A program made the position numbers and the translations under genes. The notes beneath the pieces were generated by a model. That model made no database searches and had not been told where the DNA came from. It saw only the letters and a list, made by a program, of their open reading frames with translations. DNA of 64,000 bases from a virus, in the IMG/VR virus record IMGVR_UViG_3300046171_000162, positions 62,001 through 126,000 of that record; one strand, written 5' to 3'. This document shows, piece after piece, positions 1 to 64,000 of the stretch; positions within the stretch are counted from its first letter, which is position 1; every line of letters starts with the position of its first letter.

Positions 1-385
1 GTTCGAGATGCCTGATGACAACAGCTTTGAAATGCTGTATGAAAATCTGAAGGCACAAGAAACTGTATCATTCTGGTCCACCTCATTCCTCCGTGGTACT
101 ACACTGGATAACTCCATTGTTATCATCGATGAATGTCAGAACTTAAACTTCCACGAACTTGATTCAATCATGACTCGCTGTGGTCAAGACACAAAGATCA
201 TGTTCTGTGGTGATGCTCGTCAGTCTGACTTGCAAAAAGCAAATGAGAAGTCAGGTATCATTGACTTCCAACGTATTCTTCAGGACATGGATGAGTTTTC
301 TCTAGTCGAGTATGACATTGAAGACATCGTTCGTTCTGGTCTAGTCAAATCCTATCTCATTAGTAAAATTAACTTGGGTCTTTAA
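1..385 (+). CDS. phoH: PhoH-like P-loop ATPase, C-terminal part (5' end outside window)
   Basis: Only the last ~127 codons are present; the frame is open to the left edge, so the ATG at 8 is internal. The Walker B-like segment VIIDECQNL (about residue 37 from that Met), the following ITRCGQDTK and FCGDARQSD stretches are typical of PhoH/PhoL family ATPases, which have a RecA-like nucleotide-binding fold. PhoH is a near-universal accessory gene of marine phages, and its role in infection is unknown. The stop TAA overlaps the ATG of the exonuclease by one base, so the two are translationally coupled. Confidence 0.9.
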   Translation, partial: FEMPDDNSFEMLYENLKAQETVSFWSTSFLRGTTLDNSIVIIDECQNLNFHELDSIMTRCGQDTKIMFCGDARQSDLQKANEKSGIIDFQRILQDMDEFSLVEYDIEDIVRSGLVKSYLISKINLGL

Positions 386-1077
386 TGAATATCTTTAATC
401 ATGTTGGTGATCTAACACCAGTTGAGATGGTAACTGAAACCATCGATGGTAAGCGATACTATGTCACCCCTACTGGTGGTAAGTATCCATCGATCACCAC
501 TGTGATTGGTAATAATTCAAAGAAACAAGCAGGTCTAGCTAAATGGAGGAGACGGGTAGGTGACAAGGCAGCGACAGCCAAATCTACTCGTGCTTCTGGT
601 AGAGGTACACGCTACCATAAACTGGTTGAAGACTACATCAACAATGAACTTGATACCACAAAGTACAAGGACATGCCTCTTCCCTGGTGCATGTTTCATT
701 CATCTCGTGAAGTTCTTGATCGTATAAATAGGGTATATCTACAAGAGGCGGCACTATACTCTGATTATTTACAAATTGCAGGAAGAGTTGACTGCATTGC
801 AGAGTATGAGGGGGAACTTGCCATCATTGATTTCAAGACAGCGGAAGCACCGAAGAAGGAGCAATACCTTTACGACTATTTTGTACAAGAATGTGGCTAC
901 GCATGTATGCTGCAAGAAGTATATGGTTTGTCAGTAAAGAAGTTGGTTACTATTGTTGCTTGTGAAAATGGTGACACTCAAGTGAAAGTTATGCCGCCCA
1001 AGAAAGAATATCTTTTCAAATTACAAGAGTACATCCAAGAATACCAGGGAAAATATGCTAGACAAACTGGAGGATAA
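385..1077 (+). CDS. PD-(D/E)XK exonuclease (RecB/MGME1-like)
   Basis: 230 aa. The catalytic core is visible: an N-terminal YPSITTVIG motif, then G-R-V-D (about residue 133) followed by the AIIDFKTA motif (about residue 147), the D...D-x-K arrangement of RecB-family PD-(D/E)XK nucleases and of the mitochondrial exonuclease MGME1; a late Q-E/Q-Y helix (VQECGYACML) also fits. Cyanophage relatives are usually annotated simply as exonuclease. Its position between phoH and the gp33/gp32 genes suggests a role in DNA processing, recombination or host DNA degradation. The start overlaps the phoH stop (TAATG). Confidence 0.85.
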   Translation: MNIFNHVGDLTPVEMVTETIDGKRYYVTPTGGKYPSITTVIGNNSKKQAGLAKWRRRVGDKAATAKSTRASGRGTRYHKLVEDYINNELDTTKYKDMPLPWCMFHSSREVLDRINRVYLQEAALYSDYLQIAGRVDCIAEYEGELAIIDFKTAEAPKKEQYLYDYFVQECGYACMLQEVYGLSVKKLVTIVACENGDTQVKVMPPKKEYLFKLQEYIQEYQGKYARQTGG

Positions 1078-1081
1078 ATTT

Positions 1082-1300
1082 ATGACTACTGCAAAATTCT
1101 CTCAAGACATAGAGAAAATTGCATTTGATAATGCAATGAACTACATTGATGCAATCGTGTTTTACTGCGAGACTCATGACATTGAGATCGAATCAGTTCC
1201 TAAACTCATTAGCAAACCACTTAAGGAAAAACTTAAGTACGACGCACAGAAACTAAATTACATTAAGAAAACTAGTAGAGCTAAACTATTGTTGGTATGA
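1082..1300 (+). CDS. gp33: Late-promoter transcription coactivator gp33
   Basis: 72 aa from the ATG at 1082, chosen over the ATG at 1055 because a GGAGG ribosome-binding site lies about 8 bases before it. The segment IEKIAFDNAMNYIDAIVFYC...LISKPLKEKL aligns with T4 gp33 (IEKMVEEFGMSYLEATTAFLEE...FIPSGIIEKI pattern). The hydrophobic C-terminus (LLLV) matches the way T4 gp33 ends in a short hydrophobic tail that contacts the gp45 sliding clamp. In T4, gp33 bridges RNA polymerase and the clamp to activate late promoters; several late-type promoter boxes occur in this window. It overlaps the next gene by four bases (ATGA). Confidence 0.8.
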   Translation: MTTAKFSQDIEKIAFDNAMNYIDAIVFYCETHDIEIESVPKLISKPLKEKLKYDAQKLNYIKKTSRAKLLLV

Positions 1301-1638
1301 CTGATTTCTTTAAGTCGGAGATGGTCAAAGGTGACCTACAAGAACTTGCAACCATGCAAGAGTATTGTATGAGAGCAGCGATGACATTTCCTGCGTTATC
1401 TCCCGAAAGAAAACTAGAATATTTCGATGTGTTACAAGAGATGATCGTCAAGCAGAAGGTCTTCTATACTAGACTGAAGTTGTCTGATGATCCCGAGGCA
1501 ATTGACATGGCAGACAGCATTAAACAAGCTGCTGTCATGTTTGGGGCGTCCGAAGACGAGGACGCTAACGTTGTCTTTGATGAGCTGGTCGAAAAGATCG
1601 AGGTCATGAGAGACACACTCAAGGCAGAAGGGTATTGA
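1297..1638 (+). CDS. DUF1825 family protein
   Basis: 113 aa. The pattern FFKSEMVKGDLQE...MQEYCMRA...YFDVLQEMIVKQKVFYTRLKLSDDPEA...MFG closely follows the DUF1825 family of cyanobacterial and cyanophage helical proteins (FF-S-E-V-x-E ... MEALMERYRIFxxRxELSDD ... LxxFG). Function is unknown. It lies between gp33 and gp32, overlapping gp33 by four bases, so it is likely co-expressed with replication and late-transcription functions. Confidence 0.75.
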   Translation: MTDFFKSEMVKGDLQELATMQEYCMRAAMTFPALSPERKLEYFDVLQEMIVKQKVFYTRLKLSDDPEAIDMADSIKQAAVMFGASEDEDANVVFDELVEKIEVMRDTLKAEGY

Positions 1639-1663
1639 CCCCGACTTCTGCCTGTGTTATAAT
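1635..1663 (+). promoter_or_regulatory. Sigma70-type promoter for gp32
   Basis: -35 TTGACC at 1635-1640, exactly 17 bases, then -10 TATAAT at 1658-1663. It begins at the last codons of the DUF1825 gene and lies about 50 bases ahead of the gp32 start, giving gp32 its own early/middle transcription by unmodified host polymerase. Confidence 0.85.
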
Positions 1664-1713
1664 ACGATCGTGACGGGGGTCACATAAGCCACATCCTAAC
1701 ATCCAAAACATCC

Positions 1714-2616
1714 ATGTCTAATTTCGCAGAACTTAAGCGCAAGTCCCAGAGCAACTTTGATTTCCTCCAGAAGGAACTTCAGAAGTCCACCAATGCAAAC
1801 AGCAGCGGCGACGAGAGACTCTGGAAGCCCGCACTTGACGCTACTGGTAATGGTTACGCCGTCGTCCGTTTCCTGCCAGCACCCGAGGGTGAATCCCTCC
1901 CCTGGGCAAAGCTCTACAACCACGCCTTCCAAGGTCCTGGTGGTTGGTTGATCGACAACTGCCCCACCACTAAAGGTGAGCAGTGCCCTGTCTGTGCCGC
2001 CAACAACAAACTCTGGAACAGTGGAGTTGAGAGCGACAAGGAGATCGCTCGCAATCGCAAGCGTAAACTCTCCTACTACAGCAACATCTATGTCGTCAAG
2101 GATTCTGCTAATCCTGACAACGAAGGCAAGGTGTTCCTCTACAAGTATGGCAAGAAGATCCACGACAAGGTTCTTGCCGCAATGCAACCCGAGTTCGATG
2201 ATGAAACCCCTGTCAATCCTTTTGACCTGTGGGAAGGTGCTAACTTCAAACTGAAGATCCGTACCATTGGTGGTTATTGGAACTACGATGCTTCCGAGTT
2301 CGCAGCACCTTCTGCATTGAGTGCTGATGATGACGAGATGGAACAACTCTGGAAGCAAGCATACAGTCTGGAAGCATTCACTACTGCCGATCAATTCAAA
2401 GCATATGATGAGATCGAGAGCCGTATGAATACTGTGCTCGGTGTCTCACGTCCTGTCCAACAGGCACAGTACGAGGAGGATGAGGATCCTATCCCTACCA
2501 CTGGTGGGTTTAACGCTCCTGATATCACCCCCAAAGCACCAGCACCTACTGTCTCCACTGGTGAGTCAGACGATGACGATGCACTCTCATACTTCCAGCG
2601 ACTCGCTGAAGAATGA
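1714..2616 (+). CDS. gp32: Single-stranded DNA-binding protein gp32
   Basis: 300 aa, the same length as T4 gp32 (301). Visible features: a basic N-terminal LAST-like motif (LKRKSQ, residues 7-12) used for cooperative binding; the zinc-site spacing H70, C83, C91, C94, matching the T4 H-x12-C-x9-C-x2-C set except for one shorter gap; core strings RKLSYYSNIYVVKD and KVFLYKYGKKI; and an acidic tail (SDDDD...AEE), the region that recruits replication proteins in T4. It coats ssDNA in replication, recombination and repair. It has its own promoter upstream and a strong terminator downstream. Confidence 0.97.
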   Translation: MSNFAELKRKSQSNFDFLQKELQKSTNANSSGDERLWKPALDATGNGYAVVRFLPAPEGESLPWAKLYNHAFQGPGGWLIDNCPTTKGEQCPVCAANNKLWNSGVESDKEIARNRKRKLSYYSNIYVVKDSANPDNEGKVFLYKYGKKIHDKVLAAMQPEFDDETPVNPFDLWEGANFKLKIRTIGGYWNYDASEFAAPSALSADDDEMEQLWKQAYSLEAFTTADQFKAYDEIESRMNTVLGVSRPVQQAQYEEDEDPIPTTGGFNAPDITPKAPAPTVSTGESDDDDALSYFQRLAEE

Positions 2617-2623
2617 TAAGATT

Positions 2624-2650
2624 AACGGGGGGTCACACCCCCGTTTTTTT
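2624..2650 (+). terminator. Rho-independent terminator after gp32
   Basis: AACGGGGG (2624-2631) pairs with CCCCCGTT (2638-2645) around a 6-base loop, followed by T7 to 2650. It stops rightward transcription from gp32 before it enters the oppositely oriented gp53. The hairpin also encodes the last codons of gp53 on the other strand. Confidence 0.92.
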
Positions 2651-3316
2651 AAGCTTAACTGAAATGTAGTCTGAAGATTTGATGTACTTGTTTTTAGACT
2701 TAAACTCGTTGATAAATCCTGGAATCAAATCACCCTTCAGGATATAAATTTCTCTTTTCTTTTCGTTCTCTTTTATCTCATGCTCTAGTGCAGTCACTGC
2801 ATATGATACAGAACTACCTGGCACCGTTACATTGGTAGACCCATCAAAGTATGTGAAAGAACTGTCGTAGAACTTCTTCGATACTTTTAGACCACCCTCT
2901 AGAGCAACAACTTTTTTCCTTTGATAACTTTCATCAGAGATCATTGTCTGATCAGTCTTTACTTCCCTGGTCTCGTAGTATAAAATCTCGGAGTAAGGAT
3001 CATCATATTTCTTTTCAGCATACTTCCTCACAGTATACTCATCCATTGGCCAATCAAACAGAGGATTGACTAGGTTGTTTGTGATTGCAATGATCCAATC
3101 AAAGTTTGGATTGTCATAGAATTTTTCAGCAACATTGTCGAGGCGTTCTCCCTCTATGATTGCATACTTATTGTAGTACAATGCATAATCAAAAACATCA
3201 TCGTTTAGTTTGTATCTTCTGAAGAAGTTCTTTGCAGTTACAAAATCTGATTCCGAGAAAGGATACTTTACTGGTTTGACATCGTATCTGATGTCTGGGA
3301 TCATGTTGAATAGCAT
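2633..3316 (-). CDS. gp53: Baseplate wedge subunit gp53
   Basis: 227 aa. The N-terminal half matches gp53: a short N-terminus with F-x-x-I-x-Y-D, then YYNKYAIIEGERLDNVAEKFYDNPNFDWIIAITNN-type sequence (LysM-like region; T4 has YYIKGSPRPEELANAIYGNPQLYWVLLMCN). In T4, gp53 clamps wedge components together and triggers wedge-hub assembly. It is the last gene of a leftward block with overlapping starts and stops (its ATG at 3316 touches the gp48 stop). Its final five codons (KKTGV) lie inside the gp32 terminator on the opposite strand. Confidence 0.88.
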   Translation of the reverse strand: MLFNMIPDIRYDVKPVKYPFSESDFVTAKNFFRRYKLNDDVFDYALYYNKYAIIEGERLDNVAEKFYDNPNFDWIIAITNNLVNPLFDWPMDEYTVRKYAEKKYDDPYSEILYYETREVKTDQTMISDESYQRKKVVALEGGLKVSKKFYDSSFTYFDGSTNVTVPGSSVSYAVTALEHEIKENEKKREIYILKGDLIPGFINEFKSKNKYIKSSDYISVKLKKTGV

Positions 3317-4419
3317 TAGAAGGTAGCCTCCCCGTCTTTGATTTCGTCTGCGAAGATGAGTTTGGTTTCTTTAAATGTTACTGCCATCTCTACAGCAACT
3401 GGCATGCCACCTGTGTATGCAGCCCAAGAACCATCTGCAGTGTGGGTGAGATCAACCTGTGTGATAGCACATGGTTTGTACTGGGGTACATATGTATTCA
3501 TGTTAGCTCCAGTCATGAACTGAACCTGTACAATTTTAGGTACAGTCATTAGTGACCCAGCTTTTCCTAGATCTCCTATCAGTCCACCGCCTTTTCCATC
3601 TGAAGATTTGCCAACACTACCACCAAAAGTAGGAAGCATTGCTCTCTTAAATGTATTGTAGATGGAGCGAATAGTATTACCTTCATCTTCTGATCGTGCC
3701 ATCATCTTGAATCTTAATTGAAACCCTCTCATTTCTGGAGCTTCATACATCAGTTCAATGTTAGGGTTTATGATTGTGCCACTAACACCTTGCATCAATT
3801 GGGTTACACTAACGTTAGTTCCCAGTCCTTTGTTCATTGCTGCAACAGCAGCCTTGTACCCTGCTATCTTCATAAATCCTTTGAAGTCTTCTCCAGCAGT
3901 CTTGAGAGATGCACCAAAATCTCCATCTGAACCAACATTTGTCATTGCACTCGCGATGGTTGAGAAGAACGCTCCGAACCCAGCGCCACCCCAGTTGGCA
4001 CCATACTGTCCTTGAATATCTTGTGGCATGTACATGACGATTGGTGAGTATCCTTTCGCCTTGGTCATGTCTGTGATAGATCCAGAATACTGTTTGTATC
4101 TAGCACCTAGAGATGCCGCTTCGGATGTGGAGTCACCTTTATTGTTCGACACTCCTTTGAACGCTGGTGTGTAATCAAAGAAAGAGAATGAAACATAATC
4201 AGTCTCCTTTGTCATCGGAGAATAGGATGGATACTGCAGTATATTAGGACTGGATGTAGTAATTGAGGGACCAGCGGTTCCTGGTCCTATAGTAGTTACC
4301 TTTCCTAGTCCTGCTTGCCTTGCGTCTTCTGCAGCTTGTTCAAGTTTCCCTTGTTTTGTCTTTGCGTGTTTCTTATTCAGTGCTGCCTGCTCCTCGGCAT
4401 TCTCTCGGAAGTTTGGCAT
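3316..4419 (-). CDS. gp48: Baseplate tail-tube cap protein gp48
   Basis: 367 aa, close to T4 gp48 (364). The N-terminal SYSPMTKETDYVSFSFFDY and the C-terminal half (LMYEAPEMRGFQLRFKMMARSEDE, later IVQVQFM...CAITQVDLTHTADGSW...VAVEMAVTFKET) are characteristic of gp48/gp54-type proteins with a tail-tube fold. It sits on the hub and nucleates tube polymerisation. It lies between gp53 and an unassigned 221-aa gene, overlapping both by one base or so. The N-terminal ~50 residues are charged, probably a flexible extension. Confidence 0.85.
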   Translation of the reverse strand: MPNFRENAEEQAALNKKHAKTKQGKLEQAAEDARQAGLGKVTTIGPGTAGPSITTSSPNILQYPSYSPMTKETDYVSFSFFDYTPAFKGVSNNKGDSTSEAASLGARYKQYSGSITDMTKAKGYSPIVMYMPQDIQGQYGANWGGAGFGAFFSTIASAMTNVGSDGDFGASLKTAGEDFKGFMKIAGYKAAVAAMNKGLGTNVSVTQLMQGVSGTIINPNIELMYEAPEMRGFQLRFKMMARSEDEGNTIRSIYNTFKRAMLPTFGGSVGKSSDGKGGGLIGDLGKAGSLMTVPKIVQVQFMTGANMNTYVPQYKPCAITQVDLTHTADGSWAAYTGGMPVAVEMAVTFKETKLIFADEIKDGEATF

Positions 4420-5084
4420 TACGTCACCATCTCCTTGTCTGATTGTTTACCATAACCTTTGATGATTCGTTGTGCTTTGATACGATCATTGTACTTGGAT
4501 TCAGTCTCTTCCCACACAAGTTCTCTATCGTATGGTAGTTTGCCTGTACCTCTAGTCATGATAAAGTCTTCGACAGGTAGGAAGATAGAAGTCTCCCACT
4601 CATCTATGGCAAGATCTAGGAACTTACTTTCGCAGTGATTATAAAGATATTTATGCACCAATGTGATGGGCATGTCAATTAGACCTTTCTCTAGTTTCTG
4701 TACGATCTTTACTCTTCTCTTTGGTTTGATGTAGTGAAGGTTGGCACCATAGAATCCCTCCTGGTCTTGCTTGATAACATAGACGAGTGGAAACTTATCA
4801 TAGTATGGCAACCACTTTGACTTTGCTTTGTATTCAAAGAAGTATAGGTGACCCTCTCTTACTTTCAAGCGCAGTAGATTTTCATCCTGCACCTGGTCAC
4901 GCTCATCTCTTTTCTCTTGTCGTATTAGTTTGGTTGGTGTTGCCTCGTATGTTGCGGCTAGTTGTTTTACTTTACCCTTGTACCAACCAAGAGACTTCTT
5001 GTCTCCACCTGTAGCATCACTAACTTTCTCAAAGATAGTAGTATAGTTATTGGTTCCGAATCCTTTAGCCTTTTTTCTTACCAT
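4419..5084 (-). CDS. Conserved T4-like cyanophage protein, structural block
   Basis: 221 aa, highly basic at the N-terminus (MVRKKAKGFG). The middle carries a recognisable pattern, LYFFEYKAKSKWLPYYDKFPLV followed by GFYGANLHYIKPKRR, seen in uncharacterised proteins of T4-like phages. I cannot assign a T4 gene number. The place next to gp4, where T4 has gp2 (DNA end protector) beside gp4, makes a head-completion or DNA-end role conceivable, but that is inference from position only. It overlaps gp4 upstream and gp48 downstream. Confidence 0.6.
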   Translation of the reverse strand: MVRKKAKGFGTNNYTTIFEKVSDATGGDKKSLGWYKGKVKQLAATYEATPTKLIRQEKRDERDQVQDENLLRLKVREGHLYFFEYKAKSKWLPYYDKFPLVYVIKQDQEGFYGANLHYIKPKRRVKIVQKLEKGLIDMPITLVHKYLYNHCESKFLDLAIDEWETSIFLPVEDFIMTRGTGKLPYDRELVWEETESKYNDRIKAQRIIKGYGKQSDKEMVT

Positions 5085-5526
5085 TTTGTTTTATCCCTAG
5101 GTGATCTTCGGTGAGGATAATAAATTTCATCTGCCTGTCCTCACAGAAGTCCTCCGCCGCTTCCCATTTGGCGCGATTCTTTAGGTAAGTTAGAACTTCT
5201 CTCTTCCAAGCAGCTGTCTTTCGTTTTGGTTTCTCATTCGGTTTTTGTGTTTGTTTCTTTGGTTTCACTTCGACCAGATACTTTGCAATTATATTACCAC
5301 GACCCCTGACTTTGATATAAAAGTCTGGATAGTATCTGTGTACTCTGCCATCAGTAGGACAACGATAAGGAATAATTACTTCCTCGCTACCCCACTCAAT
5401 GATGTTTCCATTATGATCACAGAAGTCCATGAACTTACGCTCCCACAAACTGCGATAAATAATGTTAGTGGGATTGCCCTTGTACTTTCGTGGGTAGGCT
5501 GGTTTATATTTTCCAGAGTAAGGCAT
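5065..5526 (-). CDS. gp4: Head completion protein gp4 (gp50/65), nuclease-like
   Basis: 153 aa from the ATG at 5526; the in-frame ATG at 5541 adds five residues but the family begins MPYSGK/RxKP. NIIYRSLWERKFMDFCD, EWGSEEVIIPYRCPTDGRVHRYYPDFYIK and YLVEVKPKKQ match T4 gp4. The E...D-F...E-V-K-P-K residues correspond to a TnsA/PD-(D/E)XK nuclease fold. In T4, gp4 is needed for heads to become competent for tail joining. It is the first gene of the leftward block. Confidence 0.92.
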   Translation of the reverse strand: MPYSGKYKPAYPRKYKGNPTNIIYRSLWERKFMDFCDHNGNIIEWGSEEVIIPYRCPTDGRVHRYYPDFYIKVRGRGNIIAKYLVEVKPKKQTQKPNEKPKRKTAAWKREVLTYLKNRAKWEAAEDFCEDRQMKFIILTEDHLGIKQNGKKKG

Positions 5527-5550
5527 AATGTTTCCGCACACCTTCCGTAT

Positions 5551-5558
5551 CTATTTAG
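5551..5558 (-). promoter_or_regulatory. Possible late promoter for the gp4-gp48-gp53 block
   Basis: Read on the minus strand the sequence is CTAAATAG, resembling the CTAAATA late boxes found elsewhere in the window. It lies 25 bases before the gp4 start, inside the 32-base divergent gap between gp4 and the rightward tube-like gene. Confidence 0.45.
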
Positions 5559-6317
5559 ATGACTAAATCCTTGCATAATTTTTTGGTAGAGATGTCTGCT
5601 TACGGCGGCATGTCTATGACTAATGGTTATGATGTAGACTTTGCCTTCCCCGAGTCAGCATCGGATTTGAAATCAGCACTTGCTGTTGTCTTCCCAGAGT
5701 ATGAAAAAGATGAGGGAATTCTGCACATCATGTGTGAAGAGGCACAACTGCCAAACTTACAGGCAGCAACTGGACAGTTGCAGGGCAGATACTTGGGAGA
5801 GAATCAAGTTCACTATCCATACGCTAGATTTTTTAGTGACTTGTCACTGACATGGATGTGTGATGCTAACATGACTCCACTCAAATTTTTTAATGCTTGG
5901 ACCAACTATATCTTTAATGGTTCTGGCAAGGAAGTAATTGTAGAGAAGAAAGGTGTCAGACTAAAAGATCTCAAGAAAGAATCCCCATTGGCAAGAGAAC
6001 GTGAAGTGAGGATGCAATTCCCATCCAAATACATGGCACAACTGAAGATTACCAAGACTGAAAAGGGTCCTAGTGCTCCGAATGAAAGAGCATCGATGAT
6101 GTATATTCTAGAGGACTGCTATCCATACTCTATTGATTCTGTTCCTCTATCCTATGGCACCTCGCAGATCACAAAGGTGACTGTCAACTTCTACTATGCC
6201 AAGCATACTATTGTACACAACAACCTGAAGGGATACATTGGTGGCTCTGACTCTGGTGTCAGGAAAGCAATTGATCAGGCAGCACAAGATGCTCGTGATG
6301 CATTAGGGTTGAACTGA
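5559..6317 (+). CDS. Tail-tube-fold protein (gp19/gp54 type)
   Basis: 252 aa. YPYARFFSDLSLTWMCDANMTPLKFFNAW (about residues 86-115) and the C-terminal DCYPYSIDSVPLSYGTSQITKVTVNFYYAKHTI block are typical of T4 gp19-family tube proteins, where the last strands form the tube-stacking face. Its place beside gp48, gp53 and gp26 rather than beside a sheath gene suggests a tube initiator (gp54-like) or baseplate tube layer instead of the main tube protein gp19. It is divergent from gp4. A 52-base element shared with the 18592 region begins at its stop codon. Confidence 0.65.
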   Translation: MTKSLHNFLVEMSAYGGMSMTNGYDVDFAFPESASDLKSALAVVFPEYEKDEGILHIMCEEAQLPNLQAATGQLQGRYLGENQVHYPYARFFSDLSLTWMCDANMTPLKFFNAWTNYIFNGSGKEVIVEKKGVRLKDLKKESPLAREREVRMQFPSKYMAQLKITKTEKGPSAPNERASMMYILEDCYPYSIDSVPLSYGTSQITKVTVNFYYAKHTIVHNNLKGYIGGSDSGVRKAIDQAAQDARDALGLN

Positions 6318-6363
6318 AATTGACCTTTCGGTTACCTGAATTCCGAAAAAAATTCCCCACCAA
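6312..6363 (+). repeat. 52-base intergenic element, copy A
   Basis: Runs from the stop codon of the tube-like gene into the gap. It matches 18587-18638 at 43 of 52 positions without gaps, including a shared 17-base core (6338-6354) with GAATT and AATTC arms around an A-rich loop. Both copies follow virion genes. Confidence 0.8.
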
Positions 6364-6384
6364 AAATTGACTCAAAAAGTCGCG

Positions 6385-6395
6385 CTAAATAAATA
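6385..6395 (+). promoter_or_regulatory. Late promoter for gp26
   Basis: CTAAATAAATA, a T4-type late -10 box (TATAAATA family) recognised through gp55/gp33/gp45, 22 bases before the gp26 start. Confidence 0.75.
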
Positions 6396-6417
6396 TACGA
6401 TTTGAACTCAAATATTC

Positions 6418-6681
6418 ATGGCATTACCAAAACTTGGTGTACCACAGTATGAACTGAAGTTACCTTCTAGTGGAAAGACTATTAAATACAGACCATTTCT
6501 AGTAAAGGAAGAGAAAGTATTACTAGTAGCATTAGAGTCTGAAGATGAAAAACAGATCATCAATGCTGTCAAGAATGTTCTTAAAGCATGTGTGATCAGT
6601 AGGATTAAGGTAGATCAACTACCTTCTTTTGATCTGGAGTATCTATTTCTCAAGATCGTGCCGCTGCTGTCGGTGAGATGA
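6418..6681 (+). CDS. gp26: gp26 baseplate hub / tail-assembly protein, N-terminal part (frame interrupted)
   Basis: 87 codons, of which about the first 80 match the T4_baseplate (gp26) family: MALPKLGVPQYELKLPSSGKTIKYRPFLVKEEK, then DLEYLFLKI. The family continues with R-x-K/A-x-VGE, and exactly that (RAAAVGEM) is found in the -1 frame starting at the C at 6657. The last residues VPLLSVR of this frame are therefore spurious. A single missing C (ATC-CGT read as ATCGT) would explain it. No slippery heptamer is visible here, so an indel (real or sequencing) is more likely than programmed shifting. gp26 helps hub assembly in T4. Confidence 0.8.
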   Translation: MALPKLGVPQYELKLPSSGKTIKYRPFLVKEEKVLLVALESEDEKQIINAVKNVLKACVISRIKVDQLPSFDLEYLFLKIVPLLSVR

Positions 6682-7130
6682 TTGAGATGAAAGTTACGTG
6701 TAATGATGACAATACCACACCTGTAACTGCAAACATTAACATCGATGATGTTGAGGTGTTCAGACCAGAGGGACACACTAACAAAATTATGTTGACGGAT
6801 ACCACTGGTATTATCATGAACTATCCTAGTATGGATAGGTTTATTCAGTCGCAGTTTTTAGAGAAAGGTATTGAAACTGACGAGATCTTTAACTTTATTG
6901 CTGATCATGTCGATCAACTGTTTGATGGTGAGGAGGTGTATGATTCTTCTACGACAACCAAGAAAGAGTTTCGTGAGTTCGTTGAGTCACTGACTACCAA
7001 ACAGTTTGAATCTATCCAAGAGTTTTATGAGTCAATGCCTCGTCTTACTCATACATTTACTGTTACTAATCCCAATACAGGTAACGAATGTGAGTATACG
7101 ATTGAGGGATTACAAAGTTTTTTCGGATAG
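6678..7130 (+). CDS. gp26: gp26, C-terminal part (-1 frame relative to the N-terminal part)
   Basis: Continues gp26 after the shift near 6657: VGEMIEMKVTCNDD, NINIDDVEVFRPEGHTNKIML and IMNYPSMDRF are the conserved second half of the family. The ATG at 6678 overlaps the upstream stop (ATGA) but has no clear ribosome-binding site, and no start is needed if the missing base is restored; the whole protein would then be about 237 aa. It ends at TAG 7128-7130, immediately after a T_TTT_TTC heptamer that can shift ribosomes into gp51. Confidence 0.8.
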   Translation: MIEMKVTCNDDNTTPVTANINIDDVEVFRPEGHTNKIMLTDTTGIIMNYPSMDRFIQSQFLEKGIETDEIFNFIADHVDQLFDGEEVYDSSTTTKKEFREFVESLTTKQFESIQEFYESMPRLTHTFTVTNPNTGNECEYTIEGLQSFFG

Positions 7131-7159
7131 CGGTCTTCCATAATAGTTTGGAGGGCTAT
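7118..7159 (+). promoter_or_regulatory. Predicted -1 programmed frameshift signal, gp26 to gp51
   Basis: Slippery heptamer T_TTT_TTC at 7118-7124 in the gp26 frame (codons AGT TTT TTC GGA TAG), allowing tandem re-pairing one base back. Two bases later a stem starts: ATAGC (7127-7131) pairs with GCTAT (7155-7159), and CTTCCA (7135-7140) pairs with TGGAGG (7149-7154, one G-U) around an 8-base loop, with a 3-base bulge. The layout is that of bacterial and phage -1 frameshift sites, although the spacer is short. Confidence 0.7.
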
Positions 7160-7315
7160 TACAAGACTAACTTTGCTTTCATGCAGTACCATAAATATAG
7201 CTTGACAGAGATCGAAAACATGATGCCTTGGGAGCGTGAAGTATACACATCCCTATTGATTAATCACATCAACGAGGAAAAGAAAAAACAAGAGGCATCT
7301 CGGAGTAGTTACTAG
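7124..7315 (+). CDS. gp51: gp51-like domain, expressed as -1 frameshift extension of gp26
   Basis: Open in the -1 frame from the slip site to TAG 7313-7315, 63 codons. The end of it, YHKYSLTEIENMMPWEREVY...LLINHINEE, is the pattern of cyanophage gp51 hub-assembly proteins. It is too short for ordinary ORF calling. The first in-frame ATG (7181) gives only 44 aa and the nearest GGAGG is 27 bases away, so independent initiation looks poor. Fusion to gp26 would parallel the G/GT tail-assembly chaperones of lambda, and like those genes it sits just before a tape-measure-like gene. Confidence 0.7.
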   Translation, partial: RIAVFHNSLEGYYKTNFAFMQYHKYSLTEIENMMPWEREVYTSLLINHINEEKKKQEASRSSY

Positions 7316-10300
7316 TGAATTTTAACATCGATCCACCATTTCATGTAATGGACCCCGACCAACCGTGGTATGGGAAGGGTCGTCCTGGTGGAACAGCACA
7401 CACTAGTAACACTTGGAAGGAATTACACTGGAAACTTACAGGTAAGACAAAACCTGGTGGTGGTAGTTATACATCAACAGTTAAACTGTCTGATGCTGAC
7501 GCTGATACTGTCATTGCAAACATGCAGAAAGATACCCGAGGGTATCCACAATTTAATGAGAGTGGTCTTGGGTTTACAGATTATTATGAGGCGCTAAAAG
7601 AATTCCAAACCTGGTTGGTTGATCAGTATTTAGAGCAACCATTTAGGGAACAAGTTGACAGAAAAATTGAAGAGGAAGCAACTAAAGCAAGAGTTGCTGA
7701 AATTCAAGAGAAGAAACTGCCTAAAGTAGAAGAGAAGCAAGAAAAGGCAGATGAAGTAGAAGAAAAGATAGACGATGAGGCGGAGGAGATAGTAAAGGAT
7801 GCAGAAGAGGAGGTAAAAGAGAACCTAGAACCTGCAGTAGAGGTAGTTGAGCAAGCAGTACAAGAAGTTGTTCAGCAAAGAGACCAGGAGCAACCAGATC
7901 TATCTGACATTGTAGATCTACTGCCACCTGGCATGCTAGAGGCAGTGAACAAGTCTCTGGGTAGTGACTATCAAAAACCAGAGAAGAAAAAGAGAGAAGC
8001 GACTGGTAATGTCACTAACAACAGGATTTTAAAAACAGTTGTTCAAAATCTTCAGAAAATTCAAGGACAACTTGATAGTATTGATAATGAACTGAAGAAA
8101 CAGAACCTGATGATTTCTGATGCGATGGCAACAACCATCAGCAATCTGAATAGTATTGAGACGACACATTCTGGACTGAACGATAAGTTTGATGCTATTC
8201 TTGGTGCATTTGAAGCACAGACAGCAGCAAAGAAAGCAGAAATAGATGAACGCCAGACTGCTGTTGACAAAGCAATGGCGGCGGGGCAGGAAGATGTAGC
8301 TAGCACCTTTGGCACCAAGAAAGATGATGGTCCTCCCAAAGGCGGAGGAGGTGGTGGCGGCGGTGGATTAAGCAACTACCTAAAGAGGTTTGCTAAATTC
8401 TTGTGGAAAAGGTTTGCACCTAAATGGTTGAGGTCACGTCTTCGTCTCTTGAGGATGAAGTTTGCGCCAAGCAATCTAAAACGTAGAGCAGGTAACTTTT
8501 TAAATAGACAGAAGGCTAGAGCAGGTAACTTCTTAAACAGTCAGAAGGATAGAGCTGGCAACTTTTTAAACAAGCAGAAGGAAAACCTTGGTGGTGTTGT
8601 AGCTAGAAATAAAGAGCGTGTTGGTGGATTCATATCCAGAAATAAGGAGAGAGCAGGCAATCTCCTTAACAAGGGGAAAACTAACCTAACAAAATTTGGT
8701 GATGATGCTATCAAAGGTGTCCAGAGGGCTGCTAGTGGCGTGATGAGATTCGGTCAGAGATTTGGTGATGATGCTATACGATATGGTAAAAGAGGACTTG
8801 CTTTTGTAAAAAATTCTCCTGTTGCTAAAAGAATAGCAATAGCAACGACAAAGTTTGGTGGAAGGATGGTTCCTGTTGCTGGATCTGCTGTCAGTGCTGC
8901 TGATGCTGTTGATAGAGCAAACAGGGGTGACGCTGTAGGAGCATGGCTTGCTGCTGCTGGTGGTACTGCTGGTGTAGTTACTGCAGTGACTGCTCCTGCT
9001 GCAGTTAGTGGTGTTGGTGCTGTTGTTCCAGCGGTTGCTGAAGCAGTATCTATTGCTGCTGATACTGGACTATTGATGTATGATATTTTCAATGCTATTG
9101 CTGGCAGAGAATTCACCGCTGAAGATCAGAAGATGGTGGATGGTGTTCAGCAGAAAGAAGTTGGTGGTCTTACTAAAGCGGGACCTGCTGTGCTTCATGG
9201 AACTGAAGCAATTATTCCTGATGATTATACTAGCAAACTATTGTCTCCGATTGGTGGTGCATTAGTTGCAGCATCCAAAAACTTTTTGGGAGAGGTGGGA
9301 CCAATGGCACAGTCAGTTGCTCCTATGTTCACTCAAGTTGCTTCTAAATTGACAGAAGAATTTGATGTACCAAAATCATTAGCTCGTCCAAACATTGGAG
9401 GTTCGATGGAACCTATTGCTAATGCAATTAACAACGTAGGTGATACTAATGAAGAGGATGCAATGTTGGGTGGCATGGGTCTGAATGTTGCAGAGCAAGA
9501 GGATTTGAAGAGAGAACCTTCGACAACAGGTGGACCTCTTGGAATGATAAGTGGTCTCTGGAATAATATTAACAATCTCTTTGGTGGTAGAGGAAATTAT
9601 GATGGTGATGGTTCTGCACTTCCAAGTGAGTTTTCTGATTTAGAATTTGGTAACACCGATGATTTGCGCTTCGGTTTGACTGGTTCTACTGCCATGCAAG
9701 TTGGTGGGTGGTCGCATGCACACTTCGAGAACCAAGATAAGAGTCAGTCTGGTCTGATTAAAGACACCGTACCTGTCGTTAAGAAGATGGTCTCTATGGG
9801 TATGAAACCAGAGACATCCGATGCAAGACCATTCACCAAAGACATGACTGACAAAGAGATAGCTGAATTGATTAGACATGGTGCTAACAGACACAACCAC
9901 TCTGGTCCTAAACCATATGCAGTTGACATTAACATGCCAGGGTTTCCAAAAGTTCCTGTGCAGTTGGATGATGTAAGAAATACTCCTGGCAAAGGTGAAG
10001 GCATCAATGCGCTAATCAAGGGCACGAACACTGCTATCTTCCACTTAAGTTATAAAGGTAATGGATATAAAGATGGCGGAGATGTTGGACTAGAAGGACA
10101 AGAACAAATTGTTGTGGGTGAAGAGGGTCCTGAAAAAGTTATGAAGAACCTGGTGTATTCCTTCCAACCAGTGTCAGAAATGCTTGACGCATACAATGCT
10201 TCTGATACAAACAAGGATTTGATTGAGGCTACTAAAAGATTTGCTCCTGAAATTCTTGAGTATGATGAGGAGGGAGAAGGTATGTCTACCATCTTGATCA

Positions 10301-10425
10301 TGCAGGCACCACCGAAGGAACCAGAGTTACATCATTCAGCGTCTGTGAGCACTACTGCTCCTCCCTCTCCACACAGGGGTCTTCGCTTCGGCAAGGCACT
10401 ACAGAACATTGCTCTGTACTCATAA
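7315..10425 (+). CDS. Tape-measure-like baseplate hub protein
   Basis: 1036 aa, GTG start overlapping the gp51 stop. Order of parts: a small N-terminal domain; a Glu/Lys-rich coiled coil (about 125-180); a further helical region (230-310); a run of nine glycines (about 345); basic RAGNFLN-type repeats (about 390-450); an Ala/Val-rich hydrophobic stretch (about 515-595); then GPAVLHGTEAIIP and, near the end, GEEGPEKV, motifs common in tape-measure proteins. HAHFE (about 800) and HNHSG...AVDI (about 860) look faintly like M23 peptidase motifs but in the wrong order. T4 has gp29 in this role; no clear sequence match to it is visible. Follows the predicted gp26-51 chaperone. Confidence 0.6.
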   Translation: MNFNIDPPFHVMDPDQPWYGKGRPGGTAHTSNTWKELHWKLTGKTKPGGGSYTSTVKLSDADADTVIANMQKDTRGYPQFNESGLGFTDYYEALKEFQTWLVDQYLEQPFREQVDRKIEEEATKARVAEIQEKKLPKVEEKQEKADEVEEKIDDEAEEIVKDAEEEVKENLEPAVEVVEQAVQEVVQQRDQEQPDLSDIVDLLPPGMLEAVNKSLGSDYQKPEKKKREATGNVTNNRILKTVVQNLQKIQGQLDSIDNELKKQNLMISDAMATTISNLNSIETTHSGLNDKFDAILGAFEAQTAAKKAEIDERQTAVDKAMAAGQEDVASTFGTKKDDGPPKGGGGGGGGGLSNYLKRFAKFLWKRFAPKWLRSRLRLLRMKFAPSNLKRRAGNFLNRQKARAGNFLNSQKDRAGNFLNKQKENLGGVVARNKERVGGFISRNKERAGNLLNKGKTNLTKFGDDAIKGVQRAASGVMRFGQRFGDDAIRYGKRGLAFVKNSPVAKRIAIATTKFGGRMVPVAGSAVSAADAVDRANRGDAVGAWLAAAGGTAGVVTAVTAPAAVSGVGAVVPAVAEAVSIAADTGLLMYDIFNAIAGREFTAEDQKMVDGVQQKEVGGLTKAGPAVLHGTEAIIPDDYTSKLLSPIGGALVAASKNFLGEVGPMAQSVAPMFTQVASKLTEEFDVPKSLARPNIGGSMEPIANAINNVGDTNEEDAMLGGMGLNVAEQEDLKREPSTTGGPLGMISGLWNNINNLFGGRGNYDGDGSALPSEFSDLEFGNTDDLRFGLTGSTAMQVGGWSHAHFENQDKSQSGLIKDTVPVVKKMVSMGMKPETSDARPFTKDMTDKEIAELIRHGANRHNHSGPKPYAVDINMPGFPKVPVQLDDVRNTPGKGEGINALIKGTNTAIFHLSYKGNGYKDGGDVGLEGQEQIVVGEEGPEKVMKNLVYSFQPVSEMLDAYNASDTNKDLIEATKRFAPEILEYDEEGEGMSTILIMQAPPKEPELHHSASVSTTAPPSPHRGLRFGKALQNIALYS

Positions 10426-10428
10426 ATA
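10421..10428 (+). promoter_or_regulatory. Late promoter for the 839-aa gene
   Basis: CATAAATA overlapping the stop codon of the upstream gene, 18 bases before the next ATG, which has an AGGGGGG ribosome-binding site in between. The distance leaves a very short leader. Confidence 0.5.
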
Positions 10429-10446
10429 TCAGGGGGGCAGTAACTA

Positions 10447-12966
10447 ATGGCAGCATTTACAGAGGGATTCTCTAGCACAGTTGACTACGATAAAGGTCCA
10501 GGGCACATGGGTGCTGCGATCTCTAAAGTTCTTGCTGCCAGAAAATTTGCTAGACAAGAGAGAGAAGTAGCAGAAGAGAAGGCAAAGAAAGCAGGATATG
10601 ATAGTCTAGAAGAGTTAGGTGTAGAGAAAGGATACTTTTTTAAGTCAGCACTGAAGAGTAAGTTCGGTGGGTCTTACATCACTGGTAAGAAGCAGGACAT
10701 TAAGCAGGCAGTTGATCGTGTCAAACTGCTAAAGAATCCAAAGGCACAGTTCTGGAACTTTGTAGATAACAGAGACGCTGACGGCAAGGCAGTAAAAACA
10801 AAGAATGCCACACAGAGATTTCGTGAACAGTTTGATAACTATAATTTTGTTAGTGCCAAGAGACCACCAGAAGATGTAGAACCACAGGAAGAAAAGGTTC
10901 CCAACACTGGTGAAGAAACTGCAGAGGCAGCATCAGGTTCCAAGCAGAGAGTTAGTAGAGAGGATATTCTTTCTGCTGTAAACAAGATTGCTGCGTCACT
11001 AGAGAAGACGGCACAGTCTATCAACAACAATGTAAAAGAAACTAAAGACGTTGCTACTGGTGTACAAGCAATCAAGACTGATGTTGTTAATCAGTTAAGT
11101 CAAAGAACAGATAGCATTGAAGACAAGTTAAACAAAATTGCTGATGCTATCAATGAGCAAACTGCTCTGGCAAAATCAGAGACTGATAAGAAGCAAGGCG
11201 CTGCTGATATTAATCGTGCGGACGACAAACTAAAAGTATCAGACACTTTCTCGGCTGATGATCTCACAACAAAAGGGGATGAGTCTTTAGACGATCAGTT
11301 TGAGGGACTTGGTGAGGACATGAGTGTTGATACTCCTCAATACGGTGAGGATCCTGAAGAAGATGATGTTCCACGCGCAGAAACTGGTGGTATTATCTCT
11401 GGTCCTGACAGTGGTTACCTTGCAGAGTTGCATGGTGATGAGATGGTCATCCCACTTGACAATAACTACACTCAAGGTGAAGCAAGTGCGATGGATGGTA
11501 AGGTGAGACCTGTTCCTCAAGAAGCACCACCCCAACCTCAATCACCTGTTGTCAACAACAATTACAATATTTCTACTCCACAGTATGAACAAGGAACTGA
11601 AAAACCACAGTCATCTCTTGGAGGTAAGGTTGGATTTACACCGATGCAGTTACCTTCGCTAGGTGGTGGAGAGACTGATCGCCAGGTGCAACTACTACAG
11701 GATGCAATGAAGTTAGTCTTCATGGTTCCAGGTGGTGCAGCACTTGCAGCTACTACACAATTAGCAGGTTCTGTTGATAATGCAGAAGCATCTTCTCAAA
11801 TTGCTCAAGTTGCTAGACCTCTTGCTCAAGCGTTCGGTCTCCCATCAACACTGGTAACAAAGGCGAAGGGTGGAAAGGTAACTAGTGAAGGACGTGGTGG
11901 CGGTGGTGCTGATGGTTCTAATGAAAAGAAAGGAGTCTTTGCTAGTCTTGGAAATGCTTTAAAGAACTTGTTTGGTGGTGGCAATAGATCTAGATCAGGA
12001 TCACCTAACTCTGGTCCTGCTTCTAATGCACCTGCTACTGGGAACCCAATGGCATCAAATGAAGAGCAGCAGGAGTATGCTGGTGAGATCTATGAGATGG
12101 CGAAGGCTGCTGGTGCAAAGCACCCTGAAGTTGCTGCTGCTATCTCTGCAATGGAGACAGGGTGGGGTAAGAGTGAGCGTGGAAACAATCCATTCAATAT
12201 GAGGAATACAGACGGAACTTTCATGCAGTTTGAAACGAGAGAGGATGCCGTCAAAGAGTTCGTCAGACTATGGGACAAGAACCATAGTGGTTACATGAAC
12301 TTGGAAGCATTTGAAGATCCTAATGAAGCGTTCGCTGCTATTGTGAATGCATATGCACCAGCATCTGATGGTAATGATCCAGAAAATTACAAGCAATTTG
12401 TTGCTGACTTCATTGCGGGTCGGGTGTGGGAGAAGAAACCACCTAGACAACCAGATGATCCGCCAGTTGTACCAGATACTCCGTCCGATGATAAAATTAC
12501 TGCTGATGATTTGAGACCTTCCTTGGGAAGAATTGATAAAATTGGAACTAATAAAGGAACGAGAGAACGTGTTAGAGTTCCTGGTATCGGAACTTTCGTG
12601 AGTGGTAGAGATGGTATTGGTAGAGCAGTAGATAAATATTTTGATCCAAATGGTAATCCGATTACTTTTGAGGAATTTACTAATAAAATAAGAGAAACTG
12701 TAGGACCAGGACCGAAACCAAAGGCAACATTATCTCCAACTCCACCAGAAAAGACATCATCATTACAACCAGTGAGTCGTGAGATTGCTTCCTTACAGGG
12801 ACCGTCTGCTTCCGAGAGGGGACAGACAATCGCAATGATAAATAACCCAGCGAGTCCCAGAAAGACTGCGGCTACGGGTGCTCAACCTACTAGTGAGGGC
12901 ACCATAGACGAGGGTCGTGACCATAGTTTACATTCATATTATAATCTCAACAGTGTGGTGGGTTAA
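10447..12966 (+). CDS. Tape-measure-like hub protein with glucosaminidase (tail lysozyme) domain
   Basis: 839 aa. The first half is helical and charged, with a coiled coil around 170-250. ISGPDSGYLAELHGDEMVIPL (about 315-335) is another tape-measure-type motif. From about 535 to 660 there is a FlgJ/Bax-type glucosaminidase domain: AAISAMETGWGKS with the catalytic Glu near residue 570, NNPFNMR, and YAPASDGNDPENY. It should cut host peptidoglycan during DNA injection, the job done in T4 by the lysozyme domain of gp5. The remainder is low-complexity and Pro-rich. It is followed directly by the gp27-like hub gene. Confidence 0.8.
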   Translation: MAAFTEGFSSTVDYDKGPGHMGAAISKVLAARKFARQEREVAEEKAKKAGYDSLEELGVEKGYFFKSALKSKFGGSYITGKKQDIKQAVDRVKLLKNPKAQFWNFVDNRDADGKAVKTKNATQRFREQFDNYNFVSAKRPPEDVEPQEEKVPNTGEETAEAASGSKQRVSREDILSAVNKIAASLEKTAQSINNNVKETKDVATGVQAIKTDVVNQLSQRTDSIEDKLNKIADAINEQTALAKSETDKKQGAADINRADDKLKVSDTFSADDLTTKGDESLDDQFEGLGEDMSVDTPQYGEDPEEDDVPRAETGGIISGPDSGYLAELHGDEMVIPLDNNYTQGEASAMDGKVRPVPQEAPPQPQSPVVNNNYNISTPQYEQGTEKPQSSLGGKVGFTPMQLPSLGGGETDRQVQLLQDAMKLVFMVPGGAALAATTQLAGSVDNAEASSQIAQVARPLAQAFGLPSTLVTKAKGGKVTSEGRGGGGADGSNEKKGVFASLGNALKNLFGGGNRSRSGSPNSGPASNAPATGNPMASNEEQQEYAGEIYEMAKAAGAKHPEVAAAISAMETGWGKSERGNNPFNMRNTDGTFMQFETREDAVKEFVRLWDKNHSGYMNLEAFEDPNEAFAAIVNAYAPASDGNDPENYKQFVADFIAGRVWEKKPPRQPDDPPVVPDTPSDDKITADDLRPSLGRIDKIGTNKGTRERVRVPGIGTFVSGRDGIGRAVDKYFDPNGNPITFEEFTNKIRETVGPGPKPKATLSPTPPEKTSSLQPVSREIASLQGPSASERGQTIAMINNPASPRKTAATGAQPTSEGTIDEGRDHSLHSYYNLNSVVG

Positions 12967-14348
12967 TGGCAGAACAAGAGTTACCATATGCATCTAGTCT
13001 TATACTAGAAGAAATTGAAATCGTTGATCTTGAAGGGGAATCAAAACCTATTGGTAACCTTGTTACTAGGTTTGATTACTTTGAAGACATCGATTTACCT
13101 ACAATTCATGGCACCCTAGACATCGTAGACACTGGTGTGAACTTGATTTCTTCACTACCTATTCAGGGGTATGAAGATGTCAACATGAAGTTTAGATATG
13201 GCGCTGGCGGTGATGATGTTGTTGAGTATTCATTCAAGGTCTATAAAGTTTACAACAGGTTTAGTTCGGAGAGATTTCAGAGGTATTCTCTTGGACTCAT
13301 CTCTAGAGAAGCACTGCTGAATGAAACAGAAAAGGTTCCTCTAACCCTGGCAGGAAAACCAGATGCATTAGTTAGAACTCTGTTAACTGAAGGTCTGTCT
13401 TCTACTAAAACATATCGAGGAGATCCTACTCTATTCAAAGTGAGGATGCTTCCAGGTAAAAAGACTCCCTTCTCTATCATCAATTCACTGCGAAGTAAAG
13501 CAGTCAATGAAGGTCTCTCTGTTGGTGGTTCATCTTCTTCTGTTGGTGGTTCATTACAAAAATCATCAGGCACTGCTGGATATTATTTCTATGAAAACCG
13601 TGAGGGATATAATTTCAGGTCGATTGATCTTCTGAATGATGTGGAGAAGAATCCTCCTGTCGATACATTTACTCTAGAACCTGCTCAATTGAACGAGCAA
13701 AATTCTACCAACAAAATTCTAGACGTTGACTTTCAAAATGAGATTGACATCCTTGCGAAGTTAAGAGCGGGTGCTTACTCTAATGTCATCTGCTTCTATA
13801 ACTTTAGCACTGGTGCTTATGAAGAGTATGCATACAATCTAGCTGATAACTTTGATGACATGAAGCACTTGGGATCACAGTCTGGTCTTGCTAAAGGTCA
13901 ATCAGAACTTGCAAAGAGTCCAAGTAGAGTCATGTCGGTGCTATTGGATCATGAGACATGGTTTGATGGTAAGGAGGTTGCCTCTCCAGAAGACAAGGAT
14001 GGTGGCAAGAAAGACACTGCCGAGTTCCCTGACTGGCAGAAGAATTATATTGCACAGAACATTTCTAGACTAGAGTCACAGAACAATCAACAACTGAAGA
14101 TTAAACTACCTGTTAGATTGGACCTAAAGATCGGTGATACCATTGAGGTTCTAGTTCCTAACTATGTCCCTACTAATGAGAAATCAAAGAAAGGTGAAGA
14201 CATACACGACAAAGAACACAGTGGTGTATATCTCGTTGCAAAGTTGAACCACGCACTAGATACTAAAGGTGCTAAAGGTAACACCTATGTGACACTAGTC
14301 AGAGACTCTTACGGTATGCCTGACGAGACTTCCGAAGTTACAACCTAA
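12966..14348 (+). CDS. Baseplate hub protein, gp27-like
   Basis: 460 aa. The N-terminus (LILEEIEIVDLEGESKPIG...FDYFEDIDLPTIHGTLDIVDT) and the later SIINSLRSKAV and QQLKIKLPVRLDLKIGDTIEVLVPNY segments fit the gp27/VgrG-type hub fold with its paired tube-like domains. It begins one base into the stop of the lysozyme gene and precedes the OB-fold (gp5-like) gene, the order expected for a hub followed by its spike. T4 gp27 forms the trimeric ring joining tube and spike. Confidence 0.7.
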   Translation: MAEQELPYASSLILEEIEIVDLEGESKPIGNLVTRFDYFEDIDLPTIHGTLDIVDTGVNLISSLPIQGYEDVNMKFRYGAGGDDVVEYSFKVYKVYNRFSSERFQRYSLGLISREALLNETEKVPLTLAGKPDALVRTLLTEGLSSTKTYRGDPTLFKVRMLPGKKTPFSIINSLRSKAVNEGLSVGGSSSSVGGSLQKSSGTAGYYFYENREGYNFRSIDLLNDVEKNPPVDTFTLEPAQLNEQNSTNKILDVDFQNEIDILAKLRAGAYSNVICFYNFSTGAYEEYAYNLADNFDDMKHLGSQSGLAKGQSELAKSPSRVMSVLLDHETWFDGKEVASPEDKDGGKKDTAEFPDWQKNYIAQNISRLESQNNQQLKIKLPVRLDLKIGDTIEVLVPNYVPTNEKSKKGEDIHDKEHSGVYLVAKLNHALDTKGAKGNTYVTLVRDSYGMPDETSEVTT

Positions 14349-14357
14349 ATAAAAATA
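14345..14357 (+). promoter_or_regulatory. Late promoter for the gp5-like gene
   Basis: CTAAATAAAAATA immediately after the gp27-like coding region, 12 bases before the ATG at 14370. Confidence 0.5.
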
Positions 14358-14369
14358 AACCTCATTGGT

Positions 14370-17300
14370 ATGGATCCAGTATTATCATCACTGCTTGCTA
14401 CTAATCAAATTGGTTCCGATGGTTTCAACTGGTGGATTGGACAGGTTGAGACAGGTAGAGAGTCGGATCCTAAAGGATCTAGTAGATATCGTGTGCGTAT
14501 TGTTGGTGTCCACTTAAGAGAAGGACAAGCAACACCAACTGAAGAATTGCCATGGGCAAACGTAGTCATGCCTGTGACTACACCATTCAGTGATGGTGGT
14601 GTGACTGGTGCTACAGCAGAACTGCGAGCAGGTAACTGGGTCATTGGTTTCTTCCTTGACAATGACAGGCAGAAACCTATCATCATGGGATCGGTTGGAC
14701 ACACTGCTGGTGCTACTGTCGTCAAGAATACTGACCCTGCTGGTGGTAGTGATGGTCCTAGAAACTTTACTACCCATACAGATGCTGATAGTACCCCACA
14801 GCAAAATCGCTCTCAAGATAGAGCAAATGGTACTGATCCTGACACAGGTGCTAACGTAGATGGTGGACAACCTGACGCTGCTCGTTCTAACCTAGAGAAG
14901 GGTGCTCCTGCTATCATTGCTGCGCTTCGTGCAAAGCATAGTGAGACTAACCCTACTGGTTCACAGAACTGTATCACTATTGCTAACCCAAAGTGTGGTA
15001 ACGAGAGTAATCTTGACAAAGGAATCACCAATATCATTGGCGATCTGTTAGCAGCAAACCAAGCATCTGGTGGACAGATTGGTAGCTTCTATGTCAGTAA
15101 GATCAATGGATTCATCTATGATAAGGTATCGATTGCAAGACACCACATCAGTCGAATCAATAGACTCGTAAGTAGTTTTATGGGTCGTGTTCAGTCGGAA
15201 ATTATTACGACTTTACGAGAGGGTGTTGAGAAACTTGTCTTGACAGTTCTTGGACTGAATATACCCGAGGAAGCAGAAAGAAAGATCCCTAAAGATCCAA
15301 AGCAAGACCACAGACCAGAGAGAAAGAAGGGTAACTTCCTCAAGACTGTAAAGAAAATCCTTGATCAGATTCTGAAGGCACTTGGTTGTGCTATTGAAGA
15401 TCTGATTGAAAAGTTGGTAAGTTTCCTGACAGACTTGCTGTTCAATTTTATCATGGATGTTTTCTCTCCAGCAGCATGTGCAGTCATCAATTTAGTTGAT
15501 GGTATTATCAATAAGATTCTAGAACTTATCGAGGGTCTGATAAGTAGTATCCTTGGACCGTTGCAAAGTATATTAGGAATACTAGCGGCACCGTTGGACA
15601 TGATCGGCGGTGCTCTCAATAAGGTCATGTCATTCCTGGGTATCTCTTGTAGTGGACCCGATAGCAACTGTTCTAAAGAGACTGTCAAGTGTAATGACTG
15701 TGGTACTGATGAAGACAGTGACGACTGGTTGGATAACCTTCTCCAAGACCTAGAAGAGGGTGACACTGGAGAAAGATTCTCTTGTGAAGAGAGTCAAGAC
15801 TATCCAGATCCTAAACCTACTAGAGTTATTTTTATCGGTGGAGTTCCTTCCAATCAACCAGATCCAAACGATCCAGACGATCCGAGAGAACCACCTGGCA
15901 ATGAGGGTAGTGGACCTGATACACCACCAGGATTCTTCCCAGAAGATCCAGTTGCAGAAATTTTAGGATGTAGAGTTCCAGAAGCTGAAAACTATAATCC
16001 TGAAGCAACTGTTGATGATGGTTCTTGTAGGTTTGCTTACGAAGATTACGTACCAATCGATCCAGATGAATTCCCAGATGATCCTGATGATGATGGCGAT
16101 GGTGATCCCCCACTTCCTATTGACTACGATGGCACGAAACGTTATAGTGTCGTAGGAAAACCACAGTTAGTGGGTGGTGGTGATGAGATTCTATTCACTA
16201 TCAACACAACTAATGTTGCTGATGGATCTACCTTAAGTTATGCTTTAGTTGGTGACATCGTTGAGGAATACATTGATGATTCGTCAAGAAGTATCGATGA
16301 TGTTGATCTACTAAAGGGAACCTTTAAAGTCACTCAATATGATACTTTTGAGGATCAATTTGTAGATGAGAACGATGAACTACAGGACATCGCTGTTCCT
16401 CTGTGTAGAGCAGAAGTCAAGGTGAAGTTGATGCCAGACATCGAGATGGAAGTGGATCAGGACTTTATATTCCAACTCAATGATGAGGAGGGTAATGATA
16501 CTGGTGCTGTCGCACCTATCACGATCCTTGCAGACTTCAATGTTATTCTGCCTGATCCTTTCGATGATCCTCCATATGATCCGACAACTGATGTAAGTAT
16601 CAGTGTTAGAACGGACAAGCAGATCTACAAAGAGGGAGAAGATATTGTATTCACTATTGAGAGTGAGGGTTACACCGAAGGAAGACAATTCCAATACATC
16701 ATCTATGGTGATGTGTCTGCCGAAGATTTTATTGGCGACACACTACAAGGTACATTCAAACTGAAGGAAGACACAGCTAAAGTTACCATCGGTATTAAAG
16801 ATGATGGTATCATTGAAGATGATGAAGTGTTCTACTTCAAGATCGTTGACACTGCTGCTTCATGTAGTGCTACTATCGAACGTGCTGAAAGATTTATTCG
16901 TGATGATGATGGTGATGATGATCCTACTGGCGAGAAAGATCCAGGTGATCACAAGAAACCAGAGTCTGATGATCCTATCACTGGTGATGATGGATCAATC
17001 ATTAGTGTTCCAATCAAGGAGACTGGTGATGCATATGCAGAGGCACCCCGAGTAATCTTCTCTGGAGAGGGTTTTGGTGCTACAGGTATCGCTCTACTAG
17101 ATGACAAAGGATTTGTTAGTGAGATTAGAGTCACTAGAGGAGGACTAGGTTACAAGCGTAATTTACCTGAAGACTCTGACTTGAGATGTATCATTGACTC
17201 CTTCACTATGATTGCACCTGGTATTAAATATACTTCTGCTCCTGATGTGTTCATCAACGGACTGCGTGGCGGTGCTATTGCTGAAATTGATGATCGAGGA

Positions 17301-17486
17301 TATGTCATCTCTGTTAAGATTATAGATAGAAAGACATCTTACTCTTCTACTCCCATTGTCAAGATAATTGGCGGTGGTGGTAGTGGTGCTATCTTTAAAC
17401 CAAGTATGGTATGTCTAGATACACAAGAGATCAACACAGTTGGTCTTGTTAAGATCGGTACTGGTCGCTATATTGATTGCCCATGA
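14370..17486 (+). CDS. gp5-type OB-fold spike base with beta-rich extensions
   Basis: 1038 aa. Residues about 18-115 match the T4 gp5 N-terminal OB fold: FNWWIGQVE, YRVRIVGVH, LPWANVVMPVTTPF, GNWVIGFFLDNDRQKPIIMGS. Then come a hydrophobic helical segment with Cys-rich end (about 330-440), a Pro/Asp-rich linker, a short CRVPEAENYNPEATVDDGSC motif (about 533), two Calx-beta-like domains (about 590-845) and two YSSTP/GGGGSGA-type repeats near the C-terminus. The T4 lysozyme domain is absent; that activity is in the 839-aa protein. Its stop overlaps the needle gene start (ATGA). Confidence 0.75.
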   Translation: MDPVLSSLLATNQIGSDGFNWWIGQVETGRESDPKGSSRYRVRIVGVHLREGQATPTEELPWANVVMPVTTPFSDGGVTGATAELRAGNWVIGFFLDNDRQKPIIMGSVGHTAGATVVKNTDPAGGSDGPRNFTTHTDADSTPQQNRSQDRANGTDPDTGANVDGGQPDAARSNLEKGAPAIIAALRAKHSETNPTGSQNCITIANPKCGNESNLDKGITNIIGDLLAANQASGGQIGSFYVSKINGFIYDKVSIARHHISRINRLVSSFMGRVQSEIITTLREGVEKLVLTVLGLNIPEEAERKIPKDPKQDHRPERKKGNFLKTVKKILDQILKALGCAIEDLIEKLVSFLTDLLFNFIMDVFSPAACAVINLVDGIINKILELIEGLISSILGPLQSILGILAAPLDMIGGALNKVMSFLGISCSGPDSNCSKETVKCNDCGTDEDSDDWLDNLLQDLEEGDTGERFSCEESQDYPDPKPTRVIFIGGVPSNQPDPNDPDDPREPPGNEGSGPDTPPGFFPEDPVAEILGCRVPEAENYNPEATVDDGSCRFAYEDYVPIDPDEFPDDPDDDGDGDPPLPIDYDGTKRYSVVGKPQLVGGGDEILFTINTTNVADGSTLSYALVGDIVEEYIDDSSRSIDDVDLLKGTFKVTQYDTFEDQFVDENDELQDIAVPLCRAEVKVKLMPDIEMEVDQDFIFQLNDEEGNDTGAVAPITILADFNVILPDPFDDPPYDPTTDVSISVRTDKQIYKEGEDIVFTIESEGYTEGRQFQYIIYGDVSAEDFIGDTLQGTFKLKEDTAKVTIGIKDDGIIEDDEVFYFKIVDTAASCSATIERAERFIRDDDGDDDPTGEKDPGDHKKPESDDPITGDDGSIISVPIKETGDAYAEAPRVIFSGEGFGATGIALLDDKGFVSEIRVTRGGLGYKRNLPEDSDLRCIIDSFTMIAPGIKYTSAPDVFINGLRGGAIAEIDDRGYVISVKIIDRKTSYSSTPIVKIIGGGGSGAIFKPSMVCLDTQEINTVGLVKIGTGRYIDCP

Positions 17487-18592
17487 CATTTGATACTAAA
17501 AATAATTTTCGTAATTTATATTCGTCAATTAATTCTGACAAACCTGCCGCAGAACCTGCTAGTGGCAGAAAGGAAGAGGTGTCTACGGAGCAGTTTTGTT
17601 CTGCAAAACCTACAGTTCATTGGGTGTCTGATGGTTGGACATGCATGAGTTGGGAGGGTGCTGACGGTCAACCAGGTGGTTTTACTGTCACCAACGGTCA
17701 AAGTGCTATGTTCTTTGACGAGACAGGTAACATGGTGTTTTCCACAGGTGTGCCAGGGCAGTCTGGTTGTGGTGGTAAACTCATCATGAATACAGGTGAT
17801 CAACTTCAGAAAGCGAATGGAACTATCTCCATTCAAGCAACTGGACCTAACGATACCGAAGCAGCACCAGGAAAGTCTGCATCTAAACCAAAGTCGAAAG
17901 AATCGCCTGCCTACAGCGTCTATGCTGAAGGTGCAATGAGTTTTGAGGCGCAAGGAGACGATTGTGGTATCAAAGGTGACAACATCATCATTAACGCCGT
18001 CAAGACGCTTACACTGAAGGCTGGTGAAGTTATTAACCTTGAGGTTGGTAACGGTAGTGGCAAGATCAATATGTATGCTGGTGACATCACCATGGATGCT
18101 GAATTCTTGAACAAGAATATCAATGGTCGTGAAGTGTCTGATGGAACAGGTGAGGTTACTACCGAACAGAACAAACCAGGTGCTACCACGACTATCAACA
18201 CATCAGGATCTATTGTTCACGATATTCAAGGCAACTATACGATCAAAACCAAGGGACACTACAACATCGTTGCATCTGCTAACCTTAACATGCAGTCACA
18301 ACTGGGTGGATACTCACTCAAAACCCTTGGACCGATGTATAATAACATCACTGGTTTCAAAGTAGATGACATCAAAGGCGTTCCTATGCCTAATGTGAAG
18401 ACTAAAGCACCTGCGACGTGGGATGTTAAGTTGGGACCTACGTTAGGTGGACAGGGATGGTTGCTGAAGTCTGCTATGGGATTTGATCTCAAGTTCCTGA
18501 AGGGTGCTAGCAAAGTACAGACTGCTGGTGTTCTTGACGTTACTGTTGCTGGTACGATGACGGTCAAAGCACTGTCGATCTTCCTCAACTGA
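17483..18592 (+). CDS. Needle/spike-like beta-helical protein (gp5 C-terminal type)
   Basis: 369 aa. The ATG at 17483, overlapping the upstream TGA, is preferred to the TTG at 17477. After a Lys/Ser linker (about 130-150) the protein is a series of short beta-type repeats (GDNIIINAVKTLTLKAGEVINLEVG, GKINMYAGDITMDAE, GNYTIKTKGHYNIVASANLNMQ), like the triple-stranded beta-helix of gp5/VgrG spikes that punctures the outer membrane. I infer that it partners with the OB-fold protein, splitting T4 gp5 over separate genes. Confidence 0.65.
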   Translation: MTFDTKNNFRNLYSSINSDKPAAEPASGRKEEVSTEQFCSAKPTVHWVSDGWTCMSWEGADGQPGGFTVTNGQSAMFFDETGNMVFSTGVPGQSGCGGKLIMNTGDQLQKANGTISIQATGPNDTEAAPGKSASKPKSKESPAYSVYAEGAMSFEAQGDDCGIKGDNIIINAVKTLTLKAGEVINLEVGNGSGKINMYAGDITMDAEFLNKNINGREVSDGTGEVTTEQNKPGATTTINTSGSIVHDIQGNYTIKTKGHYNIVASANLNMQSQLGGYSLKTLGPMYNNITGFKVDDIKGVPMPNVKTKAPATWDVKLGPTLGGQGWLLKSAMGFDLKFLKGASKVQTAGVLDVTVAGTMTVKALSIFLN

Positions 18593-18638
18593 AAATCGAC
18601 CTTCTGATACCAGAATTCCGAAAAAAATTCGCCACCAA
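18587..18638 (+). repeat. 52-base intergenic element, copy B
   Basis: Second copy of the element at 6312-6363 (43/52 identical), again beginning at the stop codon of a virion gene. It lies just upstream of an early promoter on the same strand, which suggests a transcript end or processing site rather than a promoter. Confidence 0.8.
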
Positions 18639-18659
18639 TTTTTCCCCAAAAAGGTTGAG

Positions 18660-18688
18660 TTGACAAAACGGCAAAAATGCCCTATAAT
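18660..18688 (+). promoter_or_regulatory. Strong sigma70-type early promoter
   Basis: Consensus TTGACA (18660-18665), 17 bases, consensus TATAAT (18683-18688), 22 bases before the ATG at 18711. It starts the small-gene/tRNA region. Confidence 0.9.
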
Positions 18689-18710
18689 CCTCGTATGAAA
18701 TCGCTTTATC

Positions 18711-18905
18711 ATGCACTACAAACCATATTCTCCAGAGTGGCATCGATACAGGTATCTCAAGGAATCTCTTGAACTGTATTTTGACAACTATGTGGAAACA
18801 CAAATAATTATGGATGATATTCTAAATATTATCAGTGAGCGACAGCAAATCGCACATGCAGAATATTCTAGAATGTCTGATCTAGAAGAACAACTCCGAG
18901 AATAA
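18711..18905 (+). CDS. Small hypothetical protein
   Basis: 64 aa, aromatic-rich at the start (MHYKPYSPEWHRYRYL) then helical and charged. It directly follows the strong early promoter, so it is probably expressed soon after infection. No family recognised. Confidence 0.7.
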   Translation: MHYKPYSPEWHRYRYLKESLELYFDNYVETQIIMDDILNIISERQQIAHAEYSRMSDLEEQLRE

Positions 18906-18907
18906 AA

Positions 18908-19222
18908 ATGCTTTCTACTGCCTATCGACTCCGACTGGAGTCCATCTGTCGATGCATTGCAAACAAAAAACAAGTGCCCCTAGATGATATGATCTGGGTA
19001 GAGAAATTAGCAAAAAGGCACACAACTGCTCGTGATTGGTTAAACAAGGCACGAAGACAAGCTGCTCAAGATATCCAAGAGGGCAGTATTGACGATTTTA
19101 TGAACAAAATGGGTTTAGGTGATCCTGATCCGAATAACTGGAAAGAACGATTTGACGGAGCAGATGACATCAATGAATGGTTCGGAAGAGACAAACCAGA
19201 CGACTGGCGTCAGCGTGATTAA
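18908..19222 (+). CDS. Hypothetical protein of cyanophage type
   Basis: 104 aa, basic helical N-terminal half (YRLRLESICRCIANKKQVPLDDMIWVEKLAKRH) and an acidic C-terminal half rich in Asp and Trp. It is two bases downstream of the previous stop and probably in the same early transcript. Function unknown. Confidence 0.7.
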   Translation: MLSTAYRLRLESICRCIANKKQVPLDDMIWVEKLAKRHTTARDWLNKARRQAAQDIQEGSIDDFMNKMGLGDPDPNNWKERFDGADDINEWFGRDKPDDWRQRD

Positions 19223-19223
19223 T

Positions 19224-19361
19224 ATGAATATCGCCAAGAATCTCCTAGAGAAGGTTGGCGAACTATTAGATGCTGAAGTACAATATATCGTCTGTTGCGA
19301 CAAAAAAACTCAACATAGAAAAATCGTCATTGAATATGACCACAGCAGTAATCTACAGTAA
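19224..19361 (+). CDS. Small hypothetical protein
   Basis: 45 aa from the ATG at 19224, overlapping the glutaredoxin-like gene in another frame by 26 bases. It has an amphipathic N-terminal helix (NIAKNLLEKVGELLDAEVQ) and two adjacent cysteines. Support is positional: one base after the upstream stop. Confidence 0.5.
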   Translation: MNIAKNLLEKVGELLDAEVQYIVCCDKKTQHRKIVIEYDHSSNLQ

Positions 19362-19581
19362 CGGCAGTCAAGAGTGTGAACGCATGGGCATGCTGCTCAA
19401 GGATTTACACGAAATTAACGAATATCTCGAATATCGCCTAAATCGTCATTTTGACGAATCTGCATTCAAAGGAGAATTTGGCGAAGAGGCAACATATCCA
19501 CAAATTGCCATTGGCAACCAACATATTGGTGGAATGAAAGAAGCACTTCGTTATATGAGTGACAAAGGGATGTTCCTGTGA
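19336..19581 (+). CDS. Glutaredoxin-like protein with a single cysteine
   Basis: 81 aa. The fold signature is present: TAVIYSNGSQECERMGMLL at the active-site position, then EEATYPQIAIGNQHIGG, which corresponds to the TVPQIFI...HIGG cis-Pro and glutathione-binding part of glutaredoxins. The usual CPYC is replaced by GSQEC, leaving one cysteine, so classical dithiol chemistry is not expected; a monothiol or binding role is possible. Relatives with this degenerate site are common in cyanophages. Confidence 0.7.
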   Translation: MTTAVIYSNGSQECERMGMLLKDLHEINEYLEYRLNRHFDESAFKGEFGEEATYPQIAIGNQHIGGMKEALRYMSDKGMFL

Positions 19582-19587
19582 TATAAT
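19559..19587 (+). promoter_or_regulatory. Sigma70-type promoter for tRNA-Leu(UAA)
   Basis: GTGACA (19559-19564), 17 bases, TATAAT (19582-19587), overlapping the end of the glutaredoxin-like gene and 13 bases before the tRNA. Confidence 0.65.
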
Positions 19588-19600
19588 ACAGAGGTCCCGA

Positions 19601-19684
19601 GGGGCAGTGGTGGAATCGGTAGACACACCAGACTTAAAATCTGTTGACCTTAAGGTCGTGCGAGTTCAATTCTCGCTTGCCCTA
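19601..19684 (+). tRNA. tRNA-Leu (UAA)
   Basis: 84 nt. Acceptor GGGGCAG pairs with TTGCCCT (two G-U pairs), discriminator A. Anticodon loop CTTAAAA gives UAA. It has the long variable arm of leucine tRNAs and a GCGAG/CTCGC T-stem. The CCA end is not encoded. Confidence 0.93.
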
Positions 19685-19686
19685 TT

Positions 19687-19710
19687 CCACTACTAAATAA
19701 AATGTAGTGG
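19687..19710 (+). other. Inverted repeat after tRNA-Leu
   Basis: CCACTAC (19687-19693) and GTAGTGG (19704-19710) form a 7-base-pair stem around TAAATAAAAT. It may act in tRNA 3' processing or termination; the loop also contains a late-box-like CTAAATAAA. Function uncertain. Confidence 0.5.
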
Positions 19711-19717
19711 AAATGTT

Positions 19718-19984
19718 ATGAAATACTCACTAACACAGTCCTATGTCTTTTATATGGGCACCGTTGTACGCATGTATTTCATCCAAGGTATACCATATAC
19801 CTTTGACGAACTTCCGCTGATCGTCCAAGATCATCCAGCGATTCAAACCGAAGCGTTGGAAGGTCAAGACTGGGATGATGAAGATCTATACAAATGGTCT
19901 TCATATCTTATGGCAGAAGAATGTCATCCTTGTATGTTTGAACTCACTGTTGATAATCCTGAACTATTACCTAAAGATGATTGA
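19718..19984 (+). CDS. Hypothetical protein
   Basis: 88 aa, acidic C-terminus, with a segment of the type FIQGIPYTFDELPLIVQDHPAIQ. It overlaps the cpeT start by eight bases (ATG at 19977), so the two are coupled. No family recognised. Confidence 0.7.
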   Translation: MKYSLTQSYVFYMGTVVRMYFIQGIPYTFDELPLIVQDHPAIQTEALEGQDWDDEDLYKWSSYLMAEECHPCMFELTVDNPELLPKDD

Positions 19985-20513
19985 ACAATTTATAGAATGG
20001 TTTGAGGGAACGTGGGAAAACAAAGTTCAGGCATTTTCTTATCCATCTAGGTTTGCTATGGTCCGTTTGCACCACAAAAAGGTGCCTGGGACCGACAATA
20101 TGTTTTATGGGGAACAAGCATACAACTATCAGTTGCATGCTCCCTATAGACAGTTTATTGTTGAGGCATGTCTAGAAAATGGTAAGATTCGCATGAAAAA
20201 CTACGATTTCGACAAAAATCGGTATCGTGGATGTGTCAATCTCGATCAAATCAAATACGACGAGGGCTTGACACATAAGGGTACATGTGATACAATTCTA
20301 TCATACAACCCAAACAAATCCGAGTATATCGGGTCTGTTGAAGGTTGTGATTGCATTGTTCCCCATAGAGATGGTGAAACTTATGTCAAGAATGAAGCAA
20401 TTCTTGGTGAAGACTATTATCATGTAATAGATCGTGGTTATCTCGTGGGGACCAAGAAGCAAATTTGGGGCAGTCGTTATGGTTTCTTTGAATTTGCTCG
20501 CATGCCTGTTTAG
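19977..20513 (+). CDS. cpeT: CpeT/CpcT-family protein (phycobilin lyase type)
   Basis: 178 aa from the ATG at 19977; the longer upstream reading is shadow sequence of the preceding gene. FIEWFEGTWENKVQAFSYPSRFAMVRLHHKKV, YQLHAPYRQFIVEACLENGKIRMKNY and GCDCIVPHRDGETYVKNEAIL are typical of the CpeT/CpcT (DUF1001) family, a beta-barrel that handles bilin attachment to phycobiliproteins in cyanobacteria. Cyanophages carry it as an auxiliary metabolic gene, presumably to affect host light harvesting; biochemical activity of the phage version cannot be judged here. Its last ten bases, including the stop, are the start of tRNA-Thr. Confidence 0.88.
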   Translation: MIEQFIEWFEGTWENKVQAFSYPSRFAMVRLHHKKVPGTDNMFYGEQAYNYQLHAPYRQFIVEACLENGKIRMKNYDFDKNRYRGCVNLDQIKYDEGLTHKGTCDTILSYNPNKSEYIGSVEGCDCIVPHRDGETYVKNEAILGEDYYHVIDRGYLVGTKKQIWGSRYGFFEFARMPV

Positions 20514-20576
20514 CTCAGCTGGTAGAGCAACGCTTTTGTAAAGCGTAGGTCGTCAGTTCAAGTCTGTCAACAGGCT
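20504..20576 (+). tRNA. tRNA-Thr (UGU)
   Basis: 73 nt. Acceptor GCCTGTT pairs with AACAGGC, discriminator T; anticodon loop TTTGTAA (UGU); T-loop TTCAAGT. One T-T mismatch in the T-stem. Bases 8-10 (TAG) are also the stop codon of cpeT. Confidence 0.93.
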
Positions 20577-20580
20577 CTCC

Positions 20581-20662
20581 GTCGATGTGGCGGAATTGGT
20601 AGACGCGCTGGGTTTAGGTTCCAGTGGATTTATCCGTGGAGGTTCAAGTCCTCTCATCGACA
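20581..20662 (+). tRNA. tRNA-Leu (UAG)
   Basis: 82 nt. Acceptor GTCGATG pairs with CATCGAC, discriminator A; anticodon stem CTGGG/TCCAG with loop TTTAGGT (UAG); long variable arm. Four bases after tRNA-Thr, so the two are likely cut from one precursor. Confidence 0.93.
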
Positions 20663-20673
20663 TTCAGGATATA

Positions 20674-21273
20674 ATGGATTTTATTTTAGAAGCGAAAATT
20701 AAAGATGTTTCAGTTTGCGACAGGCTAATTGACTTCTTTCAAAATTCGGATTTTTCAATAAATCGCAGAAATCCTGGAGAGACTACAACTGGTGTCACTG
20801 ATGCCAAGAAGTCTACAGATCTTACCATATATCCATTTGAGAAGCATCTTGCTCCTCCTGTCGAAGAATATCTAGAGCATTTATTCGACGTTGGGAAGAA
20901 ATATATTGACAAATATCCTACTTGTAACGTATACTCTCCATGGGGAGTTGCTGAATCTGTTAACATTCAGTGGTACAAACCTGGTGAAGGTTTTTACAAG
21001 TGGCATACTGAAAGATGCAATGCAATGCACCCTCATAACAACAGACACCTAGTCTGGATGACATATCTTAATGATATTGAAGAGGGTGGTGGTACAGATT
21101 TTATGCACCAGAACTATACTGTCAAACCTAAAAAAGGTAAGACAGTTATCTGGCCATCAGACTGGACTTATACTCATAAGGGACAAGTTGCTCCGAATGA
21201 AGATAAGTACATCATTACTGGTTGGTTCAGTTATCTAGACGAAACTGAACGAGTCGGTTCTGGGGGGAATTAG
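20674..21273 (+). CDS. 2OG-Fe(II) oxygenase (prolyl 4-hydroxylase type)
   Basis: 199 aa from the ATG at 20674; the longer open frame upstream is just translated tRNA-Leu. The double-stranded beta-helix core shows metal ligands H111-x-E113 (YKWHTER) and H168 (YTHKG), a LVWMTYLNDIEEGGGTDF strand pair, and a C-terminal KYIITGWFSY where a basic residue binds 2-oxoglutarate. The Glu in place of the usual Asp is also seen in the copy at 44284. Substrate unknown. The stop codon lies within tRNA-Ala. Confidence 0.85.
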   Translation: MDFILEAKIKDVSVCDRLIDFFQNSDFSINRRNPGETTTGVTDAKKSTDLTIYPFEKHLAPPVEEYLEHLFDVGKKYIDKYPTCNVYSPWGVAESVNIQWYKPGEGFYKWHTERCNAMHPHNNRHLVWMTYLNDIEEGGGTDFMHQNYTVKPKKGKTVIWPSDWTYTHKGQVAPNEDKYIITGWFSYLDETERVGSGGN

Positions 21274-21336
21274 CTCAGCTGGTAGAGCGCCTGCTTTGCA
21301 AGCAGGATGTCAGGAGTTCGAGTCTCCTATTCTCCA
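21264..21336 (+). tRNA. tRNA-Ala (UGC)
   Basis: 73 nt. Acceptor GGGGAAT pairs with ATTCTCC (one G-U), discriminator A; anticodon loop TTTGCAA (UGC); T-stem AGGAG/CTCCT with loop TTCGAGT. The first ten bases are the end of the 2OG oxygenase gene. Confidence 0.95.
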
Positions 21337-21387
21337 CTTTGGGGGAGTACAAAAGATCTGTATTTTAGAAACAGCGCCCCCTCCCAT

Positions 21388-21461
21388 TCCTCTATAGCTC
21401 AATCAGGCAGAGCGGTTGACTGTTAATCAATAGGTTCCTGGTTCGATTCCAGGTGGAGGAG
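21388..21461 (+). tRNA. tRNA-Asn (GUU)
   Basis: 74 nt. Acceptor TCCTCTA pairs with TGGAGGA (one G-U), discriminator G; anticodon loop CTGTTAA (GUU); T-stem CCTGG/CCAGG with loop TTCGATT. Confidence 0.95.
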
Positions 21462-21500
21462 TTGGCGATACTGCCAAACCAAACCCCTTCCGTGTGCTTG

Positions 21501-21530
21501 AAACCTCCCTCACAAGGGGAGGTTTTATTG
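21501..21530 (+). terminator. Terminator after the tRNA cluster
   Basis: AAACCTCCC (21501-21509) pairs with GGGAGGTTT (21517-21525) around a 7-base loop, followed by a T-rich stretch. It separates the early tRNA transcript from the late fibre genes. Confidence 0.8.
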
Positions 21531-21538
21531 TATAAATA
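21531..21538 (+). promoter_or_regulatory. Late promoter for the 3,693-aa virion gene
   Basis: TATAAATA, the exact T4 late consensus, 39 bases before the ATG and immediately after the tRNA terminator. Confidence 0.85.
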
Positions 21539-21577
21539 ATCCAGAAGAAATTATAGTCCAGCAGGATTGGGTTAATT

Positions 21578-24500
21578 ATGCCTCTTACAAGACTTGATAA
21601 CCTTTACTCAAGTAAAACAGGTAAGTATCTATACGTATCACCAGATGACTTTAACGCGACAGACGAGTTAGACAACCGAGGCAATTCACCTCTCCGTCCG
21701 TTTAAAACTATTCAACGTGCTTTTATTGAAGTAGCACGTTATTCTTACTTGCCTGGTAAGGATAATGACAGGTTTGACCAGTTCAGCATTATGCTGATGC
21801 CTGGTAACCACTTTATTGATAACCGCCCTGGTCTTGTAGACACTGCTAACCCAGAATCTAGATATTTTGACTCTGGCAACCTGATTGAAGCAAATAAGCA
21901 GTTGATCGTTGATCGTGCTGCTGCAGAAATTTTCGTACAACACCCTGATTTCTTCCATCCTGGTGACAACCAAACTGATGATGGGTCTCGATATGCTGAC
22001 GCATATCGTCTAGTACAGTTAAATCGTAAGGAAATTGTAGATAAATCTGCTGCACATATTGCAGTAGAGTTTCCTGACTTCTTCTATCCTGGTGGCAACG
22101 GTACATCCGAAGCAGAGTACAGATTTAAAGATGGATATCGTCTAATCCAGCAGAACAAGCAAGAGATTGTTGATAGAGCAGCAGCAGAGATCGCTGTAGC
22201 ACACCCTGATTTCTTCTTCCCTGGTGACCCTGCAGACGATCCTGTATACAGATTTAAGGATGCATATCGTCTGATTCAGCAGAACAGACAGGAGATCATT
22301 GACACTGCATGGACAACCATGCAAGCAGGTGCTAATGCCGCTGATCCTGCTGATGAGGCAAAGTGTAAGCGTGACATCGGTCTTCTAGTTGATTACATTG
22401 GTATTGACCTTGTAAAAGGTGGTAATGAGTATACCCGTAAGTTCACCCTGAAATATTTCCAAGGTGGTGTATTCTCTTACATCATTAGTGAAGCAGCTGC
22501 TACCGTCGATGCATATAATGCTGCTAGGGATCTGATGATCCAAGCAATGAAGAATCAGTTGACGATCACTGATTCTACTATCACAATTGACCCCAACGCA
22601 TGTGCTAACGTAGAGTCTGCAATCACGACTCTTACACAGATCGTTACTGATGCATTTAATGCTGCTGACGCATCGGGAATTCCCGTAGAAACAACTGGTT
22701 CTGATCTTACAAATGAAGCAAAATGCAAACGTGACCTGGGTTTATTTGTTGACTATCTTGGGCTCGATCTCATTAGTGGTGGTAACGAGTACGTTCGCCG
22801 TCATGCTGGCACATATTTTGTTAACGGATCCCCAATTTCTAACGGACTCGTAGGAGAAGAGGCACAAAGTATCACTGCTTTCAATAAAGCGCGTGATCTG
22901 ATGATTTCTGCTGTCCAGAATATTCTTCTGGTTCAGGATTCTACGATTACAGTTGACGGTGGTGGTTGTGCTAACGTACAGTCTGCTATCACAACTCTAA
23001 CTGCAATTTTGACGACTGTCATCAATGATGGCAATCTATCTCAACTACCTGCAGAAACTCTAGGATCCTTTGCTAGTGCAAATGAAATCGAGTGTAAGCG
23101 TGACCTTGGTGAGTACATCGATGCTCTCTCCCTTGACGTTGCACTTGCTGGTGGTAACAGATATACCCGTAAGTATCTGAAGACATACTTCAATGAGGCA
23201 GGTACACAGTTTATTACTGGATCTCTAGAAAGTGAGCAGTCGGAGTCTATTGCTGCCTTCAATAAGGCAAGAGACCTGATGATCTCGGCATTCAGAAATG
23301 AACTATTCGCCAAAGATTCTACAATTACTGCTGATCCTAACGGTACTCCTCTATGTGCTGATGTTGCTAGCATGCTGGGCAACCTTGCAGCTATTGTCGA
23401 GACTGTTCTAACTGACGGCAATCTCTCTCAACTTCCTGCTGAAACTGTTACTGATCACGAAACTGCTGGTGAGCAGAAGTGTAAGCGTGACATCGGATTC
23501 ATTGTTGATGGTGTACTTGCTGACATCAGAAATGGTGGTAACAGCAACATCATCTCTGTTGCAAAGACTTACTTTGATAGAGATGGAAATCCAATTGCTG
23601 ATGGTATTGTAGGCGAAGAGGCAGAAAGCATCACCGCTTACAACAAAGCGCGTGACATGATGAAACTGGCAGTCACGAACTCCTTATATGATAAGGATCT
23701 GACTATCTCCCCTGGTCCTGCTATTGCAGGCGCTAACACCCCTGACATCGAGTATGACGAGTCTGGTAACCCTGGTGCATGTATTGACGTTCAGACGAGC
23801 ATCCAGACCCTTGTAGCGATCCTGACGGACGTTATCAATGCTGGTAGTCTTTCTGTTCTTGCATCGGTTCAGGTTACTGGTGTTGTTCCTGTATTTGATT
23901 ACAACAGAGCACTTCAGGAGTGGCAGGATGACAGCATCCTTGACCTAGGCAACCCCGACAACGTACTTTACAAGTTCAACTCTACCGAGGGCGGTTGTAT
24001 CGTTCCCAGAGGTTGTTCTCTGATCGGTTATGACCTCCGTCGCACCATTGTCAGACCTCTGTATGTTCCCGATCCTGTAGATGGCGATCAAGAGAGAACT
24101 GGTATCTTCAAACTGACTGGTGGTTGTTACCTGTGGCAGTTCACTATCAAGGATGGTGACCTCTCCGAGAACTCCCCACTATATGATCAAGCAGACAAGG
24201 TAGGTAAGGTTTACTACAAGAAGAACTCTACGGATCTGAAGATTCCCGAGTATTCTCACCATAAGATCTGCATCATGACCTATGCAGGTAATGAAGAACT
24301 AGATCGTTTCTATGAGAAAGTTGGTAGAGCATTTGCACAGTTCCAACCTACCATTGATGATGGTGAACTAGAAGCACTGGTACAAGAGACCAGAATTGTT
24401 GGTCCTCTATCTGATACCAGAACGGTTGAAAGTATTGAAGTTGTTGACATTCCTGGCACTTCTACTGCTAGATTTACTGTCACTACCAAGATTGAACACG

Positions 24501-27500
24501 GTTACTTCAAAGGTCAGTACATCGCTGTTATCAACAGTGGACTATCTGATGAAGTCAACGGAACATTCAAGGTTGATACCATTGATGATAACAATCCAAA
24601 GGTATTCACCTACATCATTCCTATCACCGCTGCTGGTCTAGGACTGGTTTCTGGTATCACTTACACCACTGCTAATGGTCTTGGCACCAATGCAGTCATT
24701 CAGGCAGAGATTGACTCCGTTGAGTCTGCATCTCCTTATGTCTTTAACTGCTCCATTCGTTCCACCTGGGGTCAGTGTGGTATGTGGGCAGATGGATCCA
24801 AGGCAACTGGATTCAAATCGATGGTTGTTGCACAGTACACGGGTGTTTCGCTACAGAAAGACGACCGTGCATTCATCCGCTACGACAGATTTACTAACAC
24901 TTGGAACCAAGCATCACTAACTGATGCATTTGCAACTGTTCCTTACCACGCCAAGGGTGATGCATATTGGAAGGATGAGTGGAGAAACTTCCACATTCGT
25001 GCTTCTGATGACTCCTTCATCCAGTGCGTCTCGGTCTTCGCTGTTGGTTTCCACGATCACTTCCTGATGGAAAGTGGTGGTGACATGTCTATCACCAACT
25101 CGAACTCTAACTTCGGTAACACCTCACTTCACTCTGTTGGATTCAAAGGATTTGCATTCAACCAGGACAAGGGTGGTTACATTGATGCTATCATTCCTCC
25201 CAAGGTTGTTAACACTGCTGCAGAAGGAACTTCTACTCTACAGTATTACACCCTTGATATTGAAGCATCTAATGATCAAGCAAACCACAACAAACTATAT
25301 CTCGCAGGTGATACCAATCAAGATCCATCTTCTAGACCTGCTGCATCCATCGGTGGTTACAGACTAGGTGCCAAGCAAGATGACAGACTCTATGTTAAAC
25401 TACCTGGCAGTGGCGCAGGTGGTAAGAACACTTATCATGCAACTCTAGAACCATCTGGTGTCAAGACTTATAAGTCATCGCTGTCTAGTCTTACACCTCC
25501 TAGTCTCAACATCAACTTTGACCTAGATGGTGATGGTAACGATGACTTTAACATGGCATATGATGCTGCTAATCTCATCGAGAAGAACAGATCATATCTA
25601 GCAGAAGAAACTTATGGATACATCACTACGCTGTATCCTGCTCTGCTGACCAATTCTTCCCTGACTATCACCAAGTGTGAAAGAGACATGGGATTCATTA
25701 TTGATGCTGTTGTTAAAGACCTTCGTGTCGGCGGTAACATCAATACAATCTATGCTGCAGAATCTTACATCTCTGGCGGTAACGTATCGTATGTCGATGG
25801 AGAATTAACTGAAACACTACTGGCATATGATCACTTGAGAAGATTGTCGTTCGGTGCTATCCGTAACTTCAATCTACTGATCAAGAATTGTACCACTGTT
25901 AATGGATCTGCAACCGTAACTGTTGGTGATACTTCTGGTCTTGTACCTGGCATGAATGTCAGTCACTACAGTCAAACCGACTTTACCAATGGTAAGTTGG
26001 ATGAGGGTTCCACTCGCCTTGGAACTCTACTAGATTCCAACTCTCCTGTAATTATTGATCAGATTGTTAATGCTACAACGATCACTATTAAGGACGTTAA
26101 TACCGACCAACCATTTAATGCTGGTGGTGATAGCACTACTGCATGGTTCTACTTTGAAAACGTCAACCGTTATTCTTCATCGCAGCGTGTAGTTGATGAA
26201 GACATCACCCAGGATACAGATTATCCAGAGTGTAATAACATCACCACTGCTATTCAGAACCTGTATGATGTTGTCAATCTAATTCTCAATGGCAACGGAA
26301 ATCAGGTAACTAGAGTTGAACCAATCATTGATTCTGCTCAACTTATTGGTAGAGCGACAGTATTCACTATTGATACTGGTAATGGTCAAACTGACCCTCA
26401 TGGACTACAAACTGGCACTCCTGTCAGACTAGTCCCAAGAGCACTTAATGATCAGGTTGATAAGCGTCTTGTCAGACTACCAAGAGGATTTGAAACTAAC
26501 AGAACATACTATGTGATCGCTCCTGGCAGATTGACAGCTCCTGGTGTATTCAATGGCACCAGTGAGTTTGACAACACTGCAGGCACTAAATTGATGCTGG
26601 CAGCAACCAAAGAGAATGCTTCGGCAGGTATTTACATCTATTCTTCTGAAACAGAAGCAGTAGATCCTCAAGTTGAGATTCTGGTTCAGCAGTATGTTCT
26701 CGATGATCAGTATGATCTACATCGTTATGTCTGTAATGTTTCTGGAATTTACATCGAAACTGATGTTCCTCACATCTTCGATGTACCCATTCCTAACGTT
26801 CCTGCACAACAGATTTTCTTCGCAACATCTGGTGACGCAAGTTCCCAGCTACCAACTATTGCTGGTGCATCGACAGTTCCAACGAACGTATACTACTACC
26901 CAAGATTTGAGACGCCTAATAAGTTCAGTGTTCACACTAGTCAGGCAGATGCTCAAGCAGGCACAAATGCAGTAATCTTTACTTCTGGTAGTGGTAGTGA
27001 CTTTGTTGTCTACGGTAACAAGAAGACATCGCCATTGAGATATGATCCAGTTTCGTTCAACAGATGGTACATTAACGTTAAGGATGAGTCTTCAGGTGGT
27101 TTAGATCCTGATGCAATCCTTACCAGATTCCATGCTGCTGACTTCCTAGATGGCACTGGTAATCTCTTCACTCCCGATACATTCTTCGAGAGAATTGAGG
27201 ATGAGCGTACACCTCTGGACAGAATCTATCGTCTACGTTATGTCATTCCCAAGTATCTATCGACAGTTCGCGAACCTCTCAATGGTTATGTCATTAAGAC
27301 AAGAACTGATGACAGAAGAAGACTGAAACCCCAGAGATTCATTCTGGAACCATTCAGTAATGGCGCACCTACTATTGCACAGTTTGAGAACCCTGCAAGA
27401 CCTGCCGAGAAACTAGGTCAATCTCTGGCGACTCTTAACGCTGCTGGTGTTGACATCAGTGGAAACTTCTACGATCCATACGAGAATCCTCTACAGATCG

Positions 27501-30500
27501 AGTTTGAATCCAAGATTGCAGTTACAATTCAGTCGGCAAGAGTTGGATCTAATTTCGCTGATGAAGACAGACTAGAACTGACTGTTTTCGATCATACGAT
27601 CATCAACCAGCAACTGAAGAATGAGATCTTCACTATTGTTGAGATTGGATCTCCACAGGGTGCAGGTATTCAAACCAGCATCTACAATAGCGATGACGCC
27701 AACTACGTTAGTTGGACTGGTAATTGCTCTGGATCTGGATTTGTTCATGGATACTATCAAGCAGACTTGACTGCATTTATTATCCTGAAGAACATCACTG
27801 GTAAGTTAGATTTCGACGCTAGCAATCCTACCACCTTTGTACAAAACAATGGCACGTTCTTTGATCTCAACGGTCAGAAAGATGCGTGGCCAACACAAAT
27901 CAGTCGCTCCGAGAGAAAGAACTATCTCTACAGAATTGAAGGTGCTAATGTCTACACTGTAGTACCTGGTGATAAAGTTACCACTCCTGGTGGTGATACC
28001 TACACAATTTCTGCGGTCGAGGATGTACCTGATATTGATGATACCTTCTACATCTTTGATGTGGAGACTATTCAAGAGCAGATTCCTCTCCAGCAGGAAG
28101 GTGTTTACTACTTGACAGCAGTTCGTGGTAACATCTCTCCATATCCTCTGGGTGCTGGTGTTGGAACTAACTTCCATTACTACAAGTTCTCTCAACCTAT
28201 CTCTAATCTGTATCCTCTGGATTACAAGAACGACCCACTGTGGTTCCAGATCGATGATAGTGGAAACAGAGATCTTACGAAACTTGATCCTCCAGCATCT
28301 GTTGCTGCTGCTGACAACTATGTCCACGGTCTTGTTACTCTTAACGATTACAAGTACAGTGAGACGAAGGAAGCAGTTACAGACATGCTTGCAACCAGAC
28401 CATTTGCAAACTTCCAGTTTACAAATTCAACTGCTGATGTCAATGCTAAAGTAATTGATAACAGAATTCGAGCACAAGAAGGTAACGCATCTGTAGGTTC
28501 CGAGAACAGACAGATTCCTATCTCTGGTGACTCTGTATATCCTCTACAGAGTAGATACTATACAGAACTTCGTAGACCATCTATTGCAAGATCTGGTAAC
28601 CACACGTTTGAGTACCTTGGTTTCGGTCCTGGTAACTACTCAACTGGTTTCCCACTCCGTCAGGAAGTCGTTCTATCTGATAAGCAAGACTTCTATGCAC
28701 AAGCGAAGCGTGAAGACGGCGGTATCGTCTTCTACACGGGTCTAAACTCCAACGGTGACCTCTATATCGGTAACCGTAAGATCAACGCTATTACAGGCGA
28801 AGAGACGTTCCTTGAGCAGGCAGCACTAGAAGACAGTGGAGACGATAGCGATAGCATCGGAGCACTGGTTACTACCTTCGATAACGCAGTTACCTTCAAT
28901 GATAAGGTAACGATTGAAGGTGAGACCTTCCTGAACAATCCCGTTCAGATCAACGTTGACCCTCTGGATGGTGATTCACTTCGTATCCTGTCTCTAACGC
29001 AGTCTGGAGACGATCCTACGCAGGATAGAACAGCTTTCAGAAACAGATTGGATGGTGACATTGTTCTCACCAAGAACAGCATCAACGCTGCGGTCTACAG
29101 ATTTAACCCACGCGGTACTGTAGAGACTCCTGGTCAATCTTATACTTGGAGAACTCATGTTGCAGGTGGATTCCCCTCCAACATCACTCCAAATAACACA
29201 GGATTACTTGCTGCTGGTGGCACTGCATGGTACACAGCACAGAATGTTACCTATGGTTCTTCTATCACACCTACTGCTGGTGATATCCTGTACAAGGGTC
29301 TGGAAGTAAACAGAAGTGGTTCTCTGGGTTGGATTTACACCAACTTCTTCACCGAGATTCCTGATGCTTCTATCTTCTCGCTAACTTCTGACAACACAAC
29401 AACCATTGAAATTCAGTGGGGTGCGGGTGTTAGCAACCAGCAGTTGAATGTCAAAGTAGGAGAAACCCTACGCATCTCTAACTTCTCTAACACATTCTTC
29501 AATGGATCTTGGAAGGTTCTAGCTTCTGCATTCGATCCACTTGCATCCACTTGTAAGGTTCAACTGTTCAACCAGATTGCACAGAACGTCTACGATTGGT
29601 CGGCAGAAGGTCCTGGTGCGAAGATCGAGATCTCTCTATCCAGATGGAAGGAACTTGGTGTAATCGGTGCTGAAGCATTGAGAACTGACACTGATACATT
29701 CGGTGACTTCAGACTTGGCATCAACACGATTGGACGTTCTGCTAAAGAAGCAACCAATGTTGCTAATGTCAGTGTAGACACCGATCCTCGTGCTAACCTA
29801 GACGTTGTTGGTACTGCATTCATCAGTGGTAAGACTCTGGTCACATATGACAATACTGGTCTGGTAGATGTAAACAACTACTTTGCTGAAGCATCTAATG
29901 CAAAGACCTACTTTACAGTAGACAATGCATTCTTGGTTGGTGGTGAAAGCGACGATCCTGATGCTATTGCAACTGTTCGTATTTCGACTTCTGATCCTGC
30001 TTCTGTCACTTCTACTTATCAGACTGGTGGTAGATTTGGTATTAACACTTCCATCGGTGGTCTTGCCGAGAGAGAACTTGATAGAAACTTCGTAGTCTAT
30101 GGTGATGCTAGAATCACTGGCAATACTCTAATCGAAGATGACTTGAGCATCGACGGTGGAGATCTGAACTCTACTGCAGAAACATTCCAGTTCCTCAATA
30201 CTAATGTTGACTTCTTCATTGGTCTAGGTGCTGCTGAATCTCTGTCGCTCGGTAACACCACTCAATCTGATCAGTCGATCAGTGTTGGTATGAACGTAGC
30301 AGACACTGCTTCTCATACATTGAGAATTGGTGGTAACGCTGGATCTACTACACTAGAGATTCACAAGCGTTCCAAGAGTGCTTTTGTTGACATTGCATCT
30401 GTCGAAGACGCAATTACATCTAACTGTTCTATCAACATTGGTGGTGGTGCTCCTAACCTGGCAACATCTACTTACATTGGTACATATCAAACCAAGGTTG

Positions 30501-32659
30501 CTGGAACACTAGAAATCGCTGCTTTCGCTGGTTCATCTACTGCTCGTATCTTCACTCTAGCAGCAGAAGCTAACCTCTTTGATGGCGCAGCAACAACTTC
30601 TGTTAACATTGGTGCTAACGCAGCATCAGTTGATATCGCTGGTCTGGGTGGTTTCACTACTGTTAGAAACTCCCTGAAGGTACAAGGTAGCACCACTTCT
30701 GATGGTACTATCACACTTTCTGGTGGTTTGAATGCAGGTATTATTAAGATCAACAGAGCAAGATTCTCTACCTCTACTGGAGATCATCAGGTTGGATCTC
30801 TGGAAGATCCTAACATCACCTTCCTCAAGTATTATGAGACTGGTAAGAAGATCGATACTGGTGGTGTTGCACCATGGGGTAGCGATACATTCCTACTAGC
30901 AGGTGGTCAGATTGCTGCTGTTGATAGCATCAGTCCAACAAACAGCTCTGACTGGGTTGCAAACGTACTGTATGATAACCTCCAAGCAACCACTACTGGC
31001 AACGGTACTGGAGCACTGTTTAACGTTGAGATCGATGGTTCTGGTGATGTAACTATCAGTCTAGTCGCTCCTGGTTCTGGATATTCTGATAACGATCCTC
31101 TAACTATCACCTCCGATCAACTTGGTGGTGCTGCTGGTGGTCAGGATCTAACCTTCAGAGTTAACCAAGTCAATGCTTCTGGTGAACTCTACTACTTACC
31201 AATCACAGCACCTGCACCTGATGACTTTAAGATCGGTGATCTTCTTCTCATCGATAGAGGACATCCACAAGCAGTTGATTCTGTTGATTCAAATGGTGCT
31301 ACTGTTGCAGCAGATCAGCAATACTCGGAGATTGTCCAAGTTACTGCTCTGATCAACGTCACCGACCCAACTGATACTCTTGGTTATAGACTAGGTGTTA
31401 AGAGAGGTGTTGATGGTACTGCTACTAGAGCAGATCACCCCGATGAGAGCATCATCGCTAAACTTGATAAGTCTGCTAACGCATCTTACATCACTGGATT
31501 TGATCTAGACAACAATGGTGAACTAGACACAGGTAACACGAGTGCTGGTGTTTCTACTGCTGACATCAGAATTGGTGTTGCAGAATTCGGTGGAACTCTA
31601 ACCACCAACGATTATCTGATTCTAGATAACATTGAAATCGTTAAAGTCGCTGAACTTATCTCCACAGATATTCAGTCACTGCGTGTTACTGATGGTGGCA
31701 CTCCTGCAACCGAGGTATTCAGAGTAGATTCTACTACAGGTAATACCAAACTCAATGGAAGATTGAGTGTCGGACAGGGATTTGATAAGTTTGTTGTTGA
31801 GGGTACAAATGGTAATACAACTATTGCTGGCACTCTTACTGTTAACAATACTCTGAAGGTCAGAGGTGCTACTGTCGAGGGCGTTGAGTTCTTCAGACTA
31901 ACCAACGGCGGTTCTACCAGTATCACAGAAAGAACTACTCTGGAAGTTGATACTGCAACTGGTGATCTAACAATCAACGGTGGTGACATTAAGGTCTTCG
32001 GTGAAGATGGAACTACCGAGAAACTGACGTTTGAAAATTCTACTGGTGACCTCACAGTTACTGGTACATTATCTGCAGTTGGCGATGGAACCGCAACATT
32101 CGGCGGCGACATTACTGTTACGGGAGACATTACCATCAATGGTGGTGATCTAACGGTCAACTCTAGTGGTGATGAGATCTTCGCAGTTGATGAACGAGGC
32201 GGCATGACAATCGCTAGTATTGAGAACTACATCACCAGAACTGGTGGTCGTAAGTGGGAGTATACTGCAGAACAAACTGTTCAAACAGAACCAAATGTTA
32301 ACTATTTTGTCAACGCAAGTCAAAATACTGTTGTCAAACTACCACCACTAGGTGATTGTCTAATTGGCGATATGATTCGCATTATAGATATAGGTGGACT
32401 CCTTACATATAACATGAGTATGATCGTTAGAGCACCTTCTGACGTTAATGTTCAGGGTGGTACTGACAATACTGGAACTGCGCTAATGAGTGGTGTTTCT
32501 AATTCTGGAAATTTGGTTGGTGATGGATATGATGGTGGTGAACTGATTGTTCAGACTCCATATGCAGCATTTACGCTGATCTTTGCTGGATCTTCTACAC
32601 CAACTGGTCAAACAGCAGTTCCTGGTGGTAAGGTCGGTTGGTATATCGCAGAGGTTTGA
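21578..32659 (+). CDS. Giant virion structural protein (probable fibre or baseplate-fibre connector)
   Basis: 3,693 aa. The N-terminus (MPLTRLDNLYSSKTGKYLYV...DDFNATDELDNRG) is the hallmark of the largest cyanophage T4-like structural protein. It is followed by about three 43-aa repeats (VDRAAAE...HPDFF.PG, from 21893, 22020 and 22149), then four ~120-aa repeats each beginning CKRD (22357, 22718, 23089, 23474), with a fifth, interrupted copy from about 25670. The centre is beta-rich; the last third has trimeric-fibre-like repeats (GDLTVTGTLSAVGDGTATFGG type). No T4 counterpart is evident; location before the collar/adhesin genes suggests a tail-fibre shaft or connector. ATG preceded by a late promoter. 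Confidence 0.8.
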   Translation: MPLTRLDNLYSSKTGKYLYVSPDDFNATDELDNRGNSPLRPFKTIQRAFIEVARYSYLPGKDNDRFDQFSIMLMPGNHFIDNRPGLVDTANPESRYFDSGNLIEANKQLIVDRAAAEIFVQHPDFFHPGDNQTDDGSRYADAYRLVQLNRKEIVDKSAAHIAVEFPDFFYPGGNGTSEAEYRFKDGYRLIQQNKQEIVDRAAAEIAVAHPDFFFPGDPADDPVYRFKDAYRLIQQNRQEIIDTAWTTMQAGANAADPADEAKCKRDIGLLVDYIGIDLVKGGNEYTRKFTLKYFQGGVFSYIISEAAATVDAYNAARDLMIQAMKNQLTITDSTITIDPNACANVESAITTLTQIVTDAFNAADASGIPVETTGSDLTNEAKCKRDLGLFVDYLGLDLISGGNEYVRRHAGTYFVNGSPISNGLVGEEAQSITAFNKARDLMISAVQNILLVQDSTITVDGGGCANVQSAITTLTAILTTVINDGNLSQLPAETLGSFASANEIECKRDLGEYIDALSLDVALAGGNRYTRKYLKTYFNEAGTQFITGSLESEQSESIAAFNKARDLMISAFRNELFAKDSTITADPNGTPLCADVASMLGNLAAIVETVLTDGNLSQLPAETVTDHETAGEQKCKRDIGFIVDGVLADIRNGGNSNIISVAKTYFDRDGNPIADGIVGEEAESITAYNKARDMMKLAVTNSLYDKDLTISPGPAIAGANTPDIEYDESGNPGACIDVQTSIQTLVAILTDVINAGSLSVLASVQVTGVVPVFDYNRALQEWQDDSILDLGNPDNVLYKFNSTEGGCIVPRGCSLIGYDLRRTIVRPLYVPDPVDGDQERTGIFKLTGGCYLWQFTIKDGDLSENSPLYDQADKVGKVYYKKNSTDLKIPEYSHHKICIMTYAGNEELDRFYEKVGRAFAQFQPTIDDGELEALVQETRIVGPLSDTRTVESIEVVDIPGTSTARFTVTTKIEHGYFKGQYIAVINSGLSDEVNGTFKVDTIDDNNPKVFTYIIPITAAGLGLVSGITYTTANGLGTNAVIQAEIDSVESASPYVFNCSIRSTWGQCGMWADGSKATGFKSMVVAQYTGVSLQKDDRAFIRYDRFTNTWNQASLTDAFATVPYHAKGDAYWKDEWRNFHIRASDDSFIQCVSVFAVGFHDHFLMESGGDMSITNSNSNFGNTSLHSVGFKGFAFNQDKGGYIDAIIPPKVVNTAAEGTSTLQYYTLDIEASNDQANHNKLYLAGDTNQDPSSRPAASIGGYRLGAKQDDRLYVKLPGSGAGGKNTYHATLEPSGVKTYKSSLSSLTPPSLNINFDLDGDGNDDFNMAYDAANLIEKNRSYLAEETYGYITTLYPALLTNSSLTITKCERDMGFIIDAVVKDLRVGGNINTIYAAESYISGGNVSYVDGELTETLLAYDHLRRLSFGAIRNFNLLIKNCTTVNGSATVTVGDTSGLVPGMNVSHYSQTDFTNGKLDEGSTRLGTLLDSNSPVIIDQIVNATTITIKDVNTDQPFNAGGDSTTAWFYFENVNRYSSSQRVVDEDITQDTDYPECNNITTAIQNLYDVVNLILNGNGNQVTRVEPIIDSAQLIGRATVFTIDTGNGQTDPHGLQTGTPVRLVPRALNDQVDKRLVRLPRGFETNRTYYVIAPGRLTAPGVFNGTSEFDNTAGTKLMLAATKENASAGIYIYSSETEAVDPQVEILVQQYVLDDQYDLHRYVCNVSGIYIETDVPHIFDVPIPNVPAQQIFFATSGDASSQLPTIAGASTVPTNVYYYPRFETPNKFSVHTSQADAQAGTNAVIFTSGSGSDFVVYGNKKTSPLRYDPVSFNRWYINVKDESSGGLDPDAILTRFHAADFLDGTGNLFTPDTFFERIEDERTPLDRIYRLRYVIPKYLSTVREPLNGYVIKTRTDDRRRLKPQRFILEPFSNGAPTIAQFENPARPAEKLGQSLATLNAAGVDISGNFYDPYENPLQIEFESKIAVTIQSARVGSNFADEDRLELTVFDHTIINQQLKNEIFTIVEIGSPQGAGIQTSIYNSDDANYVSWTGNCSGSGFVHGYYQADLTAFIILKNITGKLDFDASNPTTFVQNNGTFFDLNGQKDAWPTQISRSERKNYLYRIEGANVYTVVPGDKVTTPGGDTYTISAVEDVPDIDDTFYIFDVETIQEQIPLQQEGVYYLTAVRGNISPYPLGAGVGTNFHYYKFSQPISNLYPLDYKNDPLWFQIDDSGNRDLTKLDPPASVAAADNYVHGLVTLNDYKYSETKEAVTDMLATRPFANFQFTNSTADVNAKVIDNRIRAQEGNASVGSENRQIPISGDSVYPLQSRYYTELRRPSIARSGNHTFEYLGFGPGNYSTGFPLRQEVVLSDKQDFYAQAKREDGGIVFYTGLNSNGDLYIGNRKINAITGEETFLEQAALEDSGDDSDSIGALVTTFDNAVTFNDKVTIEGETFLNNPVQINVDPLDGDSLRILSLTQSGDDPTQDRTAFRNRLDGDIVLTKNSINAAVYRFNPRGTVETPGQSYTWRTHVAGGFPSNITPNNTGLLAAGGTAWYTAQNVTYGSSITPTAGDILYKGLEVNRSGSLGWIYTNFFTEIPDASIFSLTSDNTTTIEIQWGAGVSNQQLNVKVGETLRISNFSNTFFNGSWKVLASAFDPLASTCKVQLFNQIAQNVYDWSAEGPGAKIEISLSRWKELGVIGAEALRTDTDTFGDFRLGINTIGRSAKEATNVANVSVDTDPRANLDVVGTAFISGKTLVTYDNTGLVDVNNYFAEASNAKTYFTVDNAFLVGGESDDPDAIATVRISTSDPASVTSTYQTGGRFGINTSIGGLAERELDRNFVVYGDARITGNTLIEDDLSIDGGDLNSTAETFQFLNTNVDFFIGLGAAESLSLGNTTQSDQSISVGMNVADTASHTLRIGGNAGSTTLEIHKRSKSAFVDIASVEDAITSNCSINIGGGAPNLATSTYIGTYQTKVAGTLEIAAFAGSSTARIFTLAAEANLFDGAATTSVNIGANAASVDIAGLGGFTTVRNSLKVQGSTTSDGTITLSGGLNAGIIKINRARFSTSTGDHQVGSLEDPNITFLKYYETGKKIDTGGVAPWGSDTFLLAGGQIAAVDSISPTNSSDWVANVLYDNLQATTTGNGTGALFNVEIDGSGDVTISLVAPGSGYSDNDPLTITSDQLGGAAGGQDLTFRVNQVNASGELYYLPITAPAPDDFKIGDLLLIDRGHPQAVDSVDSNGATVAADQQYSEIVQVTALINVTDPTDTLGYRLGVKRGVDGTATRADHPDESIIAKLDKSANASYITGFDLDNNGELDTGNTSAGVSTADIRIGVAEFGGTLTTNDYLILDNIEIVKVAELISTDIQSLRVTDGGTPATEVFRVDSTTGNTKLNGRLSVGQGFDKFVVEGTNGNTTIAGTLTVNNTLKVRGATVEGVEFFRLTNGGSTSITERTTLEVDTATGDLTINGGDIKVFGEDGTTEKLTFENSTGDLTVTGTLSAVGDGTATFGGDITVTGDITINGGDLTVNSSGDEIFAVDERGGMTIASIENYITRTGGRKWEYTAEQTVQTEPNVNYFVNASQNTVVKLPPLGDCLIGDMIRIIDIGGLLTYNMSMIVRAPSDVNVQGGTDNTGTALMSGVSNSGNLVGDGYDGGELIVQTPYAAFTLIFAGSSTPTGQTAVPGGKVGWYIAEV
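21893..22316 (+). repeat. Tandem 43-codon repeats in the giant protein
   Basis: Units begin near 21893, 22020 and 22149 with a partial fourth near 22278, spaced 127-129 bases. Each encodes a helix (N-K/R-x-E-I-V-D-x-A-A) and a HPDFF/FPDFF-x-PG turn. Confidence 0.75.
22357..23870 (+). repeat. Four ~120-codon CKRD repeats in the giant protein
   Basis: Copies start at about 22357, 22718, 23089 and 23474. Each has CKRD-x-G, an L/V-D-x-x-x-x-D core, GGN, a short insert, AxNKARDLM and a closing C-A-x-V...L...I/V segment. A degenerate fifth copy at about 25670-26290 has a long insertion in its middle. Confidence 0.75.
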
Positions 32660-32662
32660 TAC

Positions 32663-34093
32663 ATGTTTTATCAGGAAAGACATGAAGCAAAAGGTGCCGT
32701 TATCGGCACCATTATGGCGTGGACAGGGGGATTAAGTTCTATCCCCCATGGTTGGGTCATTTGTGATGGGGGAACATTACCTGCGGATGATTTCCCTCTG
32801 TTGGCTGCTACTATTGGTGACTCATATAACATGGGAACTAGTAGTAATTTCAACGGAACATTCCCATCATATACTGGACTGATTACTCTACCAGATCTAA
32901 ATGGTAGAATGCTGATGGATATTGAGAATGACTATTTTCCTCTTACTGGAAGAGCGGCGGATAGTGATACTGACGCTAGATCTATTATGAGCTCTATCGT
33001 TGGTAGTAAGAAACAGAATACTCAAGGAATGGCACTTACTGGTAGTTATACTGACATCACGACAGACATTATTTTCCAAATTAGTCCAAGCGACAGAACT
33101 GGTTATCAAGGAAAAATTACTGGTAATACTATTCTTGCTGGTGAAGGAACAAAGACAGTATATGTTGCTCCTAGAAAACTAGGTAGAAAGCATATTACTA
33201 GACATAATCATCCTGGAAACGTCTCGACTATTAGGAATGACGACCCGAGATATCCTGGTGATGGTGTTGTTCCTTACTTTCCAATATCATATACATTATA
33301 TGTGTCAGCGGTTGACATCGACAGTGGTGGTGATGTTGGTGATGTTGGTGATGGTGACCTTATATTCTTTGGTTGGACTGATAATAATATCCAAGGCAGA
33401 CATACTGGTGATCCTACAGAAAGAAGTGAAGTTGGAACTCCTGTAAACATTCGACCAGGTATCATTGGTGGTTTGTTTGGAAATTTCCAATCTGTAAACG
33501 ATGCACCAAATTATCCTGCACTACTTTCTTACAGATGGCCAGAGCAGGGAAATAATGGTGAGGAGAGTCCTGATGGAAGAAATGATGGTGTTCCTAATAA
33601 AGTTTTTGGTTTATCGTATTCAGAATCTCCTCCAATTAACCTTAAACCAAGAGAGTTGAGATATACGCCATTGACGCCAGCTTTCCTTGATACAGATAAA
33701 CACGAGGATGCATACTTTATTGGCGGACCAAATGAACAAAGTATTCCATATGGTGCTGGTGGAAATGAAGTTAATGTTCCAGTGGGAATCAGGAATTACT
33801 TTAATGATACTCAACCAGAAAATGACGTTAGCGGCAGAACTTTGTTGAGTCACCCAGCATATGACTTTCTAGCAGATGCACCTGGTACGGATAAAATTTA
33901 TCCTCATGATCATGGCACATTTGATATTGATTTTGATTCGACCAGATTAAAACCCCAGTCGAGTATTCTTGCTAATGTTAATTTGCCCCCTAGCACAAAT
34001 CCAGACAATACGCAGAATGAAGGAGCATTATCAATTGAATTCACTACTGCACAACCCAAACTCACCTGTATATACATCATCAGAGCATACTAA
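32663..34093 (+). CDS. Tail collar-domain fibre protein
   Basis: 476 aa, ATG three bases after the giant gene's stop. Residues about 15-95 form a phage tail collar domain: IGTIMAWTGG, IPHGWVICDGGTLPADDFPLLAATIG, ITLPDLNGRMLM. The C-terminus IYIIRAY is echoed in the proteins ending at 35874 and 44281. It is probably part of a short or long tail-fibre tip. The stop overlaps the next ATG by one base. Confidence 0.8.
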   Translation: MFYQERHEAKGAVIGTIMAWTGGLSSIPHGWVICDGGTLPADDFPLLAATIGDSYNMGTSSNFNGTFPSYTGLITLPDLNGRMLMDIENDYFPLTGRAADSDTDARSIMSSIVGSKKQNTQGMALTGSYTDITTDIIFQISPSDRTGYQGKITGNTILAGEGTKTVYVAPRKLGRKHITRHNHPGNVSTIRNDDPRYPGDGVVPYFPISYTLYVSAVDIDSGGDVGDVGDGDLIFFGWTDNNIQGRHTGDPTERSEVGTPVNIRPGIIGGLFGNFQSVNDAPNYPALLSYRWPEQGNNGEESPDGRNDGVPNKVFGLSYSESPPINLKPRELRYTPLTPAFLDTDKHEDAYFIGGPNEQSIPYGAGGNEVNVPVGIRNYFNDTQPENDVSGRTLLSHPAYDFLADAPGTDKIYPHDHGTFDIDFDSTRLKPQSSILANVNLPPSTNPDNTQNEGALSIEFTTAQPKLTCIYIIRAY

Positions 34094-35874
34094 TGGTAAG
34101 GTCTAAATCTACTAACTATACAAGAAATAAGTCTTTGTTTGGTGGTGTTCCTGGCACTATCCAAATTCATACGACCCCTGGTATCGGTATCAACAATGAT
34201 CCTAATACGGCAAAATTCAAGGATGATTTGCCTGGTGGATTCTTAAAGTGTGATGGGTCAGTACATAATGCAAAAGATTATTATTTGTTAGCACAGATTC
34301 TCGGTGTTGGTGAAGAGTGTAGATTCAAGAAAGAGAAAACTACTTTAAGAGACCCAAATCCAGAGATAGATGATCTTGGTAGTTTTCAGTTGCCCGATCT
34401 AGGATCTAAAGTTATTATTCCTAGTGGTGGTAGTGGAGATTATACTAATGTCTTCATGGAAAATAAACCCAGCACAACAAAGGTTGGTGTAGAGTGTCAG
34501 GCAGTCCTTGAAGGTCAGGAGAATAGAATCTTTGTCAATTATACTTCTGGTTCTTCTACCAACAATGGTATCGTTAGTTGGAGTGGATACAATGGATCTG
34601 TAGGTGGTGGTGGTGCTATTACAGGATTCTTAATGCGTCAAGTAACACAGGTGGATGGTTCTGGATTAACTGTAAATACATGGGCAGGTTCTGAATTTGG
34701 TGATTATGGTTATAGAAATGCTCCTGGGAACAATCCCAACTGGTGGAATAATCCCAATGAAAATATCACAGGAGACTTCAGAATCAGGAGAAACAACAGC
34801 GGTAATACAGATCGATTAACCGATGGTGTTGGTTGTGTCATGAATGTCACCATCGAACCAAACCAAAAACCAAATGGTGAATTCAATAGGTCGAAAGTTA
34901 GACTTAATGCATATGTCAATGGTCAGAGAGGATCTGGATATAAAGTAGATGACGAGTGTTCAGTTGTCGAGTGGGATGAACTGGCAGGAACAGGTAATAG
35001 AATTTTTAAAGTTACATCAGTTTCTGCACCTCTTGGAGCTGAAGGATTTCAAACAGGAACTACTGATCAGTGGTTCTATAATAATGCTGGTTCTGACTTT
35101 TGGGACGATACTGGAAGTCGGTATGATTATTGGGAAGATGATAATGATTATGTAGAAGAAAATTTCCAGATGCAAGGTGGGTCTGGCGCTGGTGCAGTAT
35201 TCAAGATTCGTATGCAAGGCGATGACGGTGGTAGAACAAAGTGGAAGATTCTTGCCATCATCAACCCTGGTGAAGGATATGTTACTGGTGATAAACTATC
35301 CTGGAACTTCAATACACCATGGCGCATTGAAAATGGACACAATGGAAATATCTCACTCGAAGATGATAATGGTGATGGCGTAGTCAGAGTAGATGGCACT
35401 AGTGCCGTTTCATTGCAAGCTGGTATGGAAGTGGAAGGATCATCTTCAGACATTAGCTTCAATGGAAACTTGAGATATAACATGATCAGAGAGACTGAAG
35501 GTTACATCTTGACCATTGATGAGTTTCAGGCACACTCTCACCGTGCTGATGTCAGTGTATTGAATTATACTGGAAACTATGACACTGATGGTCAGGGTAT
35601 GACAGGAAGTCAGCAGAATTCTTTTTCTGCCAACTCTGATGGATTTAATGGCATGGATGAAACAACCCTCAATATTCCTAATGGAGAACCAAACCACTTA
35701 CATAGACTTCAGAGACCAACGGCGTACAACCAAAACTTTGTTTATAACTATTCCCCATTTAATATTCCTACTGACAACATGCAATCATACATTGACGTTG
35801 ATATTGAAAGAGTTGATGTATTGAACCAGGTTGTTACTCCATTCATTATGGTTCATTACATCATCAAGTTCTAA
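34093..35874 (+). CDS. Collar-like tail fibre protein
   Basis: 593 aa. A collar-type segment is visible: DLPGGFLKCDGSVHNAKDYYLLAQILG...FQLPDLGSKVIIPSG (about 45-115). The middle contains KWKILAIINPGEGYVTGDKL, a GxGY beta repeat also found in the giant and gp5-like proteins. The His-rich EAHSHRAD-like and NHLHRL motifs near the end may bind metal, as His pairs do in T4 fibre tips. It ends VHYIIKF. Confidence 0.7.
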   Translation: MVRSKSTNYTRNKSLFGGVPGTIQIHTTPGIGINNDPNTAKFKDDLPGGFLKCDGSVHNAKDYYLLAQILGVGEECRFKKEKTTLRDPNPEIDDLGSFQLPDLGSKVIIPSGGSGDYTNVFMENKPSTTKVGVECQAVLEGQENRIFVNYTSGSSTNNGIVSWSGYNGSVGGGGAITGFLMRQVTQVDGSGLTVNTWAGSEFGDYGYRNAPGNNPNWWNNPNENITGDFRIRRNNSGNTDRLTDGVGCVMNVTIEPNQKPNGEFNRSKVRLNAYVNGQRGSGYKVDDECSVVEWDELAGTGNRIFKVTSVSAPLGAEGFQTGTTDQWFYNNAGSDFWDDTGSRYDYWEDDNDYVEENFQMQGGSGAGAVFKIRMQGDDGGRTKWKILAIINPGEGYVTGDKLSWNFNTPWRIENGHNGNISLEDDNGDGVVRVDGTSAVSLQAGMEVEGSSSDISFNGNLRYNMIRETEGYILTIDEFQAHSHRADVSVLNYTGNYDTDGQGMTGSQQNSFSANSDGFNGMDETTLNIPNGEPNHLHRLQRPTAYNQNFVYNYSPFNIPTDNMQSYIDVDIERVDVLNQVVTPFIMVHYIIKF

Positions 35875-35888
35875 TCGGGAAGTAGAAA

Positions 35889-37409
35889 ATGGGATGGACG
35901 TGCCGACTTTACACATCATCTACCAATCATTATGTCAGCAGTGATGTAAAATATATCTGCTACATGGCAGTTGGTGGGGGCGGTGGTGGCGCTCGCCCTA
36001 GTGCAGGTTACGGTAGACCAGCACAAGGTGGTGGATATAGTTGTGCTCCTGGCACGATAGGATATGGTGGAAACCCAGGAAATCTAAATTCTGGTGGATC
36101 TGGTGGTTATGGAAATTATTCTTATGGTCAGACTGGTTACGTCAACTATTCTAATGGTGAATATGCTCGTGCTAACTCTGGATATGGACCATATGGATAT
36201 GGTGGTGCTGGTCAGTGGAGATCACCTAGCTTCACTGGTGGTGGTGGCGGAGGCGGCGCTAGTCGCTGTTGTCGTCCGCGTGGCAACAGTGGCGCTGTAC
36301 CTGGTAACTCATACTATGTACGTGTTGGCAACGGTGGTCAACAGGGTGGTAATGGTTACAGAAGATTTGGTAGACATGGTGCTGTATATGTTTGGCAGCA
36401 GAATTATGAACAACCTTCATTAAGTATATCACTCTCTCCTACTGCTATCATTGAAGGACAAACTGCAACTGTTTCGTGGTCTGCTGGTGGAGATGTAGAA
36501 GGGGTTCGTAGTGCTGCACTGGGACAAAACCTTGCCACATCAGGATCTTCAGTGGTGGGTCCTAGCAGTAACACTAGGTACACAATTACTGCATATAATG
36601 CTGTGTATACAAGAGAACGTTTTATTGATCTTACTGTATATCGAATACCAACTGCTACATTAACAGCGACACCTTCGACCATTGTTGTGGGTCAATCTGC
36701 ATCTCTAGATTGGACTTCTTCAGATGCTAGTAATGCTGCTATTAACCAGGGTATTGGTGCTGTAAATTTAACTGGATCAAGAACTGTCTCTCCTACTACA
36801 GATATAACATATACAATTTCAGTTACTGGTGCTGGTGGTAGTGGTAGTGACACCGCTACTATCACTGTGTTGACAATACCTACGTTAAACATAGTAGTTC
36901 CATCCAGTGTAAATTATGGGGATGATATAACAATCGAGGTTAGTGGTACAAACACAGATCCTTCTGGAACTGGTGTTACTCTCGTGACAGTACAGACTGA
37001 TGAATATGAGGGACCTGGTTCTACAATGTCTCCCATTGCTATACCAAACACTACAGGAAATTCTTATAGTGCCATGTATACTATTCCTGGAACTAGTCTT
37101 CCTTATGATACCGTAGGACCAACAGCGTTGGAACTACAATTTACTGCTGATGGGTATGGATCTCTAATTGTGCAGGAAACCAAGAATGTCGATATTGTTA
37201 TTGATATGACTCCTGATGCTATTGACATTCCATCATCAGAGGATAAGTTCCTTGGTGAAGAACCTGTTATTACTCCTGATGTACAGGTCACATCTGAAAA
37301 TATTGTAATCAATGATATAGATATACCAGTGGAAATTAAATCAAACGAACCTATTCAGGTCGAAATTGATAATAGTGATAACTGGATGAACGTAAGACAG
37401 ATAACGTAA
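35889..37409 (+). CDS. Glycine-rich, Ig-like putative adhesin (1 of 3)
   Basis: 506 aa. Residues about 25-165 are extremely Gly-rich with Tyr and Ser, like the polyglycine tips of adhesins in some T4-like phages. Then come two or three Ig-like beta domains (SISLSPTAIIEGQTATVSWSAGG, ATLTATPSTIVVGQSASLDWTS) and a ~65-residue C-terminal module (IPSSEDKFLGEEPVITPD...IQVEID) shared with the next two genes. A host-recognition role is inferred from composition and context. Confidence 0.65.
   Translation: MGWTCRLYTSSTNHYVSSDVKYICYMAVGGGGGGARPSAGYGRPAQGGGYSCAPGTIGYGGNPGNLNSGGSGGYGNYSYGQTGYVNYSNGEYARANSGYGPYGYGGAGQWRSPSFTGGGGGGGASRCCRPRGNSGAVPGNSYYVRVGNGGQQGGNGYRRFGRHGAVYVWQQNYEQPSLSISLSPTAIIEGQTATVSWSAGGDVEGVRSAALGQNLATSGSSVVGPSSNTRYTITAYNAVYTRERFIDLTVYRIPTATLTATPSTIVVGQSASLDWTSSDASNAAINQGIGAVNLTGSRTVSPTTDITYTISVTGAGGSGSDTATITVLTIPTLNIVVPSSVNYGDDITIEVSGTNTDPSGTGVTLVTVQTDEYEGPGSTMSPIAIPNTTGNSYSAMYTIPGTSLPYDTVGPTALELQFTADGYGSLIVQETKNVDIVIDMTPDAIDIPSSEDKFLGEEPVITPDVQVTSENIVINDIDIPVEIKSNEPIQVEIDNSDNWMNVRQIT
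37215..37404 (+). repeat. Shared C-terminal adhesin cassette, copy 1
   Basis: Encodes the DAIDIPSSEDKF...IQVEID module. Bases about 37215-37270 are identical to about 40795-40850 in the third adhesin gene. Confidence 0.75.
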
Positions 37410-39553
37410 TGCCAACATTCTCTAATAATTCCTGGGGTACGTTTAGTTACACAGTCCCTGCAGGAGCAACAAATGTCAATTTTAGTTTCGCAGGCGCAGG
37501 TGGTGGCGGATCTAAACCTGTTGGTGGTGAGTGGTACATTGAAAATGGTGCTTCAGGTAGAGCAGGTAACTTTACTATCAACTCAAGATCTTATGCATAC
37601 ACTCTAACTTTTTATCTTGGAAGAAGAGGATTTGACGGATTCAATAACCGAGGTTCTGGATATGGATCAGGTGGTACTGGTGGTACTTCTCCTATAGCAC
37701 CAGGTGGTGACGGTCACCGTTCTGGTGGAGGTGGTGGCGGTGCCAGTGCTGTTTATGATAGTGGTGTTAATAGATATGTTGCATGGTGTGCTGGCGGTGG
37801 TGGTGCTGGTAGATTTCACCCCGATACTGGTTATTCTAGTCAAGGACTTTATTCTGGCGGTGCTGGTATTGGCGGTGGTGCAACTAGTAATCAAGGTGGA
37901 GGACCATCCTGGAGAACAGGCGGCAACGCACCGTTTGGTCACCGTGGAGGTGGCGGCGGTGGATCAACACTTGGTGTATTTGGTGGATCTGCTGGTTCTG
38001 CTACTTACAGTGGATTTAGTGGTATTGGTGGCAACTCTGGTTGGTGGGATCAGGGAGACATTGGATGGATTGTTAACAGTGGATATGCAAACATAGGTAA
38101 TGGATGGATGGTATTGTCATATACTCTCCCCCCACCACAAATCACATACTTCCACTTCAAACAAAATGGAGCAAACTCAACTACTGTTAATTTAATTGAG
38201 GGTGAGAATGTTGACATCGAGTGGGCAGTCGATGGCAGTAGAAACATGAGTGGTATCACTCTTACTGATTTTGGTTATATTGCTCCGTCTACAACATCTA
38301 ATTCGTTTACAGTAACTCCTCAATCTGACCAGCAGGGTGGCAACATAGGAACGAAAACATACACTTTAGAAGTTACTGGTAGTGGTGGAGTTGTATCTTC
38401 GTCTATTACTGCAACGATATACGAAATACCAAGTGTAAATTTTACTAGTAATGCACCAGCAAATACTATTACTAGAGGTCAGTCTGTACAATTAAGTTGG
38501 ACAACAGATGGATATGCATCAACAGCACAGTTATCTCCTAACCTTGGAGCACAGAATTTAAGTGGAAATATAACTCTAGTACCTACAGAAACAACATTAT
38601 ATACTTTTTCTGTTGGTGGTCTTGCTGGAACTGCTTCAGCTGAACTACTTATCACTGTTAATCAACCACCCACTGTAGATTTGATTGGACCATTTACTAC
38701 AGACTATGGTAATGACATTGTTCTGCAGTATGATTACTCGAATGCTGTTAACACATCAACAGAGACAACTAATGTTGATAATTCTGGTCCAAATATAACT
38801 ACAACACCTTTGAGTAATGTATCTGTCTCTATTACGAGGTACATTCAACCTGGTTTGAGTGGCACGGAGGGTCATCCTCTTGAATCTTTGAAATATATTG
38901 TTGACATTAGTGGTGGTAGCAACCCAACTATGACTGTGGGTATTTCAGACACCCAGATGAGAGCAAGTGGACTCATAGATCCTAATGGATCAATTGCATT
39001 GACTTCTGGTTATCCGAAGTTAGTATCAGCAAATCAATATGAAGTTGCTTTTGACATGATTAGTAGTGTAAATTCTTCTCAAAGACAAGCGACATTCGTT
39101 AGAAGTTTCTTCTTGACTATCACTGCTGACGGCGGATCTCCTGATGGTGGTGCTTTAGAGATGCAGAAGGATGGTAATGGATATGTTCAAATTGCTACGC
39201 TTGGTGGGGGAAACGTTGGTGGCACATACACTGTAACTGCTGATCAATTGTATGATGATTTTGGGGCACGTCAGGTAGATTTTAGATTGACTGTTTATGG
39301 TATGGGTTCACTACAGGGAACTGACAGTGCTACAACAACAATTAATATCGATGAATTGCCAGATCAATTGTCTATCCCATCATCTGAAGATAAATTCCTT
39401 GATGAAGAACCTGTTATTACACCTGATGTAACACTTACTAGTGAACAACTGTACATTGATGACATAGATATACCAGTAGAAATCAAATCTGATACACCCA
39501 TTCAGGTTGAGATCGATGATGATGGAACATGGAGAAATATTAGGAGTATCTAA
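37409..39553 (+). CDS. Glycine-rich, Ig-like putative adhesin (2 of 3)
   Basis: 714 aa, start overlapping the previous stop. The N-terminal FSNNSWGTFSYTVPAGATNVNFSFAGAGGGG opens a Gly-rich domain to about 240, followed by Ig-like domains (LIEGENVDIEWAVDG, ITRGQSVQLSWTTDG) and the shared C-terminal module, here more divergent (KFLDEEPVITPDVTLTSEQ). Probably an alternative or partner adhesin for the one upstream. Confidence 0.65.
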   Translation: MPTFSNNSWGTFSYTVPAGATNVNFSFAGAGGGGSKPVGGEWYIENGASGRAGNFTINSRSYAYTLTFYLGRRGFDGFNNRGSGYGSGGTGGTSPIAPGGDGHRSGGGGGGASAVYDSGVNRYVAWCAGGGGAGRFHPDTGYSSQGLYSGGAGIGGGATSNQGGGPSWRTGGNAPFGHRGGGGGGSTLGVFGGSAGSATYSGFSGIGGNSGWWDQGDIGWIVNSGYANIGNGWMVLSYTLPPPQITYFHFKQNGANSTTVNLIEGENVDIEWAVDGSRNMSGITLTDFGYIAPSTTSNSFTVTPQSDQQGGNIGTKTYTLEVTGSGGVVSSSITATIYEIPSVNFTSNAPANTITRGQSVQLSWTTDGYASTAQLSPNLGAQNLSGNITLVPTETTLYTFSVGGLAGTASAELLITVNQPPTVDLIGPFTTDYGNDIVLQYDYSNAVNTSTETTNVDNSGPNITTTPLSNVSVSITRYIQPGLSGTEGHPLESLKYIVDISGGSNPTMTVGISDTQMRASGLIDPNGSIALTSGYPKLVSANQYEVAFDMISSVNSSQRQATFVRSFFLTITADGGSPDGGALEMQKDGNGYVQIATLGGGNVGGTYTVTADQLYDDFGARQVDFRLTVYGMGSLQGTDSATTTINIDELPDQLSIPSSEDKFLDEEPVITPDVTLTSEQLYIDDIDIPVEIKSDTPIQVEIDDDGTWRNIRSI

Positions 39554-40986
39554 TGCCAAGCATCAACATTTCCTGGCAAAGAAGTGCTGGAGATTCAAAC
39601 TATATTTACGGCATGCCAGGGGGAACTATTGGACCCAATAGTGGTAGTAGATCTGTTAATGTTGGGTTCGGTCAGACATATAACTTAAGTAGCAGCGGTA
39701 GTGGTCCTGGAAATACAGCCTTGAGAAGATTGAATAGTCAAACTTTGGGTTTAGATGATAGACAAGGTGCTGGTGCTGACAATGACTACAATGACATGAT
39801 TGTATATGTCAGTGGTGGTGGTACTTTCACTGGCAACAGTACATTTTCTGGACCACCTGCAACTTATGGTTGTATGGATTCCAATGCTGTGAATTATAAC
39901 AGCAGTGCTAATGTAAACTCTGGGTGCATATATGCTAATCCAAACCCACAGTTAACTGTTAATGGTTCAACTGCTACTCAAACTATTGTTGAAGGTGATG
40001 CTATAACTGTTAGTTGGTCTGCTAATGATTCACAGTACATGTATACTGGATCTATTTCTGGTCAAGGCGCACCAGGATCATTATCATCTTCTCAATATGG
40101 AGGTGGTTCTTTCGTTGCTAACCCTACATCAAACACAACATATACTTACAGTGTAAGTTATGCACCACCAACAAGAAATGATTCGTTTAGTATACCTGTT
40201 AATGTAAAAGAGATACCAGAGATTATCGCATCATTCCCTAATGGTAGTACAATTTTGCGTGGCAATAGTACAAATCTTGTGTGGTCTACTTCTGGTGATG
40301 CTACAACCATGTCTATTTCACCAGGTCTTGGATTGCAGAATTTGAGTGGGACACTTTCACTATCACCCACAGAAACAACAACATATACTCTATATGCATC
40401 ATCACCAGGATATGGTGGTAGATTACAAGATTCTGTGTCACTACTTCTTACTGTTATTCAACCACCATCAGCATCTCTTACTATCCCATCTACGATTGAT
40501 TGGGGTGACTCTAGTTTTCAAGCAATACTTGAATTTGATGAGGTCACCTCATATGATTTGACAGTTGAATATACAGACCTAGATGGTGTCATGATCACTC
40601 ATCCTGCATTTACTGGTGCAGATCCATCACAAACTACAGTTAATTTATTGATTGGTGATGAAACATCTGGTACAATACCTAGATGGAACAACAGGGGATA
40701 TAGTCAGGGTAAGGTAAAAATGAAAGCATATGGTCTTGGTGGTCAATTTGTGGAGAAAGAATCGATATTTAATATCAACATTGACCAAATGCCAGATGCT
40801 ATTGACATTCCATCATCAGAGGATAAGTTCCTTGGTGAAGAACCTGTTATCACACCTGACGTGACAGTTACTAGTGAACAAATAGTTATTGATGATGTTG
40901 ATATTCCAGTAGAAGTTAAAGCTTCTTCACCTATTCAGGTTGAGATTGACGACGGTGGTGTATGGTACAACGTTCGACAAACTTGA
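39553..40986 (+). CDS. Ig-like putative adhesin (3 of 3)
   Basis: 477 aa. The N-terminal ~100 residues differ from the two upstream genes and end in DNDYNDMIVYVSGGG, a calcium-binding-like pattern; then YGCMDSNAVNYNSSANVNSGC, a short motif resembling the one in the gp5-like protein, two Ig-like domains and the shared C-terminal module. The module's DNA is identical to the first adhesin gene over a 56-base stretch. Confidence 0.65.
   Translation: MPSINISWQRSAGDSNYIYGMPGGTIGPNSGSRSVNVGFGQTYNLSSSGSGPGNTALRRLNSQTLGLDDRQGAGADNDYNDMIVYVSGGGTFTGNSTFSGPPATYGCMDSNAVNYNSSANVNSGCIYANPNPQLTVNGSTATQTIVEGDAITVSWSANDSQYMYTGSISGQGAPGSLSSSQYGGGSFVANPTSNTTYTYSVSYAPPTRNDSFSIPVNVKEIPEIIASFPNGSTILRGNSTNLVWSTSGDATTMSISPGLGLQNLSGTLSLSPTETTTYTLYASSPGYGGRLQDSVSLLLTVIQPPSASLTIPSTIDWGDSSFQAILEFDEVTSYDLTVEYTDLDGVMITHPAFTGADPSQTTVNLLIGDETSGTIPRWNNRGYSQGKVKMKAYGLGGQFVEKESIFNINIDQMPDAIDIPSSEDKFLGEEPVITPDVTVTSEQIVIDDVDIPVEVKASSPIQVEIDDGGVWYNVRQT
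40795..40983 (+). repeat. Shared C-terminal adhesin cassette, copy 3
   Basis: Same module as at 37215; the second gene carries a diverged copy at about 39358-39550. Long exact identity between copies 1 and 3 but not 2 suggests recent exchange. Confidence 0.75.
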
Positions 40987-40992
40987 TAAATA
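40985..40992 (+). promoter_or_regulatory. Late promoter for the 1,085-aa fibre gene
   Basis: GATAAATA starting in the stop codon of the third adhesin gene, 31 bases before the ATG at 41024. Confidence 0.65.
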
Positions 40993-41023
40993 CTACAGAA
41001 ATAGTGACGGTCGTAGGCACTAA

Positions 41024-44000
41024 ATGAGCTTTTCATTCGGATCAAACCCAGTATATGTAGATGAAGGACAAACGATCCGATTAAGGTTCAAAGCTCCTTC
41101 AGCATGGAATACAACGCAGACGGTTACGGTTCAGATCGGTGATCAAACCACACTCTGGTATATTGTCACGATACCAGAAGATTTTGCGCCAGATCCATTT
41201 GCATTTAGTGACCTTGAAGAGGTAGATAAGAATACTTTATTCACCTGGGCAGATGGTACTAGAGCAGGTGAAGCATCGATTGTCATCACTGGTCTAACCA
41301 CAAATACAGAAGCTTCTGTTAATATCTACTCCAGTTTTTACAGTTCTAGTGTTGATGATTTTGCAGTAAGAGTCCAGCGAGTAAGTCAGGGCGAGACTGT
41401 TTATGGTGCTTGGACTATCCCTACACTATCAAATGCGATAGTTGTAAGTAATACTGACAAACTACAAGTTAGATTAAGATCTAGTCAGTCAGAAGGATCG
41501 CAAACATATCTGTCTCTTGCTGTTGGTGCGAGAACAGAAAGATGGAATATCACTACGTTTGTTAGACCACCTAACGTACCAGAACCATTCCCTAATTTCA
41601 CTGATATTATTAATCAACCATTTGATACTAGGGTATACAGTGAGATCTTGAGGGTAACTGGACTGAATGCTCCTGCTCTTGTGGTCACTAGTGGTAATGC
41701 TTTAGCTGGTGTTTCTGATAACAATGATTTTATTACGGATGATAATAATTTTGATGTCCTGGCAGAAAATGGATCAGCAGTTACATTCAACAATGCGACT
41801 ACGACAACTGTAACCATTACTAATGGACAGTATCTACAACTAGCATATAATACTGGTACAAATGCTAACGTCAGTGTTGAAAATCTTCTCTCAATTGGTG
41901 AGGGTATTAATCTATCCAGTTGGAATGTCACCACTGGTAACTTCCCATCAACAACACCAGGAGCGTTTAGTTTCCCTGATGTAGCTAATCAACCAGTTGA
42001 TACACAAATTGAATCTGCGATTGCACCTGTTAATGGTATTACTGGTCTTGGTGCTGGTACAACAGTACAAGCAACACTTGTTTCTACTAATCCTGGTAGC
42101 AACTATTTGACATCTCGTGTTAGAGTACATAGAGCAGATGGTAGTGTTACTTCAAAGGCTACCTTCCCTGTTGATGTACAGAATGGTGACAAATTACAGA
42201 TTTATACCCAATCATCCCCAAATAATAATGCTACTACAGGCATGATTATTAAGGTGGGAACTAGAACTATTTCTAGTTGGGATATCACTACAGAACTGGG
42301 TGCAGATACAGATGCAAACTATACAACACCATCGAATCTGACTGGTCAACCTACAGGTAAGTCTGTTGCTAGTGCTACTGTTATTGTCACTGGCATCAAC
42401 AGACCTATTCAGATTGATGCTTCTGGTTATGGTAAGATCTCTATTGACTTCGCTGCACCAGTCGAGGGACCAGTGACATTTGATCCAGATGTAAATACAG
42501 GATTCAGAGTATTTTTAGTCACTGGAACAACTCTCAACAATGTAATAACTACTAATGTTACTGTTGGTACTGGTAGCGGTAACACATTTGCGTGGTCTGC
42601 AACCACCTGGGCATCAGAACCAGCAGCACCAGAATTGAGAGGCACCTGGTATGCCAAGAAAAACGCAAAAGTTTATTACGATGCTTCCAATTCTGCCAAT
42701 GTTGTGGTAGAATCAAAGGACGATGGAATGGCAATCGGAACAGTTCTTACTATTCTGAAACAATCCCTCGGTCCTGGTAGAAATACCTCTCCTGCAGCAT
42801 GGGTAAGTGATACATATGGTGATCTTTCGGGTGGTCGTGACTCTCGTTATCCTGGGTATTTGGCTTGCGATGGTGAATCATATAACGTCGCAGACTATCT
42901 CGATCTCTTTCTCGTAATTGGTAATCAATATGGGGGTACTGGTAATTGGGATGAAACCACAAATACAGCGACTGGTAACTTCAAAGTTCCTGATTATAGG
43001 AACAGAAAACTAGCAGGAACTGGTAGAGTTGATGGTAACGCAGGTTCATCTGCGTTCTTGCCATCACCTAGTACATTTGAACCAGGAAATATTGGTGGAT
43101 GGTGGTACATTGACAATGTTGATGTTACTACTGGAGACCCAACTGGTACTGGTCAACAAAGCACACCATTCCAGCAATGGATTGGTAGTGGTGATACATC
43201 TGATGAAAGTATATTCTTTGATATTGGCACTGTTAAAACTGTCTTCAATGAACCAATTCAAGAAGACGTTGACTTCACTGTAACTGGTAACGTTAATGCT
43301 ATCATTGGTCCTCTATTGGATGCTAGAGTAAATACGCCTGCACACTCACACTTTGTTGTTTCTGCACAAACAGGTCCTTCTCAAGATCCATTAATTCCTT
43401 GGAACGCTCGTATCTTGGGATGGCAAATTCGCATCGATGATGATGAGATGTTAGGTCTGGGACAAGGTGCTTGGATTGATGCTGATTTAGGTGACGAATA
43501 CTGGCAAGATAGAGGTGATCCAGCGGACTTTGCTCAAAGGTGGAAAGGGAAGATTGACGATTATGCTGGTGGTGAATTCTCGGCAACAATGTCAAGATTC
43601 TTCCGAGGCAATACTGGGGAAACATTTGAAGAATTCCTAGAAAGAATTGCACCTAGTCTCCCTGATGCTGCCAACAACACTTTTAGTGGATCCGCTGCAT
43701 GGGCAAAAGACTGGAGTATGTCTGTATGGTGGCCTCACCATGTAGAAAATGGTGTTAGGGATAGATTGCAACTAGTTGGTAGCTCCGAGTGGACGGGTTC
43801 TACTTATCCGTTCAATAACTTGGTTAACCAAGCGCCCGCGTCAGCTCCTGCTGCAGCAGTGGGAGCAGGGCCAGGTCAATCAGTTGCTGGTGGTGTTCTC
43901 GCTGGTGCTGTTATTGATGTTGATGAATCACAAGCCAGAGTTGAATCTTACACCCCTCAAATTATGTTAGAAGATCTTGATGCTTCTGTAGAGACTCACA

Positions 44001-44281
44001 GTCACTTCTTGACAACACAAGCTGTTACTGATATCAATACTGATTTCTCTTATGGTAACGTTTCTGGTGTTGGTAGTGCTAGAAGAGGACTGGGCAATGC
44101 TGGTACTACTATCAACATTGGATTCACACAATCAGATGTAGATGTAGCACTAAATAGTGGTACGTTCACTTTGAATGAATCGTTTAAGAAACCTATTCCA
44201 AACGTCACATTCAAACCGAACAAAAAAGTTCCACTAGTCGAAAACTTCCACAAAGTTAAGTATATTATCAAAGCATATTAA
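41024..44281 (+). CDS. Large tail fibre protein with collar domain
   Basis: 1085 aa. The first half consists of four or so ~110-residue beta repeats (each with a TVQIG/LxVGxRTxxWxITT segment followed by PxPFxFxD). The second half has a tail collar domain (GYLACDGESYNVADYLDLFLVIGNQYGG...FKVPDYRNRKLAG, about 605-665), His pairs (PAHSHF, VETHSHF) and a C-terminus VKYIIKAY like the collar protein at 32663. It is most likely the receptor-facing fibre. Confidence 0.75.
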   Translation: MSFSFGSNPVYVDEGQTIRLRFKAPSAWNTTQTVTVQIGDQTTLWYIVTIPEDFAPDPFAFSDLEEVDKNTLFTWADGTRAGEASIVITGLTTNTEASVNIYSSFYSSSVDDFAVRVQRVSQGETVYGAWTIPTLSNAIVVSNTDKLQVRLRSSQSEGSQTYLSLAVGARTERWNITTFVRPPNVPEPFPNFTDIINQPFDTRVYSEILRVTGLNAPALVVTSGNALAGVSDNNDFITDDNNFDVLAENGSAVTFNNATTTTVTITNGQYLQLAYNTGTNANVSVENLLSIGEGINLSSWNVTTGNFPSTTPGAFSFPDVANQPVDTQIESAIAPVNGITGLGAGTTVQATLVSTNPGSNYLTSRVRVHRADGSVTSKATFPVDVQNGDKLQIYTQSSPNNNATTGMIIKVGTRTISSWDITTELGADTDANYTTPSNLTGQPTGKSVASATVIVTGINRPIQIDASGYGKISIDFAAPVEGPVTFDPDVNTGFRVFLVTGTTLNNVITTNVTVGTGSGNTFAWSATTWASEPAAPELRGTWYAKKNAKVYYDASNSANVVVESKDDGMAIGTVLTILKQSLGPGRNTSPAAWVSDTYGDLSGGRDSRYPGYLACDGESYNVADYLDLFLVIGNQYGGTGNWDETTNTATGNFKVPDYRNRKLAGTGRVDGNAGSSAFLPSPSTFEPGNIGGWWYIDNVDVTTGDPTGTGQQSTPFQQWIGSGDTSDESIFFDIGTVKTVFNEPIQEDVDFTVTGNVNAIIGPLLDARVNTPAHSHFVVSAQTGPSQDPLIPWNARILGWQIRIDDDEMLGLGQGAWIDADLGDEYWQDRGDPADFAQRWKGKIDDYAGGEFSATMSRFFRGNTGETFEEFLERIAPSLPDAANNTFSGSAAWAKDWSMSVWWPHHVENGVRDRLQLVGSSEWTGSTYPFNNLVNQAPASAPAAAVGAGPGQSVAGGVLAGAVIDVDESQARVESYTPQIMLEDLDASVETHSHFLTTQAVTDINTDFSYGNVSGVGSARRGLGNAGTTINIGFTQSDVDVALNSGTFTLNESFKKPIPNVTFKPNKKVPLVENFHKVKYIIKAY

Positions 44282-44283
44282 TT

Positions 44284-44955
44284 ATGGGATTAGCACCGTA
44301 TCGTCCTCTTGAGTTGATGAGGAATAAGGCAGCGACGAGATCTGACTTTCAAGATTTCATTGGTGTCTGGGAAGGATTTGTACCCAAACCTTTCTGTGAA
44401 GAAATGATTAAGTATGGAAATGATGTTCTGGATGAAAATAGTGCTGCATTAGCAGTAGGTACTCCACAAAGTTTGTATGGCGTTTCCGATGGTGGATCGC
44501 AGTACAAAGGCAAGGGCAACAGACATGATGCATCATTTATGGTGAACTATCATGCTTCTGATAGATCAGCACAGATCAATCAATTCCTGAAGTCATGTAT
44601 GATGCATTACATGGATGAGTTTGACCAGTTGAAAGGAATGACAATGGTATCTACTGATATCAAATTTCAAAGAACACCATCTGGTGGTGGTTATCACCTG
44701 TGGCATTATGAAAATGCATCACACGAATACTCTCAACGTGAAGTTACGTGGATGATCTACTTGAATGATATTGAAGAGGGTGGAGAGACCGAGTTCAGAT
44801 TCCAGAAAAGAAGAATTAGACCAACCCAAGGAACAGTTGTATTATTCCCAGCATGCATGACTCATGTCCATAAGGGCAACATGGTTATGGGCGAAGACAA
44901 TAAATACATTGTAACTGGATGGTATATTAAAACCCCATCGCCACTCACCCATTAA
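44284..44955 (+). CDS. 2OG-Fe(II) oxygenase (prolyl 4-hydroxylase type)
   Basis: 223 aa, two bases after the fibre gene. Metal ligands H141-x-E143 (YHLWHYEN) and a distal His in THVHKG (194/196); EVTWMIYLNDIEEGGETEF and KYIVTGWY complete the core. Very similar in motif wording to the enzyme at 20674. The tight link to the fibre gene makes a fibre protein a possible substrate, but this is inference. Confidence 0.87.
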   Translation: MGLAPYRPLELMRNKAATRSDFQDFIGVWEGFVPKPFCEEMIKYGNDVLDENSAALAVGTPQSLYGVSDGGSQYKGKGNRHDASFMVNYHASDRSAQINQFLKSCMMHYMDEFDQLKGMTMVSTDIKFQRTPSGGGYHLWHYENASHEYSQREVTWMIYLNDIEEGGETEFRFQKRRIRPTQGTVVLFPACMTHVHKGNMVMGEDNKYIVTGWYIKTPSPLTH

Positions 44956-44960
44956 TACCC

Positions 44961-45938
44961 ATGGCAGAAGAAAAATTCGTAAGAAGAGCAATCTACGAAA
45001 TGGATTTCATCTCCAACTTCGTTGTAGAGACTGGTATTAATGTTACCAACAAACTTACGGGACAAGTGGGTGCTCCCTCTTACAAACTCAAACCAGATCT
45101 GGTAGAGAGATTCAAGACGGAAGTTCTTGGTGAGAAGTGGCATACTGAAACTGACACTATCGAGTACGTCGTCCTCTATAATGATGGTACAGCAAATGTA
45201 CAGAGAAGAAAGCAGAAGTATAACTTCACCACAAAAGAGAGTTACTTCCAATCTTATGTGTTTAAAGCATTCACAGTAGATGATGTTGTCGAGCTAAAGA
45301 ATAATCTTGAGGCATTCCTAGAGGCACAAAGAATTGTTAATCAATTCCAGATTAATGATAAGATTACTTCCATCTCTCAAGAGCATGCTTTCTGGGATTC
45401 TACTCTATCAAAGAGAATCGCTGAAAAGCAAAACATGCTAAATGCAACTGATTGGCGTGTATTGCCTGATGTCACTGACAACTATCCTGGAGAGAAAGAC
45501 AACTGGATCAAATGGAGAGCAAACGTTAGAAACTCTGGTAAAGAATACTTTTCTTGGGATTCTATTCAAGCAATGGGTATGGAAAACTTTGACATTGAGT
45601 GGTTTAAGGGTATTGATGAAATCAAGTGGCCAATGGATCCAAAGATGTTCGCCACGCAGTTTCCAGATAGAGTCAACGATGATAAGAGTTTGACTGGATA
45701 TCTAGACACAGATGATTGCTTTGTGAAGAGAGACACTGATGCATCAACAGACTTGATCTTGAGTAGAATCACTAATATCAGTGAACTATCTGCTAAATGG
45801 AATAAGTCACGACGTGTTGTTGCTGATCTGACCAAAGAAATCATGCAGATGATGAGATGTGAGGAGTTTGTTGAAAACGGTATCGATTACACTACATTAT
45901 ACACACAGGAAGAGATAGATGCTTTGGGAGAAGAGTGA
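44961..45938 (+). CDS. Tail-fibre-assembly-like protein
   Basis: 325 aa. Most of it is not recognised, but the central LNATDWRVLPDV...YPGEKDNWIKWRANVRN (about 160-195) follows the TDW-x-LPD...W-x-x-YRQxLR pattern of tail fibre assembly chaperones. Position directly after the fibre genes agrees. Overlaps the next gene by 20 bases. Confidence 0.55.
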   Translation: MAEEKFVRRAIYEMDFISNFVVETGINVTNKLTGQVGAPSYKLKPDLVERFKTEVLGEKWHTETDTIEYVVLYNDGTANVQRRKQKYNFTTKESYFQSYVFKAFTVDDVVELKNNLEAFLEAQRIVNQFQINDKITSISQEHAFWDSTLSKRIAEKQNMLNATDWRVLPDVTDNYPGEKDNWIKWRANVRNSGKEYFSWDSIQAMGMENFDIEWFKGIDEIKWPMDPKMFATQFPDRVNDDKSLTGYLDTDDCFVKRDTDASTDLILSRITNISELSAKWNKSRRVVADLTKEIMQMMRCEEFVENGIDYTTLYTQEEIDALGEE

Positions 45939-46599
45939 CATTATACCTAATGAAATCATTGATTACATTGGTAAAGATTGGAGTGAAGAGTGGTTCCACA
46001 GTGGAAACAATACTAACCCAGAAAAGATAAAAAAGAATATGCAGATGGACGAGAACAATATCTGGTTAAACTATTGTTCTGCGGTAAAACCATATATCAT
46101 GAAAAGTAAAATCCTGAACAATATATTTCTCGCCACTAAACACTCTGTGCCTCTATTCTCTTGGTATAAAGAGGGAGATGAGTATGGATACCACAATGAT
46201 AACTATCCTATCAGGAAGTTATATCCGAACTTAAACTATACTGTCTATCTTAATGATGACTTTGAAGGTGGTGAGTTGATTATCAAGGTAGGAAATGTTG
46301 AGGTGGTTACTAAACCAGAGAAGGGTAAGTTTATTATCTACGACTCCAACTTACAGCATAGAGTTGCACCTGTCACAAAAGGTGAGCGTAAAGTTATGCT
46401 AGGGTGGATGGAGACAGAGATCAAAGATAGTTTTCATCGCAATTTTTGTATTGATTATTCTCTGACGTGTAATGATATCTTGAGAGATCTGTGCCCACTT
46501 TATGATAATAACGAGGAAGATCTAGAGTTTATCGCAATTGGAAAAAGACTGAATAATTTTAGATATCAAATGTTACGTGAGTATGGACGATCTGATTAA
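45919..46599 (+). CDS. 2OG-Fe(II) oxygenase (PiuC/P4H type)
   Basis: 226 aa. Ligands H92-x-D94 (YGYHNDN) and H147 (LQHRV), VYLNDDFEGGELII, and GERKVMLGW with the likely 2-oxoglutarate-binding Arg. A C-terminal helical tail of about 65 residues follows, as in PiuC-like enzymes. The substrate is unknown. Confidence 0.85.
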   Translation: MLWEKSDIIPNEIIDYIGKDWSEEWFHSGNNTNPEKIKKNMQMDENNIWLNYCSAVKPYIMKSKILNNIFLATKHSVPLFSWYKEGDEYGYHNDNYPIRKLYPNLNYTVYLNDDFEGGELIIKVGNVEVVTKPEKGKFIIYDSNLQHRVAPVTKGERKVMLGWMETEIKDSFHRNFCIDYSLTCNDILRDLCPLYDNNEEDLEFIAIGKRLNNFRYQMLREYGRSD

Positions 46600-47095
46600 G
46601 TATGAAGACTGGTTGACTCCTGAAGAGAATGATATCCTACAACCAAAGATAGTCAACTGGAACTATGGATCTGGGTCACTCAATGATCAGGATCCTCGTA
46701 GGATGTACATGACTCCATTTTGGTATATTGACTTCAGCAAGGATCCATTCTTCTACGACTATCTTCTAAATAAGATAAGACAAACTGTAGGAGATGACTC
46801 TTTAAAACTAGAACGTGTGTATGCCAATGGTGCCACATATGGTCAACCTGGAACCCTCCATCAAGACTCATATGAGGAGAATGGCAGAACATTTCTATTC
46901 TATGCTAACATGAAGTGGAATGAAAACTGGAGTGGTGGTACACAATTCTATGATGGTGATGGGATGCTAACTGTTGTCTTCCCAAGACCTAACAGAGCAG
47001 TGTATTTCCCTGGTTCTGTATACCACTCATCAACAGAAGTAAATAGAGCGTACAAAGGTTTGAGAGTCACAATCGCATGGAAATTATCTAAATGA
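46583..47095 (+). CDS. 2OG-Fe(II) oxygenase
   Basis: 170 aa from the ATG at 46583 (a GTG at 46577 is possible). Ligands H93-x-D95 (TLHQDSYEENG) and H148 (YHSS), with NWSGGTQFYDGD and GLRVTIAWKL. Third oxygenase in this cluster; overlaps the previous gene by 17 bases. Confidence 0.83.
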   Translation: MDDLIKYEDWLTPEENDILQPKIVNWNYGSGSLNDQDPRRMYMTPFWYIDFSKDPFFYDYLLNKIRQTVGDDSLKLERVYANGATYGQPGTLHQDSYEENGRTFLFYANMKWNENWSGGTQFYDGDGMLTVVFPRPNRAVYFPGSVYHSSTEVNRAYKGLRVTIAWKLSK

Positions 47096-47442
47096 TTAAC
47101 CAGAACTATCAAATTTATGATCTCTCTACCAGTATTGGTAGGCATGTTGCCCTGCGTGGTGTACCTATGATCTACATCAGAGCATATGGTTGGAACAATA
47201 CTGACGATGTAGCAAAGATCAATGAGTCTAGAGAGATTTACAAAGGCATTCTGCCATTGGATCTGTGGACTCAAATGGATCTGTCCGAATATAATCTAAT
47301 TGAGTTAGAGTCATTAGATGGTGTTGTAGACTTCTTGGAGGATAGTTTCCCAGAGTCTCAAGCAACGTGTACTGAACCATCACAATATATTTTCTATGCA
47401 TTATACAATGAGCTAGGACAAATTATCGAATCAAACGAATGA
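47092..47442 (+). CDS. Hypothetical protein
   Basis: 116 aa, acidic, overlapping both neighbours by four bases (ATGA type). No motif recognised; co-transcription with the oxygenase cluster is likely. Confidence 0.65.
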   Translation: MINQNYQIYDLSTSIGRHVALRGVPMIYIRAYGWNNTDDVAKINESREIYKGILPLDLWTQMDLSEYNLIELESLDGVVDFLEDSFPESQATCTEPSQYIFYALYNELGQIIESNE

Positions 47443-48428
47443 TATTTTCTGATCGCTACACTGAAGTAGAGAAGTATAGTATCTTCCGTCAAGAACATAT
47501 CTGTTCTTCTGCAACCATGCCGTGGTTGTATACTGGTTTGGTGCAAGAGAGATATGAACCAGAATTGTCTAGTCCTGTTAAGGAAAGACTCAATGCTGCT
47601 CTGGACTTTACTCCTTTCCTGAAAGAATATCACGAACCTGCTAGAAATGAGTTGAAGAAACTCACTGTTGATTACAATGGTGACACACATCTTGGATACA
47701 CTAGTAGGTTTATAAGACCTGTAGGAGACTTGGGGTTAAACTATTTCAACAGCAGCATAAAGTATTTCAAAGAGCAAACCAGATCTACTCATCTAATCAA
47801 ACAATATAATGAGATGTATGAGAGTATTGGTAGTTCTGCCGCTGATTTGCGTCCCACATTTGTAGGATTTAAGCACGATGTTGAGGGCGTACCTACTCAT
47901 CTTGGTATTCATTGTACTTCATTACTAGATCTATCAGCACATGGAGATGCTGTTAAGATGGAATCATACTTGTTTGGATTGAAGAATTGGTCTAAACCTG
48001 ATTATTTCTTTGGAGAAGAAAGTCTAAACATTGTGATTGGATGTGCATATACAGAGTGGGTCAGCGAATTTAGAGGTAGATTTAATCCATTCACAATCAA
48101 AACTAGAATTGATAAGAAGATCCACGTTGGTTATGATCAGGTCTCGGACAAACATATTGAGGCACTGATCCGCGCAGAGTTATTGACTGTAGATCAAGCA
48201 AAGTACGTGTACTCATTGCTGCCAGGAATGGATGATGAGACTACACCACTTGTAAGAGGTGAAGATATATTTGGCAACCAGAGATATCTTCATCCTTGGC
48301 AGTATATGTTAGACTTTGAGTATATCTACAAGGATGGTACTCTCGATGACATTATTGTGTACAGATTCAAGTATAAAGAGTTCAAGGAGATCGAGGTTCT
48401 GAATCCAGACGTTGCGGCTGCCACATAG
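47439..48428 (+). CDS. Hypothetical protein of the fibre/oxygenase operon
   Basis: 329 aa. Aromatic-rich, with GYTSRFIRPVGDLGLNYFN and YTEWVSEFRGRFNPFTIKTRID segments; no catalytic motif seen. Last gene of the late block; a new early-type promoter follows at once. Confidence 0.65.
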   Translation: MIFSDRYTEVEKYSIFRQEHICSSATMPWLYTGLVQERYEPELSSPVKERLNAALDFTPFLKEYHEPARNELKKLTVDYNGDTHLGYTSRFIRPVGDLGLNYFNSSIKYFKEQTRSTHLIKQYNEMYESIGSSAADLRPTFVGFKHDVEGVPTHLGIHCTSLLDLSAHGDAVKMESYLFGLKNWSKPDYFFGEESLNIVIGCAYTEWVSEFRGRFNPFTIKTRIDKKIHVGYDQVSDKHIEALIRAELLTVDQAKYVYSLLPGMDDETTPLVRGEDIFGNQRYLHPWQYMLDFEYIYKDGTLDDIIVYRFKYKEFKEIEVLNPDVAAAT

Positions 48429-48430
48429 GG

Positions 48431-48459
48431 TTGACAGGACTGGCAGCATGGTGTATGAT
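48431..48459 (+). promoter_or_regulatory. Sigma70-type promoter opening the small-gene region
   Basis: TTGACA (48431-48436), 17 bases, TATGAT (48454-48459), three bases after the stop of the late gene. It marks the switch from late to early/middle transcription. Confidence 0.85.
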
Positions 48460-48484
48460 TAATCAGTTGATCACCACCTACATA

Positions 48485-48769
48485 ATGCAAGGTTCATTGC
48501 CCGACCGTTCTGCGCTCAACATCCATGATGCTGCATGCCTCGCTCCTTTCTTTCGTGCTCAAGCACCTCACAGTGCCATTCCAACACGTCAGGAACTACG
48601 TGCCCGTGGTTTGCAGTCTAAAAAGCGTGAGGACTCTCTCAAGAACGTCTGTGACACTTATAATGCTGTCTACCCTGGTAGTCTTGACTTCAGTGTAATC
48701 GAGCAGTCACGCAAGCGTAAAGCAGAAGAGGCAAAAGCAGAGAAGGAGGCAGCATGTACGAAGAGCTAA
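48485..48769 (+). CDS. Hypothetical protein
   Basis: 94 aa from the ATG at 48485; earlier in-frame starts overlap the promoter. The C-terminus is a Lys/Glu/Ala helix (SRKRKAEEAKAEKEA). Function unknown. Confidence 0.65.
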   Translation: MQGSLPDRSALNIHDAACLAPFFRAQAPHSAIPTRQELRARGLQSKKREDSLKNVCDTYNAVYPGSLDFSVIEQSRKRKAEEAKAEKEAACTKS

Positions 48770-48933
48770 ACTCATTTGAGGAAGCACTCAAACACTTTGG
48801 TACAAGAGTTGAATACACTATTGCCATGGAAATGTCAAGACGTATCACTCCTGAAGATGCTTATCAGATGATTAAAGATGAACTCAAAGAAGTAAAAAAG
48901 TGTCGTAAACTATTCAATAAGGAGCAATGCTAA
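48754..48933 (+). CDS. Small hypothetical protein
   Basis: 59 aa (MYEELNSFEEALKHFG...NKEQC), helical, with an AGGAGGCAGC ribosome-binding site. Its TAA shares bases with the CP12-like start (TAATG). Confidence 0.65.
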   Translation: MYEELNSFEEALKHFGTRVEYTIAMEMSRRITPEDAYQMIKDELKEVKKCRKLFNKEQC

Positions 48934-49163
48934 TGTCACAACCACGCCAACGCGATCCTAACGATCCACTCTATGATCCTAATGATAAGTGGAATGAATA
49001 CAAGGTAGATCTACACTGTAACGAGACACATTCTCCCGATGAGTGGGATCCAAAGACAGAAGGTAAGATTGCTGATCCCTCAACACGTCATCAAGACAAA
49101 GTATTAGATAAGTTCTGTGATGATCACCCTGGTTCCCCTATGTGTAAGGTATTCGACGAATGA
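48933..49163 (+). CDS. cp12: CP12-like Calvin-cycle regulator
   Basis: 76 aa from the ATG at 48933. The C-terminus has the CP12 signature: LDKFCDDHPGSPMCKVFDE, with C62 and C71 separated by eight residues and ending in V-F-D-E, like FCxxNPxxxECRVYDD. CP12 binds GAPDH and phosphoribulokinase under oxidising conditions and stops the Calvin cycle; phage copies are thought to push carbon to the pentose phosphate route. The N-terminal half is unusual, with a single extra Cys (C29) and no clear N-terminal Cys pair, so PRK binding may differ. Confidence 0.75.
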   Translation: MSQPRQRDPNDPLYDPNDKWNEYKVDLHCNETHSPDEWDPKTEGKIADPSTRHQDKVLDKFCDDHPGSPMCKVFDE

Positions 49164-49339
49164 ACGACGATAAACAAAGAAAACGTATTGATGCATTTCA
49201 TCTATTCTATGAGTCTGTATTAAAACCAGACCATGTATTGCGACAGGCAGCACATGAGCAACTATGCTACAATGAGTTGATGGAATGGCGTGGTGATATT
49301 ATTAGGTATCTCGATGAGCGACGAAACACCGAAATCTGA
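49160..49339 (+). CDS. Small hypothetical protein
   Basis: 59 aa, basic and helical (MNDDKQRKRIDAFHLFYESVL...). Start overlaps the CP12-like stop (ATGA); end overlaps the next gene by 26 bases. Function unknown. Confidence 0.6.
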   Translation: MNDDKQRKRIDAFHLFYESVLKPDHVLRQAAHEQLCYNELMEWRGDIIRYLDERRNTEI

Positions 49340-49472
49340 AATAGAAAATCCTACAGTGCCACTAGTCTTGAGTCTAGTGGCATGTTTTTTGTTTGTGATT
49401 AGTATTATTATCGCTGGATATATTCATGGTAACATGCATATTGAAGCAGTATATCAATCTCTCAATAAATGA
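49314..49472 (+). CDS. Small single-span membrane protein
   Basis: 52 aa from the ATG at 49314. Acidic N-terminus, one transmembrane segment (PLVLSLVACFLFVISIIIAGYI, about 19-40), short C-terminal tail. Function unknown. Confidence 0.65.
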   Translation: MSDETPKSEIENPTVPLVLSLVACFLFVISIIIAGYIHGNMHIEAVYQSLNK

Positions 49473-49512
49473 ACTTTGAATCGCTATATACCAAAGTTTA
49501 ATAGAACTTGCT

Positions 49513-49710
49513 ATGACAAAGCATGACTTGTTAATTGACTCTATCAACATCAAACTGCATGAGGTGTTTAATATGGGTCGTACACTAGATGATAGTGACT
49601 GGGATGATGATGCAGCATCACAAATCTCTCAACATATTTTAGATATTGTTGATGAGTATCAACAACAAAGGAGAACAAATAGTTATGGACAATGGCGAGC
49701 ATCTGACTGA
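49513..49710 (+). CDS. Small acidic hypothetical protein
   Basis: 65 aa with a Ser/Asp-rich centre (TLDDSDWDDDAASQ) and helical ends. Overlaps the next gene by 26 bases. Confidence 0.6.
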   Translation: MTKHDLLIDSINIKLHEVFNMGRTLDDSDWDDDAASQISQHILDIVDEYQQQRRTNSYGQWRASD

Positions 49711-49972
49711 ACAACAGAAGAATGATCTGTCTGTATGTAAGGAGAGAGGACTACCTGATCACGCAGAACTGATCGATGATGTATTCTACATCTGGGAGAC
49801 TAGGTTTGGTTTGTTCTCTACGATGACTAAACAAGGACGTGCAATGCTCACTGGTGCGACTAGAGATGGTGTGATCACGATGACACATTGGCACCTCAAG
49901 TGTGAACAAGATGGTACACTAGAGAAATATACAAGAGTAGTTGGTTCCGCTATTGTTGGTGGTAAGTTATGA
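49685..49972 (+). CDS. Hypothetical protein
   Basis: 95 aa from the ATG at 49685, preceded by AAAGGAG-type sequence. ETRFGLFSTMTKQGRAMLTGATRDGVITMTHWHLK suggests a small beta domain. Overlaps the next gene by four bases. Confidence 0.65.
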   Translation: MDNGEHLTEQQKNDLSVCKERGLPDHAELIDDVFYIWETRFGLFSTMTKQGRAMLTGATRDGVITMTHWHLKCEQDGTLEKYTRVVGSAIVGGKL

Positions 49973-50649
49973 TAAATGAGAAGTTGGTGTATCATGTACC
50001 TGTATTCTCAACTCCATTATTATTCAGTAGATTCAAGAAACACGGTACACACGAGTTTCCTGACATTCCTAAAACCGATAGAAAACCAAAAGGATGGATT
50101 CTACCAGTCAATACATCATTCCCTGGACAGGTAGAAGAGAATGTCAATGATCCTTACATGTCAATGGAGTTGCTTGCTTCGGTACACAATGACATACTAG
50201 CACATTGTAAAGAGATGATGGTTGCAATCGATGCACCACCAGATATATCATTGACACAATTCTGGTATAATGCATACTATGAAGGGCAGGGACAAGAGAT
50301 ACACAATCACCTGTCACCTTACAACATCAATCCATTTTGGTCTGGTATTTACTTCGCAAAGAATTGCTGTCGTGGACAGTTACAGTTCACAAACATGGAA
50401 CGTGGGATGAGAACACAACCACCATGGCCACATCAGGACTCTAAAATCAAGGGATACTATCAAGATTCATTCATGGTGGGTGCAGAAGATGGAAACATTG
50501 TGTTATTCCCACCATTTCTCAATCACCATGTTAAAGTGGGTATTGAAAACAGACACAAGATGAGACTGACATTCAGTTTCAACATCCGTATCAACAGGGA
50601 GGCATACCTGGGCGATGAACATCTTCGTAACGAGCAAGTATCCAGCTGA
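49969..50649 (+). CDS. 2OG-Fe(II) oxygenase, PF13759 type
   Basis: 226 aa. Core motifs: QFWYNAYYEGQGQEIHNHLSP with H112-x-H114 near the metal site, WSGIYFAKN, GNIVLFPPFLNHHVKV (H186/H187), and HKMRLTFSFNI with the likely 2-oxoglutarate-binding Arg. This subfamily is common in cyanophages; substrate unknown. Overlaps the next gene by 35 bases. Confidence 0.8.
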   Translation: MINEKLVYHVPVFSTPLLFSRFKKHGTHEFPDIPKTDRKPKGWILPVNTSFPGQVEENVNDPYMSMELLASVHNDILAHCKEMMVAIDAPPDISLTQFWYNAYYEGQGQEIHNHLSPYNINPFWSGIYFAKNCCRGQLQFTNMERGMRTQPPWPHQDSKIKGYYQDSFMVGAEDGNIVLFPPFLNHHVKVGIENRHKMRLTFSFNIRINREAYLGDEHLRNEQVSS

Positions 50650-51124
50650 ATGTGCTACTTGCCTACCTGACAAACATATTGTCAAGATGCCACTAGAGTG
50701 CTGTCAAATGCTCTCTATTGTTGCATCAGATTGGTATCATAGTTATGGTACACTACCAAAGATGGATGGCACACCATATAAAACTGCCAAGGGTGCTTTT
50801 CGTAATCATCCATGCACAGTGTGGGCAGCAGAGTCTATTCACAACTCGTGGTGGTTGATACAATGGGGCATTAGTTTGTGTGGTGAGTATACACTACGCT
50901 TCAATAAGCAACATTCATGCTATAATACATTGTCTCATGCATATTATATGTTCCCACAGGGCAGTATTGATACTGTCACACCATTTGTGAGAGCAATGCC
51001 TGATGTCTACAAGCATAACACTAGCATAGATACATTCACAGCATACAAGTGGTACATAGCATCCAAACCATGGGTGCGTGATAACTACAGACGTATACCA
51101 GAACGCAAACCAAATTGGATTTAA
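50615..51124 (+). CDS. Conserved phage protein of unknown function
   Basis: 169 aa. It belongs to a widespread phage family with the pattern MNIF...P..CA...DKHIVKM.LE..Q.LS, then NHPCTVWAAES..N..WL, C-E-YT-R and an AMP-x-x-YK segment before the end. Conserved Cys, His and Asp residues suggest an enzyme, but I know of no established function. Confidence 0.75.
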   Translation: MNIFVTSKYPAECATCLPDKHIVKMPLECCQMLSIVASDWYHSYGTLPKMDGTPYKTAKGAFRNHPCTVWAAESIHNSWWLIQWGISLCGEYTLRFNKQHSCYNTLSHAYYMFPQGSIDTVTPFVRAMPDVYKHNTSIDTFTAYKWYIASKPWVRDNYRRIPERKPNWI

Positions 51125-51126
51125 CA

Positions 51127-51348
51127 ATGGCATTATCAAAATCAGTAGAAGAATCAATTGACGAGGCGAGTGCATCATTGCGTAATGCATTAGCATTCGC
51201 TGCGCGACAAGAACGTCCCATGGTCTGTAATGCTATCAGTGAGATTATTGTCAAACTTGAATCACTTAAAGATATTGACAGTCTGATGGATAAACTAGAG
51301 AACAGACAACCTGGTGATCGTGGTACATGGGGACCGATGTTTGAATGA
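51127..51348 (+). CDS. Small hypothetical protein
   Basis: 73 aa from the ATG at 51127, helical, Ala/Ser-rich N-terminal half. Two bases after the upstream stop and overlapping the carbamoyltransferase start by four bases. Confidence 0.65.
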   Translation: MALSKSVEESIDEASASLRNALAFAARQERPMVCNAISEIIVKLESLKDIDSLMDKLENRQPGDRGTWGPMFE

Positions 51349-52817
51349 ACTTCATAGGATTAAGACTCTGTGAGCATGACACTAACATCACATACACAGA
51401 TGGTGTTAAGGTCAGATATTATAAGTCAGAGCGTGATTTACAATCTAAACACCATGGTCACAACAGTCTTAATCTGTGGACTAGTGTATTAAAGCGATGG
51501 GGTATCACCAAGGTGGACGCTATCGCTATTGTCATGGATACACATAAGCATCCATTCATCAAGACTGATTGTAGCAAACTATTTGAGATTCTTGATGTCC
51601 CTATGTTTAAAGACATGGGATTTGATTGTCCTGTGTTTCGTGTAGATCATCACTATGCACACATATTGAGTTACTTCATGCTTGGTGACAAGTATGATTA
51701 TGGATTTGTATTTGATGGGTATGGTGATAATGAGAACTCACATACTATCATGCATGGTGGTGAGAAACTAGTACAATATAATCTAGATGAGATGCCTAGT
51801 TTCGGTCAGATACTAGGAAATCTTGGTGGTAAGATGGGCATGGAGGGTCATGTGCTCGACCGTGCAGGTAAGATCATGGCAAAAAAGGAATATGGATCTA
51901 CCTCTAATCATTTACTACGCAAAGTGAAACTCAAGCAGAAGAGAATGAGTTTACATTTCCTTGATTATCTGTGGACATTTGATATGGACACTGATGCAGA
52001 TATCAATCAAGGGATATACTTTGCTCACGAAATCACCGAAGATTTGTATGTGAAACACTTTACAAAGTATTGCGAAAAGAGTGATGTCGTATACTATTCT
52101 GGTGGTATTGCACAAAATACTATTATCAACACCAAATTGAGAAATGAATTTCCTAATCTGGTTATCGGACCCCACTGTGCAGACGACGGTTTATCTCTTG
52201 GTGCTGTAGAATTCTTGAGACAACACTATGAAGGTGAACCATTTGATGTAAGTGGATTTCCATATTGGCAAGATGATGAAGCACCTGAAGATCAACCATC
52301 TACACAGACAATCAAACAAACTGCCGAGAGATTAGCACGAGGTGAAATTGTTGGGTGGTATCAAGGACATGGTGAGATTGGACCTAGAGCATTAGGTCAT
52401 CGCAGTATTCTCATGAATCCATTGATACGTGATGGTAAGGACATTATTAACACCAGAGTGAAACATCGCGAACCATACAGACCATTCGGTGCATCTATAC
52501 TAGCAGATGCTACTGGGTCATTCTTTGAGGATGATAGACTATCACCATACATGTTATATCTGTATAAGATTAAGCATAGTGGGTTTGATTCTATCACACA
52601 TATTGATGGTACGTGCAGACTACAGACAGTTACTGATGGTGTCTTTGGTGAGTTGTTAGAAGAGTTTGGTAAACTAACTGGTGTACCAATGCTACTCAAC
52701 ACATCACTGAACAATGGCGGCAAACCTATCTGTGGTAGTATCAATGATGCCATTGAATTATATTATAGATCCGATATGAATACGTTGGTAGCAGGCAATC
52801 GCATACTAAACAAATGA
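51345..52817 (+). CDS. Carbamoyltransferase, NodU/CmcH/TobZ family
   Basis: 490 aa, full length for the family. The N-terminal YrdC/Kae1-like part shows FRVDHHYAHILSYF and GFVFDGYGDNENSH (HxxxH and D-G-x-G motifs for carbamoyl-adenylate chemistry) and YYSGGIAQNTIIN; the C-terminal part has GWYQGHGEIGPRALGHRSIL, PYRPFGASIL and PMLLNTSLN. Such enzymes move a carbamoyl group to a hydroxyl of a small molecule or sugar; in a phage the acceptor might be a nucleotide, DNA base or glycan, but nothing here tells which. Confidence 0.9.
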   Translation: MNFIGLRLCEHDTNITYTDGVKVRYYKSERDLQSKHHGHNSLNLWTSVLKRWGITKVDAIAIVMDTHKHPFIKTDCSKLFEILDVPMFKDMGFDCPVFRVDHHYAHILSYFMLGDKYDYGFVFDGYGDNENSHTIMHGGEKLVQYNLDEMPSFGQILGNLGGKMGMEGHVLDRAGKIMAKKEYGSTSNHLLRKVKLKQKRMSLHFLDYLWTFDMDTDADINQGIYFAHEITEDLYVKHFTKYCEKSDVVYYSGGIAQNTIINTKLRNEFPNLVIGPHCADDGLSLGAVEFLRQHYEGEPFDVSGFPYWQDDEAPEDQPSTQTIKQTAERLARGEIVGWYQGHGEIGPRALGHRSILMNPLIRDGKDIINTRVKHREPYRPFGASILADATGSFFEDDRLSPYMLYLYKIKHSGFDSITHIDGTCRLQTVTDGVFGELLEEFGKLTGVPMLLNTSLNNGGKPICGSINDAIELYYRSDMNTLVAGNRILNK

Positions 52818-52981
52818 GTAAGAAAGTATACATAGATCTAGGACCAGAGCTACAAGAAGAATACGAATACTGGATGGAAGCAAAGAAATCGTTATGTGTT
52901 CAACGTAGTATTAACTCATTTCTCAATTTTATAGCAGTATATGGTACATTCGACAACCCAAAAGACCCTGACGAAACGTGA
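52814..52981 (+). CDS. Small hypothetical protein
   Basis: 55 aa (MSKKVYIDLGPELQEEYEYWMEAK...). Start overlaps the carbamoyltransferase stop (ATGA) and the end overlaps the next gene by 41 bases. Confidence 0.6.
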   Translation: MSKKVYIDLGPELQEEYEYWMEAKKSLCVQRSINSFLNFIAVYGTFDNPKDPDET

Positions 52982-53144
52982 AGCAGTGTGGATCTGCCGC
53001 AGGATGATTAAGATATGGCATAAAGAACTGCGGGGAGATGCGCCAGGTAAGCAATTATACTGGCGTTATTTCCTTGACACGATGCGTGAATGTGGTAGAA
53101 TAACTGACGAAGACTACGCAACATGGCAATGTCCGTTCAAGTAA
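52941..53144 (+). CDS. Small conserved cyanophage protein
   Basis: 67 aa with LTKREAVWICRRMIKIWHKEL...YWRYFLDTMRECGRITDEDYATWQCPF, a pattern I associate with a family of short cyanophage proteins. The gene at 55067 ends with a comparable GHITKIQHERYTNVF. Function unknown. Confidence 0.65.
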   Translation: MVHSTTQKTLTKREAVWICRRMIKIWHKELRGDAPGKQLYWRYFLDTMRECGRITDEDYATWQCPFK

Positions 53145-53311
53145 CACTCACAAAAGCAGAACTGAATATCATCTGGAGCGCACTGAATCACCTGACACGG
53201 GGACAAGAGAGCGTGATCACGACAAAGTATGGTAGTGTGTCCAAACTTGCGAATAAAGTTAACGGTATCCTGTCTACAGGACATCAGCGAAAAGATCTAG
53301 ACCTGTTGTGA
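53123..53311 (+). CDS. Small hypothetical protein
   Basis: 62 aa, helix-rich (LTKAELNIIWSALNHLTRG). Overlaps the upstream gene by 22 bases; an alternative ATG is at 53129. Confidence 0.6.
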   Translation: MAMSVQVTLTKAELNIIWSALNHLTRGQESVITTKYGSVSKLANKVNGILSTGHQRKDLDLL

Positions 53312-53392
53312 CACCTTACAAACCTCCACATGTACGGTCGCCACGCACCCGATGCGCCTTACAATATGCAGGTACACAACACCAGGCACCTG

Positions 53393-53560
53393 ATGAAAAA
53401 GTACGAACTCACCATTCAATCGAACAGTGGAACATTTCTTCAGCGACACATCGTTTCTCGACAAACTGCACAAACTGTCTGCGATTTCGTCAAATACAAT
53501 GGATACGGAAACTACGCCGATGTCAAACTCATTGTCGCAGAATGTTGCTACGACTCTTGA
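53393..53560 (+). CDS. Small hypothetical protein
   Basis: 55 aa from the ATG at 53393 (MKKYELTIQSNSGTFLQ...). A start at 53330 would add 21 residues of doubtful character. Predicted alpha/beta. Confidence 0.5.
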   Translation: MKKYELTIQSNSGTFLQRHIVSRQTAQTVCDFVKYNGYGNYADVKLIVAECCYDS

Positions 53561-53645
53561 TGAAGCATTCATTATGGCACTTGAAGAGAGGGCAGCAGCC
53601 CTTGAGGTTACAGTAGATTATTACATGGAAGAGTTTTTTGTGTAA
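53520..53645 (+). CDS. Small hypothetical protein
   Basis: 41 aa from the ATG at 53520, ending in a helix LEERAAALEVTVDYYMEEF of a type common in short cyanophage genes. Overlaps the previous gene in another frame. A start at 53499 is possible. Confidence 0.5.
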   Translation: MSNSLSQNVATTLDEAFIMALEERAAALEVTVDYYMEEFFV

Positions 53646-53659
53646 ATGACAACATTATG

Positions 53660-53688
53660 TTGACACTGCTATTTCCCTGTAGTATACA
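53660..53688 (+). promoter_or_regulatory. Sigma70-type promoter
   Basis: TTGACA (53660-53665), 17 bases, TATACA (53683-53688), 29 bases ahead of the ATG at 53717. Confidence 0.8.
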
Positions 53689-53716
53689 TATGATTGTCTA
53701 ACGCACGATTCCACCC

Positions 53717-53860
53717 ATGACTGAAATCGAACAATCCATGGTAGATGAGATGAAGGAACTTATCAAGGATCAAAACGAAAAGATTCGAGATCAAGATACC
53801 TACATCAAAGAACTCCAACAGGAGATGTCTGACATGGTTAACAAGGAGTACGACTGCTGA
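53717..53860 (+). CDS. Small coiled-coil protein
   Basis: 47 aa, almost entirely charged helix (MTEIEQSMVDEMKELIKDQNEK...). It has its own promoter and its stop overlaps the next ATG (TGATG). Confidence 0.6.
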   Translation: MTEIEQSMVDEMKELIKDQNEKIRDQDTYIKELQQEMSDMVNKEYDC

Positions 53861-54048
53861 TGTATCCTGTAGGTACAGAAGTTGAGTACGAGGGACACCT
53901 TGGTGTAGTAACTTTCAATCACTTCGATGAACAATGCACTATCTGCATTAAAGTCATACCTGATGACTTACCTAGACAAGTATGCCTCGTGGTATACAAA
54001 CACAACTTTCACAAAATCAAACTCATCAACGGAAATCAACACCGCTAA
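53860..54048 (+). CDS. Small beta-rich conserved protein
   Basis: 62 aa: VGTEVEYEGHLGVVTFNHFDEQCTICIK then VCLVVYKHNFHKIKLI, resembling a small SH3-like barrel found in many cyanophages. Function unknown. Confidence 0.65.
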   Translation: MYPVGTEVEYEGHLGVVTFNHFDEQCTICIKVIPDDLPRQVCLVVYKHNFHKIKLINGNQHR

Positions 54049-54052
54049 CATC

Positions 54053-54202
54053 ATGGAACAATACAACTTTGACATGGGCAACTTTGAAGGTGACTGGACT
54101 GATGATCCAGCAGTGCGGGAGTCTATCCTACGTGAGGCAGCAGAGCAAGTGTTGTGGGACAGTGTTGAAACTGTACCCGATGAACTGCTAGAAGACTTCT
54201 GA
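54053..54202 (+). CDS. Small acidic hypothetical protein
   Basis: 49 aa from the ATG at 54053, four bases after the upstream stop; strongly acidic (DDPAVRESILREAAEQ...DELLEDF). Confidence 0.6.
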   Translation: MEQYNFDMGNFEGDWTDDPAVRESILREAAEQVLWDSVETVPDELLEDF

Positions 54203-54241
54203 CCCCTATACTAGGTCATGCCACCATCCACATGGGATCTA

Positions 54242-54481
54242 ATGCAAATTGACAACCGACTTGAGCGTATGATCGAGTCCCTTCAGGAGGCGCTAGAACG
54301 TGCCGAGGCAGCAACAAGCATGGATTGCCCTGTGGATGCCCAGGGAACACCCTTCCTGGACCCTGTAGACGACTCTCCTGCAGCATCATACCCATATGCT
54401 GTTGGTATATTGTCTGCACAGATTGAGATTGCTATGTTTGACCTGATCAACATTCGTAAGCAGATGAAAGAATTGACATGA
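54242..54481 (+). CDS. Small hypothetical protein
   Basis: 79 aa from the ATG at 54242; the ATG at 54218 lies only five bases after a TATACT -10-like box (54207-54212), so it would be too close to the transcript start if that box is used. Two helices flank a Pro/Asp-rich loop. Overlaps the next gene by four bases. Confidence 0.55.
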   Translation: MQIDNRLERMIESLQEALERAEAATSMDCPVDAQGTPFLDPVDDSPAASYPYAVGILSAQIEIAMFDLINIRKQMKELT

Positions 54482-54705
54482 AACTAGACAGTAAAGCAAG
54501 GATTGTAGGCAGTGTTGGAGTCATCACTGCCTATTTTTGTATTCTACATGTGAGTGTGATTGTTGGTGTTGTTATCAACTTGATAGCAGACTTGATTAGC
54601 ATTCCATACTTTGTTCGCACTAAATCGTGGGACGTGGTGATCATGTTGTCATTCCTGCTCGCGATCAGCATGACCAAGCTGACCACTTCGGGAAGTGTCC
54701 ACTAA
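54478..54705 (+). CDS. Small membrane protein
   Basis: 75 aa with about three hydrophobic segments (VGSVGVITAYFCILHVSVIVGVV, LIADLISIPYF, VVIMLSFLLAISM). It resembles a short membrane protein seen in other cyanophages. Function unknown. Confidence 0.65.
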   Translation: MKLDSKARIVGSVGVITAYFCILHVSVIVGVVINLIADLISIPYFVRTKSWDVVIMLSFLLAISMTKLTTSGSVH

Positions 54706-54760
54706 TCTGGCACAGCACCCCAAAAGCATGTATATTAAGAGAGTCAAAGCAAGGCACCCC

Positions 54761-55000
54761 ATGCAACTCACCACCAACTACTGCACAGTTGACTTCTTTC
54801 CCGAGGCATTCATCGCTGACGAAGGCGTCAAGCGTTTCCAGAAGCGTGTCACCTTCGTCAATGGTGTGAAGTCTTACAGCACCGTCACCATGCTCACAGC
54901 ACGTAATGAGTGGGCATCACGTATCGCTGGTGGTGCCGAGGTCACTGGTTACAACACCGACAAAATGCCTCGCTCCGAGTATATGCCAATGGCAGTATGA
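54761..55000 (+). CDS. Small hypothetical protein
   Basis: 79 aa from the ATG at 54761, preceded by AAGCAAGGCACCCC; starts at 54728 or 54695 are possible. Predicted beta-rich (YCTVDFFPEAFIADEG...KRVTFVNGVKSYSTVTML). Confidence 0.55.
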   Translation: MQLTTNYCTVDFFPEAFIADEGVKRFQKRVTFVNGVKSYSTVTMLTARNEWASRIAGGAEVTGYNTDKMPRSEYMPMAV

Positions 55001-55066
55001 TTCGAGGGTAAAACAGTAAGAGGCAACGACAAACAGTTGCCCACCCTCACTCTTTCTTTCTTCATC

Positions 55067-55228
55067 ATGCTCAAAGCAACTATCATCAAGACCATTCAAT
55101 CCTGCTGCAAGGGTACTGCACTGACCAAAGCAGAAAAGTTTCAAGTCTTCTGTCATGTATGTGATAACATGCTTGCAGAGGGTCACATCACCAAAATCCA
55201 ACACGAACGCTACACTAACGTATTCTGA
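55067..55228 (+). CDS. Small hypothetical protein
   Basis: 53 aa from the ATG at 55067. Helical with four Cys; ends MLAEGHITKIQHERYTNVF, similar in layout to the C-terminus of the protein at 52941. Confidence 0.6.
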   Translation: MLKATIIKTIQSCCKGTALTKAEKFQVFCHVCDNMLAEGHITKIQHERYTNVF

Positions 55229-55295
55229 TGAATCACATTAACAAGTCAACAAACGTTGTCATTCTAGAATCAACACCATCACGCACAACACGGCA

Positions 55296-55445
55296 ATGGA
55301 AACGAGAGCAAAAGAAAACAAAGAGTTCGTCAACTTTCTCTTTGATAAACTCTTTGAGCACACAGACACAGACATGATTGATCTGCATGATGATGATTCA
55401 TGCTGTGATCACCTTGAATTTGAACAACTTGTATTAATCCCATGA
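55296..55445 (+). CDS. Small acidic hypothetical protein
   Basis: 49 aa (METRAKENKEFVNFLFDKLF...), with an Asp/Cys/His-rich end (DLHDDDSCCDHLEFEQ) that could bind metal. Start/stop overlap with the next gene (ATGA). Confidence 0.55.
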   Translation: METRAKENKEFVNFLFDKLFEHTDTDMIDLHDDDSCCDHLEFEQLVLIP

Positions 55446-55642
55446 ACGACACTGAATGGAGAACACACTGCAAAGGATTACTATCTGATGTAATCGCAGA
55501 GTATTTGAATGCTGATCGGATGACACCAAATGATTTGATTGGTGACATCAAGGAAGAGGTAGATTCATGGATGGAATATCACAAAGGACAATACGTCAAA
55601 GCATCTAGTATCTACGACAAACTTCAACAACAACAATTCTGA
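55442..55642 (+). CDS. Small hypothetical protein
   Basis: 66 aa, helical (LLSDVIAEYLNADRM...IKEEVDSWMEYHKGQY) with a Gln-rich end. One-base overlap with the next start. Confidence 0.6.
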   Translation: MNDTEWRTHCKGLLSDVIAEYLNADRMTPNDLIGDIKEEVDSWMEYHKGQYVKASSIYDKLQQQQF

Positions 55643-55740
55643 TGACTGTTCCTGTTTCAACTTGGGCATCATACCTACACTGGCTCGATGACTGCCAGAA
55701 TGGTAGTGAGCTGCTACTGGTGTTGTCCATCATCAACTGA
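55642..55740 (+). CDS. Very small hypothetical protein
   Basis: 32 aa (MTVPVSTWASYLHWLDD...). Supported only by the TGATG overlap with the upstream gene and the compact gene arrangement. Confidence 0.35.
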   Translation: MTVPVSTWASYLHWLDDCQNGSELLLVLSIIN

Positions 55741-55820
55741 CCAGTGCTCGAACTGTCCACTGAACTCACACAGGGCATGCCAATGCCTTATACTATGTTC
55801 ATCAGCAAGGGAGACACCCC

Positions 55821-56050
55821 ATGACCACCACCATCGTCAAGCACTCCTACTACAGATCGAGATTGACTTTGATGAGACCCCCCAGCACCCCATCGTATAC
55901 TTCCGTAAGGAAGGCAAGTGCAAGACTGCCAAGGGCATGGATCGTCAGCACAATCGTATGGTGAACGAGGCATGTGATGCATGGCGTCAGTACAACTTCC
56001 GTCGTCTGACCGTCTCCCGTGTGCCTGCTAGCGAGTATGTGGCAGCATGA
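55821..56050 (+). pseudogene. Hypothetical protein gene interrupted by a probable 1-base loss
   Basis: From ATG 55821 the reading MTTTIVKHSYY switches to nonsense, while the next frame continues as a well-formed sequence: Q/IEIDFDETPQHPIVYFRKEGKCKTAKG...NEACDAWRQYNFRRLTV, to a TGA at 56048-56050. Restoring one C in TACTAC(C)AGATC near 55852 would join them into about 76 aa. The ATG follows the same kind of leader (GGGAGACACCCC) as other genes here, supporting this start. It may be a sequencing error or a true lesion. Confidence 0.6.
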
Positions 56051-56244
56051 TCGGTCAATTCTTCTCTCCTGAATCACACGGCTCCTGGACAATGGTTTAT
56101 CGCATCACAGCTGTCACTCCCGACGAAGGTAAAGTGACCTACGACGTGCTGGATGAGGCACAAGCACGTAAGATACATTCCAACCTGCTGTCTCGTCAAC
56201 TGAATGGAGACGGTACACAAGGTGTCACAGTGCGTGTTGTCTGA
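56047..56244 (+). CDS. Small hypothetical protein
   Basis: 65 aa, beta-rich (GSWTMVYRITAVTPDEGKVTYDVLD). Start overlaps the upstream stop (ATGA). Confidence 0.6.
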   Translation: MIGQFFSPESHGSWTMVYRITAVTPDEGKVTYDVLDEAQARKIHSNLLSRQLNGDGTQGVTVRVV

Positions 56245-56264
56245 CTCCTTCCATGGACTATACT
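56237..56264 (+). promoter_or_regulatory. Sigma70-type promoter
   Basis: TTGTCT (56237-56242), 16 bases, TATACT (56259-56264). Its position rules out the ATG at 56253 for transcripts starting here and favours the ATG at 56286. Confidence 0.6.
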
Positions 56265-56285
56265 AAACACATCAATCAAACGGAC

Positions 56286-56738
56286 ATGACCACTTCCTTC
56301 GCTGACTACGTTGCCACACAAGATGCTCGTAACGACATTCAACTCAAAGTGAGAGAGTATTGCCTGATGCTATGCGAAGCATTGGAGCAAGATTTTGTGA
56401 AGGATAGTCTGCGACGTGCTAATTTCTTCCTGCAGAATGATCCTACGTATCGTGAACAGCGTATTCAGGACATCAATGAAGGTAAGGACATGTATAAGTT
56501 CACCATTGAGAGTGGACGTAAGTATCACAAGATTGTGATGGAGACAAATGGTGGCAGTCGTAGTGTACACTGCTTCGTGAATATGAAGACTGGTGAGTTG
56601 CACAAGGCAGCATCATTCAAGGCACCAGTGAAAGAACCACGTTTTGATCTTCGTATCATTGTGGAACGTGAGTGGGTATTTGAGAATGCTGACTGGAGTG
56701 GCGGTTATCTCTACAAAAATGCATACTACGAGGGTTGA
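56286..56738 (+). CDS. Conserved cyanophage hypothetical protein
   Basis: 150 aa from the ATG at 56286. The N-terminal half is helical; the C-terminal half is a conserved domain: YKFTIESGRKYHKIVME...SVHCFVNMKTGELHKAASFKAPVK, ending ADWSGGYLYKNAYY. Similar sequences occur widely in phages and bacteria without known function. Confidence 0.7.
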   Translation: MTTSFADYVATQDARNDIQLKVREYCLMLCEALEQDFVKDSLRRANFFLQNDPTYREQRIQDINEGKDMYKFTIESGRKYHKIVMETNGGSRSVHCFVNMKTGELHKAASFKAPVKEPRFDLRIIVEREWVFENADWSGGYLYKNAYYEG

Positions 56739-56763
56739 CACCCTGACCAATACATAGTATACT
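56735..56763 (+). promoter_or_regulatory. Sigma70-type promoter
   Basis: TTGACA (56735-56740, overlapping the preceding stop), 17 bases, TATACT (56758-56763). The downstream gene has an AAGGAG site before its ATG. Confidence 0.85.
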
Positions 56764-56788
56764 AATCACAGTTCACTCAAGGAGCACA

Positions 56789-57010
56789 ATGGACCACGAT
56801 CTCATGTATGTTGTCATCAATGGTGAGGCAATCATGATCGAGAATGGAGCATTTGTATCATACCTCGTTGATGAGGATGATGGTACAATCGACTGGACAG
56901 CATGTGATAGTGTTGACTGGGAAGATATGCTCCCTGAAGAGTACAAAATGTACAAGGCAGCATATGATTTTCTGCTGACTTACAATTCAACTTACGTGTA
57001 CACAAAATGA
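56789..57010 (+). CDS. Small acidic hypothetical protein
   Basis: 73 aa, rich in Asp/Glu and Tyr (YLVDEDDGTIDWTACDSVDWEDMLPEE). It has its own promoter and an AAGGAG ribosome-binding site. Four-base overlap with the next gene. Confidence 0.7.
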   Translation: MDHDLMYVVINGEAIMIENGAFVSYLVDEDDGTIDWTACDSVDWEDMLPEEYKMYKAAYDFLLTYNSTYVYTK

Positions 57011-57234
57011 GCATTGTCACTGATCACGTTCTAGAGTTACTAGAACCCATCACCGAAGAACTGAAGGTGAAACCACGTCTGGACATTTCTGATCGAGAGT
57101 ATCAGTTGTTTTGGCGTTATCATGGTCATTATCCTGCTGAATTTGCTGCTGCCCTTGCCAAATCGCTTCCCACTGGTCACACATTTGTGTCCTACGATCA
57201 CCTGAAGAATCAACTGGTCACTGATCATGAATAA
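57007..57234 (+). CDS. Small hypothetical protein
   Basis: 75 aa, helical (LELLEPITEELKVKPRLDISDREYQLFWRYH). Overlaps the next gene by eight bases. Confidence 0.65.
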   Translation: MSIVTDHVLELLEPITEELKVKPRLDISDREYQLFWRYHGHYPAEFAAALAKSLPTGHTFVSYDHLKNQLVTDHE

Positions 57235-57505
57235 AGCCACAGCAGAACGACTCTCCAGACAAATGGATATGATCATGGAGAATCGCACACGACGGTTCAA
57301 GTTTCTCATTCGTAAAGAGCGTTTAGATGATGCTTTTAGTGTTGCTGATGAGTTCTTTGAGTGGTTATCTCCAGAACATAAGGATGACAATGATCTAATT
57401 GTGTATTACAATGCCGACGAACTCGAAACTCTCTACTACCAAAAGAAAATCCAAAGTCTCACAGAAGACCCAGAAGATTACGGATCGGAGGAAGAGCATT
57501 ACTGA
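57227..57505 (+). CDS. Small hypothetical protein
   Basis: 92 aa; basic helical N-terminus, acidic C-terminus (SLTEDPEDYGSEEEHY). Overlapped in another frame by the start of the next gene. Confidence 0.65.
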   Translation: MNKATAERLSRQMDMIMENRTRRFKFLIRKERLDDAFSVADEFFEWLSPEHKDDNDLIVYYNADELETLYYQKKIQSLTEDPEDYGSEEEHY

Positions 57506-57740
57506 ATGGCCAGCACATTCTAAAGCATTCCCATACAGATTAGAATACATTTCACATGGTGACAAGATCGTTGCCATGTTTGAATGTGAAGAACATCTGA
57601 ACAAACATCTACAGAGGTACTCACTCAACAAGAAGAACTCCCGAGTGGATATCTTCCCTGATCACCAACATAAATTCAAAAAGAACTACAAGAAACCAAA
57701 GCGTCAACTCTTCTCCACCATTGAGGACTTCTTCGTATGA
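57411..57740 (+). CDS. Basic hypothetical protein, start uncertain
   Basis: 109 aa from the ATG at 57411, which lies 95 bases inside the previous gene; the Lys/Thr/Ser-rich first 35 residues could be shadow sequence. The convincing part begins about 57508 (AHSKAFPYRLEYISHGDKIVAMFECEEHLNK) but has no good start codon. Confidence 0.5.
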   Translation: MPTNSKLSTTKRKSKVSQKTQKITDRRKSITEWPAHSKAFPYRLEYISHGDKIVAMFECEEHLNKHLQRYSLNKKNSRVDIFPDHQHKFKKNYKKPKRQLFSTIEDFFV

Positions 57741-57895
57741 AACAAAACATCATCACACGGTCTTACACTGACTCTAAAGGTAATACATGGGAATGGGATG
57801 AAACACCTGAAACACGTCAAGCAATCGCTAAACTTCACGCTACCATTCAATCTAATCTCGAAGCACAAGCAGATGACTATGGAGTAGGTAAGTGA
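57737..57895 (+). CDS. Small hypothetical protein
   Basis: 52 aa (MKQNIITRSYTDSKGNTWEWDETPETRQ...). Overlaps both neighbours by four bases. Confidence 0.6.
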   Translation: MKQNIITRSYTDSKGNTWEWDETPETRQAIAKLHATIQSNLEAQADDYGVGK

Positions 57896-58107
57896 ATCCA
57901 TTTAATTTGACATGGGATGAACAACTCCTTCAAACAATGAATGATCTTGGTTGGGAACGTACTGACCTGATTGATGTACAAATTGGTGGTACACAAGTCT
58001 CTGGTATTGAACAACCTGAAGGATACAATCAGAAGTGGGCATCACAAAAGGGTGACCGTAAGTACAACTCTGATGCATTTATTGTATTGAAACGACATGA
58101 ACTATGA
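57892..58107 (+). CDS. Small hypothetical protein
   Basis: 71 aa with a GTG start (GTGA overlap with the upstream stop). Trp-rich (NLTWDEQLLQTMNDLGWERTDL). Confidence 0.6.
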   Translation: MNPFNLTWDEQLLQTMNDLGWERTDLIDVQIGGTQVSGIEQPEGYNQKWASQKGDRKYNSDAFIVLKRHEL

Positions 58108-58318
58108 TGGACCACTCTATGCACCCTGGCACAAAGTTATTCAAGGCAGACCCAATCTAATGCAATTCAACCTAGAAGAACTTAAATACCTACAAGAGGT
58201 ATTGGAACAGGCAACATCTTACACACAAGCAAGAGGTGAACAAGTCAATCACCCATCAGTATCACATCAACAGATCCTCAACAAAATTAAAGAGAAGATA
58301 TACAAACTGACATCATGA
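58097..58318 (+). CDS. Small hypothetical protein
   Basis: 73 aa; helical (FNLEELKYLQEVLEQATSYTQ). Overlaps the upstream gene by 11 bases and the oxygenase by four. Confidence 0.65.
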   Translation: MNYDGPLYAPWHKVIQGRPNLMQFNLEELKYLQEVLEQATSYTQARGEQVNHPSVSHQQILNKIKEKIYKLTS

Positions 58319-58890
58319 GCATTTACTCCCTTGACCTAGACACACCACCTGATCTAATTAAATGGATTGAAGAGTCAGTCTCTACAATACCAAAAGAAGA
58401 AGCACAGGTGCATGGTATCAAGGACAAGAGTACACAGTTCACAAATAAAGAAGTACGTTCATGTATTACACAAGTATGCAACATGAATGAGTGTTGGATA
58501 CCTGGGTTCTTTGACTCATACATCCGACGATTCAATCAAGTGTACTATAACTATGACATTGCTCATCTACGTGATTCAGTACAATACATTACCTATGGTG
58601 TGGATGATCACTATGATTGGCATATAGATGAAACAACATATCTTAAACCACAGTTCAAAGGTGATAGAAATGTGGTAAGAAAGATTTCATTTTCTTTTCT
58701 ATGTAATGATGACTATGAAGGAGGAGATCTAGAGTTCTGGAACAAAGAAGATGGTAGTACATACACTGTACCAAAGAAGAGGTCTAGACTCATAGTATTT
58801 CCATCAGTAACTCGACATCGTGTCAAACCTGTCACTAGTGGTGTACGTAAATCAATTGTAGGTTGGATGGTAGGACCACCATGGAAATAG
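58315..58890 (+). CDS. 2OG-Fe(II) oxygenase (PKHD/PiuC type)
   Basis: 191 aa. Ligands H103-x-D105 (YDWHIDET) and H168 (TRHRV), SFSFLCNDDYEGGDLEFW, and GVRKSIVGWMVGPPWK with the Arg expected to bind 2-oxoglutarate. It is the sixth such enzyme in this window and the only one embedded among early small genes far from virion genes, so its target may differ. Confidence 0.87.
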   Translation: MSIYSLDLDTPPDLIKWIEESVSTIPKEEAQVHGIKDKSTQFTNKEVRSCITQVCNMNECWIPGFFDSYIRRFNQVYYNYDIAHLRDSVQYITYGVDDHYDWHIDETTYLKPQFKGDRNVVRKISFSFLCNDDYEGGDLEFWNKEDGSTYTVPKKRSRLIVFPSVTRHRVKPVTSGVRKSIVGWMVGPPWK

Positions 58891-58891
58891 T

Positions 58892-59080
58892 ATGAACTAC
58901 TATACAGTAGAATATGAACATACTTACTATGGACATACTCAATCAATCATCACAAGAGCATGCTATTTTCAACTCGAATCAGCACAACAAGCAATGATGA
59001 CCATGATACATAGGGGACAAGTTGTGACTGGTTTATATGAACATAAGCTGACGAGTGTCCGTGGAGGCACTCCCAAGTAA
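58892..59080 (+). CDS. Small hypothetical protein
   Basis: 62 aa (MNYYTVEYEHTYYGHTQSIITR...), one base after the oxygenase stop. Likely the last gene of this transcript. Confidence 0.6.
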   Translation: MNYYTVEYEHTYYGHTQSIITRACYFQLESAQQAMMTMIHRGQVVTGLYEHKLTSVRGGTPK

Positions 59081-59256
59081 CTGTAAGGGTTATCAACGAC
59101 GCATTTTGTGTATTTCTTAACAACCTGTGGAAAAACCTGTGGAAAACTAAATGTATTAAAAAACATAGGTATTGTGCGGGGTTGTTGTTGGTTTAGCACC
59201 CGACCACTCGAAAGTCAACGAGCTATGTGACAGTTCTCCAAGTGTCCCCGAGACCC
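59081..59256. other. Non-coding gap with DnaA-box-like repeats; candidate replication origin
   Basis: No credible gene. Tandem AACCTGTGGAAAA units at 59122-59134 and 59134-59146 contain TGTGGAAAA, one mismatch from a DnaA box (TGTGGATAA); TTATCAACG at 59091-59099 is a weaker third match. The stretch is AT-rich at the start and GC-rich later. Origin function is a suggestion only. Confidence 0.4.
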
Positions 59257-59285
59257 TTGACAAACACAGGGTTTTCGGTTATTAT
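59257..59285 (+). promoter_or_regulatory. Sigma70-type promoter
   Basis: TTGACA (59257-59262), 17 bases, TATTAT (59280-59285). Leads into an unusually AT-rich 60-base leader with a TTTGAG/CTCAAA hairpin (59316-59339) before the ATG at 59351. Confidence 0.75.
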
Positions 59286-59350
59286 AGAAACATGGAAAAG
59301 TCAAAAAGTCAAGTTTTTGAGTTTTTCAGAAATCTCAAATTTTAAAAAAG

Positions 59351-59581
59351 ATGAATTTTAAGGATTTTGAATCTTCTGCTATTTCAAGTTTAACAACTAA
59401 TGAGAATAATCTCACTATTGTGTTTAATAGTAGTGATAGAGAGTATAATTACACTATAAATGATAAGAATTGGGTAGAATTGCTTACTAATACTATCAAA
59501 AACAGTGAAAGTGTTGGTAAATTCATCAATAAATCTCTAAAAGAGAAGAATATTGAAGAATTAGTGACTAATTCTAAATAA
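59351..59581 (+). CDS. KTSC-domain-like small protein
   Basis: 76 aa. SSAISSLTTNENNLTIVFNSSDREYNYTI...SESVGKFINKSLKEKN follows the KTSC pattern (S-x-I...Y...L-x-V-x-F..G..Y-x-Y...S-x-G-x-F/Y-x-x-x-I). The codons are much richer in A and T than in neighbouring genes, a sign of separate origin. Confidence 0.55.
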   Translation: MNFKDFESSAISSLTTNENNLTIVFNSSDREYNYTINDKNWVELLTNTIKNSESVGKFINKSLKEKNIEELVTNSK

Positions 59582-59615
59582 TTACTCAAATTATTGCATA
59601 AACACAGTAATAACA

Positions 59616-59774
59616 ATGAAAAGCAATCGTAAATTCAATCCTGATAACAATCATAAACAAATTCAGATTGAAGATGATTATGAAGACTTTGGATATGAAG
59701 TCAAGAATGCAAAGAGATTCAAAAGCAGAGCAAAACAATCTGCCAAGTTCAGAGACTACGATGAATTCGACTGA
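59616..59774 (+). CDS. Small charged hypothetical protein
   Basis: 52 aa (MKSNRKFNPDNNHKQIQIEDDYEDFGYEVKNAK...), with acidic middle and basic RFKSRAKQSAKF end. AT-rich like the upstream gene and probably co-transcribed. Confidence 0.5.
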   Translation: MKSNRKFNPDNNHKQIQIEDDYEDFGYEVKNAKRFKSRAKQSAKFRDYDEFD

Positions 59775-59869
59775 TATCAAGTCACATTGTGCCACTAGTT
59801 GTAGTGTCCACTAACACTTGCATTTCAGATTGATCTATGCAATAGTAGATCATCGACACAAATCACCTC

Positions 59870-60118
59870 ATGTCTGACAACATCATCGATCGCGATAAGT
59901 TGCAGGATGCACTCATTGAATCCATCATTGATGGTATGGATCACAAGACAATGTATGCATACGTTTATGATAGTTTGAATGGCAACTTTGATAATTACAC
60001 AGTGACCGAACTTATTCAGGAAACTGAAGAGTATTATCCCGAGTTGCTGCAAGATGCTGGTGTGGTACATGTGTCCTATACTGACACACCGATGGCAGAA
60101 GAGGTCTACGGCGGGTAG
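59870..60118 (+). CDS. Small acidic hypothetical protein
   Basis: 82 aa, helical and acidic (LQDALIESIIDGMDHKTMYAYVYDSL...ELIQETEEYYPELLQDAGV). A compact DNA-mimic-like charge is notable but no function is known. Confidence 0.65.
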   Translation: MSDNIIDRDKLQDALIESIIDGMDHKTMYAYVYDSLNGNFDNYTVTELIQETEEYYPELLQDAGVVHVSYTDTPMAEEVYGG

Positions 60119-60200
60119 ACAGTCGAGGTAGTGGCACAACATCGGTTGTGCTGCTGCCAATCTCGTGTATTGTATAGAAGTCAACCAAACGACACCAATC

Positions 60201-60524
60201 ATGCGTAAGATCGAATCACTGATGAACGCTGCAGTTTCTAACAACAAGAACTGGAGCAATGCAAACACCAGTGTTACGTACTGCCCTGAATCTGAAGAGT
60301 CCAAAGTATACCTGCACGGCAACCACATTGCCACTGTGGGTGATTCATTCCTCCAAATATTTGATGGAGGTTGGCAATCAAACACCACCAAATCACGTCT
60401 CAACGCACTCATCAATGAGTTCTGCAATGGCGTCACTGATGGTGTACACCAGTCGAAATTTGAGTGGTTCATTCGTGACAACAATGTGACCAGAGAATTC
60501 GAGAATGGTTACATCTTCGCCTGA
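60201..60524 (+). CDS. Conserved small protein of cyanophages
   Basis: 107 aa from the ATG at 60201. MRKIESLMNAAVSNNKNWSNANTSVTY, VYLHGNHIATVGDSFLQIFDGGWQSNTTKSRLNALI is a well-marked conserved family I have seen in cyanophage genomes. Function unknown. A terminator follows seven bases after the stop. Confidence 0.75.
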   Translation: MRKIESLMNAAVSNNKNWSNANTSVTYCPESEESKVYLHGNHIATVGDSFLQIFDGGWQSNTTKSRLNALINEFCNGVTDGVHQSKFEWFIRDNNVTREFENGYIFA

Positions 60525-60530
60525 TGTAAC

Positions 60531-60555
60531 AGGGGGTTAACAACCCCCTTTTTTT
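60531..60555 (+). terminator. Rho-independent terminator
   Basis: GGGGGTT (60532-60538) pairs with AACCCCC (60542-60548), followed by T7. Confidence 0.92.
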
Positions 60556-60596
60556 ATGCTAAAATATATACACTGCACACATAGGGGTTAGTATAC

Positions 60597-60728
60597 ATGG
60601 ACTTCAAGGATTACGTCGATGGAGAGATGAAATACTACGAAGAATATTATGCAGAACTTAATACATTGTTGAAGGAATACGGGTATGATTGTGATTGCTT
60701 CGACATTGAATATACTACAGCTGATTGA
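60597..60728 (+). CDS. Very small acidic hypothetical protein
   Basis: 43 aa (MDFKDYVDGEMKYYEEYYAELN...). Tyr/Glu/Asp-rich. Supported by composition and position after the terminator. Confidence 0.5.
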   Translation: MDFKDYVDGEMKYYEEYYAELNTLLKEYGYDCDCFDIEYTTAD

Positions 60729-60810
60729 TACCCAGGTCAGCCGCTTCGCTCCAGTTGCCAAAGTGTCACACAAAATAGGCACAGCACCCCAGACCGTGTA
60801 TTGTAGACAC

Positions 60811-60993
60811 ATGAACAAAACACTCCTCTCCAATCCACAGACACTGCAAGACCTGCAGGATTTCCTCTTCGATACCATGCTGCCTGGTGACCTGGCAGTG
60901 GACTGGTTTTGTAATCAGTTCAACGTGTCTGCCACCGATGAGGTGATAGACTTCGTTCTGGATGCTCACTTCGCTATGTTCGCTGATCAATGA
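60811..60993 (+). CDS. Small hypothetical protein
   Basis: 60 aa from the ATG at 60811; the reading upstream is not credible coding. Helical (LQDLQDFLFDTMLPGDLAVDWFCNQF). Upstream 60778-60789 carries GGCACAGCACCCC-type sequence also found at 54711. Overlaps the next gene by four bases. Confidence 0.6.
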   Translation: MNKTLLSNPQTLQDLQDFLFDTMLPGDLAVDWFCNQFNVSATDEVIDFVLDAHFAMFADQ

Positions 60994-61115
60994 AACGCAT
61001 TAAGAAAGTCTTCCCCCTTGCCCTTGCCGTTGTGGTGGGCATCATCGCAGCAGACTACGTGAAGCAGGGTGCAGTCGCTGGACTGGCACTGCATCAACAG
61101 CACGTCTGCCGCTGA
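60990..61115 (+). CDS. Very small secreted or membrane protein
   Basis: 41 aa with a basic N-terminus (MKRIKKV) and one hydrophobic segment (FPLALAVVVGIIAADYV), like a signal anchor. Its stop lies inside the repeated upstream element of the next gene. Confidence 0.5.
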   Translation: MKRIKKVFPLALAVVVGIIAADYVKQGAVAGLALHQQHVCR

Positions 61116-61134
61116 CCGTCTAGGATACACACAA
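61110..61134 (+). repeat. Repeated 5' element, copy 1
   Basis: A 25-base element beginning CGCTGACCG and containing CTAGGATACACACAA, 15 bases before the ATG at 61150 with a purine-rich A/C leader. It matches 61590-61614 with a single difference. It may be a promoter -10 region plus leader. Confidence 0.6.
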
Positions 61135-61149
61135 GCAAACAAAAAAACA

Positions 61150-61356
61150 ATGATCAACGTCTCCTGCATCAGCCCACGACCCTCCCGATCGGTCTGGACT
61201 CTCAAGGTCAATCCCTTCACTGGCACATGTGCTGTCCGTTGGTTCAAAACTCCATCAGCAGAATACACATTCAAAACTCGCAAGCGTGACATCCTAGCAT
61301 TGATGATGGCAGGAGACCGCTCCCTAGGACAGTGGGTAAACTATCACATGGCATAG
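61150..61356 (+). CDS. Small basic hypothetical protein
   Basis: 68 aa from the ATG at 61150. Beta-rich first half with Arg and Trp (SRSVWTLKVNPFTGTCAVRWFK), helical second half. Codon use is host-like and GC-richer than the fibre genes. Confidence 0.6.
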   Translation: MINVSCISPRPSRSVWTLKVNPFTGTCAVRWFKTPSAEYTFKTRKRDILALMMAGDRSLGQWVNYHMA

Positions 61357-61377
61357 GGCAGACGCCCTCACAGCCCC

Positions 61378-61383
61378 TATAAT
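61378..61383 (+). promoter_or_regulatory. -10 box; possible leaderless transcript
   Basis: TATAAT six bases before ATG 61390. Transcription from this box would start at or next to the A of the ATG. No good -35 is visible at 17 bases. Confidence 0.4.
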
Positions 61384-61389
61384 AAGGAC

Positions 61390-61587
61390 ATGAACAAAAT
61401 CAAATTCGATTCTAACGGCATCTACGCCTCATCTCCCGAACTCGCTGCCATCGCCCTGCGAGTGCTTGAGCAGGAGAAGAAAGAACGTGAAGCGGCGCGA
61501 CGTGCTGCCGAGTCTGCTGATGAGTTCCCATCCTGGGGACCTGCTATGGGACAGTGGGGAGTCTGGAACATCAGCGACCGCGATTGA
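61390..61587 (+). CDS. Small hypothetical protein
   Basis: 65 aa. Charged central helix (LEQEKKEREAARRAAESADE) and a C-terminal Trp/Gly segment (SWGPAMGQWGVWNI). May be translated from a leaderless mRNA. Confidence 0.6.
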   Translation: MNKIKFDSNGIYASSPELAAIALRVLEQEKKEREAARRAAESADEFPSWGPAMGQWGVWNISDRD

Positions 61588-61589
61588 TT

Positions 61590-61614
61590 CGCTGACCGAC
61601 TAGGATACACACAA
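61590..61614 (+). repeat. Repeated 5' element, copy 2
   Basis: Second copy of the element at 61110-61134, again followed by an A/C-rich leader and an ATG (61629) 15 bases on. Confidence 0.6.
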
Positions 61615-61628
61615 CAAACAAACAAAGC

Positions 61629-61856
61629 ATGTTCGCAGTTCAACCCGTCTCCTTCGGCACCTTTGACGAGTGGGGTGCAGAGTACACACCCACCATAGAG
61701 GGAGCATACCGCATGGCAGGCATCAGGCAAGCAGACGGCGAGGGAGACCAGATGATCTGGCGTCTGACCAGTGGCGAACCCGTCGCATGGGTGAGGGTCT
61801 ACGCTGACGAGAACGTGGACGCTGTGACACCTGACGCACTGGCGCTGTTGGTCTGA
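61629..61856 (+). CDS. Small hypothetical protein
   Basis: 75 aa, mixed alpha/beta (MIWRLTSGEPVAWVRVYADENVDAV). It follows the repeated 5' element and probably has its own transcript. Confidence 0.6.
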   Translation: MFAVQPVSFGTFDEWGAEYTPTIEGAYRMAGIRQADGEGDQMIWRLTSGEPVAWVRVYADENVDAVTPDALALLV

Positions 61857-61906
61857 TTTCCACCGCTGACCCTGTAGACTTTAAAAGAACAAACGCACAC
61901 GACACC

Positions 61907-62128
61907 ATGAACGGTTGGGCAACTTACGAAACCTGGAACGCTGCACTGTGGATCGGCAACGATGAGACCATCTACCGTCACGCCAAACTGAACAAGAACC
62001 TGGGCTACCGCAAGTGGGCAAAGCGATTCATCGATGAATTCGGTGAGTACATCACGGGCGACGGTGTGGCATGGTTGCACGACGACATCGACACCGACGA
62101 GATGGATCAGATGCTGGCAGAACTCTAG
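61907..62128 (+). CDS. DUF7249-like small protein
   Basis: 73 aa starting MNGWATYETWNAALWIGND, the hallmark of a small phage family (NGY/WxxYETWNxALWxxND). A helical remainder ends in an acidic tail. Function unknown. Confidence 0.65.
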   Translation: MNGWATYETWNAALWIGNDETIYRHAKLNKNLGYRKWAKRFIDEFGEYITGDGVAWLHDDIDTDEMDQMLAEL

Positions 62129-62174
62129 GGGTCTGCCCCCCATGCTACAATATACACCAACGACACACCACACC

Positions 62175-62750
62175 ATGACCCCCACCGTGACCCGCTTCCA
62201 ATCAGTCATCGACCACTATACCAGATCGGTCGCCCCCCTCAATGAGCAGTACACAAATACTCTTAACGCAGGCGGCAAGATGAGGGGCACCGTAGGTAAA
62301 CTCTACGAGGACATTGCACAGGGTATTGTCTACACTGTAGACCCCACACTTGTGGTTAAGCACAATGACTATATTCTCATTGAATCGCGTGGGGGACAGT
62401 ATTACAAAAAGGTGCAAGTTGACCTGCACGTATACAAGGACGATGAATTAGTTTGCATCATTGAGTGCAAGACTTATCTCGATTCATCTATGCTGGACCG
62501 TGCATGTAGTGAGTTCGATAAGATCAGGCGTGTGTACCCTGGTATACCTGCAGCGGTATTTACAGGTCAGTTCGATGTTAAGCATGAGACCTATGATTGG
62601 TTCAAAGATGAATGTGAGTTTGACACGTTCGTTGTTAACCAAACCAAGCAACGTGATAGTAATAATCCCATCTACAAGACTTGCGACCCATTAGATACAC
62701 AATCTCTCGAATCTTTCGCAGACTGGGTGAGATCAGCAGTCAACCAGTAA
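62175..62750 (+). CDS. PD-(D/E)XK nuclease-like protein
   Basis: 191 aa from the ATG at 62175. GKLYEDIAQGIV gives the helix Glu, VQVDLHVY the Asp, and LVCIIECKTYL the E-x-K of a restriction-endonuclease-like core; LDRACSEFDKIRRVYP follows. It may be a host-DNA-degrading or restriction-type enzyme; no methyltransferase partner is in the window. A strong terminator lies just after. Confidence 0.65.
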   Translation: MTPTVTRFQSVIDHYTRSVAPLNEQYTNTLNAGGKMRGTVGKLYEDIAQGIVYTVDPTLVVKHNDYILIESRGGQYYKKVQVDLHVYKDDELVCIIECKTYLDSSMLDRACSEFDKIRRVYPGIPAAVFTGQFDVKHETYDWFKDECEFDTFVVNQTKQRDSNNPIYKTCDPLDTQSLESFADWVRSAVNQ

Positions 62751-62758
62751 GTAACACA

Positions 62759-62784
62759 CAGGGGCAGTGATTTGCCCCTTTTTT
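62759..62784 (+). terminator. Rho-independent terminator
   Basis: GGGGCA (62761-62766) pairs with TGCCCC (62773-62778), followed by six T. It ends the small-gene region. Confidence 0.9.
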
Positions 62785-62851
62785 GTGATACCCCCGATCG
62801 CCGTACCAAAAAAGTACCTTCTTCCTAACCTACAAAGTGTTACCCAAGCGA

Positions 62852-62859
62852 GATAAATA
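62852..62859 (+). promoter_or_regulatory. Late promoter
   Basis: GATAAATA, followed by a 60-base A/C-rich leader, ahead of the coiled-coil genes and the unidentified gene at 63244. Confidence 0.7.
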
Positions 62860-62919
62860 TTACGGGTCCCCCCTATACAAAAAAATCCCCCAGAAAATTT
62901 TTACCCCCATAGTTGAATC

Positions 62920-63126
62920 ATGAAAGACTACGATGGATATCTGAATAAGCAAGCAGAAGTCCTTAACGAGTTTGACGACTTTTGCGAACAATTTGAGAAA
63001 CGTGCCTCCGAGAACTTTAAGAATGCAGACAAATCCGATGAACGATTCAAACTCCTCCAAGAAATCTCTGAACCTGGAACAAGTGCTGGAGAGAGCATTT
63101 CAGGAGATACGGGAACTGAAGAGTGA
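62920..63126 (+). CDS. Small helical protein of a late operon
   Basis: 68 aa; coiled-coil-like first 50 residues (LNKQAEVLNEFDDFCEQFEKRASENFK), Ser/Gly/Thr-rich tail. Overlaps the next gene in another frame by 89 bases. Confidence 0.6.
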   Translation: MKDYDGYLNKQAEVLNEFDDFCEQFEKRASENFKNADKSDERFKLLQEISEPGTSAGESISGDTGTEE

Positions 63127-63244
63127 AGTCGAGCGTCTAAAGTCTCCACAACTCATGTATAGACGCCCTGGTGCTGACGCACATGAGAAGGTAACAGATT
63201 ACTTGGATGATGTAGATAAAAGACTACGAGTATTAGAAAGGTAA
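63038..63244 (+). CDS. Small coiled-coil protein of a late operon
   Basis: 68 aa from the ATG at 63038. Heptad-like helices (LEQVLERAFQEIRELKSEVERLK and VTDYLDDVDKRLRVLE). The stop overlaps the next ATG (TAATG). Confidence 0.6.
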   Translation: MNDSNSSKKSLNLEQVLERAFQEIRELKSEVERLKSPQLMYRRPGADAHEKVTDYLDDVDKRLRVLER

Positions 63245-64000
63245 TGGCAATACTGATACCTGCTGGTCAATCCTTTACGAATGTGGGTGGCATGTGGAAG
63301 ATGCTGCCTGCCCCTGGAATCTTTGTGTTACCCGACATGAGGAGAGAGGGGCAGGAGATTAATATCTACGAGACTGCTGGGGTAGTGAATGTCACTGCTC
63401 AAGCGAACTTGGTATGTCCTGGAGGCACACCAGGTCCCTCGCAGCCGAGTCCCGAGTTAATCACAGGTATCAGTGTCAGTATCAATCCACCTGGTGTGGT
63501 AGTCCTGAAAGGAGGAGTACCCACCATTGCAGAGATGAGGGATGGTTCTGATGCTGTGAGTCTTGGGAGCATCAGTGTAGCACCTGGAGTCACCACATTA
63601 GTGCTGCCGTTGCCTATCATTGGCAATTACACGGAGAAGTGGTTATATGATGGTGAGGCAGGTTTCATTGAGAGTTATAAGGGATTAGAGGTGCCAACAG
63701 CACAGGACAATGTGAGAAGTTCATCGTATATCAGTGGTCAGGGTAGGGTGAAGCCTATCTCACAAAAAATGAGGACCGAGCCTCTGATAGCACGAAAGAT
63801 ACCTGGAGGAGGTGTAAGGAACTATGCATATCAGAATAGTGTAGGTAGAGAGTTATATGGACCTATAGGACATGACCTTGCTCAACAGAATAGTAACTAT
63901 ATGTGGTCCTACCGACCCTCTCTGATACAAACACTACGTTATCATTATCTCATTACTGTTACGAGTACATGTCCACCATATACTTGGACATTCCCAGCAT
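63244..64000 (+). CDS. Unidentified late protein, 5' part (runs off window)
   Basis: 252 codons open to the right edge, start MAILIPAGQSFTNVGG. Rich in Gly, Pro and Val with short beta-like repeats (ISVSINPPGVVVLKGG, ISVAPGVTTLVLPLP). Codon use is unusually rich in AGG, GGG and GTG compared with the fibre genes. A late promoter upstream and the composition point to a virion protein, but no family is recognised. Confidence 0.7.
   Translation, partial: MAILIPAGQSFTNVGGMWKMLPAPGIFVLPDMRREGQEINIYETAGVVNVTAQANLVCPGGTPGPSQPSPELITGISVSINPPGVVVLKGGVPTIAEMRDGSDAVSLGSISVAPGVTTLVLPLPIIGNYTEKWLYDGEAGFIESYKGLEVPTAQDNVRSSSYISGQGRVKPISQKMRTEPLIARKIPGGGVRNYAYQNSVGRELYGPIGHDLAQQNSNYMWSYRPSLIQTLRYHYLITVTSTCPPYTWTFPA

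Follow-up and report, generated by a model that had tools for sequence, protein, structure and literature searches.

Does the gp26/gp51 locus of this marine cyanophage encode two separate proteins, or a single tail assembly chaperone gene that is read in two ways? An earlier note on this DNA had predicted the latter, through a programmed −1 frameshift fusing gp26 to gp51, and we followed up this prediction in the window, that is, the whole stretch of 64,000 nucleotides analysed here, and in related phages. We conclude that gp26 and gp51 very probably form one tail assembly chaperone gene, read two ways by −1 ribosomal frameshifting on the heptamer T_TTT_TTC.

The gp26-gp51 junction

The virus record that holds the window is 197,476 bases long, and the window is almost identical to Synechococcus phage S-CAM1 (Kyanoviridae), with 43 substitutions and a single indel over 49.5 kb relative to HQ634177. 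The elements of the junction and its neighbours are as follows:

5559-6317, + strand: upstream neighbour, tail tube protein (Pfam PF23849, E 1e-49; phrog_45); context, outside the device
6418-7130, + strand: gp26, short tail assembly chaperone (G-like; PF12322, phrog_150, the gp26 family), interrupted at 6656
7104-7109, + strand: GAGGGA, Shine-Dalgarno-like element and probable frameshift stimulator, 8 nt 5' of the heptamer
7118-7124, + strand: slippery heptamer T_TTT_TTC, in phase with gp26 (86/86 and 80/80 loci)
7126-7160, + strand: bulged stem-loop, probable stimulator (MFE −12.8 kcal/mol, z −2.6 against synonymous-codon shuffles), with the gp26 stop inside it
7128-7130, + strand: gp26 stop codon TAG
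7124-7315, + strand: gp51 part (T-like extension) in the −1 frame, 63 codons and a stop, without a start of its own (phrog_634, E 3e-27)
7315-10425, + strand: next gene, 1036 aa, candidate tape measure protein (motifs LHGTEAIIP and GEEGPE, by eye); context

In the gp26 frame the junction reads GAG GGA TTA CAA AGT TTT TTC GGA TAG. The predicted heptamer is thus present near the gp26 stop, one codon (GGA) before TAG. The stem-loop expected after it, first placed at 7127-7159, was recovered in a slightly wider form, in which 7126-7131 pair with 7155-7160 and 7135-7140 with 7149-7154. After a one-base slip, the frame runs on as RIAVFHNSLEGYYKTNFAFMQYHKYSLTEIENMMPWERE... until the stop at 7313-7315. 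The earlier note had also described a gp51 sequence open in this frame without a usable start, and this holds: the earliest possible starts are TTG 7148 and ATG 7181, and no Shine-Dalgarno sequence was found in the window for either of them or for later −1-frame starts. A second reading frame that overlaps in −1 and lacks its own start is also a feature of lambda-type G/GT. The intact fusion would be 299 aa and about 34 kDa (as estimated from its length), which revises the ~30 kDa first suggested. Across the long open frames of the window, an in-phase T_TTT_TTN occurs 3 times in 24,552 codons, and the only one within three codons of a stop is that at 7118-7124.

The sole indel relative to HQ634177 is a missing T at 6656 (GATT to GAT) inside gp26, which splits the gene into two open frames (6418-6681 and 6678-7130). 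This deletion, which the earlier note did not point out, lies outside the junction; it may be an error of sequencing, or else a genuine mutation, in which case gp26 would be shortened to 87 aa. We rejected the split as a second programmed frameshift, since gp26 is whole in S-CAM1 (237 aa) and in relatives. Apparent frameshifts, each in a single contig and probably due to assembly or sequencing errors, also break gp26 at one other locus (L041) and T4-type gp51 at another (L306). Separately, HQ634177 carries at 62808-73889 (L315), downstream of the tail genes, one open frame of ~3,690 codons that the record calls hypothetical.

Conservation of the heptamer and its surroundings

To follow the junction across relatives, we used two sets of loci: one was fetched from IMG/VR by gp26 similarity and chosen without reference to the heptamer, and the other was fetched by the gp51 part alone, with the two phenylalanines excluded to remove bias (a few contigs are common to both). 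T_TTT_TTN was in phase in 86/86 loci fetched by gp26 similarity in which the gene end was readable; in the first such set, it was found in all loci but one, whose gp26 is broken upstream. It was likewise in the right phase in 80/80 loci fetched by gp51. Its carriers are phages of cyanobacteria, Vibrio, Aeromonas, Rhizobium, Caulobacter and Pseudomonas from several phage families, including S-CAM3, Syn1, S-WAM2, P-SSM2, S-RIM2, BUCT-ZZ01, MA10, KVP40, Vibrio D479, Sinorhizobium phiM9, Rhizobium RHph_I1_9 and Aeromonas CC2, as well as Caulobacter Cr30, Pseudomonas Milchi and Pseudoalteromonas XG4.

The six Ts are constant across loci, while the seventh base can be C, T, A or G; the T run at the slip site spans six to eight Ts, and in relatives the gp26 stop follows directly or up to nine codons later. 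Silent sites that adjoin the heptamer vary freely. After thinning to less than 80% identity, 134 loci were left, and given the synonymous codon use of these genes, the probability of such constancy by chance is ~1e-20 at each of two silent bases, a figure that is overstated because it is uncorrected for ancestry. The junction alignment that the earlier note had recommended gives the same picture across hundreds of junctions, where the heptamer, a downstream structure and the lack of a consistent gp51 start all hold. No counter-example with a gp51 start but without a slippery site was found among the junctions examined. Dickeya phage AD1, a distant match without such a junction, was excluded as a doubtful homologue.

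Directly after the gp26 stop, beyond which frame 0 goes unread, variability takes on the three-base rhythm of the −1 frame (mean entropy 1.00, 0.78 and 1.45 by codon position), so that, judged from the alignment, selection for −1 reading begins at this very point. Most records annotate gp51 as a separate short protein, which would be made from a start in its own frame through reinitiation or coupling at the gp26 stop. S-CAM3 and Syn1 are annotated in this way (gp51 of 43-60 aa), and in KVP40, phiM9, Cr30 and XG4 an ATG overlaps or adjoins the gp26 stop, so these relatives could use both frameshifting and independent initiation. Nevertheless, the earliest −1-frame start may lie immediately behind the slip or as far off as +83, depending on the locus, and 28/108 loci have none before +59 although the peptide encoded ahead of it is conserved; therefore, independent initiation cannot be the general mode. 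A separate gp51 would also leave the invariant heptamer unexplained and, in the window, would have no Shine-Dalgarno sequence to start from. Given also that T4 gp51 corresponds to the full-length fusion (see below), we regard this explanation as very improbable.

Several records (L002, L003, L010, L097, L099 and others) give gp51 from an internal start, at 43-60 aa or less, or omit it, although the likely gene in these places is one continuous with gp26. The S-CAM1 records leave the slip site unannotated, and gp51 itself is unannotated in S-CAM1 and S-WAM2. Because gp51 is annotated from an internal start or omitted, comparisons of gp51 between phages that draw on such records are unreliable.

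We then asked whether the heptamer is accompanied by stimulatory elements. RNAalifold on the junction alignment returned a meaningless consensus in which the T run was paired, and the stem was therefore tested by synonymous-codon shuffles and as a named structure. The 51 bases past the slip fold better than their shuffles (mean z −2.0, 108 loci), as against z −0.08 and −0.52 in a pair of control stretches lying farther downstream. By this folding test, codon choice does not fully account for the stem 3' of the heptamer. In 58 cyanophage-type sequences, the 13-pair stem was formed in 87% of cells versus no more than 54% once the pairing was shifted by one to three bases; covariation was modest, because most variation is one-sided, and stem geometry differs between clades. 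Where the heptamer ends in TTC, stems were more stable than with the other last bases (134 loci; p 0.001 for MFE, p 0.02 for z), an effect that may partly reflect relatedness.

On the 5' side, the Glu codon before the heptamer is GAG in 49/71 loci versus 28% in the same genes (p 4e-12), and elsewhere Glu before glycine is GAG in 23/90. From this codon bias, GAGG is a selected element, and by analogy with dnaX it probably acts as an internal Shine-Dalgarno stimulator. The dnaX signal consists of an upstream Shine-Dalgarno-like element, a slippery heptamer and a downstream stem; the junction shares this layout with E. coli dnaX at the level of sequence, but the heptamer and the gene differ.

These flanking elements also bear on whether the slip could occur during transcription, with RNA polymerase slipping on the T run to yield mixed mRNAs. 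The site is indeed a run of six to eight Ts. However, a six-T run is short for transcriptional slippage; the phase is strictly kept, and the sites with TTA, TTG or TTC suit a tandem codon slip of the form X_XXY_YYZ; and the selected GAGG and stem are of a kind that stimulates ribosomal slippage. We consider transcriptional slippage very improbable.

T4 gp26 and gp51 as a two-gene counterpart

The earlier note had inferred that gp26 and gp51 are the equivalents of the lambda G/GT chaperone pair, and comparison with T4 supports this. By hhalign, the fusion (median 298 aa; positions 12-290) aligns with T4-type gp51 (6-252) over 242 columns that run across the junction (E 6e-27), and T4 gp51 (249 aa) is matched over its whole length. 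T4-type gp26, for its part, aligns with the first 239 positions of the fusion (E 7e-23), its end falling on the slip site. T4-type gp26 and gp51 are themselves paralogous (E 5e-22), and both T4 proteins belong to one Pfam family. T4 gp26 thus equals the short form, and T4 gp51 is a single protein that equals the fusion: as read from these alignments, T4-type phages encode the short and the long chaperone as two paralogous genes, 26 and 51.

Of 41 T4-type loci, 40 have gp51 as a single frame of 245-253 aa without interruption, and a gp26 paralogue adjoins it in 40/41, the exception being a contig that begins close upstream. The two genes are mostly divergent and in tandem in five. T4 has the divergent arrangement; Slopekvirus-type and Morganella phages (L012, L013 and L308-L312) carry gp51 then gp26 in tandem beside gp25. 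In contrast to the frameshift loci, no slippery run was found at the place equivalent to the slip site in the T4-type genes examined; for T4 itself, this is judged from its T and A runs, which are located elsewhere. The frameshift statement must therefore not be extended to T4, a two-gene user. A tree of the shared domain places T4-type gp26 and gp51 on one side of a branch (96/96) and all frameshift types on the other, as a single duplication in the T4 lineage would predict, with the root and several long branches unsure.

The core of this scheme appears to be in the literature already. As far as papers citing it convey, Vladimirov, Gautam and Davidson (2022, Virology 566:9-15) described the T4-like chaperones TAC-N and TAC-NC, with a poly-T −1 signal in some T4-like relatives, whereas in others the short and the fused long form have a gene each (PMC12846349, PMC10274946). 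These attributions indicate that the idea of frameshifting alongside a two-gene solution has been published, and the locus in the window fits the frameshift branch as they present it. What the present analysis may add is the breadth of the survey, the GAGG element and the comparison of the stem with synonymous-codon shuffles.

Proposed function of the short and long forms

Lambda G/GT slips on the heptamer G_GGA_AAG, which differs from the one found here, and no sequence similarity to lambda G was detected in family scans. The junction also differs in its added GAGG and stem, and in that its tape measure neighbour is only a candidate. The two systems are nevertheless alike in organisation: behind the tail tube gene comes a gene for the short form, close to whose end a −1 slip yields, at low frequency in lambda and by prediction here, an extended form (PMC5009743). 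The same 2016 review describes the G-T frameshift as conserved in long-tailed phages "except T4".

The function proposed by this likeness has to be weighed against the classical T4 naming, used in most records, by which gp26 and the fusion would belong to the baseplate hub, whether as structural or as catalytic components, and the frameshift would serve the hub. Genetic studies do place T4 gp26 in the hub (PMC3004832), and the tape measure neighbour is unproven here. On the other hand, the same T4 review lists gp26 (23.9 kDa) and gp51 (29.3 kDa) among the hub assembly chaperones and states that gp51, though required, is not part of the particle (PMC3004832), much as lambda G and GT are thought to be absent from the virion (PMC5009743), and later papers cite gp26/gp51 as tail assembly chaperones. 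Gene order in the window, with the tail tube, then the short and long forms, then a long gene, also argues against hub parts. Finally, the AlphaFold model of gp26 (pLDDT 85.5) matches the fold of known chaperones, weakly yet specifically: its three most probable PDB matches (probabilities 0.89, 0.63 and 0.60; best E only 0.57) are two chains of 2ob9, HK97 gp13, at ranks 1 and 3, and 3fgx, both described as tail assembly chaperones (PMC9603447). For T4-type gp51, no chaperone was found in the PDB by sequence search or by fold search of a predicted model. Altogether, we hold a role as hub parts to be unlikely, and favour tape-measure chaperones.

The earlier note took the gene after gp51 to be the tape measure, as would be expected for lambda-type G/GT pairs, which sit between the tail tube and tape measure genes. 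Family and structure searches with the 1036-aa gene at 7315-10425 gave no informative match; its assignment as a candidate tape measure protein comes from its tape-measure-like motifs and is unproven. Both genes after gp51 (7315-10425 and 10447-12966) carry such motifs (GEEGPE; GGIISGPDSGYLAELHGDEMVIP), and 10447-12966 also has a weak glucosaminidase match at residues 549-650. In the record of Caulobacter phage Cr30, a tape measure protein is named one small gene downstream.

We infer from these elements that ribosomes slip at the junction, that both proteins are produced in a set ratio and that they act as chaperones. Most ribosomes would end at TAG 7128-7130 and release the short chaperone gp26 (237 aa if intact). 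A minority, paused between the GAGG behind and the stem-loop ahead, would slip one base back on T_TTT_TTC and read 63 more codons to yield the gp26-gp51 fusion. If lambda G/GT is a guide, the tape measure protein would be coated by the short form, while tube subunits would be recruited by the extension of the fusion; both would then leave the particle. T4-type phages would obtain the same two proteins from genes 26 and 51. It is an even bet whether GAGG, T_TTT_TTN and the stem make up a tuned three-part cassette, kept in many phage families, that the T4 lineage swapped once for a duplication freeing the ratio; the more stable stems after TTC, as if offsetting slipperiness, would be part of this tuning.

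To judge from this locus and its relatives, much of the T4 superfamily carries the frameshift, and the T4 exception comes down to a pair of duplicated genes. In many cyanophage records gp51 is cut short or missing, although the gene there should be joined to gp26. The anatomy of the junction allows a direct test of how a ratio set by the ribosome can be replaced by two genes.

Follow-up and report, generated by a model that had tools for sequence, protein, structure and literature searches.

The window, the 64,000-bp stretch of viral DNA analysed here, is part of a 197,476-base IMG/VR record and, to judge from its sequence, is a near-identical relative of Synechococcus phage S-CAM1. Positions 30000-46000 match seven S-CAM1 records at 99.9-100% identity, and the 16-kb arrangement is the same in all seven. 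Within this region lie three neighbouring adhesin genes, referred to as A, B and C (Table 1). A is preceded by the tail collar gene, before which come a short tail fibre-like gene and, farthest upstream, a giant tail gene; a large collar-domain fibre gene (BIG) follows C. The array is flanked by the same tail genes (the collar gene and BIG) in each of the 16 named phage records that were laid out, and it comprises between two and six genes in these records.

Table 1. Features of the adhesin array and its surroundings (window coordinates).
Feature	Position	Strand	Remarks
Short tail fibre-like protein, 476 aa	32663..34093	+	PHROG 4591; synteny, conserved neighbour
Tail collar protein, 593 aa	34093..35874	+	PHROG 4714; left flank of the array, also in relatives
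Adhesin gene A, 506 aa	35889..37409	+	Intact ORF; PHROG 2155, E 9.6e-172
Head of A, residues 1-175	35889..36413	+	Fold match to Pam3 fibre 7ypx
Module of A, residues 441-506	37209..37406	+	66 residues
56-bp tract in A	37215..37270	+	Identical to the tract in C; probable conversion donor
Adhesin gene B, 714 aa	37409..39553	+	Intact ORF; PHROG 2155, E 1.9e-206
Module of B, residues 649-714	39353..39550	+	66 residues
Adhesin gene C, 477 aa	39553..40986	+	Intact ORF; PHROG 2155, E 1.8e-162
Module of C, residues 412-477	40786..40983	+	66 residues
56-bp tract in C	40795..40850	+	Identical to the tract in A; probable conversion recipient
ATAAATA, cyanophage late-promoter-like	40986..40992	+	Before BIG; next upstream at 21532
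BIG, collar-domain fibre, 1085 aa	41024..44281	+	PHROG 4924, E 0; Pfam Collar at residues 610-661
BIG N-terminal repeat arm, residues 1-540	41024..42643	+	Proposed docking partner of the module
Tail assembly chaperone family gene	44961..45938	+	PHROG 4697; conserved in the locus; 51 phage records

All three adhesin reading frames are intact and there are one-base overlaps at A/B and B/C, so the proteins are probably made together. The PHROG 2155 profile covers nearly the whole length of each. Protein A is built of a glycine-rich head, three Ig-like domains and a C-terminal module, B of a long glycine-rich head (Gly_rich_2 at E 0.06, below the cut-off), an Ig-like stalk and the module, and C of a DUF4114-like head (E 7e-5, below the Pfam cut-off), three Ig-like domains and the module. 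The heads are pairwise 28-35% identical and the middle parts (the Ig-like stalks) 34-37%, while the modules, compared over about 65 residues, reach 69.2% (A/B), 78.5% (A/C) and 69.7% (B/C). The reading frames and these identities agree with the first-pass annotation, which described three neighbouring genes with differing N-terminal domains and a common end. The heads do differ, but not all of them are unlike, A and B both being glycine-rich and C DUF4114-like, and since the Ig-like stalks are common to the three proteins, the shared part exceeds the module alone.

The window genes are members of PHROG 2155, 9770 and 29022, which comprise virion structural proteins of marine cyanomyoviruses; phage records label these families T4-GC 737-739, 1047 and 1048. 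Relatives of A, B and C are annotated as virion structural protein in phage records, and this database annotation suggests a location in the virion. The motif ATAAATA, described as the late promoter motif of cyanophages (PMC2984593), precedes both the giant gene and BIG, with none between them, which suggests that A, B and C are transcribed together with the upstream fibre genes. The motif is not commoner in the window than in shuffled sequences, and scans for promoters and terminators likewise gave no excess over shuffles.

AlphaFold2 single-chain models were obtained for C (39 alignment rows) and A (31 rows). In both, the head and the Ig-like domains are folded confidently, and the module has a pLDDT of about 36-51 (residues 444-506 of A, 412-477 of C). 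A module that does not fold confidently alone is what would be expected of a tag folding on its partner; the low pLDDT may also merely reflect the shallow alignment. The modelled head of A (residues 1-174) superimposes on residues 76-278 of 7ypx_A with Z 9.6 and rmsd 3.1 over 131 residues at 26% identity, and its predicted fold is that of the receptor-recognition end of the Pam3 fibre (TNF-like plus glycine-rich). We infer that the heads bind the receptor and influence host range. Sequence searches for solved relatives of the three proteins or their heads gave nothing useful, and the Foldseek lists were dominated by Ig-like domains of unrelated proteins.

The module is nearly always the last part of the protein. 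Relatives were fetched from IMG/VR as the best 80 of 300 confirmed matches, representing 66 loci, and a module profile run against the reading frames of all loci gave 273 matches in stop-terminated ORFs, 258 of them at most 8 residues from the stop. The exceptions include short partial matches and v2 of ACG-2014j and ACG-2014e, where the module lies internally and a further head, belonging to a different class, comes after it. Both are fusions of two adhesin units, each with its own module, and because the internal module has been kept in these double adhesins, a free C-terminus is unnecessary.

What the module attaches to is suggested by the distribution of BIG. Full-length BIG (at least 79% coverage) occurs in 49 phage records, as do relatives of A and C, and the lists consist of the same accessions, many of them duplicate GenBank and RefSeq records. 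Collar and BIG-like genes occur without an array in four phages (S-RSM4, S-MbCM7, S-H9-1 and S-WAM2); in their BIG-like proteins the collar-containing part is matched at 98.0-99.6% probability and the N-terminal arm at no more than 1.1%. All 13 profiled module genomes have the arm, and so does Sf-FR1, which has kept both arm and array and carries a free 58-residue ORF matching the module profile. In Sf-CH1b, BIG lacks the arm (0.1% probability) and both adhesins lack the module, ending instead in arm repeats (99.6% and 99.3% probability; at most 2.5% for eight other proteins taken as controls). Parts that are separate in most genomes and fused in Sf-CH1b hint at contact between them. The fusion comes from a single genome and the four array-less phages may reflect one event, a shared ancestral state, so that this pattern is support rather than proof.

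Two further comparisons concern the arm. Among 12 genomes, module distances correlate with the distances of all neighbours (r 0.86-0.90), and in partial correlations the arm is the strongest (r 0.48, p 0.0025), the other values being 0.26 (p 0.028) for the collar protein, 0.23 (p 0.044) for the C-terminal part of BIG and -0.29 for the short fibre. Profile-profile comparison of module and arm in 13 genomes was non-significant, with a best probability of 27.9% and a next best of 9.2%. At full score, the module profile exceeded 500 of 500 shuffles for all four shuffled fibre arms other than that of S-RIM44 and for both Sf-CH1b adhesins, the S-RIM44 arm not doing so; the single-sequence shuffle test at full score favours module-arm homology in five of six sequences, and matches in the fibres fall mostly near residues 430-470. 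Attachment to the collar-domain protein through the BIG arm is plausible and appears the most likely arrangement.

T4 Hoc consists of three Ig-like domains followed by a C-terminal capsid anchor, and the adhesins could likewise be capsid decorations, with the Ig-like domains pointing outward, the tag on the capsid and the heads binding cells or surfaces loosely. The models of A and C have this polarity, Hoc-type proteins are among the weak structural matches, and PHROG files the adhesin family under head and packaging. We nevertheless regard a capsid location as unlikely, for the genes lie inside a conserved tail fibre block, the array and full-length BIG occur in the same 49 phage records, and the fusion with arm repeats in Sf-CH1b speaks for the fibre. 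An equally unlikely alternative gives the module no docking site at all and makes it an assembly tag, which the adjoining tail assembly chaperone recognises or which trimerises the stalk. Many fibre assembly domains do lie at the C-terminus, and the chaperone family gene is found in all 49 module records as well as in Sf-CH1b and Sf-FR1, but relatives of the chaperone are also annotated in the array-less S-MbCM7, S-H9-1 and S-WAM2, and it is arm repeats, not a chaperone domain, that replace the module in Sf-CH1b.

Docking on a common partner would place the same demand on every module of a genome, and the modules show signs of having been kept alike. The modules of A and C share a tract of 56 identical bases; no longer exact direct repeat was found in the 64-kb window, and the only others of at least 20 bp are two of 20 bp each. 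When codon blocks of the module alignment were shuffled, an A/C run of at least 56 arose in none of 20,000 trials; the longest runs of A/B (18 bases; 1,756 of 20,000 shuffles) and B/C (15 bases; 11,281 of 20,000) are unremarkable. Both the exact identity of copies 1 and 3 and the divergence of copy 2, as first annotated, are thereby confirmed. A relative with 92.7% identity to the window over 11 kb (L032) carries the same 56-bp tract in its gene A and departs from it at several sites in its gene C, and the changes common to A and C of the window are elsewhere confined to the A genes of the window and L032. Read most simply, C was probably copied from A in the window lineage after the split from L032.

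Such tracts are not peculiar to this pair. Exact A/B runs of 62 and 63 bp are found in L035 and L038, and of 82 and 58 bp in L059 and L083. In three clades, paralogous modules of one genome exceed those of different genomes in both identity and run length: the observed values were reached by none of 5,000 label shuffles for either measure in the S-CAM1 clade, by three (identity) and none (run length) in the second clade, and by none and one in the third. As the pairs in these clade tests and in the head-class test below are non-independent, the shuffles rather than Mann-Whitney p values serve as the guide. This excess within genomes supports the gene conversion between module copies that had been suspected from the first-pass annotation. 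Exact tracts of at least 24 bp within a locus number 48 between stalks versus 74 between modules among the loci compared (those from IMG/VR being the best 80 of 300 matches), a count that includes near-duplicate loci after exclusion of 15 near-identical ones and whose module-stalk class has overlap artefacts; conversion is therefore concentrated in the module and not confined to it.

Across the family the module follows the genome, and the head does not. From the loci (those from IMG/VR being the best 80 of 300 matches), 214 proteins were taken for classing, 200 of them with heads, after 15 near-identical loci and N-truncated proteins had been excluded; single linkage gave six head classes, the largest being the glycine-rich one (116/200). 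For 40 proteins from 14 named genomes, with same-genus pairs of different genomes excluded, mean module identity is 67.5% between proteins of one genome with different head classes (32 pairs) and 46.7% where the head class is shared but the genera differ (257 pairs). With genome labels shuffled inside each head class, 2,000 trials reached 56.8% at most, against the observed 67.5%. Short and long module types are mixed in none of the 59 multi-module loci tested (those from IMG/VR again from the best 80 of 300 matches), 15 near-identical loci again being excluded.

Exchange of heads can be followed directly in relatives whose arrays differ between similar flanks. Among 49 loci with both flanks (those from IMG/VR drawn from the best 80 of 300 matches; 11 listed loci excluded), 45 pairs have both flanks at 83% identity or more, and in nine of these, amounting to three independent comparisons, the arrays fail to align over at least 90%. 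The first concerns isolates of S-RIM44, with flanks of 97.6-98.7% identity, in which a block running from the v1 start codon side into v2 has been replaced; its right edge lies inside the v2 module, identity returning to 96-100% about 180 bp before the stop. Beginning at its start codon, the v2 head of one S-RIM44 type matches a head of ACG-2014j over about 470 bp, with 80-97% identity in most 30-bp steps, both sides being only about 30-60% alike. These phages belong to different genera, and one head has passed between them. In the second comparison, two ACG-2014j isolates (flanks 93-94% identical) have a v2 of 1861 and 582 residues. Here the difference extends rightward as far as the stop codon, and the v2 modules are only 66-80% alike, so the module came with the gene, in a whole-gene replacement that changed module and head together.

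The third comparison is between metagenomic loci L083 and L059, with flanks of 97-99.6% identity and three versus five array genes. L083 v3 is 86-100% identical to L059 v3 to about base 1040 and from there 83-97% identical to L059 v5, the crossover falling where v3 and v5 are 70-95% alike; it is a chimera with the head of v3 and the tail of v5. As more distant relatives of the two have six array genes, deletion by recombination is the simpler direction for L083. Sister phages thus provide the head swaps with a fixed module that had been proposed as a check on the annotation, in the S-RIM44 and L083/L059 comparisons, and array genes are gained or lost as well.

An ordinary recent tandem duplication in each lineage would explain why the tags are alike, namely because they are young, and would have no need of head exchange. 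The tandem array and shared stalks fit it, as does a within-genome pair in S-CAM4 with 83.5% identity over 779 bp. It is nonetheless very improbable, since identical head classes turn up in several genera joined to different modules, orthologue order is kept across the S-CAM1 clade, and the breakpoints of head exchange are seen directly.

The closest relatives of the window (L032, L033, L035, L036, L038, L037 and L040; 73-93% identity) tell the quieter part of this history. Gene order and heads are kept in this clade, and A, B and C diverge as units. A search for head swaps among these relatives found none, only conversions together with insertions or deletions in heads or stalks, among them roughly 430 bp inserted into the head of C (L033, L035, L036 and L038) and a partly lost B stalk (L037 and L040). 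The dN/dS values in the clade are 0.11-0.39 for heads and 0.11-0.56 for heads and stalks compared, and positive selection in the heads of the clade was rejected on these values. The proposed swapping of heads on a common attachment point therefore holds for relatives of the window and not for its nearest kin; genes that stay intact and diverge as units, the pattern named in advance as speaking against it, are found in the latter and not in the three sister comparisons. Since order and heads are kept in the window's own clade, head exchange is an occasional event on an evolutionary scale. A programmed switch inside a single phage population, joining heads to one tag after the manner of invertible cassettes and perhaps recombining at the 56-bp A/C direct repeat, is extremely unlikely and was rejected, because the three genes are intact with one-base overlaps, long inverted repeats are absent (the longest inverted pair in 33000-44000 is 30 nt at 77%), recombination at the 56-bp copies would delete B, and the seven S-CAM1 records keep one 16-kb arrangement at 99.9-100% identity.

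On balance, and with rather more confidence than doubt, we interpret the array as a set of co-expressed tail adhesins with exchangeable heads, stalks and a uniform tag that docks most likely on the BIG arm. The N-terminal head would touch the host, the Ig-like stalk would follow, and the 66-residue C-terminal module would be the tag, with the N-terminal repeat arm of BIG as its most likely docking place. All adhesins of one phage would have to fit the same docking place, so that the tag would be kept uniform within each genome, by gene conversion together with selection. Homology of stalk and tag would give recombination a means of exchanging heads, both from phage to phage and among the genes of a single array, and the head set would change over evolutionary time with assembly preserved. 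The common tag, the conversion tracts, the exchanged heads, the chimera, the gain or loss of genes and the joint occurrence with the arm are observed; binding to receptors, docking and a role in host range are the proposed part. A bolder extension, on which the module-arm shuffle and profile comparisons bear and which we consider possible but rather doubtful, is that BIG is a rack on whose arm of beta-sandwich repeats several different adhesins sit simultaneously, the C-terminal tag being a cut-down relative of an arm repeat that folds only by completing one; phages would gain and lose heads on such a rack, and the polarity would be the reverse of that in most known receptor-binding fibres.

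Experimental evolution offers a partial view of this block. For a 500-day coevolution of S-PM2d, the main text of the report names mutations in a 3779-residue protein and in the short tail fibres S-PM2d219, 220 and 224 (PMC9910659). We infer from gene order that they correspond to the giant gene, to the pair of genes preceding the array and to BIG. The genes that by the same gene order would form the array (S-PM2d 221-223) have no mutations named in that main text (PMC9910659). The mutations would thus favour the block as an adsorption unit, and on the heads they are silent or mildly negative.

Marine cyanomyoviruses are described as having no recognisable genes for the long tail fibres of T4, and the review in question supposes that unassigned structural proteins substitute for them (PMC2984593). 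The array is a concrete candidate for these missing fibres, with several heads, one tag, natural exchange and a likely carrier adjoining, and it may be how such cyanobacterial viruses change what they stick to. Pairs of isolates (the S-RIM44 types and the ACG-2014j types) differ mainly in the array and are near-identical in the rest of the stretch. With named genes, breakpoints and a docking pair, the question of host range in abundant ocean viruses becomes directly testable. In the literature on cyanophages and tail fibres, surveyed as titles and openings of abstracts with subscription journals thinly covered, the array, the tag and the exchange were undescribed.

Several known systems resemble the array in part. 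The invertible tail fibre cassettes of Mu and P1 have inverted repeats flanking alternative heads, of which one is expressed; different receptor-binding parts on a common base are the likeness, whereas the window is without inverted repeats and all of its heads are intact. T4 Hoc is alike in having Ig-like domains before a C-terminal anchor and differs in that it has no array of variable heads, while neighbourhood and co-occurrence place the window genes with the tail. The gp38 adhesins of T-even phages, reportedly the subject of a 2011 study by Trojet, are glycine-rich, modular determinants of host range, with the conserved attachment end at the N-terminus and a single adhesin per phage rather than an array. 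The array proteins share the glycine-rich, modular character, but gp38 attaches by its N-terminus to the tip of gp37, and the conserved end is C-terminal in all aligned array proteins. In gp24 of the freshwater cyanophage Pam3, which S16 gp38 is described as resembling, the fibre docks on the baseplate through a helical domain at its N-terminus and carries its recognition end at the C-terminus (PMC9608196). The head of A shares the fold of that recognition end, but with the opposite orientation: the window adhesins have the head at the N-terminus and the conserved anchor at the C-terminus, and the model of A starts with the head, without an N-terminal helix. The PHROG families, to which the window genes belong, are annotated as structural only, the three-part build, tag conversion, head exchange and likely partner being absent there. 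Modular receptor-binding proteins are thus a known theme in phages, and what is new here is the reversed polarity, the converted C-terminal tag and the proposed docking partner.

Genes B and C vary among relatives by the presence or absence of segments. In four related loci (L033, L035, L036 and L038) the head of gene C carries about 430 additional bases at window 39767, and these probably represent an extra domain. Part of gene B (window 38749–39237) is missing from two others (L037 and L040); the lost segment probably corresponds to a single Ig-like stalk domain. Two complete adhesin units are fused into a single protein in ACG-2014j (L012:10261–15846) and ACG-2014e (L015:7332–12701). In both fusions the internal module has been retained, and the head that comes after it belongs to a different class.

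The two adhesins of Sf-CH1b (L092:5691–12137) each end, at the C-terminus, in repeats that other phages have on the collar-domain fibre, and the collar-domain fibre of Sf-CH1b is without them. A 58-residue ORF adjoins the collar-domain fibre gene of Sf-FR1 (L093:10402–10578), and looks like a free-standing module.

In KX349293 (L022:8690–10150), the second adhesin gene of the array is annotated as starting at 8927, but its open frame begins about 237 bases upstream, as do the genes of near-identical relatives; the annotated start is probably an error of the record. Within the tail fibre block of the window and of most relatives, the tail assembly chaperone gene lies between two 2OG-Fe(II) oxygenase genes.

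Oxygenase genes beside the tail assembly chaperone gene
Feature	Window position	Placement
2OG-Fe(II) oxygenase gene	44284–44955	one side of the chaperone gene
2OG-Fe(II) oxygenase gene	45919–46599	other side of the chaperone gene

The two adhesin genes of S-CAM4 have 779 bp in common (L010:9393–10171 and 11143–11921; 83.5% identity), module included, a much longer shared tract than that in the window.
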